A stretch of DNA of 64,000 nucleotides from Pseudomonadota bacterium (GTDB lineage: Bacteria > Pseudomonadota > Alphaproteobacteria > Acetobacterales > Acetobacteraceae). This document shows positions 1 to 64,000 of the stretch, piece after piece (within the stretch, counting starts at the first letter, position 1; every line of letters starts with the position of its first letter). Both the position numbers and the translations under genes were made by a program. The notes beneath the pieces were generated by a model that was given only the letters and a program-made list of their open reading frames with translations, was not told the DNA's origin and ran no database searches. The stretch is from the NCBI GenBank assembly GCA_021818425.1, contig JAKAEC010000002.1:1-64000 (forward strand), given 5' to 3'.

Positions 1-406
1 ATGTGCCGATATCAGGTCGTAGGTCAGCTAGATTCGTGGATGAGCAACCGGGCCAATGAGTTCCGGGATGTGGTCACGCGAAGCTCACCATGGCGCGTCA
101 TTTCACTGCCCGAACCTGGTTGTACACAACGCTGGGTAGACTGACGCTAGACGGACCAGCCATGCCGCGGCTGATTGTGGCGCATCACGCGCCGGGGGGC
201 GCTTCCGAGCGCCAAGGGGGGCCTATGCCTCGGAGCTGTTGCCGGAATTCGCGCCCTACGCTCCGATTTTCTGGGTTCACGGTCACACACATGACCGGCA
301 CGAGACCTACAGCAACGACATCTGGGTAGTCTCCGCCCCGCGTGGCTACGCACAGGAGCAAGAGCGCAAGGCTGCGCCCTATCAGCCTGGAATCTTGGAA
401 ATTTGA
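1..406 (+). pseudogene. Metallophosphoesterase remnant (frameshifted, 5' end outside window)
   Basis: The plus strand carries pieces of a calcineurin-like phosphoesterase in different frames. A segment near 165-195 reads PRLIVAHHAP, the histidine motif that precedes the last metal ligands. After a frameshift around 200-235, a second piece reads ELLPEFAPYAPIFWVHGHTH, with the family's GHTH metal-binding motif, then SAPRGYAQE, and ends at TGA 404-406. The piece upstream of HHAP has stops in the expected frame. No single frame is open throughout, so the gene is dead. Metal-ligand motifs are seen directly; the family call rests on them. Confidence 0.6.
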
Positions 407-464
407 CAACAATAATATTCCTGTGCATCACTAGTATTAACTCGTAAGAATTTTTTTGGTGACA

Positions 465-1718
465 ATGAGATACTCCGCCGTTTCCGTATTCATCCAGGCA
501 CTGCAGGGCCACACGGGCTGGAAGCCAGCATGGCGCAAGGCGGCACCCGCCCCTTTTTATGACGTGGTGATTATCGGCGGCGGTGGTGGCGGACTCTCGA
601 CCGCCTATTATCTTGCCAAGAACCATCCCGAGACGGGGCGCATCGCCGTGTTGGAGAAAAGCTGGCTGGGTAGTGGCAATGTCGGCCGGAACACAACAAT
701 CATCCGCTCCAATTACCTGTTACCAGGCAATGAGCCGTTCTACGAATTTTCTATGAAGCTCTGGGAAGGGCTAGAACAGGACATCAATTATAACGCGATG
801 GTAAGCCAGCGCGGTATCTATAATCTCTACCATTCAGACATCCAGCGCGACGCCTATGCTAGGCGCGGTAATTCCATGATCCTGCACGGAGCGGATGCTG
901 AACTGTTGGAGCGCGCGCAGCTCAGCCAGGAAATTCCGTATCTGAATTACGAGAATGCACGCTTTCCAGTGCAAGGGGCGTTGGTACAGCGCCGTGCGGG
1001 CACCGCGCGGCACGACGCCGTGGTCTGGGGTTATGCTCGCGCCGCCGACCAGCGTGGAGTCGATATCATCGAGAATTGCGAAGTCGCAGCCATATTGCAG
1101 GAAAACGGCAAGGCGGTGGGGGTGGAGACCAATCGCGGCACCATCCGTGCGACCAAGGTCGCGATGGCGGTTGCAGGCTCATCTTCGCTGTTGGCAGCGA
1201 AGGCCGGATTGCGTCTGCCGATTGAAAGCCACGTCTTACAGGCATTCGTGACCGAGGGATTAAAGCCTCTGATCGATACCGTGATCACTTTTGGTGCCGG
1301 TCATTTCTATATTTCGCAGTCAGACAAAGGAGGCTTGGTGTTTGGCGGCGACATCGAAGGCTATAACTCCTATGCTCAGCGCGGTAACCTTCCGGTGATC
1401 GAGGATGTGTGCGAGGGCGGCATGGCGCTGATGCCGATGCTCGGCCGAGCGCGGCTTTTGCGCAGTTGGGGCGGCATCGTGGACATGACTATGGATGGTT
1501 CGCCGATCATCGATAAGACACCGGTGGAAAATCTCTTCCTCAATGCGGGGTGGTGCTATGGCGGGTTCAAGGCCACGCCAGCCTCGGGTTTCTGTTTTGC
1601 GCATCTTATCGCACGCGGTGACCCGCACCCGGTTGCTGCCGCCTATAAGCTGGAACGTTTCGCCGAAGGCAATCTGATCGACGAGAAGGGAGTCGGCGCT
1701 CAGCCGAATCTGCATTAA
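465..1718 (+). CDS. soxB: Sarcosine oxidase beta subunit
   Basis: This is the flavin subunit of heterotetrameric sarcosine oxidase, which demethylates sarcosine in the cytoplasm to glycine and 5,10-methylene-THF. The 417-residue protein has the DVVIIGGGGGGL dinucleotide fold near residue 33. An ARHDAVVWGY segment near residue 181 supplies the His expected to carry covalent FMN. The C-terminal AGWCYGGFKATPASG is typical. The start is ATG 465 (MRYSAVSVF), which matches the family N-terminus; TTG 456 and GTG 459 are in frame just upstream. Its TAA overlaps the soxD ATG by one base, so the two are translationally coupled. The usual GGGGHG is GGGGGG here. Confidence 0.95.
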   Translation: MRYSAVSVFIQALQGHTGWKPAWRKAAPAPFYDVVIIGGGGGGLSTAYYLAKNHPETGRIAVLEKSWLGSGNVGRNTTIIRSNYLLPGNEPFYEFSMKLWEGLEQDINYNAMVSQRGIYNLYHSDIQRDAYARRGNSMILHGADAELLERAQLSQEIPYLNYENARFPVQGALVQRRAGTARHDAVVWGYARAADQRGVDIIENCEVAAILQENGKAVGVETNRGTIRATKVAMAVAGSSSLLAAKAGLRLPIESHVLQAFVTEGLKPLIDTVITFGAGHFYISQSDKGGLVFGGDIEGYNSYAQRGNLPVIEDVCEGGMALMPMLGRARLLRSWGGIVDMTMDGSPIIDKTPVENLFLNAGWCYGGFKATPASGFCFAHLIARGDPHPVAAAYKLERFAEGNLIDEKGVGAQPNLH

Positions 1719-1969
1719 TGCGCATAATCTGCCCGCATTGCGGCGAACGAGGGCTGGAGGAGTTCACCTACACCAGAGACGCCGAGTGCACTCGTCCCAT
1801 TGATGGCGGTGCCAAACTCACGAAAGAGTGGGAAGACTACGTCTATTTTCGAGACAATCTTAAAGGCCCACGCAAGGAATATTGGTATCATAGCGCTGGG
1901 TGTCATGCCTGGATCAAAATGGAGCGTGAAATGTCGACCCATGAAATTATCTCTGTGACGCCGCCATGA
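1718..1969 (+). CDS. soxD: Sarcosine oxidase delta subunit
   Basis: This is the small zinc-binding subunit of heterotetrameric sarcosine oxidase (83 residues, normal size). The N-terminus MRIICPHCGERGLEEFTY has the CPHC zinc pair, and the remaining ligands would be C27 (DAECTRP) and a later Cys/His (AGCHAW). The typical W-x-x-Y-V/L-Y-x-R-D-N segment (WEDYVYFRDN) is present. It sits between soxB and soxA in the classic soxBDAG order, overlapping the former by 1 base and the latter by 4 bases. Confidence 0.93.
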   Translation: MRIICPHCGERGLEEFTYTRDAECTRPIDGGAKLTKEWEDYVYFRDNLKGPRKEYWYHSAGCHAWIKMEREMSTHEIISVTPP

Positions 1970-4755
1970 GCGGCTACCGATTGGCAACCGGTGGGTTGAT
2001 CGACCGCGCCCGGAAAGTGAATTTCCGCTTTGACGGCAAGAGCTATACCGGCTTCGCAGGTGACACGTTGGCCTCCGCAATGCTTGCCAGCGGCGTGAAA
2101 CTTTTTGGCCGAAGCTTCAAATATCACCGACCGCGTGGCGTGTTTGCCTCCGGTTCGGAGGAGCCAAATGCGCTGGTGGAACTCCGAACGGGTGCATACC
2201 GCGAGCCTAACACTCGCGCCACCACGGTGGAGATTTTCGATGGCTTGGAAGCGTCTAGTCAGAATCGCGGCTTTTCGCTGAAATATGATCCTCTTTCGGT
2301 GAATAATCTGCTCTCGCCATTCCTTGCTGCGGGGTTTTACTACAAGACATTCATGTGGCCCTCTGGGTTTTGGGAGAAAATCTATGAGCCTATGATTCGT
2401 CGTGCCTCCGGCCTAGGCCGCAATTCCGGTTTGCCTGACCCGGATGTCTATGAGAAAATCACAGAATTTTGCGATGTGCTAATCATCGGTGGCGGCGCTG
2501 ATGGTTGTAAAGCTGCGCTTGATGCCGCCGCCAAAGGGCAGCGCGTCATTCTTTGTGATGAAAATCCGCCTCTTGCCAAGTTAGATCTTCCGGAGTCTAT
2601 AAGTTTCTTTTCCCGCACTACCGTGTTCGGTGTATATGACGGAGGAACCTACGCGGCGCTGGAGCGGTTGAACGACCATTTGCCGTCCTCGAATGCCCCG
2701 CGACAGCGGCTCATCCGCATCGTGGCTCGGCGCAGCGTCCTGGCCACCGGTGCGTTGGAACGACCGATCACCTTTGGCGATAATGACCGTCCAGGCGTGA
2801 TGTTGAGTCGAGCTGTAGGAGATTATATTTCCCGCTATGGTGTTTCGCCTGGCCGCAATATTCTACTCTATATCAACAATGATGACGCGGCCTCGCTAAT
2901 TTCCACGCTGTATACGGCAGGGGTGAACATCGCCGCTTTGGTGGACGCGCGTCCTGGAAGCAGCAGTGCCGTGTATGACGCTGCATGTGCCGCCAGTACG
3001 CCGGTCTATGAGGGTGCAGCCATCATCCGCGCCATCGGCAGGTGGGGCGTGAAGGGTGCTAAACTTCGCCTATCTGGGGGCGATGAGATTAGCATCCCGT
3101 GTGACATCATTGCCACTTCCGGTGGGTTCAACCCAAATCTGGCGCTGACTTCGCATTTCGACGGCGAACCGATCTGGGATACTGGTATCGCTGCGTTTAT
3201 CCCAGGCAAAACGCCTCCTTGCATGGAGGTTATCGGTAAGGCTGCGGGGCACGGGCTCAACGCCAACATTCAGCCCTGTTTTCATTCTGGCTTTTTCCCG
3301 GGTAAATCCTTCCTCGATCTGCAGAATGACGTTACGGTAAGGGACGTAAACCTGGCTGAGCTCGAGGGGTTTACCTCGATGGAGCATTTGAAGCGCTACA
3401 CCACACTTGGCATGGCGACAGACCAGGGTAAGACTGCCAACGTGAACGCCATCGGCTTGCTAGCGAAAACTTTGGGTCGCCAAATTGGCGAAATCGGCAC
3501 TACGCGCTACCGCCCACCGTATGTGCCTGTGGCCATTGGCGCACTGGCGGGCGCGCATACGGGCAAGCATTTCCGCCCCACGCGCTTCACCCCAACCCAT
3601 GAATGGGCGAAGGCGCAGGGCGCCGTGTTCGTGGAAACAGGCGCCTGGCTGCGCGCGCAATATTTCCCTCGCCTCGGTGAGGATTGGTTGCAAGCCGCCC
3701 AGCGCGAGGTGGATGCCGTGCGAAATGCTGTAGGCATCTGCGATGTCACCACGCTCGGCAAGATTGAAATCCAGGGGCCTGATGCCGCGAAATTCCTTGA
3801 ATGCGTCTACACCAATAGTTGGGAGAATCTACCCTGCGGCAAGGTACGCTACGGACTAATGCTGCGTGAGGACGGCATGGTGATGGATGACGGCACCACC
3901 GCCCGCCTTGGTGAAACCCATTTTATAATGACTACCACCACCGTCAACGCAGGGCGAGTGATGCAGCATTTGGAATTCTGTGCCCAGGTGCTATGGAAGC
4001 ACCTGGATGTATCGCTTGTCTCGGTCACGGACCAATGGGGGCAGATCGCCGTGGCCGGGCCACAATCCATCGCCACGTTGGCAAAAATTGTGGACTTTCC
4101 CTTCGATCTTTCAGACATGTCCTTTCCCTACATGGCCTGTGGCGAGCTCACCATATGCGGCGGTGTACCCGCGCGGTTGTTCCGCATCTCCTTCTCGGGC
4201 GAGCGCGCCTATGAACTTGCTGTGCCTGCCCGCTATACCCATGCGCTGGTAGAGAAGCTGATGGAAGCCGGCGCGGAATATGGCATCACGCCCTATGGCA
4301 CGGAGGCTCTAGGCATTATGCGCATCGAGAAAGGTCATGTCGCTGGACCGGAGCTGAACGGCCAGACCACGGCGCATGATCTCGGACTGCATAAGCTGCT
4401 CTCAAAAAAGAAGGATTTCATCGGCCGTGCCATGGCCTCCCGCCCGGCGCTCAAAGACCCGAAGCGCCAGAGCTTGGTGGGGCTCCGGTCGGTGAACCGC
4501 CAAGACATCATCTGCGCTGGCAGCCATCTACTTCCCCTAGGCGTGGCGGCAACGGCCGTTAACGATCAGGGACATGTGACTTCCGCAGCGCGCAGCCCTA
4601 CATTCGGTTCTATCGCGCTGGCGCTACTGGAACATGGCCCAGAGCGGCATGGTGAGACGATCCGCGTCTACGACCCCGTACGCGGCGGCGACTTGGAGGC
4701 GATCGTCACAGCTCCGGTGCAGTACGATCCGGAAGGGAAACGCCTTCATGCTTGA
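1966..4755 (+). CDS. soxA: Sarcosine oxidase alpha subunit (with internal deletion)
   Basis: The large subunit of sarcosine oxidase binds NAD and, through its C-terminal glycine-cleavage-T-like half, THF. The N-terminal part (about 1-110) is the 2Fe-2S-ferredoxin-like Fer2_4 fold (FRFDGKSYTGFAGDTLASAM). A Rossmann segment begins at CDVLIIGGGADG, then RTTVFGVYDG, VLATGALERP and NDRPGVML. The GcvT-like half starts near residue 525 (FRPTRFTPTHEW). At 929 residues it is shorter than the usual 960-1000. The gap lies between RVILCDE and RTTVFG, where about 28 residues normally containing an LGG loop and a DW helix are absent, in frame. GGGPAG is also GGGADG here. Activity may be altered. Confidence 0.93.
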   Translation: MSGYRLATGGLIDRARKVNFRFDGKSYTGFAGDTLASAMLASGVKLFGRSFKYHRPRGVFASGSEEPNALVELRTGAYREPNTRATTVEIFDGLEASSQNRGFSLKYDPLSVNNLLSPFLAAGFYYKTFMWPSGFWEKIYEPMIRRASGLGRNSGLPDPDVYEKITEFCDVLIIGGGADGCKAALDAAAKGQRVILCDENPPLAKLDLPESISFFSRTTVFGVYDGGTYAALERLNDHLPSSNAPRQRLIRIVARRSVLATGALERPITFGDNDRPGVMLSRAVGDYISRYGVSPGRNILLYINNDDAASLISTLYTAGVNIAALVDARPGSSSAVYDAACAASTPVYEGAAIIRAIGRWGVKGAKLRLSGGDEISIPCDIIATSGGFNPNLALTSHFDGEPIWDTGIAAFIPGKTPPCMEVIGKAAGHGLNANIQPCFHSGFFPGKSFLDLQNDVTVRDVNLAELEGFTSMEHLKRYTTLGMATDQGKTANVNAIGLLAKTLGRQIGEIGTTRYRPPYVPVAIGALAGAHTGKHFRPTRFTPTHEWAKAQGAVFVETGAWLRAQYFPRLGEDWLQAAQREVDAVRNAVGICDVTTLGKIEIQGPDAAKFLECVYTNSWENLPCGKVRYGLMLREDGMVMDDGTTARLGETHFIMTTTTVNAGRVMQHLEFCAQVLWKHLDVSLVSVTDQWGQIAVAGPQSIATLAKIVDFPFDLSDMSFPYMACGELTICGGVPARLFRISFSGERAYELAVPARYTHALVEKLMEAGAEYGITPYGTEALGIMRIEKGHVAGPELNGQTTAHDLGLHKLLSKKKDFIGRAMASRPALKDPKRQSLVGLRSVNRQDIICAGSHLLPLGVAATAVNDQGHVTSAARSPTFGSIALALLEHGPERHGETIRVYDPVRGGDLEAIVTAPVQYDPEGKRLHA

Positions 4756-5242
4756 CGCTGTTGCTTCGACCTTCGCGCCACATCCTTTGATTCATACAGT
4801 GCCAAACAGACGCATCCGCAACATAGCGGTTTTTAGGGCCATGCAGCCGGTGCTGGAAGCTGCCTTAGGTGTGGCGCTGCCTGCTAGTCGTACGCGCATC
4901 GTGCATCGTGGCGCGGACATTCTCTGGAACGGCCCGCGCCAATGGTTGGTGTTGGGAGAGCTTGAGTTGCCCGTCAATCGCGCCGCTATTACCGAGCAGA
5001 CCGACGGGCTGTGCCTGTTCAGCGTTTCCGGCCCGTATGCAGTTACGATTCTGAAGAAAATCCTGCCCATCGATATTGCCCGATTCGCGGCGGACGAAGT
5101 GGCCATCACGGCCGCGGCGCATATCGGCGTGCACGTATGGCGCCAGGATGAAAATTTTATCCTGGGCTGTTTCCGTTCCTATTCCGGGGCGCTACACCAC
5201 GTCCTTATGCAGGCGGCAGACACATTCACGGAGCGAGGTTGA
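4748..5242 (+). CDS. soxG: Sarcosine oxidase gamma subunit
   Basis: This is the smaller folate-side subunit of sarcosine oxidase (164 residues). The start ATG 4748 lies 8 bases inside the end of soxA (ATGCTTGA arrangement), completing the soxBDAG operon. The body has the family's GPRQWLVLG and [18 protein letters not shown] segments and the C-terminal [20 protein letters not shown]. In-frame codons upstream to 4634 lie inside soxA and are not used. The call rests on position plus these segments; gamma subunits diverge strongly in sequence. Confidence 0.9.
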
Positions 5243-5339
5243 GGGCAGCGCGGCGCGCGCCATCTTAGCTTTTGCGCGCCGCCGCGTACCAGCCCGACGC
5301 GCCTTCCACGCTCCAACCTCAACCAGGAAATTTTCAGCT

Positions 5340-6200
5340 ATGTCGCAGGCCAAGTTCGTGCTCACCCTCTCCTGTGTCAACCGCCCAGGGATTGTCGCCG
5401 CCGTCTCAAGCTATTTGTTCGAGAAGGGAGCAGACATCCGCGAGGCGCAACAATTTGACGATTTGGAGACCGGCAAATTCTTCGCCCGCATCGCCTTTAC
5501 GCTTGTTGGAGAAGCAGAGATCGCGACGCTACAAGACGGTTTTGGCGCTATCGCCGAGCCATTTAAGATCACCTGGAAGTTCTCGGACCATTCCGTCCCG
5601 CACAAGGTGTTGCTGCTGGTTTCCAAATTTGATCATTGTCTGGAGGATCTGCTCTACCGGTGGCGGATCGGCGAGCTTCAGATGCAGCCGGTGGGGATCG
5701 TATCCAACCACCCACACGAGATTTATAAAGGGCTCGATTTTGGCGTTATTCCGTTCCACCATCTGCCCATCACCAAGGAGAGCAAGATGGAGCAGGAGGC
5801 TCAGATCTGGGCGCTGGTAAAGGAGACGGGTGCAGAGCTGGTGGTGTTGGCGCGCTACATGCAAATTCTCTCGGACGCGCTGGCCCAAAAGCTCAGAGGA
5901 CGCTGCATCAACATCCACCACTCCTTCCTGCCTGGATTCAAGGGAGCCAAGCCCTATCACCAAGCGCATAGGCGCGGCGTGAAGCTCATCGGCGCGACGG
6001 CGCATTACGTCACCGCCGACCTCGATGAAGGCCCGATCATTGAGCAGGATGTGGAACGCATAACCCACGCCGACACGCCAGACGACCTCGTCCGCAAGGG
6101 ACGTGACATCGAGCGCAGGGTGCTGGCCCGGGCCGTGCGTTATCACCTCGAAGACCGGGTGATTCTGAACGGCAGTAAGACGGTCGTCTTCGCCAGCTAG
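5340..6200 (+). CDS. purU: Formyltetrahydrofolate deformylase
   Basis: PurU hydrolyses 10-formyl-THF to formate and THF in the cytoplasm, restoring free folate when C1 units are in excess. The 286-residue protein has an N-terminal ACT domain ([20 protein letters not shown]) and a C-terminal formyltransferase fold. The catalytic Asn-His-Asp triad is visible in [17 protein letters not shown] and [10 protein letters not shown]. The start is the ATG at 5340, where the ACT domain begins; the frame is open back to 5076 but that part is non-homologous. It lies 97 bases downstream of soxG and upstream of folD, so it drains the C1 made by sarcosine oxidase to formate. Confidence 0.95.
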
Positions 6201-6239
6201 TTGGTCTAGAAGGGCAGCGGCATCACCGGGGTAATAAAT

Positions 6240-7097
6240 TTGGCTGAGATCATCGATGGTAAGGGCTTTGCGGCCCATTTGCGCGCCGCCATCGCGGCAG
6301 AGGTTGCGGATCTGCCCTATAAGCCGGGGCTCGCCGTAGTGTTAGTGGGGGATGATCCCGCATCAAAAGTCTATGTCGCCAATAAGGCGCGCCAGACCGT
6401 TGAGGTGGGCATGGCCTCATTCGAGCACAGATTGGCTGCCGACACCACCCAGGAGCATGTGCTTGCACTCGTGCGGGCCTTGAATGAGGACCCCAAGGTG
6501 CATGGTATTTTAGTGCAACTGCCACTTCCCAAGCCTCTGAATGCGGATGCAATCATTGCCGCGATCTCGCCAGAGAAAGACGTGGATGGGCTGACGGTAG
6601 TGAATGCCGGACGCCTAGCCGTCGGCCTGCCCGGCCTCGTGCCCTGCACGCCGCTGGGCTGCCTGTTGTTGCTAGAGAATAAGCTGCCAGACATGACCGG
6701 GCTTAATGCCGTGGTCATTGGGCGCTCCAACCTCGTTGGTAAGCCCATTGCGCAGCTCCTGCTGCAAAAAAACTGTACGGTCACGATGGCCCATTCCAGA
6801 ACGCGCGACCTGCCGGCGTTATGCCGGACAGCGGATATTCTAATAGCTGCTGTCGGCCGGCCGGAGACAGTGAAGGGCGACTGGATCAAGCCGGGTGCCG
6901 CCGTCATTGATGTCGGCATTAATCGCGTGCCCGCCGAAGGCGGCAAGACTACGTTGTTGGGCGATGTGGCCTATCGGGAAGCCGCTGAGGTGGCCGGTTT
7001 GATTACGCCTGTACCCGGTGGAGTAGGACCCATGACCATCGCCTGCCTGTTGCGCAATACGCTCACCGCCGCGAAACGTCTGCAGGAGACGAAATAA
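6240..7097 (+). CDS. folD: Methylenetetrahydrofolate dehydrogenase / cyclohydrolase
   Basis: FolD oxidises 5,10-methylene-THF with NADP and hydrolyses the product to 10-formyl-THF, the step between sarcosine oxidase and PurU. The 285-residue protein is full length. It has [17 protein letters not shown] with the catalytic Y-x3-[23 protein letters not shown] for NADP, and [18 protein letters not shown] at the end. The start is TTG at 6240: no ATG or GTG is near the conserved N-terminus, and a GGGG stretch lies just upstream at 6227-6230. The usual VDGF is VDGL. Confidence 0.95.
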
Positions 7098-7138
7098 CAA
7101 AACTGGCCTTTTCATTTTCCGCGGCATAAGACGAATGC

Positions 7139-7145
7139 CAGGAGG
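7139..7145 (+). promoter_or_regulatory. Strong Shine-Dalgarno of the XRE-cupin gene
   Basis: CCAGGAGGATTG lies 8-18 bases before ATG 7157. It is the clearest ribosome site in the sox-folD block, and it fixes the regulator's start and suggests efficient independent translation. Confidence 0.6.
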
Positions 7146-7156
7146 ATTGTGAAAAT

Positions 7157-7870
7157 ATGCCCAGCCAGGCCAAGCCAGACAGCAACAAAACCCAGGTCAT
7201 TAAGGTGCCTTTGCCTCAGGCGCTTGAGCAGGCTGGATTACCGGCGCAGATCGCAGAGCCCTACAATACGGGCAGCGGCGCTGCGGCGGTCTCCGATCTC
7301 ACGCTGGAACAGGCTATAGGTGTGCAGGTGCGCCAGCTGCGCCGCCGTGTCGGCATCACCGTGTCCGAGTTGGCGGCCGCGGCGGGGCTCTCCGGCGGCA
7401 TGCTTTCTAAGATCGAGAACGGGCAAATCTCACCCTCGCTTGCCTCACTACAGTCCCTAGCCGGGGCGCTGAATGTGCCAATCACCACCTTCTTTTCCAC
7501 CTTCGAGGAAAAGCGCGACTGCTCTTTTGTGAAATCGGGCACCGGCGTGGTCATTGAGCGGCGGGGCACCAAGGCCGGGCACCAATATTCGCTTCTGGGC
7601 CATGCGCTGGGCGGCAATGTGGTAGTCGAGCCCTATCTCATCACGTTAAGCAAGGATGCCGTGGCCTATCCTGCCTTCCAGCACGAGGGCACCGAGTTCA
7701 TCTACATGCTCACCGGCGAGGTTCTCTACCGCCATGGCGATCAGTCGTATCATCTTGCCCCCGGCGATGCGCTGTTGTTTGACTCCGCCGCGCCGCACGG
7801 GCCGGAAAAACTGTTGGTGAAACCGATGACCTATCTCTCCGTCATCACCTACGCTCGCGAGCAGAGCTGA
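7157..7870 (+). CDS. XRE-family transcriptional regulator with cupin sensor domain
   Basis: This 237-residue DNA-binding regulator has an N-terminal extension of about 50 residues. A helix-turn-helix of the Cro/CI type follows (VRQLRRRVGITVSELAAAAG, then GMLSKIENGQISPSLASL). The C-terminal half is a cupin sensor (HEGTEFIYMLTGEVLYRHG, LAPGDALLFDSAAPHGPE). It follows folD by 59 bases in the same orientation, so it is a good candidate for controlling the sarcosine/C1 operon; this is inference. Relatives commonly sit beside amine and folate-C1 catabolic genes. The ligand cannot be read from sequence. Confidence 0.85.
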   Translation: MPSQAKPDSNKTQVIKVPLPQALEQAGLPAQIAEPYNTGSGAAAVSDLTLEQAIGVQVRQLRRRVGITVSELAAAAGLSGGMLSKIENGQISPSLASLQSLAGALNVPITTFFSTFEEKRDCSFVKSGTGVVIERRGTKAGHQYSLLGHALGGNVVVEPYLITLSKDAVAYPAFQHEGTEFIYMLTGEVLYRHGDQSYHLAPGDALLFDSAAPHGPEKLLVKPMTYLSVITYAREQS

Positions 7871-7874
7871 GTTC

Positions 7875-8534
7875 ATGGCTGTTTTGTTTACGCGCCTGCG
7901 CAAAGGCGCTGGTGCAGTCTGGCGAGGTTACGTGCGCCATCCATTCGTCGAGGCGCTGGCTGACGGCACGCTAAGTCGCACCGCGTTTTCAAGCTTCCTT
8001 GTTCAGGACTATTTGTTTCTTATCCAATATGCTCGTGCGTATGCGCTGCTTGCCTATAAGCTCGAGCACCTGCCAGACATTCAGACGGCGTTGGAGACTG
8101 CGAGGGCGTTGATCGAGACTGAGATGCCCCTGCATGTGAAATATTGCGCAGGCTGGGGCATTTTTGAGGTCGAGATGCGCGCTGCTCCCCCGGCCCTAGA
8201 GACGCTTGCCTACACACGCTTCGTACTGGAGGTCGGCTTCACTGGCGACGCGCTCGACCTGTTGGTGGCGCTTGCTCCATGCATCGCGGGTTACGCGCAA
8301 ATCGGTGCTTGGGCCGCCGCGCAAACGAGTTCGGCCAACCCGTACCAAGGTTGGATCAATACCTATACCGGCGAGGATTATCTCAAGTCGGTCGATGCCT
8401 TATTGGCGATGATCGACCGAGTAGGTGCTGCTCTAGGGGCTGAAGCGCGTTGGTCCCGACTACAAGACACCTTCACCCAGGCTACAAGGTTGGAAACTGC
8501 TTTCTGGAACACTGGCTGGGCTTTACAAAACTAG
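7875..8534 (+). CDS. TenA-family protein (aminopyrimidine aminohydrolase / thiaminase II-like)
   Basis: This 219-residue all-helical TenA/Thi-4/PqqC-like protein starts 4 bases after the regulator. The [20 protein letters not shown] helix, Cys136 in [14 protein letters not shown] and Glu207 in RLETAFW fall at the positions of the catalytic Cys and Glu of TenA. That supports hydrolysis of degraded thiamine pyrimidines for salvage. No thiamine genes are adjacent, and its place after a C1 operon means another substrate is possible. Its stop overlaps the convergent mbfA stop by 4 bases (8531-8534). Confidence 0.8.
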
Positions 8535-9487
8535 CCGGCGCCGATTAGCACCCCTGTCGCGAACACTAAGGCGCCGCCCAGCGCCACCTGCAGCGTCGCG
8601 CGGATGGGCGAGGTATCCATAAACCGCCAGCGAATCCAAGAGATCGCCGTCAGCTCAACCGCCACTACGATGATGGCGACGATGAGCGCCAGATGTAGGT
8701 GGGGGATGAGGAAGGGCAGCGTGTGCCCCAGCCCACCCAGCGCGGTCATTAACCCCGTCACGACGCCGCGCACATAGGGTGTGCCACGCCCAGTGAGCGA
8801 TCCGTCATCCGAAAGTGCCTCGGCGAAGCCCATAGAGATGCCAGCGCCCAGCGAGGCCGCGGACCCCACCAGGAAGGCCGAAAACGGGTTGTGGGTGGAG
8901 AAGGCAGCGGCGAAGATCGGCGCAAGGGTGGAAACCGAGCCATCCATAAGCCCCACTAGGCCGGGCTGGATATATTGTAGCATGAATTGCTGGCGGGCCT
9001 GCTGGTCTTCCTGAGAACGCACGTCCTCGGTTAGGTTTTGCTCCGAAAGCATGTCGGCCCGGTGCTCATGTGCGGCCTCTGCCTCGGCCAAGTCGCCCAG
9101 CAGCTTGCGGATGGAAACATCCGTGGCCCGTGCGGCGGCGTTGCGGTAGAAGCGTTGGGTTTCCTGCTCCATGCCCTCCGCCAGCTTGCGCACATCATCT
9201 ATGTTCGGCTTGGGAAATTGCCAGATGGAGGGGCGGTTGATAAAACCGCGGACATCTTGTCGGCGGATTAGAGGAATGTGCTCGCCGAATTTCTGCCGGT
9301 AGAGCTCCAGCAATTCACGCCGGTGTTCGCCTTCCTCCGCTGCCATTTCCGAGAAAATCTTGGCCGTTGCTGGGTAAGCGTCACGCAGCCGCTCGGCCAC
9401 ATCGAGGTAGATACGGCCGTCTTCCTCTTCATTGCCAATGGCCAGAGCCAGGATTTCGCGTTCCGAGAGCTGAGAAAAATCGCGCAT
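8531..9487 (-). CDS. mbfA: Membrane-bound ferritin / iron exporter, MbfA type
   Basis: The 318-residue protein couples an N-terminal ferritin-like (erythrin) domain to a C-terminal VIT1/CCC1-like membrane domain. The ferritin part (about 1-165) carries di-iron E/H motifs: [30 protein letters not shown], and a second half with [12 protein letters not shown] and [13 protein letters not shown]. The membrane part (about 185-318) begins [20 protein letters not shown] and has about five hydrophobic segments. MbfA proteins export iron and protect against iron and peroxide stress at low pH. The start at 9487 ([11 protein letters not shown]) is preferred; the frame is open to 9616 but that part is not homologous. 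A palindrome at 9546-9560 could be its operator. Confidence 0.88.
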
Positions 9488-9545
9488 GCGCACACTCCGG
9501 TTTGGACTGCCCATCTCGCCCGCCACGCACGTGACGTCAAGAGTT

Positions 9546-9560
9546 TTTGCGAATTGCAAA
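9546..9560 (-). promoter_or_regulatory. Candidate Fur/Mur-like operator upstream of mbfA
   Basis: TTTGC-GAATT-GCAAA is a perfect 5-bp inverted repeat around a 5-bp centre, about 60 bases upstream of the mbfA ATG. Its TTGC/GCAA half sites resemble alphaproteobacterial Fur/Mur boxes. This is a resemblance only, and an Irr-type site is an alternative. Confidence 0.35.
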
Positions 9561-9633
9561 TGAATGGCTTTCGCGGTCGTGGTCGAAAAGGCAACTTTGG
9601 CATCGCGTTGCCGCACCCGACAAATGATGTAGT

Positions 9634-11490
9634 ATGACCGGGCAAGGAGCGAGGCAAAGCAGTTTGAGCTTAGGGACTACGGACGGGTTGTGCTCTTGCG
9701 GCAGCGGTTTGCGAGCGCTTCGCTGCTGCCAGGCCGACAGGGAGCAATGGCCTGGCCAGGACGCTGTCACGCTGCTGGACGAGAAGGCTGCCGAGGCTAC
9801 TAGGCTATTCAATAAAAAAGAACACAGCGAGGCCGAAGCGCTGGCCTTGACGATTCTTGACGCGGCGCCAAACCAGCGCGCGGCACTACGTGTTCTGTTC
9901 GAAGTCCGCAATGCACAAAGGCGCATCAAAGCGGCCGATGCGCTGGGTGCGCGGCTGGCCGGGCTTCCGGGTCCGCCGGCGCTGCGCGCGTTGGCCAGCG
10001 GGCAATACGCGCAATATCTGGTAGGGCAGGGGCGTCATGCCGAGGCGTTGCCTTTTGCCGCTGCTGCGGTGAAGGCGGCGCCTAAAGTAGCGCAGACACA
10101 TCACGTTCTTGGTGTGGTGTTTACCGAAACTGGTGCTGTGCTGGCCGGTGAGCGCCATTACCGCCAGGCGCTGGCGTTGCTAGGACGCGAGGATGGCATG
10201 GTGTTGGGCAATTTGGCCTGGAATCTCAAGCTCCAGGGCCGACTTTCCGACGCAGAGGCGCTATATGAGAAAGCACTAACACTGCGACCAGACAACCCGC
10301 GCGGTGTTGGTGGGCGGGCGCAGGTGATATTCACCAAGGGCGAGCGGGCGCGTGCCGATGCGCTGTTGGATGAGGCACTCGCCTGCTGGCCGCAGGATCG
10401 CATGCTTCGGCTGCTGAAGGTGATGGCGGACCTCGCCTGCCAGCGTCCGCAGGCAGCGTTGGAGCGTTTGGGTCCACCTGAAGCGCAGATGCCACCAGAA
10501 TTGTTGGCACGCGGCCGGGCTTTCATGCAGCTTGGACAGAAGCAGGAGGCAATCAGTGCCATCGCCGCCGCGCGCATGACGCAGAGAGAACGTACTGGCA
10601 AAGTCTATCAGCCTGCAGCGTTGTTGGCGCGTGTAGCGCGTGATGAAGCCTACTTCACAGCAGATCGCGTGCGGCACCTGCCGCGTGCTGGGACGGGGCC
10701 ATTCATGCCGGTGTTCCTGCTCGGCTTTCCCCGTGCAGGCAGTAGCCTGCTGGAGCAGTTGTTGGCACAGCTCCCTGGCTTTGCCTCCGGAGATGAAACA
10801 GCGCCCGTGGCGGAGTTAGCGCGGGCGGCTGAAGGGCTTCTCAGCGGGGGGTATCCCGAATGCCTGGACGAGATGCTAGTGGGCGAGGCTGCGCGCGTGC
10901 CCAACCAGTTGCGGCAGATGTATGAGGCGCCGCGCCAGAAAATTGGGCTGGCGCGGCCGGGCGTGCAGTTTATTACCGACCGAGCGGCTTCCAATGTCTG
11001 GCATCTCGGGCTCATTAAGCTGCTTTATCCGGAGGCGCCGGTAATTCACGTTCTGCGCCACCCCTACGATCTCGTGTTGTCCAACATCGCGCAGGACCGT
11101 AAGCTAGAAGGTGATGCTCAGGCCGGGTTGCCGGGGTTGGCGCAATATTTCGCGCTACATGCGCGGATGATTCGGCATTACCGCGGGCAACTCACGTTGC
11201 GTTATCTGCCGGTGCGCTATGAAGATCTAGTGATGGACCCAGACGCGGTGGTTAGCCGGGTGCTGACGTTTATCGGCATGGAGGCGGCACTGCCGAGCGG
11301 ATTCGCGTTGAACAACCGGCCCGTGGCCGAGCCTTTGCCTGCGCATTTCGCCGGGCGTGAGGCAGTGCACCGCCGATCCGCTTGGCGGTTCAAAGATTAT
11401 CAGGCGGCGATGCCGAATCTGTTCAGCGAGGTGGCGCCGGTCCTCGACCCCTGGGTACGCGAGTTTGGCTATGAGGAGCGGGGCGCATGA
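9634..11490 (+). CDS. SEC-C motif, TPR and sulfotransferase fusion protein
   Basis: Three parts are visible in 618 residues. Near residues 20-33, [13 protein letters not shown] is a SEC-C-like zinc motif. From about 50 to 330 there are TPR repeats ([20 protein letters not shown] and neighbours). From about 358 there is a sulfotransferase fold, with [17 protein letters not shown] as the PAPS 5'-phosphosulfate loop and [15 protein letters not shown] as the 3'-phosphate motif. It should transfer sulfate from PAPS to a protein or glycan; the acceptor is unknown. The ATG 9634 lies 147 bases from the divergent mbfA. Its stop overlaps the next gene's ATG (ATGA), so the two TPR proteins are coupled. 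Confidence 0.85.
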
Positions 11491-12869
11491 ACGTTGCAGT
11501 GCAGCCCCTAGGTCCAGATAAGGTGGTGATGCCCCTGGCTGAGGCACTGAACAAGCTCGCCAAACTGGAGCAGGCGAACAAGCTAGCAGAGGCGGACGAT
11601 CTTGCAGCGCGGATGCTGGCGGCGATGCCCGAGCATCCGCATATCCTGCAGTTGGCGGGCATTGTCTCCTACCGCAACGGGCGGGTGGCTGAGGCAATTG
11701 AGCAAATGGAGAAATCCGAAGCACTTTCGCCGGAAACAGCGCTCTATCCTCGCAACCTCTGCGAGGTATATCGCGGCGCAGGGCGGTTAGACGACGCGCT
11801 GCGCGCAGGCCAGCGGGCGGTACAGCTGGCACCGGAGGATGCGCGCTCGCATTTCAATCTGGCGCTGATTCATTACGAGCGGTTAGAACTCGACGAAGCA
11901 GTGCGCGTGGCCGAACAGGCACTGTCGTTGGACCCTGAGTTCGCCGAAGCTCATTTCGAGAAGGCTGAGGCGCTACTGCTGGCGGGAAGGTTGAAAGAAG
12001 GCTGGGAGAGCTATGAATGGCGATTTAAGCTGAAACAGGCCGAGGGCATGCTGCCGAAAACCGAAAAGCCGCAATGGCAAGGCCAAGCGATGGAAGCTGG
12101 TAAACTCTTAATTATTGGAGATCAGGGGTTCGGCGATTGCGTCCAGTTCGGCCGGTTCATTCCCTGGGCGGCGCTGTTGGCGCCGCAGCCCGTTGTGGCT
12201 TGCTCGACTGAGCTGTTGCCCTTGCTCAGCCAGTTGCCGGGTATTGGCAAAATCATCACGCGCTGGGACGACGCGCTGGGGTACGAGGCATATATTCCAC
12301 TCTCTGGCCTGCCGCGGTTGGCAGGTACCACCGTGGATAACATTCCGCCCTCGGGATATTTGGCACCCAATCCGGAGCTGGCGGCGTGCTGGGGGCGGAG
12401 GCTGGAGCGGCTGACACCAAAAGGCAAGAAACGCATTGCACTGGTTTGGGCCGGGCGGCCGACGCACAAGAATGACAAGAAGCGTAGCCTGAAGCTCTCA
12501 CAATTTGCGCCGCTTTTCGCGCGCGACGACGTGGTAATTCTCACAGTTCAGAAAGGCGACCAGATTGCCCAGGCGGGAGGTTATTACGGCCATGCACCGC
12601 TAATCAATCTGGGGCCCGAGATTGAGGATTTTCTCGACACTATGGCCATCTTGCAGCATGTGGACAGGCTGCTGACGATCGACACCTCGGTTGCGCACTT
12701 GGCCGGGGCCAGCGATGTGCCGAGCTCCGTTATTCTGCCTTACGCGCCAGACTGGCGCTGGATGTTGAACCGGGGCGATACGCCCTGGTATCCCTCCCTT
12801 AGGCTATACCGGCAGAGTGAGCCCTATAAGTGGGAAGATGTAATTCGGCGCGTGGTTGCGGATTTGTAG
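11487..12869 (+). CDS. TPR protein with C-terminal GT9-like glycosyltransferase domain
   Basis: The N-terminal half of the 460 residues holds TPR repeats (LAKLEQANKLAEADDLAARM, SHFNLALIHYERLELDEAVR). From about residue 205 a GT-B fold related to GT9 heptosyltransferases starts (KLLIIGDQGFGDCVQFGRF). It ends with the nucleotide-sugar site LLTIDTSVAHLAGASDVPSS and PDWRWML. Proteins of this architecture are often found with protein or surface-glycan glycosylation genes. It overlaps the upstream TPR-sulfotransferase by 4 bases. Together they suggest a glycan that is both glycosylated and sulfated, which is inference. The acceptor and sugar cannot be told. Confidence 0.8.
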   Translation: MNVAVQPLGPDKVVMPLAEALNKLAKLEQANKLAEADDLAARMLAAMPEHPHILQLAGIVSYRNGRVAEAIEQMEKSEALSPETALYPRNLCEVYRGAGRLDDALRAGQRAVQLAPEDARSHFNLALIHYERLELDEAVRVAEQALSLDPEFAEAHFEKAEALLLAGRLKEGWESYEWRFKLKQAEGMLPKTEKPQWQGQAMEAGKLLIIGDQGFGDCVQFGRFIPWAALLAPQPVVACSTELLPLLSQLPGIGKIITRWDDALGYEAYIPLSGLPRLAGTTVDNIPPSGYLAPNPELAACWGRRLERLTPKGKKRIALVWAGRPTHKNDKKRSLKLSQFAPLFARDDVVILTVQKGDQIAQAGGYYGHAPLINLGPEIEDFLDTMAILQHVDRLLTIDTSVAHLAGASDVPSSVILPYAPDWRWMLNRGDTPWYPSLRLYRQSEPYKWEDVIRRVVADL

Positions 12870-12894
12870 GTGGTGGTGCGAGTTATCGTTACGA

Positions 12895-12929
12895 CACTGC
12901 TCACTGCTCACTGCTCACTGCTCACTGCT
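12895..12929. repeat. Heptamer tandem repeat, 5 x CACTGCT
   Basis: Five perfect head-to-tail copies of CACTGCT run from 12895 to 12929, starting 26 bases after the TPR-GT9 stop. The unit is too short and gapless for CRISPR. It looks like a slippage-prone microsatellite in decaying intergenic DNA. Confidence 0.9.
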
Positions 12930-13399
12930 TCCGCCTTTGCCGAGCTGGCGGGTCGCGTAGCCACGCCGTTGCGACCGGAATCGTCCTGATAAAGGCAGAA
13001 TTCGTGCATCGTCTTGCAGAACCGCTATGCTGTATCTTCCTGTCGCGGTGACAGGAGTCCCACTGTGCAGCCGATGCGGGCGATCCTGGCGCCGGGAAGG
13101 CAATTATGACACCGGTAAGATCATAAAGCTGTTGCGTGCCACCGCGGGGATTATCTGAGCGCAGCAAAGCCGATCGCCGTTATACAGCTATTTTGTCCGA
13201 GAATGGCGATCCCTCGTCGTGCGTAGTGCTTGTCTGGCTGATTTAGGGAGCCGGGTGCGTGAACGGGGTTGGGTCGGGCGCGGCAAGCGCGATTGCGGCA
13301 GCGCCAGTGCCAGCGGTCATCAACTCCGACGTAATTAGTAATATGACTGGCATGTCGGTATGCCAGCCAATAAATCTGTCAGCCCAAGGCTCTAACACC
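12930..13399. other. Non-coding or decayed stretch
   Basis: About 470 bases without a credible gene. Short open frames exist on both strands (for example minus 12922-13167) but none has a ribosome site or a recognisable motif. The sequence looks like former coding DNA worn by indels. Confidence 0.5.
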
Positions 13400-13682
13400 C
13401 GCCCGGCGCTAAAAATTACCCACCGGCGATACCGCGAATTTATCGTAATCCAGCGGTAGATAACAGCCGCTTCACCTGCGGCTTGGCCGAGCTGCTTGGC
13501 GGCCTAGCGACCATTGCCAAGCGTACGGAAACGCCCTGAATTTCCATCGCAAGCCCTGGGCGGCGACCGTGACGGCAGGTCGGGAGAAACTGTGTCCCTT
13601 TGTGCATGTTGACGATGCGGAAGCCTTGCCTGGCTCCAAAGGAATCGACTGGGATTTTCTAACGCGGCTGAACGCGGATTAA
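13400..13682 (+). pseudogene. Unidentified gene remnant (frameshifted)
   Basis: The plus strand carries a coding-looking track in two frames. One piece reads through YRNPAVDNSRFTCGLAELL and LGGLATIAKR up to about 13522. After a one-base shift the track continues as YGNALNFHRKPWAATVTAG, EKLCPFVHVDDAEALPG and IDWDFLTRLNAD, ending at TAA 13680-13682. Codon use is gene-like and the two pieces join naturally, so this is probably the 3' end of a lost gene. I do not recognise the family. Confidence 0.4.
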
Positions 13683-13807
13683 GCCGCTTGGTTATACTGA
13701 CATGATGGTTACGTTCGGCCCGATGGAGGTCGATGGGCTGCGGGGCATGTCCGGCGGGTTCGGCATCGATTGGCCGTCCTGTGAGCGGCCTGTTCGATAA
13801 GCGGATG

Positions 13808-14362
13808 TTACATCTTTAGGTAACGCGAGACAAAGATATAGGCGATGCCGGTGGTAAGGAAGTTAATGCCGAGTAACAACCCGAGAGCGATGGTAGAAAT
13901 ACCAGGCCAGCCCGAAACTATGACAACGGACAGAAGCACTGAAGCGAGGCCCGAGGCCAGCATGCCGCCCCAACCCTTTGCTGGGCGTATTTCTAGCGCG
14001 AACATAAGCTCCGCCGCGCCCTGGAACATGAACATAATGCCGAGGATGAGGGTGAGCGCCATCGCGCCCGCTAGCGGGTTAAAGAGCAAAAATACCCCCG
14101 ACGCGCCAGCGAGAAGTCCGAACAGGTTGGTGGCGAAGAATGGCCCGGTGCCGTGGATCCAGAAGGAGCTAACGAAGATCAGCACACCTGCGATTAAAAG
14201 TGTCCAGCCTGTCAACAGCGTGGCTGCCAGTGTGCCGAACTCCGGAAAGGCAATGGCGGCAAGGCCGAGCAGCGCCAGCAGCAGCCCCAACCAGAGCAGC
14301 CGCGGCGCAATCTCGTGCAGGCGCTGATGAAAATGGCCTGGTCCGGGGGATGGGAGACTCAT
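13808..14362 (-). CDS. HdeD-like acid-resistance membrane protein (DUF308)
   Basis: The 184-residue inner-membrane protein has six predicted helices in three pairs, the HdeD/DUF308 pattern. Examples are LLWLGLLLALLGLAAIAF, LTGWTLLIAGVLIFVSSFW, LALTLILGIMFMFQGAAEL-like and ALGLLLGINFLTTGIAYIF. HdeD proteins are linked to survival at low pH, which suits an acidophilic or acetic-acid-associated host, but the mechanism is unknown. It stands alone, with no overlapping neighbour. ATG at 14360-14362 is followed by a short cytoplasmic, proline-rich N-terminus. Confidence 0.85.
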   Translation of the reverse strand: MSLPSPGPGHFHQRLHEIAPRLLWLGLLLALLGLAAIAFPEFGTLAATLLTGWTLLIAGVLIFVSSFWIHGTGPFFATNLFGLLAGASGVFLLFNPLAGAMALTLILGIMFMFQGAAELMFALEIRPAKGWGGMLASGLASVLLSVVIVSGWPGISTIALGLLLGINFLTTGIAYIFVSRYLKM

Positions 14363-14591
14363 TCTTCACGCTCCTTGAACGGGGCCATTTTGAAGTCGAA
14401 CCATTACCATGGCAAGTCCCTTCGCCAGCCGTCACTTCGCGGCAATAACTGCGGCTGCACCGTTATCATGCCAGCGTCAGCCCGGCTGCGGCGATTACGT
14501 CCTCGCCCACCGGTGCCAGCGGCTCCTCCACGGCGCTACCAAGACCGAGTCATTTTGGCGGCGCCATTTTGTTCCATCAGGTTTCTGTTTG

Positions 14592-15773
14592 TCATCGGCC
14601 ATGATGTTGCGTCTTCTGAATGCCTTTCGCGGCGGCATGGGCGCTGGCCCAGGCCCACTGAAAGTTGTAACCGCCGAGCCAACCTGTCACGTCCACCGCC
14701 TCGCCGATAAAATAAAGACCCGGCATAATCCGGCTGCTGCAATCGCGGGAGTTCAGCCCCGCCGTGTCTACCCCACCCGCTGTCACCTCGGCTTTGGCGA
14801 AGCCTTCCGTGCCAGAAGGGACGAATTCAAAGCGGTTGAGTTTTGTCCCCAGTGCGCGCAGGGTCTTGTCTGGTAAATCGCCCAGATTTCCCGGATGTGC
14901 TGCCGCCAAATGAGTGGCCAAGCGTGCAGGCAGATGCTCGGTTAACACCGCCTTCAGTCCCGCCTTGGGACGTGCGCGCTTCGCCTGGGGCAGCGCCTCC
15001 TCCATCCGGGTGCTTCGCACGAAATTCACCGCGAAAGCCTCGCCCGGCGCCAGATAGGATGAGATTTGTAGTATCGCCGGACCGGAAAGCCCGCGATGGG
15101 TGAACAGCAAATTCTCCGCAAAATGGGTTTTGCCCGCTTCCGTGATAACCGGCGCGGAAACTCCCGCAAGCCGCGGCATCCAGGCGGCCTCGAAGGTTAG
15201 CGGTACCAAGGCCGGGCGTGGCGGCACAATCGCATGCCCGAATTGTCGGGCTAGCCGATAGGCAAAGTCTGTGGCGCCCAGTTTCGGAATCGACAATCCG
15301 CCTGTCGCTGCCACGAGGTTTCTGGCGCGAAACCTCCCCTTGTCCGTCTCGACGCAAAACAGGCCGTCATAACAAACCTCCCTTACCGTCACGCCGCAAT
15401 GCAGGGGCGTGCCGGTCATCCGCATCAGCAACAATTCAAGAATCTGCTGTGCGGGACCGTCGCAAAATAGCTGCCCCAGCGTTTTCTCATGCCAGGCGAT
15501 TCCTGCTTCCCTTGCCAGCGCCAGGAAATCGTAAGGCGTGAACCCAGCCAAGGCGGATTTGCAGAAATGCGGATTGGAGCTCAGGAAGTTCTTGGCGCTT
15601 ACGTCCAAGTTGGTGAAGTTGCATCGCCCGCCGCCAGAGATCAAAATTTTTCGGCCCGGCTCGGCTCCGTGCTCCAGCACCGTCACGGCAGCCCCCATCT
15701 GTGCCAAGCTGCCCGCGCAAAACAGCCCTGCCGCACCTGCGCCAATCACCACCGCGTCGTAAATGTCGTACAT
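14592..15773 (-). CDS. BaiN/RdsA-family (YhiN) NAD(P)/FAD-dependent oxidoreductase
   Basis: The 393-residue flavoprotein belongs to the HI0933/YhiN family. Its N-terminus [20 protein letters not shown] is the FAD Rossmann motif. The family signature [13 protein letters not shown] is at about residue 46, [19 protein letters not shown] is mid-protein, and [20 protein letters not shown] with [11 protein letters not shown] closes the FAD site. Members include bile-acid and flavin reductases, but most are uncharacterised. It is divergent from the acyl-CoA dehydrogenase at 15839 with 65 bases between, so the two share a promoter region. Confidence 0.88.
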
Positions 15774-15838
15774 GGTACTCTCTAGCCTTTTGGCGCGTGC
15801 CGCGCCAGGATGGAGCCAATAACGAATGGAGAGAAGTC

Positions 15839-17017
15839 ATGCCCAAGGGCAAGATGTCATCTTTCGACTGGCAGGACCCATTGCGGCTGGATGCGGGGCT
15901 GACAGAGGAGGAACGCGCAATCCGTGACACCGCCCGTTCCTACGCGCAAGAGAAGCTGCAGCCGCGCGTACTCTCTGCCTTCCGGGAAGAGCGATTTGAT
16001 CGCGACATCATGAATGAGCTGGGTGAACTGGGCCTGCTTGGCGCCACACTCTCCAGCCATGAGTGTGCGAATGTATCCTACGTAGCCTATGGTCTTATCG
16101 CCCGCGAGATCGAACGCGTGGATAGCGGCTACCGCTCCGCCTTTTCGGTGCAGTCCTCGCTAGTGATGTATCCCATCTATGCCTTCGGTTCGCCACTGCA
16201 GAAGGACAAATACCTGCCTCGTTTGCGCACCGGCGAATGGGTCGGCTGCTATGGCCTCACCGAGCCCGATGCCGGCTCCGACCCCGCCGCCATGCGCACC
16301 CATGCCAAAAAAGTCGATGGCGGCTACCTCCTCTCAGGCTCGAAGACCTGGATCAGCAATGCCCCTATCGCGGATGTATGTCTGGTCTGGGCGAAAGATG
16401 AGGCGGGCGATATTCGCGGCTTTCTGATCGAGCGCGGGGCCAAGGGGCTCGCTACCCCGAAGATCGAGGGCAAGGTGTCTTTGCGCACCTCTATCACCGG
16501 CATGATCATGATGGACCAGGTGTTCGTGCCCGACGATGCGATACTAGACGTGAAAGGTTTGCGCGGTCCCTTCTCCTGCCTCAACAATGCTCGCTATGGC
16601 ATCGCTTGGGGTGCTTTGGGCGCTGCCGAGTTCTGTTGGCACACGGCGCGAGACTATACGCTCAGTCGCAAAATGTTTGGGAAACCATTGGCGGCCACAC
16701 AGCTCATTCAGAAAAAGCTGGCCGACATGCAGACGGAAATCACCATAGGCTTGCACAGCGTACTACGACTCGGCCGCTTGATGGATTTGGGGGAAGCTTC
16801 GTTGGAGATGATTTCTATGCTTAAGCGCAATAATTGTGGCAAGGCACTGGATGTGGCGCGCCTAGCGCGTGACATGCTGGGCGGTAATGGTATCACAGAC
16901 GAGTATCACGTCATCCGCCATATGGTTAATCTAGAAACTGTGAACACTTATGAGGGGGCGCATGACGTGCACGCCCTCATTCTTGGTCGGGCGCAGACCG
17001 GGCTTTCAGCCTTCTGA
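15839..17017 (+). CDS. gcdH: Glutaryl-CoA dehydrogenase (acyl-CoA dehydrogenase family)
   Basis: GcdH oxidises and decarboxylates glutaryl-CoA to crotonyl-CoA in lysine/tryptophan breakdown, using FAD. The 392-residue protein has the full fold. [17 protein letters not shown] and [18 protein letters not shown] form the FAD and substrate region. [20 protein letters not shown] is typical. The catalytic Glu is in [20 protein letters not shown] (usually YEGTHD). The N-terminal [20 protein letters not shown] is also typical of the family. The start is ATG 15839, preceded by GGAGAG; the frame is open from 15701 but that part lies inside the divergent BaiN gene. Confidence 0.92.
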
Positions 17018-17419
17018 GGCGAGTGCGTAATCCACGCCGTTCACCTTTTCCATACAGGTCACCGGCGAGCCATTCAGCTTCTCCTGCACGGCATTATGGC
17101 TCATCGCGGTGGAGGCTGTGGCGCCGCCATGCCAATGCTTCTTGCCGGTTGCAAACTACGCTACATCGCCCGGCCGGATGATCACAATCGGCCCGCTCTC
17201 ATGCTACACCCAGCCGCTGGTCACAATCAGCGGCTGCCCCAAGGAATGCGTGTGCCAAGTAGTGCGGGCGTCGGGCTCGAATGTTATCAATTTCATCGCC
17301 GCCCGGGCCGGCTTTGGTGCGATCTGCAGCGGGTCGATCCGCACGATACCGGTGAAATACCCGTCCACCCCTTGTCGGAAGCCTGCGAGCCCGCTTGTTT
17401 TATGTTTATTCCGAGCCAT
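17006..17419 (-). pseudogene. Cupin protein (mandelonitrile-lyase-like) interrupted by two amber codons
   Basis: One continuous minus-strand frame encodes a cupin of the small (R)-mandelonitrile-lyase-like or carboxymuconolactone-associated type. It reads ARTTWHTHSLGQPLIVTSGW, then stop, HESGPIVIIRPGDVA, stop, [20 protein letters not shown] and AVQEKLNG, ending at TGA 17006-17008 within the gcdH 3' end. The stops are TAG at 17204-17206, where family members have Gln (CAG), and TAG at 17156-17158, where they have Trp (TGG). Both are single transitions and there is no frameshift, so the gene was silenced recently or is read through. Confidence 0.75.
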
Positions 17420-18632
17420 TTCCCGTCGTGGTTAATGCCATCCCGGACTTGTTTATTCCCAGCGTGCCAATCTTGCCACAGACTGGGCAGGCGCAGGACC
17501 AGTTTGGCAATTGAGCTTGGCAGGATGTACAGCGCCAAGCCGGGGTGATGGCAGGGGCGGGTTTGCCCTCCAGCGCTGCCAGAATCGCCGCCGCGCGTCC
17601 GTCTCGGTTGCCCGCTTGCAGCGCAGCTTCGGCGTGGCGCCTTGCCTCGCCAGTCAGTTGCGCTGCAAGCGCCGTTTCGGCAAGTACTAGCTCTGACTCC
17701 ATATGTCCTGGGTTTTCCGCCGCGAGCAGGGCTGCCGCTTGGGCGCGGCCCAGTTGTGTTGCAACCGGGGCGAGCCATGCCGCCGCTAGCAACTGGTGTG
17801 GCACCTGCTTCCATCCTTGCAGCAGGGCCTTGCGCGCCGCGCGTTCCTTTCCCGCGGCGCGCAGCGCCCGTGCCAGCGCGGTCAGTGTAACTGGGGAGGC
17901 CGGGTTTGCCTTCACCGCTTGTCGGGCAAAATCCAATGCCAGTTTTGGTGATCGGGTTGTTTCCGCCGCTGCTACGGCCAGGGCGGCGCGCTCTTGCGGT
18001 GCCCGGGTCAGCCGCATGGCGGCGGCGTAGTTTTGCGCCCGTACGGCAAGGGCGAGGCGTTGCGCGCGGGTCCAAGCGCCACCCGGATACGCGGCTTCGG
18101 CGGCTTCGGCATGGTGCGCCGCTTCGTCATCCTGCCCGGCCCTCAGGCTTTCGCGCAGCAAGCCTTGGTGGCCAAGGAACTTCAGCTCCCGGCTGTGGGT
18201 CAGCCGTTCGTAGGCAAGACGTGCCTGTTCGCCTTGCCCGGAAAGCCTCGCTGTTTCGGCGGTTAGCCATTGCACAAAGGCGGTGTCTCCTAGCAGCGTG
18301 CGCGCTTTTGCCGAGGCCGCTTTGGCCCCGCTGGTATCGCCCGCCGCCACCGCCACCAGCCCGCGTTGCAGGGCCAGTTCTCCCGCCTGAGTTCGGCGCT
18401 GTTCGCGCCAGCCCAAAAATCGCCCTGGCGCCCGGCGCAGCCCACCCAGCACCCGGAAGAAAACAACCAGCAGTCCTACCAGCGCCAGCACCAGTAATAG
18501 CGCCACCGGAGTCGGGGCGCTTATTTGGTAAACCCCAGTATCGGCGTTCACTGTTCCGGGTAACCCCGCCAACCACCAAGCCAGCGCCAAAGTAACAAGC
18601 GCCAGGATGCAGAATTTTAGCGCCGCCCACAT
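17406..18632 (-). CDS. hemY: HemY-like membrane-anchored TPR protein with C-terminal zinc ribbon
   Basis: The 408-residue protein has two N-terminal membrane helices (LKFCILALVTLALAWWLAGL and PVALLLVLALVGLLVVFFRV). These are followed by a cytoplasmic TPR-like helical region of about 280 residues, the HemY_N/TPR layout found downstream of hemC-hemD. The C-terminus carries a probable zinc ribbon, CTSCQAQLPNWSC-x-CPVC. The role in heme synthesis is unproven; it may scaffold tetrapyrrole enzymes at the membrane. It is the last gene of the hemC operon, 4 bases after the mitofilin-like gene. The final residues overlap the cupin pseudogene by 14 bases. Confidence 0.82.
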   Translation of the reverse strand: MWAALKFCILALVTLALAWWLAGLPGTVNADTGVYQISAPTPVALLLVLALVGLLVVFFRVLGGLRRAPGRFLGWREQRRTQAGELALQRGLVAVAAGDTSGAKAASAKARTLLGDTAFVQWLTAETARLSGQGEQARLAYERLTHSRELKFLGHQGLLRESLRAGQDDEAAHHAEAAEAAYPGGAWTRAQRLALAVRAQNYAAAMRLTRAPQERAALAVAAAETTRSPKLALDFARQAVKANPASPVTLTALARALRAAGKERAARKALLQGWKQVPHQLLAAAWLAPVATQLGRAQAAALLAAENPGHMESELVLAETALAAQLTGEARRHAEAALQAGNRDGRAAAILAALEGKPAPAITPAWRCTSCQAQLPNWSCACPVCGKIGTLGINKSGMALTTTGNGSE

Positions 18633-18636
18633 GTGC

Positions 18637-19533
18637 CTACTGTCCTTGCTGCCGGACCATTTGGGCCAGTGCCTGTCGTGCTGCCAGCAATTGCCGCGCC
18701 GGATTAAGCCAGCTTGCCATTGCTGCCTGAACAGGCGGGCTTAACGTGTTGCTAGTGGCGATTGCCTTGGCCAAGTCGTCATTGGCGAGCGCCGCGTGCA
18801 TCCGGTTCAGTGCCGCCTGGGCGGGTGGACCGAAAATCACACGTTCGCCTTCTGAGATAGTAATCATTCCCTCCAGCCGCAGCTTCACCTTCGTCCAAAA
18901 TCCAGCTTGGCCGTTGGTCGCAATGCTTGCTGCCGCGGCACTACGAGCTGCGGCGGGGAAGCTTTCGCGTAGTTGCGCCATGGTGGGTGGGGCGACGTTC
19001 GTGAATACCGCCAGCGCCGCTGGCGCATTTGGCACCACGCCCAAAGGCTGACCGGCATCCAGCGCCATACGTGCCGCCGCTATTGAATTCAGTTGTGCCA
19101 TGCGCGCAGTTAATTTACCGAGGTCTTGCGTGCTGATCTGCAGCGCAGTTAGCGCTCCATGATCGGTCGCCACTATCCCCTGCATGGCGTTCACCTGCGC
19201 GGCGAGTGCCGCCTGTTTTTGCGCCAAATTTGCCTCGGCGTTGATCAGGCTGGTCAGGGGAGAGGTCTTCAACGACGCTTCGCGCATGTCCGCCACTTGG
19301 CTTTGCAAAACCGCAAGCGTGGTATTGTTCGCTTGTTGCGCTTGCAACTGCTCAAACAAATACGATTCGCCCCCGGCCAGGACAAAGAATCCCAGCCCGA
19401 ACCAGATGGGCCAAGCGGCGCGGCTTGGCTTTTGAGGCGCCTGCTCGGGAGTGGGCAGCACCGTTGTGGCGCTGTTCCGCGCCGTTCCGGGGAGCTGTGC
19501 CGTTTCCTGTTCGTCCGGTTTCGTATCGCTCAT
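18637..19533 (-). CDS. Mitofilin-like (COG4223) inner-membrane protein
   Basis: The 298-residue protein has a disordered Pro/Thr-rich N-terminus of about 40 residues. One membrane helix follows (AAWPIWFGLGFFVLAGGESY), then a coiled-coil stretch (LQAQQANNTTLAVLQSQVAD) and a helical C-terminal domain with ALNRMHAALANDDLAKAIAT. This layout and the position between hemD and hemY match the alphaproteobacterial ancestor of mitochondrial Mic60. Those proteins are implicated in membrane shaping and outer-membrane contact. It overlaps hemD by 4 bases (ATGA). Confidence 0.8.
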   Translation of the reverse strand: MSDTKPDEQETAQLPGTARNSATTVLPTPEQAPQKPSRAAWPIWFGLGFFVLAGGESYLFEQLQAQQANNTTLAVLQSQVADMREASLKTSPLTSLINAEANLAQKQAALAAQVNAMQGIVATDHGALTALQISTQDLGKLTARMAQLNSIAAARMALDAGQPLGVVPNAPAALAVFTNVAPPTMAQLRESFPAAARSAAAASIATNGQAGFWTKVKLRLEGMITISEGERVIFGPPAQAALNRMHAALANDDLAKAIATSNTLSPPVQAAMASWLNPARQLLAARQALAQMVRQQGQ

Positions 19534-20198
19534 GCCAGCATCGCCATCAAATCCGCCTCGGTCGGAGCTATTGCCACATGAATGGCGGCCCAGGACAAGT
19601 CCTGCAACCCCATGGCAACGTTTTGGCTGAGTACATAAGCCTGCATACCCGCTGTACCGGGCGGGTTCAACGCAGCGAAAGCCCGGGCGGTTTCGGCTGA
19701 ATAGAACAGTGCGCCATCAAATGTTCCTTCCGCTAGGCCGGAGAGAACGACCTCCGGCAGCGCTTGCAATTTCGACACCCGGTAAACCCGTCGCCGCAGT
19801 GCCGAAATGCCCGCCGCGCGTAAATCTGCCGCCAGCTTTTGCCCATGCCGTTCGCCCACGGTTAGCACGTGCAAACCTGGAATATTCCTGGTGATGATCA
19901 AATTTGCCAGCGCGTCGGCATCGCCCCGCGCGCTTTCCACACGGGTAAAACCCGCTATCCGCAGCTTTGCCGCCGTGGCATCGCCTACGCAGAACACCGG
20001 CACGCCGTGCAGGTCGGCGGGCAAGGCGGGCACCGCCTGGCCGCTGGTCACCACCAGGGCGGCGGGATGCGACGGTAGCCTGGTCTGCAGGTGCGTGATG
20101 GCAAGGCAAGGCAGTGCTAAGGGTTCATGCCCCATTGCCGCCAGCCTTTGGGCGGTGGCGCTGGCCCCGGGCTCCGGCCGGGTAACCAGCAGCCTCAC
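19530..20198 (-). CDS. hemD: Uroporphyrinogen-III synthase
   Basis: HemD closes linear hydroxymethylbilane to uroporphyrinogen III with inversion of ring D. The 222-residue protein starts MRLLVTRPEPGASATAQRLA, the family N-terminus. It has the central VFCVGDATAAKLRIAGF and, near the C-terminus, FYSAETARAFAAL, matching the (T/S)S...R pattern. Sequence conservation is low in this family, so the call leans also on position: it starts 4 bases inside the end of hemC. Confidence 0.9.
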   Translation of the reverse strand: MRLLVTRPEPGASATAQRLAAMGHEPLALPCLAITHLQTRLPSHPAALVVTSGQAVPALPADLHGVPVFCVGDATAAKLRIAGFTRVESARGDADALANLIITRNIPGLHVLTVGERHGQKLAADLRAAGISALRRRVYRVSKLQALPEVVLSGLAEGTFDGALFYSAETARAFAALNPPGTAGMQAYVLSQNVAMGLQDLSWAAIHVAIAPTEADLMAMLA

Positions 20199-21187
20199 GG
20201 CTCGAAAATGTCCCCTGGGCTGTCGGCCTTCAGCGAGGCGCCAAGCTCGTGCCCCAGACGCTCGGCATCCGCCACCGCACCGATTAGGCTGCGCTTGAGC
20301 AGAAAACTTCCATCTGCCCGCGCCACCAGCCCGGTGAGATGCAGGGAGCCATCCTCCAGTAACCGCGCATAGCCGCCGATCGGCGTTCGGCAGGAGCCAT
20401 CTAGTGCCCCCAGCAGTGCGCGCTCAGCCCGGCTCACCGCACGGGCCTCCCGGTTTTCGATGCCTGACAGCAAAGACAGCAACTCCGTGTCCTCGGCGCG
20501 CACAGTAATGCCCACAATGCCTTGGCACGCGGCTGGCACCATCTGCTCGGGGCTCAGCAGCATACTGGCCTTTTCCGCCAGCCCTAGCCGCTTCAGCCCA
20601 GCATAGGCGAGGAGCGTCGCGTCTAGGCCGTTTTTACCTACCTTACCAAGCCTGGTGCCAACATTGCCGCGCAGCAGCGTGAAATTCAGGTCCGGCCGGG
20701 CGAATTTCATCTGCGCCTGCCGACGCACGCTGGCCGAGCCCACTACGGAGCCCTGTTTCAGCGCGCCGTAAGGTTCCGCCGGGTTCACCTCCACGCCGGG
20801 GGGCAAAATCAGTGCGTCTCTAGCGTCCTCACGTTTCAGCGTGCAGGCCAGTGCAATGCCTCCGGGCAGAACCGTCTCGAGGTCCTTCAGGCTATGCACC
20901 GCGAAATCAATAGTTCCCGCCAGAAGTTGCTCGTGGATTTCCTTGGCGAACAGCCCCTTGCCGCCAATATCGGCCAACGCTTTGTGTTGCACCGCATCGC
21001 CGGTAGTAACGATCACATGCTCCTCGAATACTTGCATGCCGCGCAATACTGGGCAAAAGGTGGAAAGCAGATGTAGGAAGGTTTGGGTTTGCTGGCGGGC
21101 CAGCGGCGAGCCGCGTGTACCGACGCGTAAGGGCAGGTTACGCTTATGAGGTTTCACGGACAGGGCGTGGGGTATTTCAGTTTTCAC
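20195..21187 (-). CDS. hemC: Hydroxymethylbilane synthase (porphobilinogen deaminase)
   Basis: HemC joins four porphobilinogens on a dipyrromethane cofactor. The 330-residue protein has RVGTRGSPLARQQTQTF, AVHSLKDLETVLPGG, and the arginine-rich site VGSASVRRQAQMKF. The cofactor Cys is in LLGALDGSCRTPIGGYARL. The N-terminal MKTEIPHALSVKPHKRNLP is a little longer than usual. This is the first gene of hemC-hemD-mitofilin-hemY and is divergent from tsaD; a 13-bp perfect hairpin lies 27 bases upstream of its ATG. Confidence 0.95.
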   Translation of the reverse strand: MKTEIPHALSVKPHKRNLPLRVGTRGSPLARQQTQTFLHLLSTFCPVLRGMQVFEEHVIVTTGDAVQHKALADIGGKGLFAKEIHEQLLAGTIDFAVHSLKDLETVLPGGIALACTLKREDARDALILPPGVEVNPAEPYGALKQGSVVGSASVRRQAQMKFARPDLNFTLLRGNVGTRLGKVGKNGLDATLLAYAGLKRLGLAEKASMLLSPEQMVPAACQGIVGITVRAEDTELLSLLSGIENREARAVSRAERALLGALDGSCRTPIGGYARLLEDGSLHLTGLVARADGSFLLKRSLIGAVADAERLGHELGASLKADSPGDIFEP

Positions 21188-21213
21188 GTGCGTGGTCTAG
21201 AACTGGATCGCTC

Positions 21214-21244
21214 TTTGTTCAATCTCCGGCAGAGATTGAACAAA
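21214..21244. promoter_or_regulatory. 13-bp perfect palindrome between hemC and tsaD
   Basis: TTTGTTCAATCTC and its exact reverse complement flank a 5-base CGGCA loop. The site lies between two outward-reading genes, so it cannot be a terminator for either. It is either a dimeric operator or a hairpin in the 5' leader of hemC. Confidence 0.6.
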
Positions 21245-21337
21245 ACGGGCGCCGGATTTGTTGAAGCGGGCAATTCACGGAAGCAACCGAACTAGGATGG
21301 TTCATTTCCTACCGCTCACACGCTAGAGCGTTTGATC

Positions 21338-22375
21338 ATGGAAAGAAAAGACGATGCGCCGGTTTTGGGCATTGAAAGCTCTTGCGACGAAACCGCTGCT
21401 GCCGTACTGGCGCCGGACGGTCGGATTCTTGCAGAGGTGGTGCTGAGCCAGACTGCCGATCATGCTGCCTTTGGCGGCGTGGTTCCGGAAATTGCGGCGC
21501 GGGCGCATCTAACGGCATTGGATGCCATGGTGCGCCAAGTCCTACATCAAGCCGAAGTTGGGTTCTCGGGTCTCGCCGCCATTGCCGCTACAGCGGGGCC
21601 GGGGCTCATCGGCGGGCTGCTGGTGGGCACCGGCTATGCCAAAGGTGCCGCGCTGGCGGCGGGGGTGCCATATCTGGCCATCAATCATCTTGAGGCGCAT
21701 GCCCTCATTGCGCGCTTGCCAAGCATAGGAAGTGTGAAGTTTCCCTATCTACTGCTCCTGCTCTCAGGCGGGCACAGCCAATGTTTGGCGGTGGAGGGGG
21801 TGGGGCATTATCGTCTGCTCGGTGCCACGCTGGACGACGCCGTGGGCGAAGCCTTTGACAAAACTGCCAAGTTGCTTGGCCTGCCTTATCCCGGCGGCCC
21901 GGCGCTGGAGGCCCTGGCGCGCGATGGCAACGAAAAGGCCGTGCCACTGCCCCGCCCGCTGTTGAGGCGCGCGGGGTGCGATTTCTCTTTCTCGGGGCTG
22001 AAAACCGCCATCGCTCAGTTACTCATCGCCGAGCCTGCCGGTCCGCTGCCCCGGGCGCGTGCAGCGGACATCGCCGCCAGCTTCCAAGCCTGCGTAGCGG
22101 ACATTCTGGGAGATAGGCTGTCTCATGCCCTGGCCATGCTGCCTAACGCCAGTGCCGTGATCCTTGCAGGCGGGGTGGCGTCGAATCAGGCCATCCGTGC
22201 GCGGCTAGCGGAGGTGGCGGGGCGGGAGGGCAAGCGCCTTATTGCTCCGCCACCCAGGCTTTGCACTGATAACGCCGTAATGGTTGCCTGGGCGGGAATC
22301 GAACGTCTTCGTCAGGGCAATACCTCCACGCTCAACGCCCCCTGTCACCCCCGTTGGCCGCTGGAGGCGTTGTGA
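21338..22375 (+). CDS. tsaD: tRNA N6-threonylcarbamoyladenosine synthase, TsaD subunit
   Basis: TsaD transfers threonylcarbamoyl from TC-AMP to A37 of ANN-decoding tRNAs, with TsaB and TsaE. The 345-residue protein opens with the ASKHA motif VLGIESSCDETAAAVLAPDG. It has the metal-binding HLEAHALIARL and LLLLLSGGHSQCLAVEGVG-type core, with AVGEAFDKTAKLLGLPYPGG and ILAGGVASNQAIRARL. ATG 21338 is preferred over the in-frame TTG 21332. It begins a plus-strand operon with rlmJ, gpsA and a TPR gene, and its TGA overlaps the rlmJ GTG (GTGA). Confidence 0.95.
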   Translation: MERKDDAPVLGIESSCDETAAAVLAPDGRILAEVVLSQTADHAAFGGVVPEIAARAHLTALDAMVRQVLHQAEVGFSGLAAIAATAGPGLIGGLLVGTGYAKGAALAAGVPYLAINHLEAHALIARLPSIGSVKFPYLLLLLSGGHSQCLAVEGVGHYRLLGATLDDAVGEAFDKTAKLLGLPYPGGPALEALARDGNEKAVPLPRPLLRRAGCDFSFSGLKTAIAQLLIAEPAGPLPRARAADIAASFQACVADILGDRLSHALAMLPNASAVILAGGVASNQAIRARLAEVAGREGKRLIAPPPRLCTDNAVMVAWAGIERLRQGNTSTLNAPCHPRWPLEAL

Positions 22376-23184
22376 ATTACCGCCACATCTACCACGCTGG
22401 GAATTTTGCCGACGTGATGAAGCACGCGCTGCTGCTGCGCTTGCTGGCCTCCATGCAGCGCAAGCCCAAGCCTTTCCTGGTGCTGGACACCCATGCCGGC
22501 GTTGGTCGCTACGATGTAGCCAGCGAAGGGGCCAAAAAAACCGGCGAGTGGGAGCAGGGCGTGGGTCGGTTGCTGGCGGCACCGCCGCCCGCTTTGGCCG
22601 AATATGTTAACGCTGTTAACAAGCTTGGCGTTTATCCGGGCTCGCCGGTTTTCGCGGCCGCAGCGCTGCGTCCGGATGATCGGCTGGTGGCTTGCGAGTT
22701 GCATCCCGAAGATGCTGCAGCTTTGCGTCGAAACATGCATGGCTGCGCCAACACCGCAGTGCATGAGCGCGACGGCTACGAGGCGCTCGGGGCGTTCCTG
22801 CCGCCGCCAGAAAAGCGCGCTTTAGTGCTCATCGACCCACCCTTCGAGCGGAAGGATGAATTTTCGATCGCTGCCCAACGTCTTGGTAAAGCTTGGAAAA
22901 AATTTCCCAGCGGCGTTTATGTCTTCTGGTACCCCATCAAGCATCGTGCCCCGGTGCGAGCGTTTTTCGAAGCGCTGAAGGCCACAGGCATTAAAGATGT
23001 TATTGCCGTGGAATTGTTGTGTCGGCCGGACACCGACCCCACCAGGCTGAATGGTGCGGGACTTGCCATTGTTAACCCGCCTTACGGTTTTAAAGACGAA
23101 GCCGCGCCAATCCTTGCCGCTTGCGTTGCCGCGTTCGGTGAGGCCGGGGCCGGGGTGGTGGTTGAGAGGGTTATTCATGAATAA
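22372..23184 (+). CDS. rlmJ: 23S rRNA (adenine2030-N6)-methyltransferase RlmJ
   Basis: RlmJ methylates A2030 of 23S rRNA with SAM. The 270-residue protein starts MNYRHIYHAGNFADVMKHAL, the RlmJ signature. It has FLVLDTHAGVGRYD for SAM and ALVLIDPPFERKDEF for catalysis (D-P-P-F/Y), then YVFWYPIKHR. The start is GTG 22372, overlapping the tsaD stop; the conserved N-terminus begins exactly there. Its 3' end overlaps gpsA by 8 bases. Confidence 0.92.
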   Translation: MNYRHIYHAGNFADVMKHALLLRLLASMQRKPKPFLVLDTHAGVGRYDVASEGAKKTGEWEQGVGRLLAAPPPALAEYVNAVNKLGVYPGSPVFAAAALRPDDRLVACELHPEDAAALRRNMHGCANTAVHERDGYEALGAFLPPPEKRALVLIDPPFERKDEFSIAAQRLGKAWKKFPSGVYVFWYPIKHRAPVRAFFEALKATGIKDVIAVELLCRPDTDPTRLNGAGLAIVNPPYGFKDEAAPILAACVAAFGEAGAGVVVERVIHE

Positions 23185-24130
23185 ATCCATTGCTATCATC
23201 GGTGCGGGCGCCTGGGGCACGGCGCTTGCCATATTGCTAGCAAAGGCCGGGCGGGAGGTGACGCTCTGGGCGCGGAACGCCGAGAAAGCCGAGGCGATGC
23301 GGCAAACGCGGGAAAACCCCCGCCTGCCTGGCATCAAGCTTCCGCCAAGCCTACGTGTGACGGCTGAAATGCCGGAAGCGGAAATATTGCTGCTCACGAT
23401 GCCGATGCAGCATCTACGCTCCATTCTGCCGCTGCTGCCGCAAGGCGCGATGCTTGTCCTGTGTTGCAAGGGATTGGAACAGGGTACACTGGCTCTGCCG
23501 CCGGAGGTTGTGGAGCCGCGCCCCTGCGCCATTCTCACGGGGCCGAATTTCGCACATGAGATCGCCGCTGGATTGCCCGCCGCCGCAGTCGTTGCCACGC
23601 CGGACGCGGATTTACGAGCAGCACTCATTGCCGCACTGCATACCCCCAGCTTCCGCCTGTACGGCTCGGCGGACATTACCGGCGCCGCGCTGGGTGGTGC
23701 GGCGAAGAATGTCATCGCCATCGCCGCTGGAGTCGTGATGGGGGCAGGTCTGGGTGAGAACGCTCGCGCGGCACTCATCACCCGCGGTCTTGCGGAAATT
23801 GCCCGGTTGGCGGCGGCTTTGGGTGGCAAGGCGGAAACGGTTTCCGGCCTTTCGGGCCTGGGAGACCTCTTGCTCACATGTACCAGTGCGAGCAGCCGCA
23901 ATTACTCGCTGGGCTTCGGGCTAGGGCAGGGGGGGGGGCTGCGGGAGATCCTTGACGGCCGCTCCGCCGTGACTGAGGGTGTGTTGACGGCACCCGCCCT
24001 GCTGGCCCGCGCTGGCTTGGCTAAGGAGGAGATGCCGATAACCCAGGCCGTGACAAAGCTACTTTCTGGTGAAATGAATGTGCCGGATACCATGGCGGCG
24101 CTGATGCGTCGCGGTTTGAAGGATGAATGA
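23177..24130 (+). CDS. gpsA: NAD(P)-dependent glycerol-3-phosphate dehydrogenase
   Basis: GpsA reduces dihydroxyacetone phosphate to sn-glycerol-3-phosphate for phospholipid synthesis. The 317-residue protein starts IAIIGAGAWGTALAILLAKA with the NAD motif. It has AILTGPNFAHEIAAGLPAA, the catalytic Lys in AALGGAAKNVIAIAAGVVMG, and GLSGLGDLLLTCTSASSRN. The start is ATG 23177, inside the rlmJ end. A run of ten G (23929-23938) encodes GQGGG in a loop where others have a GE-x-R segment; a slip there would kill the gene. The stop overlaps the next ATG. Confidence 0.94.
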   Translation: MNKSIAIIGAGAWGTALAILLAKAGREVTLWARNAEKAEAMRQTRENPRLPGIKLPPSLRVTAEMPEAEILLLTMPMQHLRSILPLLPQGAMLVLCCKGLEQGTLALPPEVVEPRPCAILTGPNFAHEIAAGLPAAAVVATPDADLRAALIAALHTPSFRLYGSADITGAALGGAAKNVIAIAAGVVMGAGLGENARAALITRGLAEIARLAAALGGKAETVSGLSGLGDLLLTCTSASSRNYSLGFGLGQGGGLREILDGRSAVTEGVLTAPALLARAGLAKEEMPITQAVTKLLSGEMNVPDTMAALMRRGLKDE

Positions 24131-26055
24131 TGCGGCGCACGGCCTTCGTCTCCCTGCTGATGATTCTCGCAGCGCGCCCAGTGCTGGCGGATGCGATAGG
24201 CTCTGCTGCTTGCGAAAGCCATGATGCTGCCCAGGCGGTGGCGGGGTGTGGCGTCATTCTCGCCGCCGGAGCAAACATGCACGCGCTAGATTTCGAGGCT
24301 TATAACAATCGTGCTTTGGCGGAATTACAGCTCCACCAGCCTCAGGCGGCACGGGCGGACGCCAAGGCCGGTATCAAGCTTGACCCTGAAAATGGCGGCA
24401 TCCACCTCACCCTCGCCCGGTCTGAACTTGCCTTGCACCAGCCCCAGCAAGCACTGATTGCCGTGAATCAGGCAATTTCGTTGATGCCGGATGATCCTGC
24501 CCCGTTCGTTCTGCGCGGCGAGATTGAGTTTCTGGCTGGAGATTGGAGGGCGGATATTGCCGATGAGAACGCCGCCCTGGCCCATGACCCACGCAACGAG
24601 CAGGCGCTGTTGAACCGCGCCTTGGCTGAGCTGGCCAGCGGCGCGGTCGGCCAGGCGCTGGCCGATTCCAATGTGGCCGCTGAGTTGGGTAGCACTGACC
24701 CACGCCTGCATCTGGTGCGAGGGTTGGCAGACGCAGCCGTTTCCGATTGGCAGGGCGCAGTGGCCGAGGAAAGCGCGCTGCTGGCGGTCGAACCGAATAA
24801 CGGCCCCGGGCTTGCCGCCCGCGCTGAGGCTGAGGCGCATCTTGGCCAGCTTCCCGCCGCCATGACTGATGCCAGCCGTGCTATCGCGATTTTACCCAAT
24901 GCGGCGGAGCCCTACGTGGATCGCGCCTACGCTGAGCTGCAACTAGCCAAATTCCCAGAGGCGTTGGCCGATGCTTCGGCCGCGTTACTGCACAACCCGC
25001 ATGACGTCCCCGCCTTTACCGACAAGGCGCTGGCAGAGCTGGCTCTGGAACGCCCGGATGCGGCGCTGGCCGACGCCACCCGGGCGGTTACGTTAGACCC
25101 CAGAAATGCCGCGGGCTTTGATGCGCGGGCGGGGGCAGAGGTGATGAAAAGCGAACTGCCAGCGGCCCTGGACGATGAAAGTCAAGCCATCAGGCTTGCT
25201 CCTGCCAATCCGGCCTACTACGAAAAGCGTGCACTGATCGAACTGCGCCAAAACCAGCTCCAGCCCGCCTTAGCGGATTTCGGAAGTGCCATCGTCTTGG
25301 CACCGGATGAGCCGCGTCTTTATGTGCAGCGCGCCGGGGTGGAGGATGCGCTGCACCAGCCTGAAGCCGCGATTGCTGATTTAACAGCGGCGGCTCACCA
25401 TGCTGGGTTGGACGCCGACAAGCTCTATCAGGTACTGGTAATGCGCGCAGGTGCCTATCAGGAGAACAACCAGGCAAATCAGGCCATGGCCGATGTCGGG
25501 CGGGCCATTCAGCTAAACCCGCAGGCGCCGCAGGCATATGCGGTGCGTGCCGAACTGGAGCAGGCGGAGCGACCCAGCGCCGCCATTGCGGATGACAGCA
25601 AGGCAATAGGTCTGGATCCCGACTACCTCCCTGCCTACGAGGACCGCGCCGTGATCTATGGCAGCCAGCGCCACTATGCCATGGCTGCGGCGGATGAGAC
25701 GAGAATTTTGCAGATGCAGCCCGACGACGCGGGAGATTGGAACAATCTGTGTTGGTTTTTGGCACTTGAAGGCAAACTTAGCGAGGCGCTGCCCGATTGT
25801 AAGAAATCTCTCAGCCTTGACCCCACCAATGCGGCGGCCCTGGACTCGACCGGCTTTGTTTACCTGAAGCTAAAGGACGACACGCAGGCGATCCGTTATT
25901 ACGATGAGGCCCTAAAGGCGGACCCCAGTCTTGCGACCTCGGTTTATGGCCGCGGCCTAGCTGAGCAGGCCGAAAGAGATCAAGCCGCCGCAGCCGCGGA
26001 TCTGGCGCTTGCCCGGCGCGATGACCCGAATATTGCGCAGGATTTTGGCAGTTGA
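24127..26055 (+). CDS. Exported TPR-repeat protein
   Basis: The 642-residue protein has an N-terminal signal peptide (RRTAFVSLLMILAARPVLA with cleavage near ALA-DA). It is otherwise an array of roughly sixteen 34-residue TPR units, such as AYNNRALAELQLHQPQAARA and YVDRAYAELQLAKFPEALAD. It should be a periplasmic or envelope protein-interaction scaffold; no enzymatic domain is visible. Its ATG overlaps the gpsA stop by 4 bases, and a second ATG follows at once. A hairpin at 26085-26115 ends the operon. Confidence 0.8.
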   Translation: MMRRTAFVSLLMILAARPVLADAIGSAACESHDAAQAVAGCGVILAAGANMHALDFEAYNNRALAELQLHQPQAARADAKAGIKLDPENGGIHLTLARSELALHQPQQALIAVNQAISLMPDDPAPFVLRGEIEFLAGDWRADIADENAALAHDPRNEQALLNRALAELASGAVGQALADSNVAAELGSTDPRLHLVRGLADAAVSDWQGAVAEESALLAVEPNNGPGLAARAEAEAHLGQLPAAMTDASRAIAILPNAAEPYVDRAYAELQLAKFPEALADASAALLHNPHDVPAFTDKALAELALERPDAALADATRAVTLDPRNAAGFDARAGAEVMKSELPAALDDESQAIRLAPANPAYYEKRALIELRQNQLQPALADFGSAIVLAPDEPRLYVQRAGVEDALHQPEAAIADLTAAAHHAGLDADKLYQVLVMRAGAYQENNQANQAMADVGRAIQLNPQAPQAYAVRAELEQAERPSAAIADDSKAIGLDPDYLPAYEDRAVIYGSQRHYAMAAADETRILQMQPDDAGDWNNLCWFLALEGKLSEALPDCKKSLSLDPTNAAALDSTGFVYLKLKDDTQAIRYYDEALKADPSLATSVYGRGLAEQAERDQAAAAADLALARRDDPNIAQDFGS

Positions 26056-26084
26056 GGCGCCAGTCAGGGCCGTTTGGTTACTCT

Positions 26085-26115
26085 GGCTAGCCGCCCTGCT
26101 GCTGGGTGGCTAGCC
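26085..26115 (+). terminator. Hairpin downstream of the tsaD-TPR operon
   Basis: GGCTAGCCGCCC and GGGTGGCTAGCC form a 12-bp stem with one G-T pair around a 7-base loop, 30 bases after the TPR stop. There is no T-run after it, so this is a weak or Rho-assisted terminator or an mRNA 3' stabiliser. Confidence 0.5.
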
Positions 26116-26269
26116 CTCCGGACCTATCAACAAAACTGCGCTGTGACGATGAACTACGCCAATTTGGCCTGTGGACATTGAACGCCTACAAGTTCCTGCG
26201 CTCTATATTTTTAAGTGGGCCGCCGATTCACCGATTATAGTCGTTTTGAATTAAGAATGGGATTTCATT

Positions 26270-26575
26270 ACTTCATCGAAGGGCTTTCCTAAACCCCTTC
26301 TCTGTCATTTTAGGATCGTGAATGCCTTTTCGATTGGGTTGAATACCTGGGCGCGGCAGCAGCCCGTGTCCGTAGTCATTGAGAACCGTGGTGATTCTGG
26401 ATTTGCTGTGGGATAGGTCATTGTCCATGATGCCAGGGCTTTCTGAATTGAAAACGGGCGGCCGCATTTCTTTCATCCACGCGGTCGTCGTCAGGTGGGT
26501 CCAGAACGCCTCGAATAGCATCGGCGCTATACAATCAATTTCTGTTTCGCCATGATGAATTTAGTTCGCTTATAG
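26270..26575 (-). pseudogene. IS630-family transposase remnant (3' part, frameshifted)
   Basis: The minus strand reads ETEIDCIAPMLFEAFWTH, then SPGIMDNDLSHSKSRI, TTVLNDYGHGLLPRPG and, after a one-base shift near 26330, FNPIEKAFTILK, followed by a stop. MDN-x-SH and the LLP...FNPIE-x-AF-x-x-K block are the last two D/E parts of the IS630 DDE core. The 5' half of the transposase and both ends of the element are not recognisable. It is a dead fragment. Confidence 0.75.
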
Positions 26576-27145
26576 CTATCGTTGCTAACTCTGCCAAAAA
26601 TCCGTCTACCTCGGAGAGACCAACCGTGGGACCTATGCGCATCAGCTTCAAAGCTACTCCCGTCAAAATCAACGATGTCTTGTCAGCCATCTTTGGCAAC
26701 CCATGAACGAAGGTGGCGCAGAAATGTGATTGGTATATCTAAACACAAGTCGGAGTATCAGGTTATCCTTTTAATCATGGACAACTTATTTAGGACAACC
26801 CAGATCGTCTTGATTGTCACTCACAAAATGCGCGGCCGATTCCGCACCAAGGTGCCTGGAAAGTCACGAACGTGCTGCAAGCGCCGACTTATCCAGCTTG
26901 CTTCCGCAGCTTCAGAGCTTGATAATACAAATCATGAGTTCCGAGACAGCGATAGATTATTGCTAGGCAAATTCAAAAAACTTCGTAGTCCTCCGCTGGA
27001 TTACCATCTCAGCGAACGAAATTCACCACCCGCTCGAGAAGAAAAACGCCGTAGTCATCCTGACCTTCTGTAAAGAACCAAAAAATATCGCGTCTCCATA
27101 CTAATCTCAATAACTATAGATAAAATCAAGAAAAATTCCACCTGA
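26576..27145. other. Non-coding stretch beside the IS630 remnant
   Basis: About 570 bases with lower GC toward the right end. A plus-strand open frame (26582-27073) has no ribosome site, a biased basic composition and no known motif, so I do not call it a gene. Probably decayed mobile DNA. Confidence 0.5.
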
Positions 27146-27919
27146 TCACGTCGAAGGCTGAGCCTCTACTGCCACCCAGTGGCCGTCTGGGTCGCGCAGT
27201 AGGCCCGGCCGTACCCCGGCTATTACCAGCCTGTCTGCGGCGATATCGGCTGGTGCGGAAGCAAAGGAAAAAGCAGAGGTATGTGTGCTGCCGTAATTCA
27301 GCAGTTCCAACCCGGGCCCGGATGCCGCGCGTAGCGTTGTGATATGGGGTGCTGCGCCCTCTAACCCATCTAGCCGCGCCTGCTCTGGCCCCATATTGGT
27401 TTGGTCGTACACCTTGTGCAGGCCAAGCCTCCTGTAAAATTCAGCAGAGATCTTGCTATCGACGACCACGATACCGGAATGGTCGTAACCGATCTGATCG
27501 CGATGCTGCAGGAATTCAATTGGGTGAAGATCAGGATCGCGGAATTTCCATGCCACTGCCCCGCCTGAGTCTGCTGGCAATTGAACAGGCCCACCCACGG
27601 AAATTGCCGCCGCTCCCGCGGCAAGTGCGCGAGATGCTGCGGCGACAATGTCCGGCGTGAGCATGGCGATGTGCTGGAACAGTCTCGAACTGGCGTCCGC
27701 GTGCGATGGATACGGCGCGCCAGGGGGATCTGTTTGGGTTAGTTCGATTTCGCATAATCCTAGAGTTAGACATGTGCTCTTGGCGTTCGCGACGCCGAGC
27801 ATCGCCGCCAACGCGGCATTGTCCTGTGCGGGGCTAAGCGGTTGAAAGCCAAGTGCCGCGTAGAATGTCGTGAGATGGTCCAGATTGGAGACGTTTCGTG
27901 CGATACGAAGGATGGTCAT
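27146..27919 (-). CDS. VOC-family (glyoxalase/dioxygenase fold) protein
   Basis: The 257-residue protein has two beta-alpha-beta-beta-beta modules of the vicinal oxygen chelate fold. The first starts LRIARNVSNLDHLTTFYAAL, and the second starts YDHSGIVVVDSKISAEFYRR and ends PGLLRDPDGHWVAVEAQ. Members bind one metal and act on vicinal oxygens; the substrate is not predictable. The start is ATG 27919, overlapping the SMP-30 stop (ATGA); the frame is open to 27985 inside the upstream gene. It is the last gene of the seven-gene sugar cluster. Confidence 0.8.
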   Translation of the reverse strand: MTILRIARNVSNLDHLTTFYAALGFQPLSPAQDNAALAAMLGVANAKSTCLTLGLCEIELTQTDPPGAPYPSHADASSRLFQHIAMLTPDIVAAASRALAAGAAAISVGGPVQLPADSGGAVAWKFRDPDLHPIEFLQHRDQIGYDHSGIVVVDSKISAEFYRRLGLHKVYDQTNMGPEQARLDGLEGAAPHITTLRAASGPGLELLNYGSTHTSAFSFASAPADIAADRLVIAGVRPGLLRDPDGHWVAVEAQPST

Positions 27920-28809
27920 GCAATGCCACGGGAATTTGTGTAAATGGCCAAAAGGCGATTGCGTGCACAGATGAATAACCGGCAAAGATGACGTCCGCCA
28001 AAAGCAATATTGGAAACGGTGCCGCCCGTGACGATCTTGCCTAGCAGTTCACCCGCGGGTGAGAGGCAATGCACGCCGTCGCCGGCGCTGCACCAGAGGT
28101 TGCCATCTGCGTCGCAGGCGACTCCGTCGGCATAGCCGGGGGAGATGCGGGCGAAGATACGGCCGTTAGTGATATTGCCATCATGAAGGTCAAACACTTT
28201 GATATGTTGCTCGGGGTTTTCGTCAAATTGGCTGCCAGATTCTGTCGTATAGAGTCGGGTTTCGTCGGGTGAGAAGGCGAGGCCGTTGGGGCCGGTGAAA
28301 TCCCGTGACGCGCAATGCAGATGCCGGGTTTGCGGGTCCAGCCGGTAAAGTGCGGCAGGGCTTTCCTGTTTTTGCTTGCCACCCTCGTAATCGGTGCTAA
28401 TGCCATATGGCGGATCGGTGAACCAGATGGCGCCGTTGCTGTGCTGGACGGTTACATCGTTTGGAGAGTTGAGCCGCTTGCCCTCGAACGTGCTGGCGAG
28501 AGTCGTGGTCCTACCGTCTAGTTCGCGCCGCGTGATGGCGCGACTATGATGTAGGCAAGAAATGAGTCGGCCTTCGCGATCCCGTGCATGGCCGTTGGCA
28601 AAATCAGAAGGGTACTGAAAGGTAGAAATCTGATTTTCGCACCAGCGCAGCACTTTATTGTTCGGAATGTCGCTGAACAGGAGCACCTCGTGATCGGCGA
28701 ACCATACAGGGCCTTCCAGCCAGCGGAATCCTTCGCCCAAGACCTCAAGTTCTGCGTTGGGCAGTACCATGGCGCGGAATCGTGGATTATGGAATTCGTA
28801 AAGACTCAT
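27916..28809 (-). CDS. SMP-30/gluconolactonase-family lactonase
   Basis: The 297-residue beta-propeller belongs to the SMP-30/gluconolactonase/LRE family. It shows EGPVWFADHEVLLFSDIPNN (metal Glu), NSPNDVTVQHSNGAIWFTDP (metal Asn and the WFTDPPYG motif), TGPNGLAFSPDETRLYTTES, and YADGVACDADGNLWCSAGDG (metal Asp). Such enzymes hydrolyse sugar lactones to the acids. With a glucose dehydrogenase and GMC oxidoreductase in the same operon, gluconolactone is the likely substrate (inference). There is no signal peptide, so it acts in the cytoplasm. It overlaps both neighbours by 4 bases. Confidence 0.88.
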   Translation of the reverse strand: MSLYEFHNPRFRAMVLPNAELEVLGEGFRWLEGPVWFADHEVLLFSDIPNNKVLRWCENQISTFQYPSDFANGHARDREGRLISCLHHSRAITRRELDGRTTTLASTFEGKRLNSPNDVTVQHSNGAIWFTDPPYGISTDYEGGKQKQESPAALYRLDPQTRHLHCASRDFTGPNGLAFSPDETRLYTTESGSQFDENPEQHIKVFDLHDGNITNGRIFARISPGYADGVACDADGNLWCSAGDGVHCLSPAGELLGKIVTGGTVSNIAFGGRHLCRLFICARNRLLAIYTNSRGIA

Positions 28810-29234
28810 TTAAAGTGGCCTGGCTTGCGAATCGGCTTAGTATTCAGGCGCGCGCACATCAGCACGCAAGGACTCTCGCCAACGGTGCCGGAGCGATGCC
28901 CCTTGCGGCCGTTCCATTCGTTACAATTCTGATCTTCACCGAACTGTATATCGCCGGGGCCGAATTCGCGACGTGTGCCATCCATCGCTTCCACCCACCA
29001 GCGGCCCGAAACGGGAATAATCCACTGCGGCGTTGGATTTTCATGCCATTCGCCAACCCAGCCAATCGGTTGCACGGTGAAGACCAACCCAATTTCGTTA
29101 CCATCGACCTGTTTGTTCCATTGTGGATCGGCGTCGCCGACGCCTTTAAATTCGAAGTCCTCCAACTGGCATTCTGAAAAATGGCTGATTCCATCGGTGT
29201 CGGTCCATAGGTGCCAGTAGGGGATGCTAGGCAT
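28806..29234 (-). CDS. Small cupin-like protein, function unknown
   Basis: The 142-residue protein has a beta-rich cupin pattern: WIIPVSGRWWVEAMDGTRRE, then FGPGDIQFGEDQNC and HRSGTVGESPCVLMCARL. The PVSGRW-x-V-x-x-x-DG and GPGDI segments match cupin motif spacing, but the metal His residues of motif 1 are mostly absent. It may be a binding protein rather than an oxygenase. The stop overlaps the SMP-30 ATG. The start ATG 29234 lies 9 bases after the DoxX stop. Confidence 0.6.
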   Translation of the reverse strand: MPSIPYWHLWTDTDGISHFSECQLEDFEFKGVGDADPQWNKQVDGNEIGLVFTVQPIGWVGEWHENPTPQWIIPVSGRWWVEAMDGTRREFGPGDIQFGEDQNCNEWNGRKGHRSGTVGESPCVLMCARLNTKPIRKPGHFK

Positions 29235-29243
29235 TTGTATCTC

Positions 29244-29699
29244 CTATCTTGCAGCGGAATAGGGTGCATTGCCGAGTGGGTGCGTGACAACGGTGCTGAG
29301 CCGGACGTAGCCGCCGCTGAGCGCGAGTAGCGCCATACCGCCGGCAACGCAGAGGTTCTTGAAGAAGTCCCAAAAATGTGAGCGACCATCACCCGCTTGC
29401 GACCAAAAATGAGTAAATTCCCAGAACGGATGGTAAAGGACGGCGGTGATGATGCAGTAGCCGCACAGGATCACGGCGGCCAGTCTATCGTGCCAGCCAA
29501 GTACAATACAAACGGGTGCGCAGAGCTCGTTAAGTATTGCCAGCACCAGCAGCGCCACTGGTGCTGGCACAGGCGCGGATTTCGCCTGTGCCATGGCTTC
29601 TTTCCAATGGAATATCTTGTCTAGCCCGGACAACGGGAATATGCATACCAGGAGTACGCGAGCCACTATTTCTGGGCCAAGTTGGGTGATAAAGCTCAT
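29244..29699 (-). CDS. DoxX-family membrane protein
   Basis: The 151-residue protein has four membrane helices. It begins with VARVLLVCIFPLSGLDKIFH, the DoxX N-terminal helix with its G-x-x-K/F motif, followed by VALLVLAILNELCAPVCIVL, LAAVILCGYCIITAVLYHPF and FKNLCVAGGMALLALSGGYV. DoxX proteins relate to the quinone-linked subunit of thiosulfate dehydrogenase. Beside a GMC flavoprotein it could take electrons to the quinone pool, which is inference. It overlaps the GMC stop by 4 bases. Confidence 0.85.
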   Translation of the reverse strand: MSFITQLGPEIVARVLLVCIFPLSGLDKIFHWKEAMAQAKSAPVPAPVALLVLAILNELCAPVCIVLGWHDRLAAVILCGYCIITAVLYHPFWEFTHFWSQAGDGRSHFWDFFKNLCVAGGMALLALSGGYVRLSTVVTHPLGNAPYSAAR

Positions 29700-31252
29700 C
29701 CCAGACGTTCCTTTAAATGCGCGGCCACACGCAGCGCGTTGGCTATGATGGTAAGTGTAGGGTTCACTGCGCCTATGGAGGGAAAGAAGCTGGCGTCGGT
29801 GACGTAGAGATTATCCAACTCATGTGCCTTGCAGTTTACGTCCAGGACAGAGCTTGAAGGGTTCGTGCCGAAGCGCAGTGTGCCCGCTTGGTGCGAGGTG
29901 CCCGCAAGGCCAATGGGCAGGTGGAAATAGGCAAGGCGTTCGGCAAAGGGCTTGTAGGCTCGGCTTAGGGCGTTCATCATCTGAGTGCGCAATCGCTTAT
30001 GCGCTTTAACGTTGGTATCGGTAACTTCAAGCCTGACGCGGCCATTTTTGTAATAGATGCGATTTTCAGATTTTGGTAGATCCTCGCTGGAAAGCCAGAA
30101 ATTGAGTGAGTGGCGTGCCATCATTCGGAACGGCGTATCGGGCAGCCAGTATAGCCAAGAGGGCAGCGCCTCGCCTTTTATCTGCTCGGTATGGGCTGCG
30201 GCGCACATTTGCACGAGGCCGAGCGGATAGCCGCTGCCATTTTTATCGTTGAAGTAAAAATCTGAAATAGCCAAAGTTTTCTGGAAGACGTCCAGGTTGG
30301 CGGTGCGCATCAGCGCCATCAACACCGACTGGTTATGGCGTATATAATTGCGGCCCACTTGGTCAGAGGCATTGGCGAGCCCAGAAGGATATTTTTCACT
30401 TCGAGATCGTAGCAGAAGTAAGGCGGAAGAGAGCGCGCCGCAGGCTACCACGACGATATCCGATTTTAATATTTCGATTTTGCGGTCTTGCTCTACCTCG
30501 ATGCCGACGATACGTCGGCCCGACGCGTCGGTAAGCAGGCGTTTCGCAAAAGTATTGGTACGAAGCTCTATGTTCTGGTACCGAGCAAGGGCGGGATCGA
30601 TGCACATGACCTGAGCATCTGCTTTGCCGTTCAGCGGGCAGGGGTAGCCGTCGAAGGTATTGCAGCGTATGCAGAAGCTGTTCTTCAGGGGATGACCATG
30701 CTTCTCTGTGAGGCGGATACCGAGCGGCAGATGGAACGGGTTTAATCCAGCTTCCGCAAGCCGTAATGAGAGGTTATGGATGGTGGGCTCATGTGAAACT
30801 GGAGGAAAGGGGAAATTCCCCCGCGGGGGCTCGGTTGGATCTTCGCCGGCCTGGCCATGAACTTCGAACAGTGCCTCGGCCGCGTCGTACCAAGGGGCAA
30901 AATCATGATAGTCGAGCGGCCAGGCAGGGGAGATGCCATCCTCATGCCGAATTTCGTCGAAATCCTGTGCACGCAGGCGTAATAGAGCGGCACCATAGAC
31001 TTTTGAATTTCCGCCAACGAAATAATGTAAGCCAGGAGAGAAAATTTTTCCGTTTTTGTCTTCCCATGCCTCCTTCGCGCGGTAGTCGCCATGCATGAAC
31101 ACAGACTTGGAGGACCAGTTTTTTCTGGCGCGGGGCAAATAATCGCCGCGTTCTAGTACCAGAACGTCCTTGCCGGTAGCGGCGAGGCTCTGAGCGAGAC
31201 TGGCACCGCCCGGCCCGCTGCCAATGACGATGACATCTGCATGTTTAGTCAC
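29696..31252 (-). CDS. GMC-family FAD oxidoreductase with a four-cysteine cluster
   Basis: The 518-residue FAD enzyme is in the glucose-methanol-choline family. VIVIGSGPGGASLAQSLA is the FAD motif, FVGGNSKVYGAALLRLR binds the flavin phosphate, and the catalytic His lies in GTSHQAGTLRFG and the paired Asn in GAVNPTLTIIANA. Cys194, 197, 205 and 217 (FCIRCNTF, GYPCPLNG, VMCIDP; C-x2-C-x7-C-x11-C) could hold a metal or Fe-S centre, unlike soluble oxidases. No signal peptide or Tat motif is seen. Likely substrate is an aldose; this is inferred from the operon. It overlaps GH15 by 8 bases and DoxX by 4. Confidence 0.87.
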   Translation of the reverse strand: MTKHADVIVIGSGPGGASLAQSLAATGKDVLVLERGDYLPRARKNWSSKSVFMHGDYRAKEAWEDKNGKIFSPGLHYFVGGNSKVYGAALLRLRAQDFDEIRHEDGISPAWPLDYHDFAPWYDAAEALFEVHGQAGEDPTEPPRGNFPFPPVSHEPTIHNLSLRLAEAGLNPFHLPLGIRLTEKHGHPLKNSFCIRCNTFDGYPCPLNGKADAQVMCIDPALARYQNIELRTNTFAKRLLTDASGRRIVGIEVEQDRKIEILKSDIVVVACGALSSALLLLRSRSEKYPSGLANASDQVGRNYIRHNQSVLMALMRTANLDVFQKTLAISDFYFNDKNGSGYPLGLVQMCAAAHTEQIKGEALPSWLYWLPDTPFRMMARHSLNFWLSSEDLPKSENRIYYKNGRVRLEVTDTNVKAHKRLRTQMMNALSRAYKPFAERLAYFHLPIGLAGTSHQAGTLRFGTNPSSSVLDVNCKAHELDNLYVTDASFFPSIGAVNPTLTIIANALRVAAHLKERLG

Positions 31253-33047
31253 GCTTCATCTCCCGTTTGGCGCGTTCGGTTGCGGGCGGATCGATTTTGG
31301 CAAGGCTATAAGCGGTGTTGATGAGCGCGATATGTGAGAATGCTTGAGGAAAATTGCCAATCTGACGCTTAGCGCGAGGATCATATTCTTCTGCCAGTAG
31401 GCCGACATCGTTACGAAGCGCCAGAAGGCGGTCGAACAATTCGTGCGCTTGTTGCATCCGACCAAGCAACGCATAATTCGTCGCGAGCCAAAAACTGCAG
31501 GCAAGGAACGCGCCTTCGCCGCGGCTCAAACCGTCTACGCCGTCCTCGGTGCGGTAGCGCAGCACTAGCCCATCTTCAAGCAACTCTTCTTCAATGGCTT
31601 CCACTGTGCCGGCGACGCGCGGGTCGTTTGGCGGCAGAAATCCGACCATCGGGATGAGCAGCAGCGCTGCATCTACTCCTTTTGCACCATAATACTGAAC
31701 GAAGCTGTTGCGGGACTTGTCGAAGCCTTTCAGGCAAACCTCATCATGGATACGCGCACGCAGGGTCTTCCAGTCCTCTATAGGTCCCTTAAGGCCAAAA
31801 TCTTGTACGCTGCGGATCGCACTGTCGAATGCGAGCCAAGCCATGATCTTGGAATGCACGAAATGCTGCCTACCACCGCGTACCTCCCAAATGCCGTCAT
31901 CCGGCTGATCCCAAATTTGCTCGAGGTGTTTGAGCATCTCCAACTGAATGGCCCAGATTTCTGGATCTGCAGGCAGACCTTTTTGCCGTGCGAGGTAGAG
32001 TGCCTCCATCACCTCGCCGTAAATATCGAGTTGGATCTGCTCTGATGCTGCGTTGCCCGTGCGCACGGGGCGAGAATTTTCATATCCGGGCAGCCAAGGC
32101 AGTTCGCGCTCATCGAGGCATTTCTCGCCCGCGACGCCGTACATGATTTGCAGCTGTGCGGGACTGCCCGCAATCGCGCGTGCCAGCCAATGACGCCAAA
32201 GCCCCGCCTCCTCCCGGTAGTTGGACTGCATCAGGGCGAAAAGCGTCAGTGATGCATCACGCAGCCAGCAGAAACGGTAATCCCAGTTTCGTTCACCGCC
32301 CAAGGCTTCGGGTAACGAGGTAGTGGGGGCGGCGACGATGCCACCGGTTTCGAAATGCGTTAACGCCCGTAGGGTAAGCAGGGAGCGCTCGACCGCGTCG
32401 CTGTACGATCCGGCCCCGACGAACCGGTCCGCCCATCCCCTCCAGCGCGCCACGGTTTGGCGCAAGACCTCATCTAGCTTGATGGGACTTGGCACTGCAT
32501 GGTATGACCGGGACCAGCTTAGTACGAAATCGTAGGTTTTGCCTTCACTTACCTCAAATTGAGCGACGCTCTTCATGTTTTTGTTCTGAATACGAATCGG
32601 CGTTTGTAGTACCAATCGGTCCGGGCCTGAGACGTATTGCATGCGCCCGTCCTTCAGCCGACTGGCCCAGGGGATTGTGCTGCCGTAATCCGGGCGGACA
32701 ACGAGCGACAGGGCTAATTTTACTTCGCCCTTGACGCCAGTCACCCGGCGCATCAGGTAGGAGCGCTCATCCTCGCGCGTCATGAAGTCGATGACAGTGA
32801 CGGTGCCGCGCGCAGTTTCGTGAGTGGTTTCCAGCACAAGCGTGCCCGGTACATAGCAGCGGGTAGAGGTGGCATGGGCGGCTGGGGCGATGCGCCAATG
32901 CCCGTGCGATTCATCGCCAAGCAATGCCGAGAAGAAGGCTCCACTGTCGAAGCGCGGCATACATAGCCAATCTACCGAACCACTTTTACAAACAAGTGCT
33001 GCTGTTTCGCGGTTGCCGATGAGGGCATAATCTTCAATTTTTGCCAT
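31245..33047 (-). CDS. Glycoside hydrolase family 15 (glucoamylase/trehalase-like)
   Basis: The 600-residue protein starts MAKIEDYALIGNRETAALVC and WLCMPRFDSGAFFSALLG, the bacterial GH15 N-terminus. The (alpha/alpha)6 barrel shows NWDYRFCWLRDASLTLFALM with the substrate-binding WRD, and YENSRPVRTGNAASEQIQLD. The catalytic acid/base residues lie in the RDASLT-to-GYE segment and in SRGEGAFLACSFWL. These enzymes release glucose from alpha-glucans or from trehalose. It has no signal peptide, so trehalose or a cytoplasmic glucan is the likelier substrate. ATG 33047 is chosen over TTG 33068; the gene lies 4 bases after the SDR stop. Confidence 0.88.
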   Translation of the reverse strand: MAKIEDYALIGNRETAALVCKSGSVDWLCMPRFDSGAFFSALLGDESHGHWRIAPAAHATSTRCYVPGTLVLETTHETARGTVTVIDFMTREDERSYLMRRVTGVKGEVKLALSLVVRPDYGSTIPWASRLKDGRMQYVSGPDRLVLQTPIRIQNKNMKSVAQFEVSEGKTYDFVLSWSRSYHAVPSPIKLDEVLRQTVARWRGWADRFVGAGSYSDAVERSLLTLRALTHFETGGIVAAPTTSLPEALGGERNWDYRFCWLRDASLTLFALMQSNYREEAGLWRHWLARAIAGSPAQLQIMYGVAGEKCLDERELPWLPGYENSRPVRTGNAASEQIQLDIYGEVMEALYLARQKGLPADPEIWAIQLEMLKHLEQIWDQPDDGIWEVRGGRQHFVHSKIMAWLAFDSAIRSVQDFGLKGPIEDWKTLRARIHDEVCLKGFDKSRNSFVQYYGAKGVDAALLLIPMVGFLPPNDPRVAGTVEAIEEELLEDGLVLRYRTEDGVDGLSRGEGAFLACSFWLATNYALLGRMQQAHELFDRLLALRNDVGLLAEEYDPRAKRQIGNFPQAFSHIALINTAYSLAKIDPPATERAKREMKRD

Positions 33048-33051
33048 TTCC

Positions 33052-33912
33052 TTAGCCGCCTGTCGCAAAACCCGGATACAGCGTCATTCCACCATCGATA
33101 TATAACGTGGCGCCGGTGATATAATCGGCCGCGTCGGAAACCAGCCAAGCGGCGGCCCGAGCGATGTCGTCTGGCTCACCGATGCGCAAATAAGGTACCA
33201 ACCCCATGAGCCTATCGTATGCTTGCGGTGTATCCCAGGCTGCGCGGTTGATCGGTGTACGAATGGCGCCTGGGGCAATAGCATTCACGCGGATGCGCAG
33301 GGGGGCCACCTCTTGCGCGATGCTGCGCATCATCATGTTGATCCCGCCTTTCGACGTTGCGTAATTCACGTGGCCCGCCCATGGGATTTCCTGGTGTACC
33401 GAGCTTGTGCAGAGAAGCTTGCCGGAGGCAACCGAGATTTCAGGCTGTGGGCCGCGGCGTTTGAATTCACGTACCGCAGCGCGTGCAGTGAGAAACTGGC
33501 CGGTGAGGTTGACGCCGATGACCTTGTTCCATTGAGCCAGGGTCATTTCATCAAACGGTGCGTCGGCCTGTAGTCCCGCATTGCTGATGGTGATGTGTAG
33601 CGTGCCAAAATGCTGGATGGCGTCGGCGAACATGCGCTCCACCGCATCTTCCTGAGAGACGTCGGCCTCGATTGTCATGGCGCGCCGGCCGAGCATCTCG
33701 ATCTCATGGGCGACATCTTCTGCAGGAAGTGGATTGCCGATGTAATTTACTACAACATCGGCGCCGGCCTTGGCTAGGCCCAGGGCTATTGCTTTGCCGA
33801 TACCGGAGCTTGCGCCCGTGATGAGAGCCGGCTGACCTGTGAGCGCCTGCAGATATTGTGGCTGTGGCGAGACAGAATTCTCTGGTTGGTTGGCATTTTT
33901 AGCATCCGGCAT
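33052..33912 (-). CDS. SDR oxidoreductase, glucose 1-dehydrogenase-like
   Basis: The 286-residue short-chain dehydrogenase has ALITGASSGIGKAIALGLAK for the cofactor and ISNAGLQADAPF. The catalytic Ser lies in LLCTSSVHQEIPW and the Tyr/Lys in YATSKGGINMMM. The C-terminus GATLYIDGGMTLYPGFATGG matches the Bacillus glucose 1-dehydrogenase tail, which suggests oxidation of glucose to glucono-1,5-lactone with NAD(P). A 20-residue polar N-terminal extension precedes the fold. It is the first gene of the seven-gene cluster. Confidence 0.88.
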   Translation of the reverse strand: MPDAKNANQPENSVSPQPQYLQALTGQPALITGASSGIGKAIALGLAKAGADVVVNYIGNPLPAEDVAHEIEMLGRRAMTIEADVSQEDAVERMFADAIQHFGTLHITISNAGLQADAPFDEMTLAQWNKVIGVNLTGQFLTARAAVREFKRRGPQPEISVASGKLLCTSSVHQEIPWAGHVNYATSKGGINMMMRSIAQEVAPLRIRVNAIAPGAIRTPINRAAWDTPQAYDRLMGLVPYLRIGEPDDIARAAAWLVSDAADYITGATLYIDGGMTLYPGFATGG

Positions 33913-34195
33913 GGTGATCTCCTGCTCGGTTTGTAGGCAGACCTCACTTATGGTGGCGCCGTGTCAGATCAACCATTGGCAGGCAAAGAAGCATTTCTGA
34001 TATCTGTCTTATTGTTCATATTTTGAGGGTGAACTGCCTTGCAGATTTGTGGTTTTTGGCAAAGCAGTGAATGCCAAATGAATATCTTTGAGGGACGTCT
34101 GCGTGGTGATTAAAGCTGAAGGTCGGAAAGTCTTTTTCTGTAGCTCTAATCCTGAAAATGCATGAGCAGGGTACAAAATACAAAACTAAAATGAG
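33913..34195. other. Upstream region of the sugar cluster
   Basis: This 283-base gap contains the promoter region of the minus-strand SDR-to-VOC operon. GGAGATCACC just before the SDR ATG is its ribosome site. The right half is AT-rich and marks the beginning of the low-GC segment. No clear operator palindrome was seen. Confidence 0.4.
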
Positions 34196-34603
34196 TTATA
34201 ATGTTACGCAAAGATTTCTTAGCGAATTGACTACATCATAAAAGACCGCATACCAAGCGATAAGGCTAACAAATGCCAGAGTCATAGCAATGGTTAATTC
34301 GTGCTTTTCTCTTAGGCTAAGCACTTTTTTAAGATAACAACCGACCGGAATGCATACGGCCTCGGCTAAACGAAGGGCTATATAATATGCTAGAATTAGT
34401 ATGGCAGCCAATGAGAGGCCGCTAAGAATTGCTTGATGAGCAAGAAGTGCGTAATATCTGAATCCGCCTACAATGATTGTTTTTTCTAGTACATCAAGGA
34501 GCAATTCCGTTCGGCTAAGGTTTTGTTCGAGAATTTCAGAATGTTGTTGTTTTTCTTTAGGTCTGTTGTTCGTATCTGTAGAGAGATGTCTTTCTTCGTG
34601 CAT
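34196..34603 (-). CDS. Orphan AT-rich membrane protein
   Basis: I do not recognise this 135-residue protein. The first 45 residues are polar (many E, K, Q, N). Three hydrophobic segments follow: YYALLAHQAILSGLSLAAIL with LILAYYIAL, LAEAVCIPVGCYL, and LTIAMTLAFVSLIAWYAVFY. The arrangement resembles small YqhA-like inner-membrane proteins, but this is not a confident call. An excellent AGGAGGAA site lies 5 bases before ATG 34603, so it is probably expressed. Its base composition is far more AT-rich than neighbouring operons, which suggests horizontal gain. Phased TAATTTGT repeats lie immediately upstream. Confidence 0.65.
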   Translation of the reverse strand: MHEERHLSTDTNNRPKEKQQHSEILEQNLSRTELLLDVLEKTIIVGGFRYYALLAHQAILSGLSLAAILILAYYIALRLAEAVCIPVGCYLKKVLSLREKHELTIAMTLAFVSLIAWYAVFYDVVNSLRNLCVTL

Positions 34604-34613
34604 AAGTTCCTCC

Positions 34614-34719
34614 TAATTTGTTTCTTCAAGTATTATCTTCCCTAATTTGTGGACATTGTTATTTGATCTATTAATTTGTTTTTTGACGCGTTAGCCTCCT
34701 CTAATTTGTGAAAATTTGT
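34614..34719. repeat. Phased TAATTTGT direct repeats upstream of the orphan membrane gene
   Basis: Four exact TAATTTGT copies start at 34614, 34643, 34672 and 34702, spaced 29, 29 and 30 bases; a fifth AAATTTGT starts at 34712. The spacing is close to three helical turns, so all copies face one side of the DNA. This looks like a regulator-binding array, or a relic of an iteron set. Confidence 0.7.
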
Positions 34720-35038
34720 GACATCGTAATAAGCCTTCAGAATAAGAACAATAATAACAGCATCAAATGCCAAGTTTTTGAATATTTTTGAGGTTTTCTT
34801 GTTTCATTGCTGATGATCTCACAGCGTTATTCCGGGTGGTTATCAATGTGATTGGAGGTCTATGCGCTTGATGAATAAAAAGAGCATTCCGCGGTGTGCT
34901 TTATGGTTGATTGCTAGTGAGCGTTGGGCAGCGGCGTGATGTCGCCGTGCTCAGCTATAAGGTCGCCTGCCTACCGATATTCTGTGCAAACTTGTTTGAG
35001 AATAGCGTGATGATGCGGCTTGGTTGCGGGGAGCTATT
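34720..35038. other. AT-rich gap
   Basis: About 320 bases with no credible gene, terminator or RNA. The composition is low in GC on the left and returns toward chromosomal GC on the right, where the IS3 remnant begins. Confidence 0.4.
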
Positions 35039-35984
35039 CTAGGTTGTACGGTTTGCGGAGCGTGAGGTCCGTGCCCGATGGCTGAATGTGGCTGCAGCGT
35101 GTTGTGGCGGTTGCGTCATTGTTCGATGGATACGTGCTTCCTTCGGGCCATAGGACATTCCACCGTTCAACAGGTCATCACGCAACTTACTATTGATGTT
35201 CTTGCAACACCCGTTCGGCATCGCTGGCCCAGTTCAATGTAACGTGTTTGCGCTTCGATTTTGGCAAATTAGTCTCAGACTACCTGCGAAGTCACTATAA
35301 GCCTATTGTCGGAATGAACATACCCGGGAGCCCCTGGGCATCATGACCTTGGCCATGGTTGCAAGTATGCCCAGGATATTGACCCCGCGCGCTGCCCAGG
35401 TGGCCATGCATTCCCAGGAAAGTTCGCCGATTAACGTGATCAGCTACAGCTTGCTGCCATCATGTGTCTGAGTTTGGATGGAGTTACTAGACGGGATATG
35501 GTCGAGTCGTCCTGGTCGTAGCGGGATGTGGGGGCATCATTCCACCAGAGGCGGACTTCTGGGCGTCTACTGCTGGAGAACCTTCACCGCTTTGCTAGCG
35601 CCAGATTTGCTGCGCGAGTTCCTCTTCCACGTCTTCATCTGGCGGCCCGCACGAATGCTATGGCCCGTCTATAGCGATGCGAGCCGTAGCTGCCGGCATC
35701 GTTCGGAACCTACACGTTTCCGTTGTTACGTTTTAGAACCCGCTTCTCAAGAAAAAATCCGGTGCTACCCGTCTCAACCGGTTGTTTTTCTTGTCTAGTT
35801 CCTTGAGTAACTTGGCTTGGTCCATATCCAAGTCACCATATTCATTCCGGCGCCAGCAATGACTTTTGTTCGGAATCCTAGCCTCGCGGCAAGCGTTATG
35901 GGTCGTCTTTCCTGTTTCAGTCTGGACTTCAAGCTGCCGGAGCAGCATAGAGGTCTGCCCCGCGCTCATCCGTCTCGTGGGCAT
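35039..35984 (-). mobile_element. Degraded IS3-family element
   Basis: Read on the minus strand, the right end has orfA (35984 to 35733). The left end has the orfB C-terminus: NINSKLRDDLLNGGMSYGPK, and after a shift RNRHNTLQPHSAIGHGP. Between them are worn orfB pieces, such as LWWNDAPTSRYDQD and APGYVHSDNRLI in place of VPGHIRSDNGPEF. Order and strand fit one IS3 element with many frameshifts and stops. The terminal inverted repeats were not identified, so the ends given are those of the coding remains. Confidence 0.75.
35733..35984 (-). pseudogene. IS3-family transposase OrfA remnant
   Basis: The 83-residue frame matches IS3 OrfA. An HTH segment occurs (GKTTHNACREARIPNKSHCW followed by RRNEYGDLDMDQAKLLKELD), then the leucine-zipper-like KELDKKNNRLRR. 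The family's next residues (LVADLALDK) are lost to a frameshift, and the frame ends in unrelated residues. Part of the dead element at 35039-35984. Confidence 0.75.
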
Positions 35985-36108
35985 ATAAATACTTGCCTTC
36001 TAAATCGGCTTGTCTCAGTTCAATTGGTTCAAAAATCCGTCGACAGGCCAAGCATAAAAGGCCAAAATCTTGTGCTAATTATTTGGTACATAAAGATTCT
36101 TGATCTAC

Positions 36109-36183
36109 TGGTGCCGGGTGAGGGATTTGAACCCCCGGCCTTCGGTTTACAAAACCGCTGCACTACCGCTGTGCTAACCCGGC
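36109..36183 (-). tRNA. tRNA-Thr (anticodon UGU), CCA encoded
   Basis: Read on the minus strand, the acceptor GCCGGGT (36183-36177) pairs with ACCCGGC (36119-36113), followed by discriminator A and encoded CCA. The D arm is AGC...GGTAGTGC. The anticodon loop TTTGTAA gives TGT, for threonine ACA codons. The T arm is the GGGGG-TTCAAAT-CCCTC region. It is 75 bases with CCA. It lies just outside the degraded IS3 element, at the boundary of the AT-rich segment. Confidence 0.93.
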
Positions 36184-36245
36184 CCGACGCGGCTCTACTG
36201 GAAAATCTGGAATTCAGCAACAGCTAGACGGTGGCGTTGCTATGT

Positions 36246-36662
36246 TCAGCCGCGTCTGTCCGGGCCCATCAGTGTGATCGCGAAGATGGCGCTCAGCACG
36301 CTCAGGGTGATTACCATGAGCCGGATCTTATAGGCTGCGGTACGTGCCTGCGCCAGGGTTTCCCGCCGCATATTGGCGGTTGCCGCGGCCACGCGGGCCG
36401 ACAAAGGGCCGGTGCCGTTGGTGACAATGGCGGCGGTATCGGCATCGACAGTGTCTGGTAAAGCGGCGATGGCGGCTTGCCGTGCCGACGGGCTGGCGGC
36501 GGTCAGCACCGCGTCAAGTGCGGCCTGCTGGTGCAGGGCGTCCACCAGTGGGGCGGGAATGGAGAAGCTGGCGAACGTACCGATGAGAGCCGGCAGCAGA
36601 AAGCAGCACAGCATAAAGCCAATTCGGGAGACAGAGATCTTGCGGGGCATGGGAACAGACAT
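36246..36662 (-). CDS. Small membrane protein, function unknown
   Basis: The 138-residue protein has an N-terminal membrane helix (IGFMLCCFLLPALIGTFASF), an Ala-rich periplasmic segment of about 70 residues, and a C-terminal helix (LMVITLSVLSAIFAITLMGP). It looks like a simple two-pass inner-membrane protein with a periplasmic loop. I recognise no family. It follows glnD on the same strand, 20 bases after its stop, so it may be co-transcribed. Confidence 0.6.
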   Translation of the reverse strand: MSVPMPRKISVSRIGFMLCCFLLPALIGTFASFSIPAPLVDALHQQAALDAVLTAASPSARQAAIAALPDTVDADTAAIVTNGTGPLSARVAAATANMRRETLAQARTAAYKIRLMVITLSVLSAIFAITLMGPDRRG

Positions 36663-36682
36663 CGCGAAGCCGGATTATTGCC

Positions 36683-39472
36683 TCAGGCCACTGTGGCGGA
36701 TTGTCTAGGCGGCGGTGAGGGCGGATCATCTATTGTAGGTTTCAGGGCAGCCAGCAAAGCCTGCCGGAGCTGATAGAGCTTGCGCTCGTTTTCTACCTTC
36801 ATGCCAAACACATCCTTCACGTAGAACACGTCCACGGCGCGGACGCCGTAAGTTGTTACGTGAGCGGAAGCGATTTGCAGGCCCTCGTCTGAGATAGCGG
36901 CGGTGACATCGTGCAACAGGCCAGGGCGGTCGCGCCCATTCACTTCGATGACGGTGTGGCGGTTAGAAGCACGGTTATCAACGACTACGCGCGGAGGCAC
37001 ATGGATCGCGCGCATACGGCCGGGCACCAGGCTCTTGGTGGCCTTGCGGATTTCCGCCGCCAGCCTGATGCGTCCGGTGAGGGCCTGCTCGACAATGGCA
37101 GAAAGCCTTGCTAGCCGGTGCGGGGTTTCGAATGGGCCACCGTTGGCGTCTTGAATCCAGAACGTATCCAGCGCCATGCCGTCCGTGAGGGTATGGATGC
37201 GCGCATCCACGATCGAGGCGCCGGCAATGGCCAAGGCGCCCGCGATGCGGCTGAATAGCCCGGCATGATCGGCGGTGTAGACTACCACTTCCGTAACCGC
37301 ACGGGCCGGAAGCGGTTCGGTTTGGATCGTGAGCGGCGCGCGGCATGATTTAGCGTCGCGTATCATGCGGCCGTGGCGCTCGATGCTCTCTGGATCGAAC
37401 CCTAGCCAGTAACTCGGATAGCCGAGAGAGAGGAAATCTTGCCGTTCCTCTTCTGGCCAATCTACCAGCATGGCGCCGACAACCTCTTTGACACGGGCGA
37501 TACGGGTATCCCGCTCGGTGGTGGAAAGCCCACCTTCCAGAACTTCCGCCACGCGGGCATATAGTTCGCGTAGCAGCGTTGCCTTCCAGCCGTTCCAGAC
37601 CTTCGGGCTGACAGCGCGGATATCCGAGACGGTGAGGATTTGCAGTAGGCGCAGTCGTTCGGGCGATTGGATGGTATCTGCCAGGTCCAGGATAGTTTTC
37701 GGGTCGTCGATGTCACGGGAGAACGCAGTTTGGCTGAGCAGCAAGTGGTGCAGCACCAGCCATGAGACCATTTCGGTTTCTTCCTGATCTAACCCCAAAG
37801 CGGGGCAGATGGTGAGAGCCAGTTCTGCCCCCAGCACCGAATGGTCGCCGCCGCGTCCCTTGGCAATGTCGTGCAGCAACACCGCGACATAGAGCGCCCG
37901 GCGGGATTGAACTTGGCCGATGAGTTCGCTGGACAGCGGCGCGATCTCCTTAAGCCTGCCGGCTTCAAGGCTATTGAGATTGCGGATCGCCTGCACCGTG
38001 TGAACATCCACGGTGTAGACGTGGTAGGTGTCGAACTGCATCTGGCCAACAATGCGCCGCCAGTCTGGCAGATAGCGCCCCAAGATCCCTGATTCGTTCA
38101 GAACTGCCAGCCATTCGGCGGAGTCGCCGTCGCGGGCTAGTGCATCGTCATCGCCGCCGCAAAGTAAGTTAAGGAATAACGCCGCCCCCTTCTTACTGCT
38201 GCGCAGTTCCGCTCCCAGAGCTGCGCAGCGGATAAGGGTGCGTTTAGCAAGAGGATGCAAATCAAGCCCGCGGTCGCGCGCCTCAATGAGGATACGGAAA
38301 ATCGAGGTGGGATCGGTGGCTGGGTCGTGGCCAGGGGCGAAAAGGATCTGTCCGTCTGCCAACACGAAACCAGCGGCGATCAGCGAGGCGTCGGTGGCAG
38401 GTGCAATGGCCGGCGGGCCAAGGGCTGCGCGCATGAGGGCAGGCTCCAGCACGCCGGTAACGCGCGCTACCTCCCGTACGACCAGGAAGTAGTGGCGCAT
38501 GAAGCGTTCCACTCCGTCCTGGCGGCCGTGGCGAGTATAGCCCATGCGCGCTCCCACCACCGGCTGAAGGTCGAAGGTCAGCCGCTCTTCGGCGCGCCCG
38601 GCGACGTAATGCAGGTGAAAGCGCACAGTCCAAAGGTATTCCCAGGCGCGTTTGCAGGCACGGGCTTCGGTTTCCGTTAGGATTCCGCCGCCCGGGCTGT
38701 CCTTGCCCACCAGTTCAGTCATGGCGAAGGTGTTGAACACGTACCGAGAGAGCCAGTAGAGCGTTTGCAAATCGCGCAGGCCGCCCTTGCCTTCCTTCAC
38801 GTTAGGCTCGACCATGAACGGCGTTTCGCCAAAGCGTTTGTGGCGGGCGGCGCGCTCCGCCTGTTTTTCCTGGATATAGTCGCCAGGCCCTTCGGCGGCG
38901 CAATCGGCGCGAAAGGCAGTCTGAAAATCGGCGAACAGGCTGCGGTCTCCGGCCAAACAGCGCGCATCCAGCATCGAGGTACGAATCGTCACATCCCCCT
39001 TCGCCTCGCGTAGGCATTCTTCAACCGTGCGGAGGGCGTGGCCCACTTTCAGCCCGAGATCCCATAGGAAATACAGTATGAATTCGACCGCTTGGTTCAC
39101 CTCCGCAGATGGCGTCGGGCCAGAGAGGAAAAGAAGGTCGATGTCTGAAAACGGCGCCAGCGTAGCGCGGCCATAGCCGCCTGTGGCGGCCATGGCCAGC
39201 GTACCCTTTGGTCCCAGTGGGATGATCCGCAGTGTATAGGTAAACAGTGCGCTCACCAACTCATCCATCAGCCTGGCATGTAGGCGGGCCGCTTGCAGCC
39301 CGTTCAGCCCATCTGCTTCAAAGCAGGTTTGCACATGCGCCTGTGCCCGTCCCAGCTGACGGCGGAAGCCGGCAAGCGCGGCATCGCGCGCGGGCGGGGC
39401 GCATGCGTTCAGCAATTCAGCTAGGGCAACGGAGATATCGGGCAGTTTCCTGGCTTCAGGCATGTCGAGCAA
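36683..39472 (-). CDS. glnD: PII uridylyltransferase / uridylyl-removing enzyme
   Basis: GlnD senses glutamine and adds or removes UMP on PII proteins, setting nitrogen control. The 929-residue protein has all domains. The nucleotidyltransferase site is GGYGRATLAPFSDIDLLFL, the HD domain is AVLLHDIAKGRGGDHSVLG, and two C-terminal ACT domains begin VVVYTADHAGLFSRIAGALA and VIEVNGRDRPGLLHDVTAAI. The N-terminus is open to 39472, with a second Met at 39463. It lies 42 bases after mutS on the same strand. Confidence 0.95.
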   Translation of the reverse strand: MLDMPEARKLPDISVALAELLNACAPPARDAALAGFRRQLGRAQAHVQTCFEADGLNGLQAARLHARLMDELVSALFTYTLRIIPLGPKGTLAMAATGGYGRATLAPFSDIDLLFLSGPTPSAEVNQAVEFILYFLWDLGLKVGHALRTVEECLREAKGDVTIRTSMLDARCLAGDRSLFADFQTAFRADCAAEGPGDYIQEKQAERAARHKRFGETPFMVEPNVKEGKGGLRDLQTLYWLSRYVFNTFAMTELVGKDSPGGGILTETEARACKRAWEYLWTVRFHLHYVAGRAEERLTFDLQPVVGARMGYTRHGRQDGVERFMRHYFLVVREVARVTGVLEPALMRAALGPPAIAPATDASLIAAGFVLADGQILFAPGHDPATDPTSIFRILIEARDRGLDLHPLAKRTLIRCAALGAELRSSKKGAALFLNLLCGGDDDALARDGDSAEWLAVLNESGILGRYLPDWRRIVGQMQFDTYHVYTVDVHTVQAIRNLNSLEAGRLKEIAPLSSELIGQVQSRRALYVAVLLHDIAKGRGGDHSVLGAELALTICPALGLDQEETEMVSWLVLHHLLLSQTAFSRDIDDPKTILDLADTIQSPERLRLLQILTVSDIRAVSPKVWNGWKATLLRELYARVAEVLEGGLSTTERDTRIARVKEVVGAMLVDWPEEERQDFLSLGYPSYWLGFDPESIERHGRMIRDAKSCRAPLTIQTEPLPARAVTEVVVYTADHAGLFSRIAGALAIAGASIVDARIHTLTDGMALDTFWIQDANGGPFETPHRLARLSAIVEQALTGRIRLAAEIRKATKSLVPGRMRAIHVPPRVVVDNRASNRHTVIEVNGRDRPGLLHDVTAAISDEGLQIASAHVTTYGVRAVDVFYVKDVFGMKVENERKLYQLRQALLAALKPTIDDPPSPPPRQSATVA

Positions 39473-39514
39473 GCTAAATCAAACCGGAGTAAGTTGGAAT
39501 TGAAGACGCACGGG

Positions 39515-42127
39515 TCAGCCCTCATTTTCCGCGGAGCCGCGGCGGATATGCCGCACTTCGTCGCGCAGTCGGTAGAGTTGAGCCAGTGCCTCTCGCGGCG
39601 AGAGCGCATCAGGCTCTAGCGTCAGCAGCGACTCGAGCAGGGCTTCGGCTTCGGGAGCTAAGCAATGGGGGGAGGCATTAGCGAACAAGGGCAAAGGTGC
39701 CGCGGCGTCTTGCTGGCGCTCGGCGGCTTTCAGCAATGCGTTGGCACGGCGCAGAACAGCATCTGGCACACCGGCCAAGCGTGCTACATGCATGCCCCAG
39801 CTTTTTAGTGCGGCGCCTTCGATGACTTCGTGCATAAACACCACCTCGCCGCGGAATTCTTTCACCCGCATTGTGTGGGCCTTGAGGCTCGGCAGGGCTT
39901 CCGTAAGCTGCACTAGCTCATGGAAATGTGTAGCAAATATGGCGCGACAGCGATTCTGATTGTGTAGACTCTCCAAGACCGCTTGGGCGATGGCCAAACC
40001 ATCCCTTGTGCCGGTGCCCCGGCCAATCTCGTCCACGATCACAAAGCTCTTGGGGCCGGCCTGGTGCAGAATGGCGGCTGTTTCGGTCATTTCCACCATA
40101 AAGGTGGAACGACCTGAGGCAAGATCGTCCGCTGCGCCCACACGGGAGAACAGTCGGTCCACAAGCCCCAACTTCATCTCTTCGGCCGGCACAGGCAGAC
40201 CCGCCTGGGCCATTATCACCAGCAGCGCATTCTGGCGTAGAAAGGTGGACTTGCCGGCCATATTGGGACCGGTGAGCAGCATCACCCGCTGGGTGCGGGA
40301 AAGTGTGCAGCCATTTGGAATGAAGCTGGCACCGGGTGGCAGCGCATCTTCCACCACCGGGTGGCGGCCAGCGGTGATTTGGAAAGTCTCGTCATCTGAG
40401 AGCTCCGGGCAGCAATAGAGCCCCGTTTGGGCAAGCTGGACGGCCCCCTGCAGCACATCCGTTAGTGCTAGTGCCTCCGCGCAGGCGGTTAGAGGCTCCG
40501 CAGCTTCCAGCGTCTGTGTCACTAGCGATGAAAACACCAACCGCTCCCGTGCGCTGGCGCGGGCCGCGGCCTCGGTGATGCGCCTGTCGAGATCGGAAAG
40601 CTCTGGATGGGTGAAGCGCGCCACATTGGCCATTCCCTGGCGTAGCTGTAATTCAGGATACGCGCGCAACTCTTCCACCGCGCTGGCGGGAGCTTCCAGC
40701 ACATAGCCGAGCTGCGCGTGATGGCGGATTTTCAAGGACGCAACGCCGTAGCGCTGGGTCAGTTCCGTCTGGAATTGCGCGATGATCCGGCGGGTATCAT
40801 CCCGTAAGGCACGTTCGGCATCCAGTTCAGCATCGAAGCAGGGTGCTATGGCGCCGCCTTCATCCAGTCGCAGTGGGGCGGGTTCTGCCAGAGCGGCTTG
40901 CAAGGTGGCGAGTAAGGCTGGGGCGGGAGTGAGTGCGGCGGCGGATGTTTCCAGCAGCGCCGCCCCCACAGGCAGTAACGGGGCGATGGTCGCGCCAACC
41001 TCCAGCCCAGATTTAATCGCGGCGAGATCGCGCGGGCTGGCGCGGCCGAGCGCGATGCGGCCCAGCGCACGGGCCATGTCCGGCGTACCGCGCAGAGCGG
41101 CACGCACGGCTTCGGCCTTGCCCGAATCCCTTAAGGCGAGCCAAGCCTGCTGGCGCTCTAGCAGCTTCTCAAGCCTGCAAAGTGGGGCGGTAATCCAATG
41201 CGTCAGCAGTCGCGCCCCAGCAGGTGATACAGTGCGTCTGACGGTTTCGAGTAGGCTACCGTTTTCTGTGCCGCCACGGTTGTTGACGAGATTCAGGCTC
41301 TGGCGGGTGGCTGCGTCCATGGCGAGCTGCCCGGCGAGCCCGGCGCTGGCAGGGCGGGAGAGCCGGGGTAGGTTGCCCATTTGTGTAGCCTCAATATAGG
41401 CCAGAACGAAGGCGGCGGCGAGCACCTCGGCGGCGGAGAAATCTCCGAACGCCTCCAAGCTGGCGGCGCTGAATTTCTGTGCCAGCTCGCGCTGCGCCGC
41501 AGCGGCGCTGATGGGCAAGGCGAGTGCCATGCGCTTAATTTCCACGCGCCGGGCGGCATGGGGGCCAAGCGGAATTTCTTCAGAAGCCAAAATCTCTGCC
41601 GGATCCAGCCGCCCAAGGATGGCGGCGAGGCCGTCCGCATCGGCCTGCTCGGTTTCGAATTGGCCCGTGGAGATATCCGCCCAGGCGAGGCCGAATTTGC
41701 CCTCATGTGCCACGATTGCGGTGCAGAAATTCGCGCGTCCCGCCTCCAGCAGCGCCTCCTCAGTAAGAGTGCCAGGGGTAACAAGCCGCACCACGCCGCG
41801 CTTCAGCGGCCCCTTGGTGCCGCGTGCTTTAGCCTCGGCAGGGTCTTCTAGTTGCTCGACGATGGCCACTCGGAAGCCTCGGCGGATAAGGCGGGCCAGA
41901 TATATCTCCGCCTGAGAGACGGGCACGCCGCACATGGGAATCGGCTGGCCTTGATGTTGGCCTCGCGCGGTGAGCGCGATGTCTAGTGCAGAACTTGCGG
42001 CTTGGGCGTCGGCGAAGAACAGTTCATAAAAATCGCCCATGCGAAAAAAAAGCAGCGCGTCCTCATGCTGTGCCTTGATAGCGAACCATTGCGCCATCGC
42101 CGGCGACGCACCTGCTGCTTCCTTCAT
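39515..42127 (-). CDS. mutS: DNA mismatch repair protein MutS
   Basis: MutS recognises mispairs and recruits MutL. The 870-residue form begins MKEAAGASPAMAQWFAIKAQ and has the mismatch-probing FFRMGDFYELFFADA. The C-terminal ATPase has MLLTGPNMAGKSTFLRQNAL (Walker A) and FVIVDEIGRGTGTRDGLAIA (Walker B, where GTST is usual), then IFATHFHELVQLTE. The frame is also open to an ATG at 42283, adding 52 residues that do not look homologous, so I chose 42127. No strong ribosome site decides between them. Confidence 0.94.
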   Translation of the reverse strand: MKEAAGASPAMAQWFAIKAQHEDALLFFRMGDFYELFFADAQAASSALDIALTARGQHQGQPIPMCGVPVSQAEIYLARLIRRGFRVAIVEQLEDPAEAKARGTKGPLKRGVVRLVTPGTLTEEALLEAGRANFCTAIVAHEGKFGLAWADISTGQFETEQADADGLAAILGRLDPAEILASEEIPLGPHAARRVEIKRMALALPISAAAAQRELAQKFSAASLEAFGDFSAAEVLAAAFVLAYIEATQMGNLPRLSRPASAGLAGQLAMDAATRQSLNLVNNRGGTENGSLLETVRRTVSPAGARLLTHWITAPLCRLEKLLERQQAWLALRDSGKAEAVRAALRGTPDMARALGRIALGRASPRDLAAIKSGLEVGATIAPLLPVGAALLETSAAALTPAPALLATLQAALAEPAPLRLDEGGAIAPCFDAELDAERALRDDTRRIIAQFQTELTQRYGVASLKIRHHAQLGYVLEAPASAVEELRAYPELQLRQGMANVARFTHPELSDLDRRITEAAARASARERLVFSSLVTQTLEAAEPLTACAEALALTDVLQGAVQLAQTGLYCCPELSDDETFQITAGRHPVVEDALPPGASFIPNGCTLSRTQRVMLLTGPNMAGKSTFLRQNALLVIMAQAGLPVPAEEMKLGLVDRLFSRVGAADDLASGRSTFMVEMTETAAILHQAGPKSFVIVDEIGRGTGTRDGLAIAQAVLESLHNQNRCRAIFATHFHELVQLTEALPSLKAHTMRVKEFRGEVVFMHEVIEGAALKSWGMHVARLAGVPDAVLRRANALLKAAERQQDAAAPLPLFANASPHCLAPEAEALLESLLTLEPDALSPREALAQLYRLRDEVRHIRRGSAENEG

Positions 42128-42514
42128 GGTCGTGTATTTAGCCGCCGTCGGCGCGCTAGGCCAAGGGGAGATATGCGGTTCCGCACTTAAAGCATGAGGG
42201 GCTGTTGGTGGATCTAGTGCCGTTCTGTTCAGCAGCGAGCTTTGTAAAATTCCCCCGACTGAACTCGTCTCTGTTCCCGGCATTTCTTCGGCTTGTCGCG
42301 TAGAGGCTGTTCACTGCTTCGCGTGCCGTGTTCGCCAGTCACTGCACTCGGCCGACGCTGGCATTCGATACGAATGCGCCGAGGCTTCTGCTTCAGCGTG
42401 GACCTACCGCTAGGCACGTCGTCAGCTCTGCTCAGCCTACGTGCTTTTTTGGATTGGTGTCGCCATGTACAAGAATGCCGTCAGGGCGGACCGCGTCATT
42501 AAAATCCGGAATAG
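42128..42514. other. mutS-rpmJ intergenic region
   Basis: About 390 bases lie between the chosen mutS start and the rpmJ terminator. The left 156 bases could be the 5' part of mutS if ATG 42283 is used. The rest shows no gene with a ribosome site or motif; overlapping open frames are low-quality. Confidence 0.5.
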
Positions 42515-42540
42515 CAAAAAGCCCGGCAAATGCCGGGCTG
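42515..42540 (-). terminator. Rho-independent terminator of rpmJ
   Basis: On the minus strand a perfect 9-bp stem (AGCCCGGCA / TGCCGGGCT, loop TT) is followed directly by TTTTTGC. It lies about 30 bases after the rpmJ stop: a classic intrinsic terminator. Confidence 0.88.
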
Positions 42541-42569
42541 CCTGCCTGTAGCGATAAAGGCGGGGGCGC

Positions 42570-42695
42570 CTAGCCCTGGCGCGCCTTCATGCGCGGGTTT
42601 TTTTTGTTGATCACGTAGACCCGGCCATGTCGGCGGACAACGCGGCAGTTCTTGTCGCGAAGCTTCGCGGACTTAAGGGAATTGCGGATCTTCAT
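42570..42695 (-). CDS. rpmJ: 50S ribosomal protein L36 (bL36)
   Basis: The short frame encodes 41 residues: [20 protein letters not shown], then [20 protein letters not shown] and a final G, ending at TAG. This is the alphaproteobacterial L36, with only one Cys (C17), so it is the zinc-free form that lacks the C-x2-C...C-x4-H ribbon. It is a 50S subunit protein. It stands alone with its own terminator. Confidence 0.95.
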
Positions 42696-42886
42696 CAGAG
42701 GTCTCAGTTAGAAATGGAACAATCTGCGGCGCGATATGCCGCCCTTGCGTCGATATGTCAACCGCAGGGGTACGCATACCGCGTTAGGGATTTCATCAAA
42801 AGATCATTCGCTTTCGGGGGGCGTCCGCTGTTGTTAACCGTTTGAGGTGCCTCCGTAACCTCTCGAGTCTCAGGAGCCTAAGCGCA

Positions 42887-43639
42887 ATGAAGATCAGTTT
42901 TGTCGTTCCGGCCTATAACGAGCAGAGTCTACTTGCCCGGTCCCTGACAGCGATCAGCGAGGAGGTTAGTCGTAACGGCTTGAAATTAGGCGAGGAGGCC
43001 GAGATTATCGTGGTGAATAATGCCAGCACCGACAATACCCGCGAGGTGGCGCTTTCCGTTGAAGGCGTGCAAGTGGTTGACGAGCCCCGCAAGGGGCTGG
43101 TTCAGGCCCGCTGGACTGGCTTCGAGCGCTCAACTGGCGTGCTAATCGCCAATATCGACGCCGATACTATTATTCCGAACGGCTGGCTCGCCGAGGTGCT
43201 GCGCCAGTTCGGCCGATCCGAGGCGCTGGTAGGGCTATCCGGACCGTATATTTATTACGGCGTGCCACGGAAGGTAAACGTAGTTGTTGCCTGCTATTAC
43301 CGGCTGGCTTGGCTGGCCTATGTGTTCAACCAGTATGTCCTGAATGTGGGCGCGATGCTGCAGGGCGGCAATTTCGTGGTGAAGCGCTCGGCCATGCTCA
43401 AACTCGGCAATCCGGATTTACGTTTCTCCTTCTATGGCGAGGATACTGATATGGCGAATCGTCTCTCCAAGGTGGGCAACGTGAAATTTACCTTCCGCTT
43501 GCCCGCACGGTCGTCCGGCCGGCGGTTGGTGGGGGAGGGGGTATTCACCATCGGGCTGCGCTATACGATGAATTTCATCTGGGCAACATTTCGCAAGAAG
43601 CCTTTCACCGAAGAGTGGAACGACATTCGCGAGGCTTGA
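42887..43639 (+). CDS. Family 2 glycosyltransferase
   Basis: The 250-residue GT-A enzyme begins MKISFVVPAYNEQSLLARSL. EIIVVNNASTDNTREVA is the nucleotide-sugar site, and LIANIDADTIIPNGWL is the DxD-type metal site. FSFYGEDTDMANRLSKVG provides the ED catalytic region. No membrane helices are clear, so it works at the cytoplasmic face. The start is ATG 42887 with AGGAG at 42872-42876; in-frame codons back to 42842 are not homologous. It is the plus-strand member of the polysaccharide locus; sugar and acceptor are unknown. Confidence 0.88.
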   Translation: MKISFVVPAYNEQSLLARSLTAISEEVSRNGLKLGEEAEIIVVNNASTDNTREVALSVEGVQVVDEPRKGLVQARWTGFERSTGVLIANIDADTIIPNGWLAEVLRQFGRSEALVGLSGPYIYYGVPRKVNVVVACYYRLAWLAYVFNQYVLNVGAMLQGGNFVVKRSAMLKLGNPDLRFSFYGEDTDMANRLSKVGNVKFTFRLPARSSGRRLVGEGVFTIGLRYTMNFIWATFRKKPFTEEWNDIREA

Positions 43640-43664
43640 GGCGATCGGGTGCGCCCGCAGGCGT

Positions 43665-44711
43665 TTAGGGGCGGGTTTCATGATAATGGCGCGCGGGCTG
43701 TTGCGGAGCGGTATTTGGTTCGTCGCGGTTCGTTGCTGCCGCCAGCAGAAAGCGCCGGTTGGTGAGGAACCAAAAGCCGAAGAGCAGGTTTTCCAATACC
43801 GTGCGGCGGCGGAAACGTTGGCAGCGTAAGGCTGAGAGGCGGCTGGTGAGCCCGCCATAAAGCCCGTTGCGCACTAGCGCCAAATCCCGCTGTGTCTCGG
43901 GAGTCAACCTTGCTGCTTGGGCAGCTAGGGCGTCGGCGTGGCGCTGCATCATGGTCATGTACACTGCCGGGCCACGCCGGATGGCGGCCAAGGCCCGCGC
44001 GTAAAATGGTTGGGCGCGGCCGATCAAATTTCCTTTGTGCAATCGGTACAGAACCTGCGGCCGATCATCGAATATAATTCTGCCACCGCAGGCGGAGACA
44101 ATAATGTAACTCCACCAGTCATGCACTGTGCCGTCCGGCTCGCCGGAGGTGGCGACAAGGGCGGCGGCGGAAGCATTCATCACCAGGGTGTTGCCGTTGG
44201 CGATGTTCTGGGTGAGGCACGCGGGGAACCCGGCGAGGTGGCTGTGATGCGCCGAGAGCTTTGCACCGCGCAGTGCACCGTCCACCAGATATTGCCGTGC
44301 GCAGTACAGGGCAGGGGCTTCTCCCGCGGGCGTCAGTAATTCCAGAGCGCACTGCAGCTTTTCGGGGAGCCATACATCGTCTTGGTCGGCAAAGGCCACA
44401 GCCATGGCGCCGATGCTCTCTCTCAGCAAGGTCAGGAAGCTGGCGACAACCCCTAGATGCGGCCCGGAAGATGGCGACTCAACGCAGCGATCAGGTCCGA
44501 CCCGAAGAGCAAATTCGCGCATGATATGTACCGTGCTATCGGTCGATCCGTCGTCGCGCCAATGCAGCACCCAGCGTTCATGGGTTTGCGCCAGGAAACT
44601 GTTCAACTGGGCAGGCAGAAATGTTTCCCCGTTGAAGGTGGAGAGCAGGATCGCGACACCTGTGTCTGATGCCCGATTGGTAGGCGAAGCTGTGCATGCA
44701 TACATATGCAA
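43665..44711 (-). CDS. Family 2 glycosyltransferase (rhamnosyltransferase-like)
   Basis: The 348-residue GT2 enzyme begins GVAILLSTFNGETFLPAQLN, then QTHERWVLHWRDDGSTDSTV, and VAFADQDDVWLPEKLQCALE with the DQDD metal motif. This set is typical of rhamnosyltransferases of the RfbF/RgpB type. It would fit use of the dTDP-L-rhamnose made by the rfb genes 0.3 kb upstream on the same strand; the linkage is unknown. The start may be the Met at residue 3. A 273-base AT-rich gap separates it from rfbD. Confidence 0.82.
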   Translation of the reverse strand: MHMYACTASPTNRASDTGVAILLSTFNGETFLPAQLNSFLAQTHERWVLHWRDDGSTDSTVHIMREFALRVGPDRCVESPSSGPHLGVVASFLTLLRESIGAMAVAFADQDDVWLPEKLQCALELLTPAGEAPALYCARQYLVDGALRGAKLSAHHSHLAGFPACLTQNIANGNTLVMNASAAALVATSGEPDGTVHDWWSYIIVSACGGRIIFDDRPQVLYRLHKGNLIGRAQPFYARALAAIRRGPAVYMTMMQRHADALAAQAARLTPETQRDLALVRNGLYGGLTSRLSALRCQRFRRRTVLENLLFGFWFLTNRRFLLAAATNRDEPNTAPQQPARHYHETRP

Positions 44712-44984
44712 ACTAATAATAAAATACTTGCGAAGTAACAGTGTCAGTTTTTGTTGATGGTTAATTTTTCTTTTTGAAGGAATAAAAGATCGATGTGCAC
44801 AAAAGGAGCTTTATTGCCAAAGGGGGCGTGAAAGCGTGCTGCTGATGAGAGGCATTTGGCGTAAATTTTTATTAGAAACCGGATGTTTTTGTTCATTCAG
44901 AGGGTTGAGGCATAAGTTGACCCTATTTGGGATGCAGAAGACAATTCTGATATTTACGTGTCCATAAATCGGGACAGATAGATA

Positions 44985-45887
44985 TTATTGCATTTTTGCC
45001 GTCTCGTCTTGTGTCATTAAATTCGCGATGATGTCGGGTAGCGCGCTCTTCCATTCAGGTAGTCTTACTCCGAATACCCGGGCGAGCTTGCCGCTATCCA
45101 GCCGCGAATCGGGCGGGCGGCGTGTAGGGGTTGGCCAGTCGGCTGTGGCGATGGGCTGTAACTGCGGTGCCGGATAACCATGCTTTGCCGCTTCCTCGAA
45201 AATGGCGACGGCAAAGTCATGCCAAGTGGTCTCGCCGCGGCTGGTGGCATGGAAGATGCCTCGATATTCTGGTTGCCAGCCCGTGGTCCTGATTTTATCT
45301 ATGATGGCAAGAATGGCGTCCGCCAGATCGCCTGCCGCGGTGGGTGTGCCCCGCTGGTCCGCGACCACGCGTAAAATGTGCATCTTGCGTCCGGCGTTGA
45401 TCATGGTACGGGCGAAATTCTTGCCCCAGGCCGAATAGACCCAGGCAGTACGCAGGATGATGGCTTTCGCATTGGTGGCAAGAATCGCTGCCTCACCGTC
45501 GCGCTTGGTCGTGCCGTATACGCCGGTGGGGCCGGTGGGGTCAGTTTCTAGGTAGGGCGCGCCTTTATTGCCGTCGAACACGTAATCGGTTGAGACATGG
45601 ATAAAAGGGACATCGGCGGCCTCGCATAATTTTGCCAACGCTAGCGGACCGGTATGGTTGCCGGCTTTGGCCGCCTTCAGGTCGGTCTCTGCCTTGTCTA
45701 CCGCGGTGTAGGCGGCGGCATTGATGACGAGGCTGGGCTTTGTGGCTTCGAAACAGGTGACGATTGTTTCTGGCTTTTCAAAGTCGAAGCCAGGGCGTCC
45801 CGCCGCGGTGAAGGTTTCGTCGCGCACGCTGAGGCGGTGCGCAAGCGCGTTTCCCAATTGTCCGGAGGTCCCAATGACAAGGATCAT
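44985..45887 (-). CDS. rfbD: dTDP-4-dehydrorhamnose reductase
   Basis: RfbD (RmlD) does the last step to dTDP-L-rhamnose, reducing the 4-keto group with NAD(P)H. The 300-residue SDR begins MILVIGTSGQLGNALAHRLS. It has VINAAAYTAVDKAETD, the catalytic Y-x3-K in GVYGTTKRDGEAAI, and STDYVFDGNKGAPYLETDPT. The start is ATG 45887, overlapping the rfbC stop (ATGA); upstream in-frame residues belong to rfbC. Fourth gene in rfbBACD order. Confidence 0.94.
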   Translation of the reverse strand: MILVIGTSGQLGNALAHRLSVRDETFTAAGRPGFDFEKPETIVTCFEATKPSLVINAAAYTAVDKAETDLKAAKAGNHTGPLALAKLCEAADVPFIHVSTDYVFDGNKGAPYLETDPTGPTGVYGTTKRDGEAAILATNAKAIILRTAWVYSAWGKNFARTMINAGRKMHILRVVADQRGTPTAAGDLADAILAIIDKIRTTGWQPEYRGIFHATSRGETTWHDFAVAIFEEAAKHGYPAPQLQPIATADWPTPTRRPPDSRLDSGKLARVFGVRLPEWKSALPDIIANLMTQDETAKMQ

Positions 45888-46444
45888 GCGTAGGTGAACC
45901 ACTGGTCTGCCGGATTGAAGAGGGGAGCAGATTGATCCTTGTCCGAAAGCAGCGCCTCGCCGGGTGCCAGTGGCCAGGGCAGGGCGAGGATCGGGTCGTT
46001 CCAGCGCACAGCTCGTTCACATTCTTTGCTATAATTTCCAGTAACTTTATAGATCACCTCAGTGTCGGGTAGGAGCGTACAGAAGCCGTGCAAGAAGCCG
46101 CCGGGAATCCAGAGCTGCGCCCAGTTCTCGGCCGAAAGCTCGGCGGCCACCCATTTACCGAAGCTGGGTGACCCCTGGCGGATATCTACCGCCACGTCCC
46201 AGATGGCGCCCTTGATAACGCGCACAAGCTTGCCTTGCACATGCGGTGCGACCTGGCAATGCAGGCCACGAATAGTGCCCTTCTGCGTGGAGAGACTGTG
46301 GTTGTCCTGCACGAAATGCTCATCCAAACCCCGTGCCTTTAATCCAGCCGCACTCCAGGTCTCCGAGAAAAAGCCCCGGCTGTCGGCGAATTTGGGCGGG
46401 GTGATGCGTTTCACCTCGGGAATAGCAAGAGGCTCGACCTGCAT
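45884..46444 (-). CDS. rfbC: dTDP-4-dehydrorhamnose 3,5-epimerase
   Basis: RfbC (RmlC) epimerises C3 and C5 of dTDP-4-keto-6-deoxyglucose. The 186-residue cupin-fold enzyme begins with ITPPKFADSRGFFSETW and has the substrate motif FVQDNHSLSTQKGTIRGLHC with the catalytic His region. VAVDIRQGSPSFGKWVAAEL and the Tyr-bearing YKVTGNYSKECERAVRWND follow. It abuts rfbA (1-base overlap) and overlaps rfbD by 4 bases. Confidence 0.94.
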   Translation of the reverse strand: MQVEPLAIPEVKRITPPKFADSRGFFSETWSAAGLKARGLDEHFVQDNHSLSTQKGTIRGLHCQVAPHVQGKLVRVIKGAIWDVAVDIRQGSPSFGKWVAAELSAENWAQLWIPGGFLHGFCTLLPDTEVIYKVTGNYSKECERAVRWNDPILALPWPLAPGEALLSDKDQSAPLFNPADQWFTYA

Positions 46445-47325
46445 CAGTGATGCACCCCGTCGGCAATGTTTTGCAGAATCCGGCCAAGCTCGGTCTTAGA
46501 AATCAGCTTGGCTCTCTCACGCAGCTGCGCATTGTCGATGAAGCCCATGCGAAAGGCTACCTCCTCAGGGCAACCAACAAGATTGCCTTGCCGGTCCTGG
46601 ATGGTTTGCACGAAATTGGCAGACTGCAACAGGCTATCCGGCGTGCCCGCATCAAGCCACGCGGTGCCACGCCCCAGTCGCTCCACTCTCAACGTGCCTT
46701 CCTGCAGGTAGATGTTGTTGAGATCGGTGATCTCCAACTCGCCGCGCCTGGAGGGTTTCACCTGCCGGGCAAACTCGGTCACGCGCTTGTCGTAGAAATA
46801 AAGGCCGGTGACAGCCCAGTTAGAAGCCGGGTTGGCAGGCTTCTCGACAATATCAATGGCCTTGCCATCTATGTCGAATGAAACAACGCCGTAACGCTCT
46901 GGGTCGCGCACCTGGTAGGCAAATACTGTTGCCCCTTCTGTTCGGGTGCCAGCGGCACGCAGCATGGTGGAAAGATGGTCGCCATGAATGAGGTTATCGC
47001 CCAGGGCCAGCGCGCAGGCTTCACCGTCGATCCATTCTTCGCCGATGAGGAAGGCTTGCGCGAGCCCGTCGGGGCTGGGTTGCTCGGCATAGGCGATACG
47101 GACGCCGAGATGCGAGCCATCATGGAACAGGCGTTGGAATTGCGGCAGGTCCTGAGGGGTAGAGATGATCAGCACTTCCCGGATGCCCGCCAGCATAAGC
47201 GTGCAGAGCGGATAGTAGATCATCGGCTTGTCGTAGACAGGCAAAAGTTGCTTGGAGCTGGCCTGGGTGATGGGGTGTAGGCGCGTGCCAGAGCCGCCGG
47301 CCAGAATGATGCCCTTGGTGATCAC
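46444..47325 (-). CDS. rfbA: Glucose-1-phosphate thymidylyltransferase
   Basis: RfbA (RmlA) makes dTDP-glucose from glucose-1-phosphate and dTTP, the entry to dTDP-rhamnose. The 293-residue protein begins [20 protein letters not shown], the nucleotidyltransferase signature. It has [35 protein letters not shown] and [20 protein letters not shown]. The start is GTG 47325, overlapping the rfbB stop as GTGA; the frame is open further upstream, inside rfbB. The conserved N-terminus begins exactly at this GTG. Confidence 0.94.
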
Positions 47326-48377
47326 GCGGCGGCCCCTAAGCGTTGGCCGGAATATGTTTTGGAACGGATGCCCTCCCACCATGGGCGGTTCTCCAGATAC
47401 CAGCCGATGGTGGCGGTCAGACCGCGTTCAAAATCATGCGCAGCCTTCCAGCCCAGTGCGGTCTCCGCGCTGGTAGGGTCGATCTCGTAGCGATGGTCAT
47501 GGCCAGGTCGGTCAGTAACATAAGTGATGAGGCGCTCGCGCGCCCCGTTGGGGCTAGGAAGCTTCTGGTCCAGAATGGCGCAAATAGTCTTCACCACGTC
47601 AATATTTCGCCTGGGCTGGTTGGCGCCAATGCAATAGGTTTTGCCGGGTACACCGTGAGTGACGACCTTCAGGAGCGCCTCGGCATGGTCGTCCACGAAC
47701 AGCCAGTCTCGTATGTTCACGCCCATACCATAAACCGGCAGCGGCTTTTCTTCGATTGCGTTCAGCGTAACCAGTGGAATCAACTTTTCCGGAAACTGCC
47801 ACTTACCATAATTGTTGGTCGTGTTTGAGACGATCACGGGAAGCCCATAAGTATGCATCCAGGCGCGCGCTAGATGGTCGGAAGCCGCCTTGGAGGAGGA
47901 ATACGGGCTACGTGGGTCGTAGGGCGTATGCTCATTGAAGGGCGGATCGTTATCTTCCAACGTACCAAATACTTCGTCAGTGGAAACGTGGTGAAACCGG
48001 AAGCGCTCCTTCTTCTCGCCCGAGAGCGTCGCAAAATATTCCCGCGCCGCTTCCAGCATCACGAAAGTGCCAGTAACATTCGTGTGCACGAAGGTAGCCG
48101 GGCCGTCGATGGAGCGGTCCACATGGCTCTCCGCAGCTAGATGCATCACCACATCCGGCTGATGTTCAGCAAAGGCGGCACGAATGCGGGCGCCATCGCA
48201 GATGTCCTGCTTCAGTAGCGTGTGGTTCTGGTGAGTGAGCGTATCCTCCAGTGCATCCTCAGAGGCGGCATATGTCATCTTGTCGATATTGACGATCTGA
48301 TGCCCGTCCCGGCGGATCGCCCGCCTGACAACCGCCGAACCAATAAAACCACAGCCGCCGGTTAACAGGATTTTCAT
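47322..48377 (-). CDS. rfbB: dTDP-glucose 4,6-dehydratase
   Basis: RfbB (RmlB) dehydrates dTDP-glucose to the 4-keto-6-deoxy sugar with bound NAD. The 351-residue extended SDR begins [20 protein letters not shown]. It has [32 protein letters not shown] and the catalytic Tyr/Lys in [16 protein letters not shown]. The start is ATG 48377 with GGAG 6 bases upstream. First of the rfbBACD genes, 42 bases after the 1249-residue glycosyltransferase. Confidence 0.95.
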
Positions 48378-48419
48378 GGGTGCTCCATTTGTCTCATCAA
48401 GGGTCCAAGAGTAGTACAA

Positions 48420-51400
48420 TCAGACCTTTTTGCGTCTGGCAACAGGGGCCGGGGCTTTCATTTTCGCGCTCGCGAACTGGCGGGAAAGTCGCGCCAGATA
48501 GGCTGATTGATCTCCTATGGTCGCCTCATCCAGCGCCAGCAAATCCGCCGCGGTGGCGTGGAGGCGCTTGATTTCTTCCAGATGCGCCTTCGGCTCTAGT
48601 GTAGCGGTCACGCCGGCTGCATGCCGCCTGTGGGTGTTGAGCGGTTCCGCGATATAAACCACCTCGCCATCATTGCTGGTTAGCAGTTGCAGGTATAACC
48701 GCCAATCGCCGGCCAGCTTCCATTCTTCCAGGTCAGGCACGGCGTCTAGGGCCTTCAGCAGTGCCTCGCGCCGCCATAGCACGGCGCTGACATTGGGGAT
48801 GAGGTTGCGCACGCCAAGGAAGCGCCTTGCGAATTCCCGAGCTCCCCAACTGCCCGAGGCGGCCAGCGTGCGCACGCCGGATTGGAAATAATAGTTCTGG
48901 TAGTTGGGCATGGTTTCTCGATCGGCTTCATCCACGGCGCGGCTGTCGGAAAAGGCCAGCAGGGCGGTCTCGCTGCGTTCCAGTGCCGTCACCAGTTGGG
49001 CAAGAAAGGTGGGGCTGGAGGAATCATCTGCCTCGCACAGCCAGACATAATCACCCGTCGCCGCCTGCGCCGCGCGGCGCCATTGCGCGAAAACTGAGCC
49101 GGAATTCTTTTCATTCACCAGGATGTTGATCTCCCGACCCGCCTGGGAAGCGGCTTGTGTTGCCACCTCAAGGCTTGCATCGTCGGAGGCGTCATCCAGA
49201 AGTACGATCTCCCGCAGCGGGTAAGTTTGTACGAAAATGCTGGCTAGGCGTTCTGGTAGGTGGGCGGCGTAATTATAGTTTAGTACCATGGCGCTGATGT
49301 GTTTCAGGCCAGGAATGGCAAGGTGCAGAAGTCTTTCAGTGTACTGCGAGAAATCAAACCGCGCCTCCGCCATTTTCATGATTCGGGAGCGTGCTGTCTT
49401 TAGGGTCTTATGGTCCAACAACGCTTCCAGCCCGGCTTGGTAGCTGTCCAAATCCGCCTGCGGGGCAACAAAGCCTGCCCGCTCAGTTCGCAGCACTTCT
49501 GGTATACCGCCCGTTTCGTCAAAAGCTACGCATGGCATGCCGCACGCAAATGCCTCAATTGCTACAGTTGGCAATGGGTCTTCGCGGGATGTTAAGGCGA
49601 GCACGTCAGAGGCCGAGAAATAATCTGCCATTTTGTCGGTGAAGGGGATGTGCCTGAAAACGCCTCGCTCACACAGCATTCCCATTTCAGGCTCGAGATA
49701 TGTTTGCAGTTTGAGGTCAATGTTGCCAACCCAAAGAAATTGCACATCCTTGCGTTTGACGGAGATCCGCCGTGCCAGTTGTAGAAATAGGTCAAACCCC
49801 TTGCGGATATCCGCGAAGCCGGCGCCCAGAATTACGAAATCCGTCTCGCCCACGCCCAGCTCGGCACGGATACGTGCGCGCGCTAGGGGATCGAAGCTGA
49901 CTCGCTGGTAATTGCCCTGGGGCAGTATCACTTGGTTACCGCCGTCCAGTCCCACAGTGGAGCAGAATTTTTCTGCGACGTAAGCGGAAGAGAAAACGAG
50001 CTTCCGCGCCGCTGTTCCACCGATCCGTGCTTGGATTTCGAGGTTGTATTCCTTCAGTAGTTGCGGCATCTCGTGGATTAGCAGCACACATCCGATGTTA
50101 CGCTGCTCTGTCCAGGGTACTACTCGGGCCGACGCGGCGGAATTGACGATAGCGTGTCGCAATCCTAGACGTTGGTATTGGTCCAGCCGGTTACAGATAA
50201 CAGATTTGTCACAAGCGATTGCGACATCTGCAACCTCACAATACTGCGCCAGCAGCGGTCCGACGCCGAGCAGAAGGAGGTGGACCTTCAACCCCCATTG
50301 GCGCTTGAGCTTCTGGGCGATGTGCAGCAGCAGAATTTGCGCACCATGGGGGTGAGCGTCGTGTCCTATGAGCAAGATGCCTGCGGTAATGCCCGAAGCG
50401 TACTGTTCACACACCGCCCGCCCGGTGGCATTCAGGAAGGCAGCGCCGGCGTGGGTGTCCGGCTCCAGGAATGCACCTTCGGCCCATTCGTTCCAGGCAT
50501 TCACGCATATTATCTGCTGGCCGTAGAACGGATGATCCGCCGTGTAGCGGATGAGCTTTTCCAGCCAATCCTGGTATTTCGCCGGGCTGACGTTATGGAG
50601 TACGAGCCCCTTGCCTTCGCGGCGAGGGTCGTTGTCCCAGCCGGGCACGATGGTTTTGATCAACTGATAATCTGGTACCGGGAGGGCGAGGGAGGTTCGT
50701 GCCAGCGCCTCGTAATCATGGACGGTGGCAGAGAAATCGGGATCCAGCAGGCTCAGAGTATCGTTGATTCGCGGTGTCGACTGGCTGAGCTTATGTGGCG
50801 GGAACTCTACCGCGCCGTCCAGTCCGTAAGGAGTGGGATCGTAATCTTCCCCCATGCTCTGTGCCATTACGATCAGCGGTCGTTCGCCGTGGTTTTGCTC
50901 AAACAATTTGCGCCATTTTCGTAGCCGCGTTGCGGCATTGGGGATCAGTTGGACGCGGTAGATCATCAAGAGCGGGCGGTTTTTCACACGTATGTAGCGG
51001 GAATCTTCGAATAGCCTAGCGAAGCCCGCGACCAGAGCGTCGTCGTCGGTCTCTAGGTATTCTTGGGCAATGAGTACCTCGCGTTCTAGGCCGTCCCAGC
51101 GGCGGGTCCAGTTTTCATTTGCCCACATAGTGCAGAAGCCAAAATCCAACGACTTGTTCGTCAGGAACTGCTCTAGCGGCTTTTCTAGAAGTCGGTGGCC
51201 GTTGAACCAGTAATAGTAGAAGACGAAGCCGGAAAGACCGGCGCCTTTAGCCATCTCCACTTGACGCTTAAGGGTTTCGGGGTCGTCCAGCGAGTAATGA
51301 CCCAGGTCACGCGGAATTCGAGGCTGCACATGGCCAACAAAGCGCGGCATGGCGCGCCCGAGGTTGGTCCAGTCCGTAAAGCCTTTGCCCCACCAAGCAT

Positions 51401-52169
51401 CATTCTCCTCCACCCGGTGGAACTGAGGCAGGTAATAAGCGAGAACTATCGCCTTGCGGATGGCGTGCGGTGGTGGCGGGTTAAATTCCTCGAAGAACGT
51501 GGCTGGCCGGGTGGAGCGGCGTATGGCGGTGGGGATCAACCCTTCCTGTTCCGGACGTTGAGGCAGGAACATGCCGCTTTCTATATTTGCGAGGTAATGC
51601 AGGAGCGGGTTCTGCCCTTTTAAATATTTCTTGTAGCGGCCCAGATAGAACTTGATGTCGAACTCCGGTGAGGGGTCACGTTCTTCCTGAGCCCCGAAAG
51701 CCAGGAAATGTTCGAAGGGGTCTGCACCGCTTTCGGCTACGTCTTGGTACTGGTCTAGATACCAAGCCGCATCGAACACTGGCACGGGATTCACTTGGCC
51801 GGAGTGGCGACGCTTGAGAAAGTGTGCGAGGCAGGATGCTGGTGGCGGCAAGTTATAGGTTTGACGGTACCAAGAAGTGAAGAAATAAGGGCAGGGGTCG
51901 CGTCCCTCTGCCTCGCCAGCGGTTATGAAGTGCAGCAATGCATTGACGCCGTTTTCGGCGACATCCGGATAGCGGGTTAAATACCATTGCGGATGGAAAT
52001 AGGGATTGGGGCATGCGCCTTCCCTCCAGCCAATGCGGCAGAAATGGGTAAGCGCGCTGGCGGTCTCAGTGGCCGCTTGTGGGTGCTGGGTGAGGTACCA
52101 CTCTGGCAGGAACAAGCCGCTTTTTTGGATAATGTCGATTTCAGACTGAATCTGTTTGCTCACACGCAT
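48420..52169 (-). CDS. 1249-residue multidomain glycosyltransferase (WsaF-like repeats, WbsX/GH99-like, GT4, GT2)
   Basis: Four parts can be seen. Residues 1-200 carry about five repeats of a WYL-x-x-YPDVAE...NPLLHFLxxGxxEGRDPxP type (HPQWYLTRYPDVAENGVNAL; FDAAWYLDQYQDVAESGADP). Residues 240-585 are a WbsX/GH99-like domain (AIVLAYYLPQFHRVEENDAW, FGFCTMWANENWTRRWDG, VNAWNEWAEGAFLEPD). Residues 597-950 are a GT4 domain (FADIRKGFDLFLQLARRI; DPLPTVAIEAFACGMPCVAF). Residues 957-1180 are a GT2 domain (AMVLNYNYAAHLPERLASIF; CEADDSS). Such chains build polysaccharides from several sugars. It lies just upstream of rfbB, so rhamnose is a likely donor (inference). Confidence 0.88.
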   Translation of the reverse strand: MRVSKQIQSEIDIIQKSGLFLPEWYLTQHPQAATETASALTHFCRIGWREGACPNPYFHPQWYLTRYPDVAENGVNALLHFITAGEAEGRDPCPYFFTSWYRQTYNLPPPASCLAHFLKRRHSGQVNPVPVFDAAWYLDQYQDVAESGADPFEHFLAFGAQEERDPSPEFDIKFYLGRYKKYLKGQNPLLHYLANIESGMFLPQRPEQEGLIPTAIRRSTRPATFFEEFNPPPPHAIRKAIVLAYYLPQFHRVEENDAWWGKGFTDWTNLGRAMPRFVGHVQPRIPRDLGHYSLDDPETLKRQVEMAKGAGLSGFVFYYYWFNGHRLLEKPLEQFLTNKSLDFGFCTMWANENWTRRWDGLEREVLIAQEYLETDDDALVAGFARLFEDSRYIRVKNRPLLMIYRVQLIPNAATRLRKWRKLFEQNHGERPLIVMAQSMGEDYDPTPYGLDGAVEFPPHKLSQSTPRINDTLSLLDPDFSATVHDYEALARTSLALPVPDYQLIKTIVPGWDNDPRREGKGLVLHNVSPAKYQDWLEKLIRYTADHPFYGQQIICVNAWNEWAEGAFLEPDTHAGAAFLNATGRAVCEQYASGITAGILLIGHDAHPHGAQILLLHIAQKLKRQWGLKVHLLLLGVGPLLAQYCEVADVAIACDKSVICNRLDQYQRLGLRHAIVNSAASARVVPWTEQRNIGCVLLIHEMPQLLKEYNLEIQARIGGTAARKLVFSSAYVAEKFCSTVGLDGGNQVILPQGNYQRVSFDPLARARIRAELGVGETDFVILGAGFADIRKGFDLFLQLARRISVKRKDVQFLWVGNIDLKLQTYLEPEMGMLCERGVFRHIPFTDKMADYFSASDVLALTSREDPLPTVAIEAFACGMPCVAFDETGGIPEVLRTERAGFVAPQADLDSYQAGLEALLDHKTLKTARSRIMKMAEARFDFSQYTERLLHLAIPGLKHISAMVLNYNYAAHLPERLASIFVQTYPLREIVLLDDASDDASLEVATQAASQAGREINILVNEKNSGSVFAQWRRAAQAATGDYVWLCEADDSSSPTFLAQLVTALERSETALLAFSDSRAVDEADRETMPNYQNYYFQSGVRTLAASGSWGAREFARRFLGVRNLIPNVSAVLWRREALLKALDAVPDLEEWKLAGDWRLYLQLLTSNDGEVVYIAEPLNTHRRHAAGVTATLEPKAHLEEIKRLHATAADLLALDEATIGDQSAYLARLSRQFASAKMKAPAPVARRKKV

Positions 52170-52233
52170 TGCCTCCGTGAAGGCGCATCATGCCCGCTGA
52201 ACGTGGGGCTGTCGATGCTTGGTCCGCGTAGCC

Positions 52234-54234
52234 TCAACCCTCGTTGAGCGCGAGCCGCTCCAGCAATGCCGTAAGGCTCACAGGAGGCAGAAAAAGATGC
52301 CCCTGCATCAAGCTACACCCCTGCCGCCGCAGGCAGTCCATGTCGTCTTTCGTTTCTACGCCTTCAGCGACAACCTGAATCCCGAGTGATTTCCCGAGGT
52401 TCAGAACGGACTGAACCAGAAGCTGGCTATCATGCGATTTCGCGATGTCCTTTATGAAGCTCTGATCAATCTTGATCTTTTTTATATAGCTCTGACGCAA
52501 GGTCGCCAGGGTGGAGTAGCCGACACCGAAATCATCGATCGCGATTTGTACGCCGCCCTCAGTCAGCCGGATTAACTTGTCCTGCACGGAACGGATATCC
52601 AGAGCCGTTTCTTCTGTAACTTCCACTTCGAGCATGGCGGTGGGGCAGCCGTGCTTGTTCAGTTCCGAGAACAGGATTTCATCGACCGCCAGATGAGAGA
52701 TTTCGCGCGGAGAAATGTTAACCGCCACCCGGAGCTGCGCCAGCCCCCGTGCGCGCAGTTCTTGGATCGTCTTGCAAACATTGGAGAGAATGAAGCGCAG
52801 CAGTGGTTCGGCTAACCCCGTAAGGGCAGCTGTTGCGACGATCTCCTGCGGTGGCACCATTCCGTGCTGTGGGTGTTGCCAGCGCAATAGCGCTTCAAGA
52901 CCCGCGAGCGTCAGGCCGCCATGGCTGAATATGGGCTGGTAATAGACTTCCAGCTCGGCCGTATCTAGCGCGCGACCCAGGTGCCGCTCGATATCACGGC
53001 GCATCTTTAGTCTAGCATTCAGCCGTTCATCGAAGACTTGAAACTGATTGCGTCCAGTACTTTTTGCGGCGCGCAGAGCCTCAGTGGCGTAAGTCAGCAA
53101 TTCCGCCACATTGCAGGCATCGCCTGTGTAAATACCGATACACGCGCCAAGCCGCCCTGCATCGAGAGAGGCAAGTGGCATTGCGCTGGTGGCGATGAGG
53201 CGCGTCGCGAGCTCAGTGGCGGGCTCGCAGGTCGCGCAGACCGTAAAAAAAATGGCGAATTCGTCGGCGCCTATTCGGGCTGTTGTGACGGTGTTGTCCA
53301 GAACTTGCGAAAGTCGCCTGGCGACCTCGATCAGCACCCGGTCTCCGGTGTGATGACCAAAGGTGCCGTTGATGGACTTGAATCCGTCGAGATCGAGCAG
53401 CATTAGGCAGAACGGGCCGCGGGCGGCACGGATACAGCGTGAGATTTCGCGCAAAAACCCAGGGCGGTTGAAAAGCCCGGTTAGGTCGTCGTGCATGGCG
53501 CGGTGGTTCATCTGCTGGGCGACAGAGACTGCCTTCAAGCGCTCCTGCTCCAGCGAGTCAGCAAGCACGCGGGCTTCGTTCTTCAGCAGGCTGCTTGCCC
53601 GGAATGCCGCTTCGCTCTGCCAAGCGAAGCGCAGCAGCGCTGCGGCGTAGATTAGCACCGTCAGTGCCAAGCAGTTCCGATCAAACCCTCCGGCATAGAG
53701 TAAGCATACGAATACGGAGAGAAGGGGCGGTACAATGAAGCAGCTCGGCATCAGGGCAAAAGGTGTGCCATGGGTGACGGCGCCCGCCGTGATGCCGCAG
53801 ATGATGGTAAGGTAGAACAGTGTATGTGGGCTGGTAAAAGCATCGCACAGAACCGGTACGAGTGCCCAGACAACTCCCGAGAGCAGCGCGGTGAGGCAGA
53901 GCCGGTTCAACGCGCCCTGTGCTCCAGCAAAGCTGAGAGCTGATGCTTCTGGCTTTCGCCGCATGACAGCGGGCCAAGCCTGGCCCATACGCAACGTATT
54001 GACGGTGCCGACAGCTATGAACCAAGCAGCTCCTTCCTTACCGCGATGGTCGTGGACAGAGACAAACAGTGCGATGGCCGCGATGACAAGATTGACTGGG
54101 ATTGCCGCGAGCATATTACTGCGCAGGGCATAGAGCTGATCGCGGCAAACCAGCAGGAGGAGAGTGCTGTTGGGTGGATTGTGTCCTGCGTTGTCTGGGC
54201 TTGGCATTGATATTTGAAAGCCCCTGAGATTCAA
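52234..54234 (-). CDS. Membrane GGDEF-EAL protein, probable c-di-GMP phosphodiesterase
   Basis: The 666-residue protein has about five or six N-terminal membrane helices (40-215, MASE-like), then a GGDEF domain (about 245-400) and an EAL domain (about 415-655). The GGDEF site reads ARIGADEFAIFF, with Ala for the second Gly, which usually abolishes cyclase activity. The EAL site looks intact: AGLEALLRWQHPQHG, LEVEVTEETALD, IAIDDFGVGYSTLATLRQ, KIKIDQSFIKDI, VVAEGVETKDD and MQGHLFLPP. It should therefore hydrolyse c-di-GMP, with the GGDEF domain possibly sensing GTP. It may control surface polysaccharide; this is inference. Confidence 0.88.
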   Translation of the reverse strand: MNLRGFQISMPSPDNAGHNPPNSTLLLLVCRDQLYALRSNMLAAIPVNLVIAAIALFVSVHDHRGKEGAAWFIAVGTVNTLRMGQAWPAVMRRKPEASALSFAGAQGALNRLCLTALLSGVVWALVPVLCDAFTSPHTLFYLTIICGITAGAVTHGTPFALMPSCFIVPPLLSVFVCLLYAGGFDRNCLALTVLIYAAALLRFAWQSEAAFRASSLLKNEARVLADSLEQERLKAVSVAQQMNHRAMHDDLTGLFNRPGFLREISRCIRAARGPFCLMLLDLDGFKSINGTFGHHTGDRVLIEVARRLSQVLDNTVTTARIGADEFAIFFTVCATCEPATELATRLIATSAMPLASLDAGRLGACIGIYTGDACNVAELLTYATEALRAAKSTGRNQFQVFDERLNARLKMRRDIERHLGRALDTAELEVYYQPIFSHGGLTLAGLEALLRWQHPQHGMVPPQEIVATAALTGLAEPLLRFILSNVCKTIQELRARGLAQLRVAVNISPREISHLAVDEILFSELNKHGCPTAMLEVEVTEETALDIRSVQDKLIRLTEGGVQIAIDDFGVGYSTLATLRQSYIKKIKIDQSFIKDIAKSHDSQLLVQSVLNLGKSLGIQVVAEGVETKDDMDCLRRQGCSLMQGHLFLPPVSLTALLERLALNEG

Positions 54235-54430
54235 TGGTTCTTATGCACCACCGTGCCAATAGTGCGAAAACAATTGTCCTTGTCAATTATTAATTCGGCC
54301 CGACATCAAGTAGGCTTCGTGGCGCGGCCTTTGTTATCTGGGAAGGTGTAGGTAGTGCGCCTTGGTCCTCGTTAGCGTGTCACACCGCCAGTGCGTGAGC
54401 GTAAACCCGTGCCCGTAATTCTGACCCACC
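54235..54430. other. Upstream region of the GGDEF-EAL gene
   Basis: A 196-base gap containing the promoter region of the minus-strand GGDEF-EAL gene. Nothing distinctive is seen. Confidence 0.3.
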
Positions 54431-54757
54431 CTAGGAGGAACCGCCCCAGCGCGGCAGTCGTTTGGAAATCATGCCGGTTTCAGTCCTGTCGCCCAGCGCC
54501 TCGGCGGCCTCGGCCACGCGATTGAAGATGACGGCGGTCAGACCGAAGGGCGTGCAGTTCATTAGCGTCAGCGTGTCTTCCTCGGGTTGAGCCGCTGTAA
54601 TGATCGTGACGAGATCAGAGCTCGTTTCTGTTGTCTCCGCGTGGAATAATTGACTTCTGCCAGTATCTTCGGCGCCACGTGGCATCGCTCCGCTTGTCGG
54701 CCTCGAAACACGATGGATCGACCAGCACCTTGGTTCCTGCGTCTACTTCCCCACGTC
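54431..54757 (-). pseudogene. Aldehyde dehydrogenase remnant (C-terminal part)
   Basis: Minus-strand pieces in three frames follow the order of an NAD aldehyde dehydrogenase C-terminus. EVDAGTKVLVDPSCFE stands for the AGAKVL-x-GG segment. VAPKILAEVNYSTRR stands for the APT-x-L-x-x-V segment. TAAQPEEDTLTLMNCTPFGL (family: DEEEAIALANDTPYGL), then TAVIFNRVAEAAEALGDRTE and TGMISKRLPRWGGSS complete the fragment. The catalytic Cys region is missing and frames are broken, so it is dead. Confidence 0.6.
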
Positions 54758-55118
54758 GCCGCGGATGAATACTGCCGCGCGCGCATTCATTGCGATTCCA
54801 AAATCTATATCCTGCAAAGTAGGGTCATCCAAGTAGCATCTGCTCACCATTGCTACGGAGCTTGATGAACACGTCACACAAGCCTCATGCGCGTGGCGTT
54901 GTTCGATGCAGCAGCGTTGGCTGAAATTTGAAAAAGCGTCGTCAGAAGTTTTTTAAGGCGAGGGCCACATTGTTCACTTGCTAATTGTGGACCATGTTCT
55001 CCGCATTCACATGCGAGAGATGCAGCGCTCCGAACGGCTCTTGCGAGGCACAGCGATTGAACCCATCCTTTCTGCTCCGACTTTTAGGTGTACGCCCGGT
55101 CTCGGCCTCCTCAGTCAA
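54758..55118. other. Decayed or non-coding stretch
   Basis: About 360 bases with only low-quality open frames. The left part probably contains further worn aldehyde dehydrogenase sequence. No RNA gene or terminator recognised. Confidence 0.4.
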
Positions 55119-55352
55119 TCACGAGGCGCGTGCTTGGCCCATGTCCGCCTCAGTTGGTATCTGCGGGATGGTACGGTCCATCTGTCTATAAATTTCCGGC
55201 TCGATTTCGTGCACGCGAGTCAGCAGTGCGCCGCCAAGTTTGCAGAACTTGTGGCGGACGGCGGCGCTTTCGGCGACGCTAGCCTGCTGCCAATGGGCTT
55301 GCGCGTTTACCACGCGGTCTAGTCGGTAGTAATTTTCATCGATTTTGTGCAC
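55119..55352 (-). CDS. Possible small gene or gene fragment, unknown
   Basis: A 77-codon frame from GTG 55352 has a coding-like third-position pattern. It encodes a soluble, helix-prone chain (NYYRLDRVVNAQAHWQQASV, HKFCKLGGALLTRVHEIEPE, IYRQMDRTIPQIPTEADMGQ). I recognise no family and see no strong ribosome site. It may be a real small gene or a remnant like its left neighbour. Confidence 0.25.
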   Translation of the reverse strand: MHKIDENYYRLDRVVNAQAHWQQASVAESAAVRHKFCKLGGALLTRVHEIEPEIYRQMDRTIPQIPTEADMGQARAS

Positions 55353-55405
55353 GTACGCTGTAAATCAACGCCACACATTCACGTGTCAAATGGCTTGTCG
55401 CACAG

Positions 55406-56359
55406 TCATTTTTTGCGGTTACTCGAAGCGTAAACCCATAGCTCATGCCCAGCATAGGACAGCCCCGCAAGGCATGCGGGGGCAAGAAAGTACATGACAC
55501 GGAAAAGCAAAATGGTCCCCAGCGCAGTGGCGGCGGACATACGGCCAGAAAGCCCCAGCAGCAGCACGGAATCAAAAACTCCTACTCCGCCAGGCAGTCC
55601 AGAGAGCATGCCAGCGGCGAAGGCGCCAAGATACAGACTTAACGTGTCCGTGTAGGCAAGCCCTGAGGCCGCGGGTAGCACCGCGTGCAGAATTGCGCAG
55701 GCGCAAGCGATGTCCAGGCAGGAAATGCTGATCTGGGCCAGCGCAATGCGCCCGCCCGGTAGAGCGATGCGCTTGCCAAACAGCGTTGCGATTTCCCGTC
55801 CGCGCGCGGCGAGTATGTAGGCTATCGGCACCGCCAGCAGGCCCGCCCCAACAATCCGCAATAGCGGAGGCGCCAAGCCGCCGGGTAACGGCACCGACGA
55901 CGGGTCTAGAAGCAGTAGCGCGCCCAGCAAGGTTAGCGCTCCCAGGGCAAAATTGCTGCCCGATATTGCAACGATGCGCGCAATGCCACCGGGCGGCACA
56001 TCCCAGTGGGAATAGAAGCGCAGACGGATGGCTGCCGCAGTGAGCGCCGTGGCACCAAGCACATGGCTTAACGCATAGGCGCAGAACGAAGCCAAACCAA
56101 TGCTGGGATACGGCAGATGCGGGCTGCCGCCAGCGCGGCGGGCAAAGAAAACCCCCGGCAGGTCATAGGCCGCCATGATGCAGATAGAGGCGCCCAGAAG
56201 CCCCACCGCTCGCACCACATCCCAGAAGGGCGTGGCTAGAAAGGCAGCAAATATTTCCCCTAGGCCCACCTTGGCCAGAACTCGGTGCAGCCCAAGGGCG
56301 ATTCCTGTTAGCAGCAGAAGCCCGAAAGCCGGCGGCAGCAGCTTCAGATAGCGGCGCAA
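55406..56359 (-). CDS. Lysylphosphatidylglycerol-synthase-type flippase (membrane domain only)
   Basis: The 317-residue protein has about eight membrane helices and the UPF0104/LPG-synthase_TM pattern: ICIMAAYDLPGVFFARR, YALSHVLGATALTAAAIRLR, and the GMLSGLPGGVGVFDSVLLLG signature. It ends FLAPACLAGLSYAGHELW. The cytosolic aminoacyl-PG synthase domain of MprF is absent, so it would flip or move a lipid rather than make it. Its start is 4 bases after the lysK stop; the pairing with a lysyl-tRNA synthetase is suggestive for lysyl-lipid chemistry, but there is no synthase here. Confidence 0.8.
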   Translation of the reverse strand: MRRYLKLLPPAFGLLLLTGIALGLHRVLAKVGLGEIFAAFLATPFWDVVRAVGLLGASICIMAAYDLPGVFFARRAGGSPHLPYPSIGLASFCAYALSHVLGATALTAAAIRLRFYSHWDVPPGGIARIVAISGSNFALGALTLLGALLLLDPSSVPLPGGLAPPLLRIVGAGLLAVPIAYILAARGREIATLFGKRIALPGGRIALAQISISCLDIACACAILHAVLPAASGLAYTDTLSLYLGAFAAGMLSGLPGGVGVFDSVLLLGLSGRMSAATALGTILLFRVMYFLAPACLAGLSYAGHELWVYASSNRKK

Positions 56360-56363
56360 GGCG

Positions 56364-57950
56364 TCAGGCCGCCGCCACCTCGCGGGCCAGGCTTATCCCA
56401 ATTAGCGCAATGGTCCGCTCCACGCCGTAAAGGGCGATGAACCCGCCAAAGCGAGGGCCTTCCTGGGTACCCAGCAGCACTTGATACAGGCAGTCAAACC
56501 AAGCCTTTAATGGACTGAACGGGTGGCGCTTCCCGATGGCGTAGACGAGATTTTGCAGCCGTTCGGCCTCATTTGTGCCAGGATGGCGGGCTTGTTCATT
56601 GTCCCGCAGACTGTTGGCGAGGTCCTCCAATGCCGCGCGCTCGGTAGCACTTGGCGCGCGGTACTGGCGCGTGGGCGCCACGAAATCGCGGTTGTAGGCC
56701 ACGGCGTAATGCACGAGTTCCGCCAAGAAGGGGAAGCTTTCGGCGTTAGCCTCCGGCATATAGGCGTGGATGAAGCCCCAGAGCATCTCCGCACTGTCCG
56801 CGTTGCTCACGGAGGCCAGATTCAGCAGCATGGTGAAGCTGATGGGCGAGCCGGCATGCGTGGGCAGCACCCCGCCATGGATATGCCAAGCGGGATTGTC
56901 ATGTGGCGTCTGCGCAGTGGGTAACGCTGCAATGGCGTTGATGTAGTCGTCCGTCGAGCGGGGGATGGCATCGAAGAACAGCCGCTTGGCGCGCTGCGGT
57001 GCGTGATACATGAACTGCGCTAGGCTTTCCTTGGGCGCGTATGTGAGCCATTGCTTGATGGAAAGCCCATTACCTTTGGACTTGCTGATCTTCTGGCCTT
57101 TTTCATCCAGGAACAGCTCGTATGTGAGGTTCAGCGGCGGTTCTTTGCCCAGTGCCCGGCATATGCAGGAGGAGAGCTTCACCGAATCGATGAGATCCTT
57201 ACCGGACATCTCATAATCCACATCCAGCGCGTACCAACGCATTGCCCAGTCCGCCTTCCATTGCAACTTGGCATTGCCGCCCAGCACGGAGGTCTCGAAC
57301 GTGGCACCGCTTTCCGGGTCGGTCCAGAACACTGTGCCGTGTGCAGCGTCCACGCGGTCTATGGGAACTTGCATAACGACACCGCTGCGCGGGTGGATGG
57401 GCAGGATTGGCGAATAGGTAGCCTGTCGTTCCTTACCCAGCGTGGGTAGGATGATGTCCACAATCTCTTGATGGTGTCGTAATACATGCAAAAGCGCCGC
57501 ATCAAACCGGCCAGAGGCGTAGTAATCGCTGGCGGATGCGAATTCGAACTCAAACCCGAAAGAGCGCAGGAACTCTTGTAGCATGTTGTTGTTATGCGCG
57601 CCGAAGCTCTCGAACTTGCCGAATGGGTCGGGGATGCGCGTGAGCGGCTTGCCGAGATGGCTCTGCAGCATATCTTTATTAGGCACATTGTCCGGCACTT
57701 TGCGCAAGCCGTCCATGTCGTCGGAGAAGGCCAGCAGGCGAGACTTTAGCCCAGTGAGTTCGGTGAACGCCTTGCGCACCCAGCTGGTGCGCGCCACCTC
57801 GCCGAACGTGCCGATATGCGGCAGGCCCGAGGGGCCATAGCCCGTCTCGAACAGCGCAATAGTCTTGCCTTTCTGTTTCAGCCGCTCGGCAATGCGTTCG
57901 GCTTCGCGGAAAGGCCAGCTCAGCTGGGAGGTGTTGGTATTTTCGCTCAT
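56364..57950 (-). CDS. lysK: Lysyl-tRNA synthetase, class I
   Basis: LysK charges tRNA-Lys. The 528-residue enzyme is of the class I (archaeal-type) form found in some alphaproteobacteria, not class II LysS. The Rossmann HIGH motif is in YGPSGLPHIGTFGEVARTSW and the KMSKS equivalent is KISKSKGNGLSIKQWL. ALDVDYEMSGKDLIDSVKL is also typical. It has a full-length C-terminal helical anticodon region. It is the first gene of a two-gene operon with the flippase-like protein. Confidence 0.95.
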   Translation of the reverse strand: MSENTNTSQLSWPFREAERIAERLKQKGKTIALFETGYGPSGLPHIGTFGEVARTSWVRKAFTELTGLKSRLLAFSDDMDGLRKVPDNVPNKDMLQSHLGKPLTRIPDPFGKFESFGAHNNNMLQEFLRSFGFEFEFASASDYYASGRFDAALLHVLRHHQEIVDIILPTLGKERQATYSPILPIHPRSGVVMQVPIDRVDAAHGTVFWTDPESGATFETSVLGGNAKLQWKADWAMRWYALDVDYEMSGKDLIDSVKLSSCICRALGKEPPLNLTYELFLDEKGQKISKSKGNGLSIKQWLTYAPKESLAQFMYHAPQRAKRLFFDAIPRSTDDYINAIAALPTAQTPHDNPAWHIHGGVLPTHAGSPISFTMLLNLASVSNADSAEMLWGFIHAYMPEANAESFPFLAELVHYAVAYNRDFVAPTRQYRAPSATERAALEDLANSLRDNEQARHPGTNEAERLQNLVYAIGKRHPFSPLKAWFDCLYQVLLGTQEGPRFGGFIALYGVERTIALIGISLAREVAAA

Positions 57951-58002
57951 GATCCGCTTGCTCTAGAGCCGGATGCGCCGCAATTCAATCACCCGGATGC
58001 GG

Positions 58003-58701
58003 TTATGGATTGTCGATGACATGCGGTAGGCCCGGCCGCCAGGAAGCATCGTCCGGCGTGTTCATGGTGTAGACATGCACTTCTCGGGCCTCAGGAGATT
58101 GGATGACGACTACTTGGTCCGGCGTCGCGACGGCGGCATGTGCTGTTTCGGTCGTCAGATTTGGCGGCACATTCCCTAGTCGTTTCCATGCCGCCAACAC
58201 CTGGCGCTGATACGGCAGCCCGAGATCCGGTAGGAACGAATGATAATCCGCGATTGCAGTGTTCCAAGAGCCCGTCTGTGCTTTCAGGTGGGTGAGGTAG
58301 AGAGCGGCATAGGCGGCGTTCGTGGCAGGATCGAAAGCGTCCGATAACGAGGCAAAGGCCCCCGGGTGGTGCTCTAGGCTAATCTGGAAACAGCCCACAT
58401 CGATATCCCTTGCGCCGGAAGCCTGTGCGAGGCGCACAAAGGCTTCCGCATCCAGCTTATTGGCAAAAAATTTGCCGTTGCCGTCTACGTTCACTGTCCA
58501 TGGCCAGGGGGCGGAGTGGCCGGTGAAGGGATTTGCCCGACCGCTTTCCACGATGCCAATGGAGAGTAGAAGATTGGCTGGTAGGGAGTCGGCCAACTCT
58601 GCGGCGCGTCCGGCCACAGCGCAACTGGCGCTGGAGGGTATGTTAGCCAAGGCCGGGCTGGCGCCCAGCAGAAGTGTAAATAAGGTGAAAGGAAGTTTCA
58701 C
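58003..58701 (-). CDS. Exported lytic transglycosylase-like protein
   Basis: The 232-residue protein has a signal peptide (KLPFTLFTLLLGASPALA, cleaved near ALA-NI). A lysozyme-like SLT domain has the catalytic Glu in LLSIGIVESGRANPFTGHSA, then DVGCFQISLEHHPGAF, NAAYAALYLTHLK and ADYHSFLPDLGLPYQRQV. It would cleave peptidoglycan in the periplasm, perhaps to make room for an envelope machine. The gene is divergent from the hypothetical at 58891. Confidence 0.85.
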   Translation of the reverse strand: MKLPFTLFTLLLGASPALANIPSSASCAVAGRAAELADSLPANLLLSIGIVESGRANPFTGHSAPWPWTVNVDGNGKFFANKLDAEAFVRLAQASGARDIDVGCFQISLEHHPGAFASLSDAFDPATNAAYAALYLTHLKAQTGSWNTAIADYHSFLPDLGLPYQRQVLAAWKRLGNVPPNLTTETAHAAVATPDQVVVIQSPEAREVHVYTMNTPDDASWRPGLPHVIDNP

Positions 58702-58890
58702 ATGCCGCCCAGTATAGATTCATGGTTTGCAAACGGTGAAGCCTGCCGAATCTCTAACCGGATCCAAATCTTATGACGAGGCTTTAATGCCGCCTCCACG
58801 CCCTTTGTCTTGGTATCCGCGACTTATTTCCCAGCTTCAAAGGTGTTCCGCGGCCATCCGGTCGCGCACGCAAAATAAAGGAGAAAGCCA

Positions 58891-59565
58891 ATGCGCTCGA
58901 TCTTTCTGGGTTCGGCCGCGCTGTTCGTGTCTGCAGGCATTGCTTGCGCCCAGACAAATATGCAGGCGCCGGCGGGTGGGGCAAACTCACTTTCTGACAT
59001 GCAGCCGAGCATGCCGTCCGGCAGCATGGAGCCTCATGTTCAGCCAAAGACACATGGGCATGGTCTCGCGATGCCGGAAGGTGCCGGGCCGCACGAATAT
59101 CTTCGCATGGCGCAGAGTGGAATCGCGCATCATGATCGGCGGTTGGCGGCATCGGCGCTGTCTCACGCAGAAACCCGCTTGCTCAGTCGCAGTGTTGAAG
59201 CTGGCTCTGCCCGCCCGGTTGACCAGTCACCGGCAGTGCTAGCCATTGAAAGGGCCCGCCGCGCCCTGAAGTCAGGCGACTACGCGACCGCATCTCAGGA
59301 GACAGATGTCGCGCTACAGGCGATGGAATCCCGGCAAAACATGTCTGCTGGCGCCATGGACAACGACGGCGACAACGACCGTGACACTAAGGGCCTGGCG
59401 CCGTCGGTGAACTCTACCTCTCGAGCCGGTGATATGTCACAAAATGGGGGAGTTTCGCATGATGTCGGTTCGTCTTCGCCTGGGGGTACGTATCCGGGCG
59501 ATGGTATGGTGCCGTCTGTCAACCATACCTCTCGCGCCGGCGGCATGTCACCGCCCACGCCATAA
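58891..59565 (+). CDS. Exported Met/His/Ser-rich protein, function unknown
   Basis: The 224-residue protein starts with a signal peptide (RSIFLGSAALFVSAGIACA) and has AAAGGAG 8 bases before the ATG. After a Met/His-rich stretch (QPSMPSGSMEPHVQPKTHGH) there is a helical domain (LRMAQSGIAHHDRRLAASAL; ERARRALKSGDYATASQETD) of about 90 residues. The C-terminal 55 residues are disordered and contain a duplicated segment, PSVNSTSRAGDMS and PSVNHTSRAGGMS. It is periplasmic or secreted. A hairpin at 59571-59596 follows. I recognise no family. Confidence 0.7.
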   Translation: MRSIFLGSAALFVSAGIACAQTNMQAPAGGANSLSDMQPSMPSGSMEPHVQPKTHGHGLAMPEGAGPHEYLRMAQSGIAHHDRRLAASALSHAETRLLSRSVEAGSARPVDQSPAVLAIERARRALKSGDYATASQETDVALQAMESRQNMSAGAMDNDGDNDRDTKGLAPSVNSTSRAGDMSQNGGVSHDVGSSSPGGTYPGDGMVPSVNHTSRAGGMSPPTP

Positions 59566-59570
59566 TTGCC

Positions 59571-59596
59571 ACATGGGCGCCGCAGGGCGCCCATGT
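59571..59596 (+). terminator. Hairpin after the exported hypothetical gene
   Basis: ACATGGGCGCC and GGCGCCCATGT form a perfect 11-bp stem with a GCAG loop, 6 bases after the stop. Only a weak T-run follows (CTTTTCC about 15 bases on), so termination is likely but may be partial. Confidence 0.6.
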
Positions 59597-59742
59597 TCCA
59601 AGTGGGACTTTTCCCCCCTCGCTTTTGCGGCGCAATATCGCTATGCGGGGCACAAATCAGCCCGAGCATGCCGGCCAGACCGAGGCGACCTCAAGTGCCC
59701 CGGCCCGGCCGGTTTGCTCATGTTCCGATAGGTAGTCTTCAG

Positions 59743-61578
59743 ATGTCCGCGCCGAAAATTCGCAATATCGCCATCATTGCCCATGTCGACCATGGCAAAA
59801 CCACCCTTACCGACCAGCTGTTGAAGCAATCAGGCGCATTTGCCGCTCACCAGACGGTGGCCGAGCGGGCGTTGGACCGCAATGATTTGGAAAAAGAGCG
59901 CGGCATCACCATTCTGGCTAAGGTTGCCTCCGTGGTGTGGCAAGACACCCGGATTAACATCGTCGACACCCCCGGTCACGCCGATTTCGGCGGCGAGGTG
60001 GAGCGGATTCTCTCCATGGTGGACGGCGCAGTACTGCTGGTCGATTCGGCCGAAGGCGTGCTGCCGCAGACCAAGTTCGTGCTCGGCAAGGCATTGGCGC
60101 GCGGGCTGAAGCCGATGGTGGTGGTAAATAAGATCGACCGTGGCGACGCCCGTCCGGACGACGTGCATAATGAAATCTTCGACCTGTTTGCCTCGCTGGG
60201 CGCCAATGAGGAGCAACTGGATTTCCCCACCCTCTTTGCCTCGGGCCGTCAGGGGTGGGCCGTGGCGGATTTGAACGACCCGCGCGAAAGCTTGGCGCCG
60301 TTGTTCGACCTGATTTTGAAGCATGTGCCCGCCCCGGCGCTAAACGCGGACGCGCCCTTCGCTATGGTTGCCACCATTCTGGAGTCGGACACTTTCCTGG
60401 GCCGTGTGCTGACTGGGCGCGTGGAACAGGGGCGTGCCACCGTGAACATGCCGGTGAAGGTATTGGATTTGGACGGCAAGGTGGTGGAAACCGGCCGGCT
60501 GACCAAACTGCTTTCCTTCCGCGGGTTAGAGCGTGTCCCAGTGGACGAGGTGAGCGCTGGCGACATTGTTGCAGTGGCGGGTCTTTCCGACACCACCATC
60601 CCCTATACGATCTGTGCGTCGGAGGTTTCCGTCCCGCTGCCGGCCACCCCGATCGATCCGCCGACCCTCTCCATGACCTTCCGTATTAATGACGGCCCGC
60701 TGGGTGGCCGCGAGGGCAAGAAGGTTACATCCCGTCAGATCCGTGACCGGCTGTTCCAAGAGACAGAGGGCAATGTCGCTATTCAGGTGGCGGTGTCCGC
60801 TGAGACAGACGCCTTCGAGGTTTCGGGCCGTGGTGAGCTTCAGCTCGGCGTGTTGATCGAGACCATGCGTCGCGAAGGATTTGAACTCACCATTGGTCGC
60901 CCCCGTGTGCTGACCCGAACCAACAAGGAGACGGGCGAACGAGAGGAACCCTACGAAGAGGTGCTGATCGATGTCGATGAGCCTTACGCTGGCGCGGTAG
61001 TGGAGAAGATGAGCCGTCGCAAGGGCGAGCTTGTTGATATTCGTCCATCTGGCGGCGACAAGCAACGCCTCACCTTCCGGATTCCCTCGCGCGGGTTGAT
61101 CGGTTACCACGGGGAGTTCTTGACCGATACGCGTGGTACCGGTGTGATGAACCGCTTATTCGCGGGTTACGGACCTTGGAAAGGCAAGATTGAAGGTCGC
61201 CGCAACGGCGCATTGATCTCGTCCGAGGATGGAGAGGCGGTGCAGTACTCTTTGTTCTCTCTGCAGGACCGTGGCGTGCTATTCGTCAACCCGGGTGACA
61301 AGGTTTATGTCGGCATGATTCTAGGTGAGCATAGCCGCGAGAACGATTTGGACGTGAATCCCATTCGGGAAAAGAAACTCACTAACATCCGCGCCGCTGG
61401 CAAGGATGAGGCGCTGTTGTTGACACCACCACGGCGTATGAGCCTGGAGCAGGCAATTGCCTATATTGAGGATGACGAGCTGGTGGAAGTGACGCCTTCT
61501 GCAGTGCGCCTCCGCAAGCGTTATCTGAACCCACATGACCGCAAGAAGGCCGAGCGCCGCGCCGACGACGCAGCTTGA
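59743..61578 (+). CDS. typA: Ribosome-associated GTPase TypA/BipA
   Basis: BipA is a translational GTPase of the EF-G type that acts in 50S assembly and stress growth. The 611-residue protein begins [20 protein letters not shown] (G1), with [15 protein letters not shown] (G2), [18 protein letters not shown] (G3) and [13 protein letters not shown] (G4). Domain II, the III/V folds ([20 protein letters not shown]) and the BipA C-terminal domain follow. The start is ATG 59743, where homology begins; the frame is open from 59566 but that part overlaps a hairpin. Confidence 0.95.
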
Positions 61579-61597
61579 GGCGCCGTTCTGTTATGAA

Positions 61598-61623
61598 GGC
61601 GGGGCACAGGTGTGTGCCCCGCC
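61598..61623. terminator. Bidirectional hairpin between typA and rpsO
   Basis: GGCGGGGCACA and TGTGCCCCGCC form a perfect 11-bp stem with a GGTG loop between two convergent genes. No long T-run follows on either strand, so it acts as a weak terminator for both or a 3' stabiliser. Confidence 0.65.
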
Positions 61624-61677
61624 CAAAACAAACCCCACCGGATCATGGCGGGGGCAGTCCCGAGGCGACTTAGTGGA

Positions 61678-61947
61678 TCAGCGGCGCAGATTCAGTCGGC
61701 CGATCAGGTCTTGGTAGCGCTTCACGTTCTTGCGCTTCAGATAGTCCAGCAGCGAGCGGCGTTGGCCAACGAGAACCAGAAGGCCGCGGCGGGAATGGTA
61801 ATCCTTCGCGTGGGTCTTCAGATGCTCGGTCAGGTTAACGATGCGCTCGGAGAGCAGGGCGACCTGCACCTCGGGGGAACCGGTGTCGTTGGCTGCGGTC
61901 GCGTATTCCTTGACGAGCTCCGCTCGGCGTTCAGGCGTAATCGACAT
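61678..61947 (-). CDS. rpsO: 30S ribosomal protein S15 (uS15)
   Basis: The 89-residue protein matches S15 throughout: [40 protein letters not shown], the [20 protein letters not shown] rRNA-binding loop and [20 protein letters not shown]. It binds helix 22 of 16S rRNA early in 30S assembly. It follows truB by 22 bases, as in many genomes, but pnp is not downstream as usual; the convergent typA is. Confidence 0.97.
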
Positions 61948-61969
61948 CGTGATATCCTTCTGAATAACG

Positions 61970-62893
61970 TTAAAACAATCGTTCGGGCTTCAGCCACCCA
62001 TCGGAGAGTCGGGCCATGGCCTTTACGCGCCCTGCCGCCGTCACGCGCACCAGCCCGTTATCAGGGTTGGCAGCCTCCGGAATGCGCCCCATCAGGTCCA
62101 CCAAGCTGATCGCCTGGCCTTGAGATAAGGCGAAAAACTCTGCTTGGCTCAGGGCCAGAGCCGGGATGTCGTCCAGCGCGGTCTCGAGCGGCAGCAGAGT
62201 TTCGGCAAGAGTGGCGGGGTTCTGCGCCGGATTGAGAAAAAAGTCCAGAGGAACCGCCATATTTTCCAGAAATGGCCCGACGCGCAGGCGACGCAAGGTT
62301 GAGATATGCCCCACGCTGCCGCAGGCCCGCGCCAAATCCCGTGCCAGGGAGCGCATATAGACACCTTTGCCGGACTGTACCTCGAACACGGCGTGGTCTT
62401 CGTCCGGCCGGCCGATTAGTTCGAACCGTTCCACCTGTGCCGGGCGTGGCGGCAATTCGGGCGGGCGGCCGTCGCGGGCCATGTCGTAGGCGCGTTCGCC
62501 GTCCACTTTAATGGCGGAGAAGGTGGGGGGCACCTGCATGATGCTGCCGATGAACCGGGGCAGGGCAGTCTTTATCTCGGCGTCGCTGGGGCGGATATCT
62601 GAGGCGGCGACCACCGCGCCTTCTGCATCGTCTGTATCCCGCGCCTCTCCAAATTTTAGAGTGAAGTGATAGATCTTGGTGCTGTCCATCACATAGGGGA
62701 CAGTTTTAGTGGCAGCACCGAAGGCCAGCGGCAAGATTCCGGTAGCCAGTGGATCCAGGGTGCCGCCATGCCCAGCCTTCTGGGCATCGAATGCCCGCTT
62801 CACCTTGTTCAGCGCCTGCGTGCTGGTGATGCCTTGCGGTTTGTTGAGAATGATCCAGCCGTCCAGTTTGCGGCCTTTTTTCTGCCGAGCCAT
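61970..62893 (-). CDS. truB: tRNA pseudouridine(55) synthase
   Basis: TruB makes pseudouridine 55 in the T loop. The 307-residue protein starts in [20 protein letters not shown] and has [20 protein letters not shown] with the catalytic Asp. [18 protein letters not shown] and [20 protein letters not shown] are also typical. The usual rbfA is not upstream; the opposite-strand cpaE is. Confidence 0.95.
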
Positions 62894-63048
62894 CGTGTCC
62901 TGTAAAAATCGAAATTGAAGGGGCGCTGATATAGCGGCGCGCGGCGCCCCGCAACCTTCGGCCCGCGCAGGCGTCCTAGCCAGGACGGAGAATTAACGGG
63001 ATAGCAACCCGAATTTGTTGAAATATCCGCGTCTCCGGAGGATTGTTC

Positions 63049-64000
63049 ATGCCGAATGATGACCCTGTACCCGATCCGTCGGGCCAAGCGGAAGCTTGGC
63101 AGCCCGAGCCTTATGGCAACAGCCTGCATCCGCGCCCAGCCCCCGCGGCGATGTTGCAGCGAGATAAGTTCATCGGTTTCGCGTGCGACGCGGATAGCGT
63201 GAGGGTGCTGCACACGGTATTGGCAGAGCATATTCCCAACGACAACCAAGTGCATTTGGCGGATTTTCGTCATGCACTGACCATTTTGGCCGCAATGCCC
63301 ACGCCGGAGATCGTGCTGGTTGATCTGTCTGGCGAGGAGCAACCGATCAACGCGCTAATGGACCTGGCGGACGTGGTGGATGCCGGGACGGTGGTTTTGG
63401 CCATCGGTGAGGTTCACAACGTGAATTTTTACCGCATTGTGGTGAAGAATATGGGGGTGAAGGAATATCTTCCCAAGCGGCTGACAGAAGACTTGGTCGC
63501 CGAGCATTTTCTGCCGGTGGTCGATCAGCTTGCGCCACGGCAGATGAGCACGCGCGGCGGACGAATGGTTGCGCTGTGCGGGGCGCGTGGTGGGGTGGGG
63601 GCGAGCTGCGTTGCCGCCAATCTGGCTGCCTATATCGCCAATGAGTTGCACAGGCATACAATGCTGCTGGACGGTGAGATCAATACTGGCACGCTGGCGC
63701 TGGACCTGAACATTCCCACAAGCCGTGGCTTATCCTCGGTGCTGGAGGCGCCGCAGCGCGTGGATCAACTGCTGATCGAGCGTTGCGTGCAGGATTTGGG
63801 TGACAGGCTGCATGTGATGGCGGGTATGGAAGCGCTGACGTGGGAGGCGCCCTGCAACCCGGAAGGGCTGGTGGCCTTTGTGCAGGCGATACGCGCGCGC
63901 TATAATTTTATGATTGTCGATGTTGGTGCACGGCTGACGCCGTTGGCTCGGCAATTTATGTTCAATGCACAGCAGCGGGTGATTGTGCTGGACCCGACAC
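63049..64000 (+). CDS. cpaE: CpaE-like Tad pilus assembly ATPase (3' end outside window)
   Basis: The visible 317 residues begin at ATG 63049 with CCGGAGGA 7 bases upstream. A response-regulator-like domain (about 40-155; ALTILAAMPTPEIVLVDLSG) is followed by a MinD/ParA-type ATPase with MVALCGARGGVGASCVAANL. The deviant Walker A lacks the usual signature Lys (R in its place), as in several CpaE proteins. LDGEINTGTLALDLN is the MinD-like D motif. CpaE localises Tad/Flp pilus assembly at a pole. More tad genes are probably to the right. No stop occurs before the window end. Confidence 0.82.
   Translation, partial: MPNDDPVPDPSGQAEAWQPEPYGNSLHPRPAPAAMLQRDKFIGFACDADSVRVLHTVLAEHIPNDNQVHLADFRHALTILAAMPTPEIVLVDLSGEEQPINALMDLADVVDAGTVVLAIGEVHNVNFYRIVVKNMGVKEYLPKRLTEDLVAEHFLPVVDQLAPRQMSTRGGRMVALCGARGGVGASCVAANLAAYIANELHRHTMLLDGEINTGTLALDLNIPTSRGLSSVLEAPQRVDQLLIERCVQDLGDRLHVMAGMEALTWEAPCNPEGLVAFVQAIRARYNFMIVDVGARLTPLARQFMFNAQQRVIVLDPT

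Follow-up and report, generated by a model that had tools for sequence, protein, structure and literature searches.

A stretch of 64,000 nucleotides from an Acetobacteraceae genome, here called the window, carries a compact run of seven genes, which raises the question of whether they form one system and what this system would do. The favoured answer, given a probability of roughly 0.55, is that the cluster is a cytoplasmic-side sugar:quinone oxidation module. The ORF and junction check shows that seven ORFs, all on the minus strand, fill positions 27146-33912:

33912-33052, minus strand: SDR oxidoreductase, 286 aa, glucose-1-dehydrogenase-like
33047-31245, minus strand: GH15 glycoside hydrolase with a trehalase-like N-terminal domain, 600 aa, ATG start
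31252-29696, minus strand: GMC-family FAD dehydrogenase, catalytic subunit, 518 aa, GTG start
29699-29244, minus strand: DoxX membrane protein, 151 aa, four membrane-like segments
29234-28806, minus strand: small cupin, 142 aa, weak Cupin_2
28809-27916, minus strand: SMP-30/gluconolactonase-family lactonase, 297 aa, PF08450
27919-27146, minus strand: two-module VOC (glyoxalase-fold) protein, 257 aa, ATG start, PF00903

From the SDR to the VOC gene, the junctions are a gap of 4 bases, overlaps of 8 and 4, a gap of 9 and two overlaps of 4. The ORF coordinates thus bear out the gene content and all six junctions given in the preliminary description. Alternative TTG starts are also open for the GH15 ORF (at 33068) and the VOC ORF (at 27985). 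The curated Pfam cut-offs are exceeded by the SDR, GH15 with TREH_N, GMC, DoxX, SGL/SMP-30 and glyoxalase/VOC domains. Among the seven proteins, hydropathy places an N-terminal membrane-like stretch in DoxX only.

Recurrence of the gene order and its core

A search for the same seven-gene order elsewhere, suggested in the preliminary description, found it in four further genomes; these form a group with the window in the tree. An order unique to the window genome is thereby ruled out. Among the best 80 of at least 586 GMC relatives, a core of GMC, DoxX, cupin, SMP-30 and VOC genes is present, often reordered, in alpha-, beta- and gammaproteobacteria, with neighbouring genes assigned by homology. 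Named hosts of this core are Acidiphilium cryptum JF-5, Paraburkholderia fungorum, Methylobacterium and Roseomonas, and the record titles describe isolates and MAGs from sources including lichens, leaves, soil and bogs. GMC relatives are found in other settings in Priestia (48%), Ensifer (43%) and Nostoc HK-01 (47%). A Nostoc plasmid contains relatives of all seven families inside about 10.3 kb. The plasmid loci examined come from 15 of the 50 records with a GMC match, hand-chosen and mostly above 43% identity, and cover a minority of those at 38-45%.

The cluster was initially described as a single unit. The comparison supports one functional unit, but its conserved part consists of the five core genes; SDR and GH15 occur often yet are optional, each being missing from most of the 80 mapped loci. 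In one genome (G001), the GMC gene is unlinked from the remaining core and both are retained. Of the 22 family genomes that have the GMC, 21 also have a close cupin, as against none of the other 128; here close and distant cupins are split at 216 bits, a line set after the gap (216 versus 193) was seen. The sole strong cupin match besides the window in 289 genomes of the class belongs to a genome with the five-gene core (G193). A second, more distant cupin clade occurs in 14 other family genomes without a close GMC. Three of the five loci of this clade with inspected ORFs have a signal-like N-terminus, and no GMC match was found in 15 regions carrying such a cupin, from 9 of its 14 genomes plus G001 and G132. 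The distant clade says little on function.

Within the genus the cluster is patchy, present in 4 of 21 genomes, as it might be if housekeeping genes had come to lie together by chance or locally. This explanation is refuted by recurrence and has a negligible likelihood: the content is kept across phyla in scrambled order, the cupin and GMC genes co-occur, and the genes are under purifying selection. The last is indicated by pN/pS values of 0.16-0.22, obtained for five whole or partial genes of the G438 contig; G438 has the closest GMC (80%) among the 21 genomes of the genus. The arrangement is more than chance, as order and content recur in other genomes and these genes show purifying selection. 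A low-GC stretch and a tRNA-Thr may point to an integrated island; comparison of the flanks matched only GlnD, one adjoining ORF and, in one relative, the tRNA.

The 96-locus set used below omits repeats of named records (L035, L036, L038, L044, L046 and L048). This set and the 98-row tree also omit L041, L050, L053 and L056-L060, the last five of which hold GMC relatives of 36-41%. The tree also lacks L067 (the same record as L239) and additionally contains L238-L240. In the literature, with subscription journals mostly outside the scope of the search, no paper joining DoxX with a GMC oxidoreductase or a gluconolactonase was found. The cluster has the look of a gene kit that is widespread and has no name so far.

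Proposed sugar release, oxidation and lactone opening

The proposed mechanism would start with a glucosidase, here GH15, that splits glucose off an alpha-glucoside inside the cell, for example trehalose or a glucan. The GH15 protein matches PF00723 at 296.7 bits (cut-off 22) as well as PF19291. Residues E388 and E511, which are taken to be the GH15 catalytic Glu pair, are invariant in 19 rows, and the protein is a probable glucose-releasing enzyme. Trehalase was rejected as a firm name, as the scores fall below the cut-offs of both NCBIfam archaeal trehalase equivalogs of the TreH1/TreH2 type (407.5 versus 820 bits and 338.6 versus 1000). Relatives of GH15 occur in 113 of 150 family genomes (E 1e-30), mostly away from the cluster, and its presence near the GMC gene takes 9 gain or loss events to explain on the tree. 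A GH15 gene adjoining otsA in G140 is of a separate lineage (34% identity). The hydrolases beside the GMC gene belong to unrelated families: GH15, GH63/MGH1-like, glycogen-debranching type with MGH1-like, and GH39 with PF10091.

The GMC flavoprotein would then oxidise the glucose to its lactone, with electrons passing via FAD and then probably a 3Fe-4S cluster. The protein matches PF05199/PF00732, and its nearest relatives by sequence, profile and fold are the FAD glucose dehydrogenase of Burkholderia cepacia (BcGDH) and the Gluconobacter fructose dehydrogenase, in support of the sugar-dehydrogenase type first assigned to it. Residues H454, N497 and C474 are present in 98 of 98 GMC rows; H454 and N497 are presumably the catalytic His/Asn pair. 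The 3Fe-4S cluster is probably carried by C194, C197 and C205, a loop that aligns with the cysteine loop of BcGDH and lies in a part of the model with pLDDT below 50 (residues 195-210). All three cysteines are present in 91 of the 98 rows and at least one is missing in the other 7, so that the cluster would not be universal.

SMP-30 would open the lactone to gluconate. It matches PF08450 at 156 bits (cut-off 26.3), and the nearest solved structures, 3e5z and 3dr2, both have gluconolactonase names. E32, N117, N175 and D228, the assumed equivalents of the regucalcin metal ligands, are invariant in 15 sequences. With the metal site intact, the earlier assignment as a lactonase stands as a predicted function. 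Downstream of gluconate, a gluconokinase above cut-off adjoins the GMC gene in S. canus, and zwf overlaps it in Aureimonas. A GntK-type gluconokinase gave no match in the window genome (86% complete), and one above cut-off is present in G446.

The SDR may provide a side branch, as a second glucose dehydrogenase that works in parallel with NAD(P). It carries the Pfam domain adh_short_C2 and scores 223.2 bits against PRK07231 (cut-off 215) and 278.2 against the glucose-1-dehydrogenase model PRK08936 (cut-off 420). Its nearest solved structures include the glucose 1-dehydrogenases 1rwb and 1gee, with residues 23-285 aligned. The presence of two glucose oxidoreductases together, remarked on in the preliminary description, is a recurring feature: an SDR occurs in 20 of the 80 mapped GMC loci, and a 'Glucose dehydrogenase C-terminus' protein follows the GMC gene in two acidobacterial loci.

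The cupin and VOC proteins, both putative metal-site enzymes that mostly accompany the core, may convert lactone or keto-sugar by-products into one another or repair them. The cupin scores 19.1 bits against Cupin_2, under the cut-off of 27.2. Its model is all beta with a mean pLDDT of 85, and the best fold match is 3es1, a cupin-like protein of unknown function (E 1.8e-4), the sole match at E ≤0.001. Below it rank mainly further cupins, interspersed with vitamin K carboxylase chains and other proteins, and these matches point to no particular reaction. A candidate metal site is formed by H64, Q70 and H113, invariant in 17 sequences, and N66, nearly so. The candidate metal set of the VOC protein (H83, E135, H147 and E205) is invariant in 16 sequences.

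Both proteins, with their conserved metal-ligand-like residues, would be superfluous for plain conversion of glucose to gluconate. This would suit another chemistry, of the keto-sugar or keto-glycoside kind, in which the GMC enzyme oxidises a sugar at C2 or C3, as pyranose 2-oxidases do. The resulting keto-sugar would then be isomerised, cleaved or hydrolysed by the VOC, cupin and SMP-30 proteins, with the glycoside hydrolases as alternative feeders. Pyranose oxidases, including pyranose 2-oxidases, are indeed the next fold matches of the GMC protein after the two dehydrogenases, and some of the hydrolases (GH39, PF10091) do not necessarily yield glucose. However, the best sequence and fold matches are the glucose and fructose dehydrogenases, and the lactonase, the glucose-1-dehydrogenase-like SDR or MDR and the gluconokinase neighbour suit chemistry at C1, which makes oxidation at C2 or C3 distinctly unlikely.

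The GMC, SMP-30, VOC and cupin families all include non-sugar members. The cluster could then serve to break down or detoxify an alcohol or lactone that is not a sugar derivative, in which case GH15 and SDR would be passengers; their absence from most of the mapped loci is consistent with that role. This is nevertheless very improbable, given that differing glycoside hydrolases repeatedly adjoin the GMC gene and that the nearest folds act on sugars.

DoxX and the probable route to quinone

In the favoured sugar:quinone module, DoxX would anchor the GMC flavoprotein to the membrane and hand its electrons to ubiquinone, and so to a quinol oxidase. DoxX matches PF07681 at 56.5 bits (cut-off 23.6) and has four hydropathy peaks. 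Its invariant columns in 18 sequences include R14, D27, K28, Q38, E58, C82, W93, W110, K114 and N115. The GMC and DoxX genes overlap by 4 bases in 7 of 8 same-strand pairs (7 loci and the window). A DoxX gene was found in 44 of the 80 mapped loci, some of them on cut contigs, and at no actinobacterial locus among them; DoxX therefore cannot be the sole route to quinone.

Terminal oxidases are found in 23 of the 96 GMC loci and in 0 of 40 control regions, all from one family. At positions 20001-40000 of the window there is no terminal oxidase match. In G049, CyoABC genes above curated cut-offs are collinear with an NDH-2-like gene, GH15, GMC and DoxX, and in Roseomonas a Cyo-type operon with scores under the cut-offs overlaps the GMC gene. 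Cytochrome bd genes adjoin the GMC gene at several loci. The nearby gene in Cyanobium encodes a cytochrome c oxidase-type subunit I, not a quinol oxidase. NDH-2-like genes also recur near the GMC gene, and the GMC gene run of Azospirillum holds the one case of a DoxX-NDH2 fusion. The electrons probably pass to quinone, as was first proposed, because the GMC gene repeatedly has quinol oxidases and NDH-2-like genes as neighbours and a DoxX-NDH2 fusion occurs once.

The role of DoxX itself can be read differently. The sugar dehydrogenase and lactonase would hold, but DoxX would act in assembly, anchoring or redox homeostasis, leaving the GMC enzyme to reduce quinone or a soluble acceptor directly. 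This would suit the actinobacterial GMC relatives, which have cytochrome bd alongside and no DoxX match, and the seven GMC rows without the full cysteine set; in addition, the DoxX profile has no match in the PDB. Set against these points are the 4-base GMC-DoxX overlaps, the invariant charged DoxX residues and the DoxX-NDH2 fusion, and a DoxX that is not the conduit is considered fairly unlikely.

A broader proposal is tentative and on balance doubtful. The cluster may represent a new class of sugar:quinone oxidoreductase, consisting of a cytoplasmic Fe-S GMC enzyme with a four-helix DoxX (or, in variants, a DoxX-NDH2 fusion) as the quinone-reducing membrane subunit, and carried along with a dedicated glucosidase, lactonase and quinol oxidase. 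Such a system would be mobile, often plasmid-borne, and would respire internal glucose without phosphorylation. If the sugar:quinone reading is right, many environmental bacteria would have an overlooked, direct way of feeding internal sugar into the respiratory chain without phosphorylating it. DoxX, common but vague in function, would then become the quinone-side partner of flavoprotein dehydrogenases. Enzymes of this kind are useful for glucose sensors and fuel cells.

Comparison with known systems

Among the closest known counterparts is BcGDH (6a2u/8grj). A loop of this enzyme holds the 3Fe-4S cysteines (PMC9727119), and the two systems share an FAD-bearing GMC catalytic subunit, an aligned cysteine-rich loop and the sugar dehydrogenase fold. 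They differ in sequence, with the fold alignment giving about 21-22% identity, and in partners: DoxX stands beside the window GMC in place of those of BcGDH, and no export signal is seen. The small (TAT hitch-hiker) subunit, PF13618, has no match anywhere in the window genome (86% complete); it has matches in 8 of 12 searched genomes, all on contigs other than that of the cluster. An ORF of at least 90 aa with at least two CxxCH motifs, as in a multihaem cytochrome c, lies within 7 kb of the GMC gene in only 1 of 96 loci. The membrane-bound fructose dehydrogenase of Gluconobacter japonicus (7w2j and relatives) is the second-best GMC match in fold and sequence, with about 20% identity, and its partner subunit has no equivalent among the seven genes. 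The window SDR aligns almost to the C-terminus with NAD(P) glucose 1-dehydrogenases that are themselves SDR proteins (1gee, 1rwb), and its score is below the PRK08936 cut-off.

In acetic acid bacteria, a periplasmic PQQ membrane glucose dehydrogenase converts glucose to gluconolactone and passes the electrons to quinone. The overall reaction would be the same here if the favoured reading is right, whereas the enzyme is unrelated and the present enzymes look cytoplasmic. The early distinction from this route is supported: the membrane PQQ glucose dehydrogenase model TIGR03074 has no match above cut-off in nine genomes (the window genome, 86% complete, and 8 relatives), with weaker matches in two.

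DoxX and DoxD are subunits of thiosulfate:quinone oxidoreductase. The window DoxX belongs to the DoxX membrane protein family too and would likewise be the quinone-side partner of an oxidoreductase, with a sugar instead of thiosulfate as the electron source.

Layout and distribution of the cluster

The window ORFs place the SDR, GH15, GMC, DoxX, cupin, SMP-30 and VOC genes on the minus strand at 27146-33912, as in the preliminary description. The closely spaced junctions described there also stand: in gene order, a gap of 4 bases, overlaps of 8 and 4, a gap of 9 and two overlaps of 4. Families are above Pfam cut-offs for six of the seven proteins; the cupin is below its own. The source contig (97.8 kb) belongs to a 2.13 Mb genome of 116 contigs that is 86% complete. 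The G+C content is 0.565 in the cluster and 0.596 in the part of the window outside 26.1-36.2 kb; upstream of the cluster, at 34.0-36.1 kb, it is 0.46 in a stretch ending at a tRNA-Thr gene (36109-36183). This stretch beside the tRNA (34000-36108) is possibly the relic of an insertion. Between cluster and tRNA lies a partly hydrophobic 135-aa ORF (34196-34603) with no Pfam or NCBIfam match. A weak transposase-like HTH fragment is found at 35733-35984 (PF01527, 19.8 bits; cut-off 24.1).

A homologue of the GMC protein at 55% identity or more is present in 22 of 150 family genomes. The close cupin is found in 21 of these 22 versus none of the remaining 128 (Fisher p ~1e-24, genomes unweighted), close meaning at least 216 bits, a line set after a gap down to 193 bits was visible. 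Across 289 genomes of the class, just two hold the strong cupin: the window's own and G193, where the five-gene core (GMC-DoxX-cupin-SMP-30-VOC) is present. GH15 relatives are common in the family (113/150 genomes, E 1e-30), so their presence does not mark the module.

Among the best 80 of at least 586 GMC relatives from named genomes, several of them on cut contigs, VOC is found at 46 loci, DoxX at 44, SMP-30 at 43, cupin at 40, SDR (50% identity or more) at 20 and GH15 at 15. Within these 80, the core is hosted by alpha-, beta- and gammaproteobacteria and by a single record with the title Acidobacteria (L080). Streptomyces, Nitrospira, Cyanobium and Acidobacteria also have GMC relatives. The core is heavily rearranged among the fetched regions, being collinear or divergent, with VOC shifted beside GMC or DoxX inverted, and 4-base overlaps between its genes are frequent. 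In genome G001, GMC stands on one contig and DoxX-cupin-SMP-30-VOC on a second. A search for the full seven-gene order beyond the window, as the preliminary description had proposed, recovered it at the following loci.

Loci with the seven-gene order outside the window
Genome G446 (L238): GH15 frame disrupted in the assembly
Genome G023 (L033): seven-gene order
Acidiphilium MAG (L064): VOC truncated at the end of the contig
Acidocella MAG (L088): SMP-30 split in two pieces

Loci in G438 and G437 are cut by contig ends and agree with this order as far as sequence runs. In a 98-row GMC tree from a short search, supported by SH-aLRT with no bootstrap, the five seven-gene loci and G437 fall on one side of a branch (SH-aLRT 98), inside which the window, G446 and L064 group together (95). 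The pN/pS between the window and five genes or gene pieces on the G438 contig is 0.16-0.22. GMC is present in 4 of 21 genomes of the window's genus, and the G446 cluster adjoins arginine-deiminase-type genes (names judged by eye from translations); the cluster is therefore patchy. In G140 (C3, 2252-5373) a GH15 of a distinct lineage (34% identical to the window's) is separated by 77 bases from an otsA match, which gives the genus at least two settings for GH15.

Gene neighbourhoods and plasmid loci

Terminal oxidase subunit I is found at 23 of 96 GMC loci versus none of 40 control 20-kb regions (tblastn, E 1e-20), a contrast that carries no probability because the controls were all hand-picked within one family, that of the window, and the GMC loci come from several phyla, with close relatives among them. 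The same comparison gives 8/96 versus 0/40 for NDH-2-like genes, 9/96 versus 0/40 for GH63-like genes and 5/96 versus 0/40 for zwf. The window's own 20-kb stretch holds no oxidase match. As judged from sequence, the GMC neighbourhood points to quinone and glucose.

Genome G049 carries, on one strand, an NDH-2-like gene, GH15, GMC, DoxX, CyoA, CyoB and CyoC, the last three all above curated ubiquinol oxidase cut-offs. In Roseomonas a CyoA-type gene overlaps GMC, Cyo models being its best matches, below cut-offs. Paraburkholderia and Caballeronia have a Cyo-type operon, SDR and GH15 upstream of GMC-DoxX-cupin-SMP-30-VOC, with SDR and GH15 divergent. GMC is flanked by a heme-copper oxidase and CydAB in Trichormus and adjoined by CydA in actinobacteria, sometimes with an NDH-2-like gene; the oxidase near it in Cyanobium is of cytochrome c type. 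At two acidobacterial loci GMC is followed by a protein with a 'Glucose dehydrogenase C-terminus' (PF16912), which by this domain is an unrelated glucose-dehydrogenase-like protein standing in the SDR's place. In Nostoc sp. C052 all seven families lie within ~10.3 kb in a different order (GMC 46%, SDR 60%, SMP-30 42%, VOC 34% and cupin 56% identical; DoxX and GH15 by Pfam).

Fifteen of 50 plasmid records with a GMC match were opened. Twelve of the 15 stretches contain a gene annotated, or recognised by Pfam, as a glycoside hydrolase (in Priestia and Nostoc HK-01 only some way off), and six contain terminal oxidase genes. None of the remaining six window proteins has a match at the Priestia and Ensifer loci; Nostoc HK-01 matched only the SDR (28%). 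On plasmid p3 of Azospirillum brasilense MTCC4039 (L245), SDR-aquaporin-GMC-VOC is followed by a single protein (9506-11599) joining a DoxX domain to NDH-2 (Pyr_redox_2, NDH2_C), then by a glucosidase of debranching type and an MGH1-like hydrolase. This natural fusion hints at the function of DoxX. On Acidiphilium cryptum JF-5 plasmid pACRY01 (L241), the place after GMC where one might look for GH15 is taken by a GH39 and a PF10091 protein. A GH94/PF10091 protein of very large size is encoded nearby, and three transposase genes separate VOC from an SMP-30 fragment. Plasmid loci L242, L243, L247 and L248 lie near genes annotated as PRC-barrel, DUF1003, YetF, DUF1328, chloride channel or general stress protein, a setting suggestive of stress islands.

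Conserved residues of the component proteins

The best sequence matches of the GMC protein, Burkholderia cepacia FAD glucose dehydrogenase (BcGDH) and Gluconobacter fructose dehydrogenase, are also the best fold matches of its model (mean pLDDT 77), with pyranose 2-oxidases next. H454, C474 and N497 are present in 98/98 rows, and C194, C197 and C205 jointly in 91/98. These three align with the BcGDH loop carrying Cys212, 213, 218 and 222. Cys213 is described as forming the disulfide to the small subunit (PMC9727119). We take Cys212, 218 and 222 to be the 3Fe-4S ligands. GMC proteins without one or more of the three cysteines (L084, L092, L116, L117, L124, L126, L127), mostly with core genes still nearby, offer a natural test of whether an Fe-S cluster is needed.

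In DoxX there are four membrane-like segments, and a number of charged and aromatic residues are invariant. SMP-30 retains E32, N117, N175 and D228. VOC retains H83, E135, H147 and E205, which we take to be a two-His two-Glu site of glyoxalase or epimerase type and not a dioxygenase triad. The cupin retains H64, Q70, H113 and, nearly, N66; its AlphaFold model (mean pLDDT 85) matches just one PDB entry at E 0.001 or below, a functionally uncharacterised cupin-like protein. A second cupin clade (L157-L169, L171, L173), 40-47% identical to the window's, has a signal-like N-terminus in three of five loci printed, and its 15 regions hold no GMC match.

Proposed route and relation to known dehydrogenases

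In the simplest reading, the glucosidase would release glucose, presumably the sugar that GMC oxidises to the lactone. Electrons would pass from FAD, perhaps through an Fe-S cluster, to DoxX as putative carrier and ubiquinone as probable acceptor, with a quinol oxidase completing the chain. SMP-30 would open the lactone, and the SDR, or an MDR dehydrogenase in other loci, would form an NAD(P) branch; for cupin and VOC, too, we infer roles. The Fe-S route would not be universal, because 7/98 GMC rows are without the full cysteine set, nor DoxX the sole route, because some loci have a quinol oxidase and no DoxX match. A GntK-type gluconokinase was not detected in the window's genome (86% complete), and G446 has one match over the cut-off; in Streptomyces canus a gluconokinase adjoins GMC (TIGR01313, 167.8 bits; cut-off 113.75).

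Bacterial FAD glucose dehydrogenases are described as combining FAD and a 3Fe-4S cluster, the primary acceptor, with two further subunits, one small and a TAT hitch-hiker, the other with three haems (PMC9727119). A search for the small-subunit family gave nothing in the window's genome (86% complete) and matches in 8 of 12 genomes, there on contigs other than the cluster's; at 1 of 96 loci GMC has a nearby gene with at least two CxxCH motifs. By gene content the system therefore does not look like the BcGDH-type heterotrimer. The individual parts are already known; no description of the module or its DoxX partnership was found in the open-access literature under the terms searched. The module would belong with the quinone-linked sugar dehydrogenases, among which there is a fair chance that it is a distinct class.
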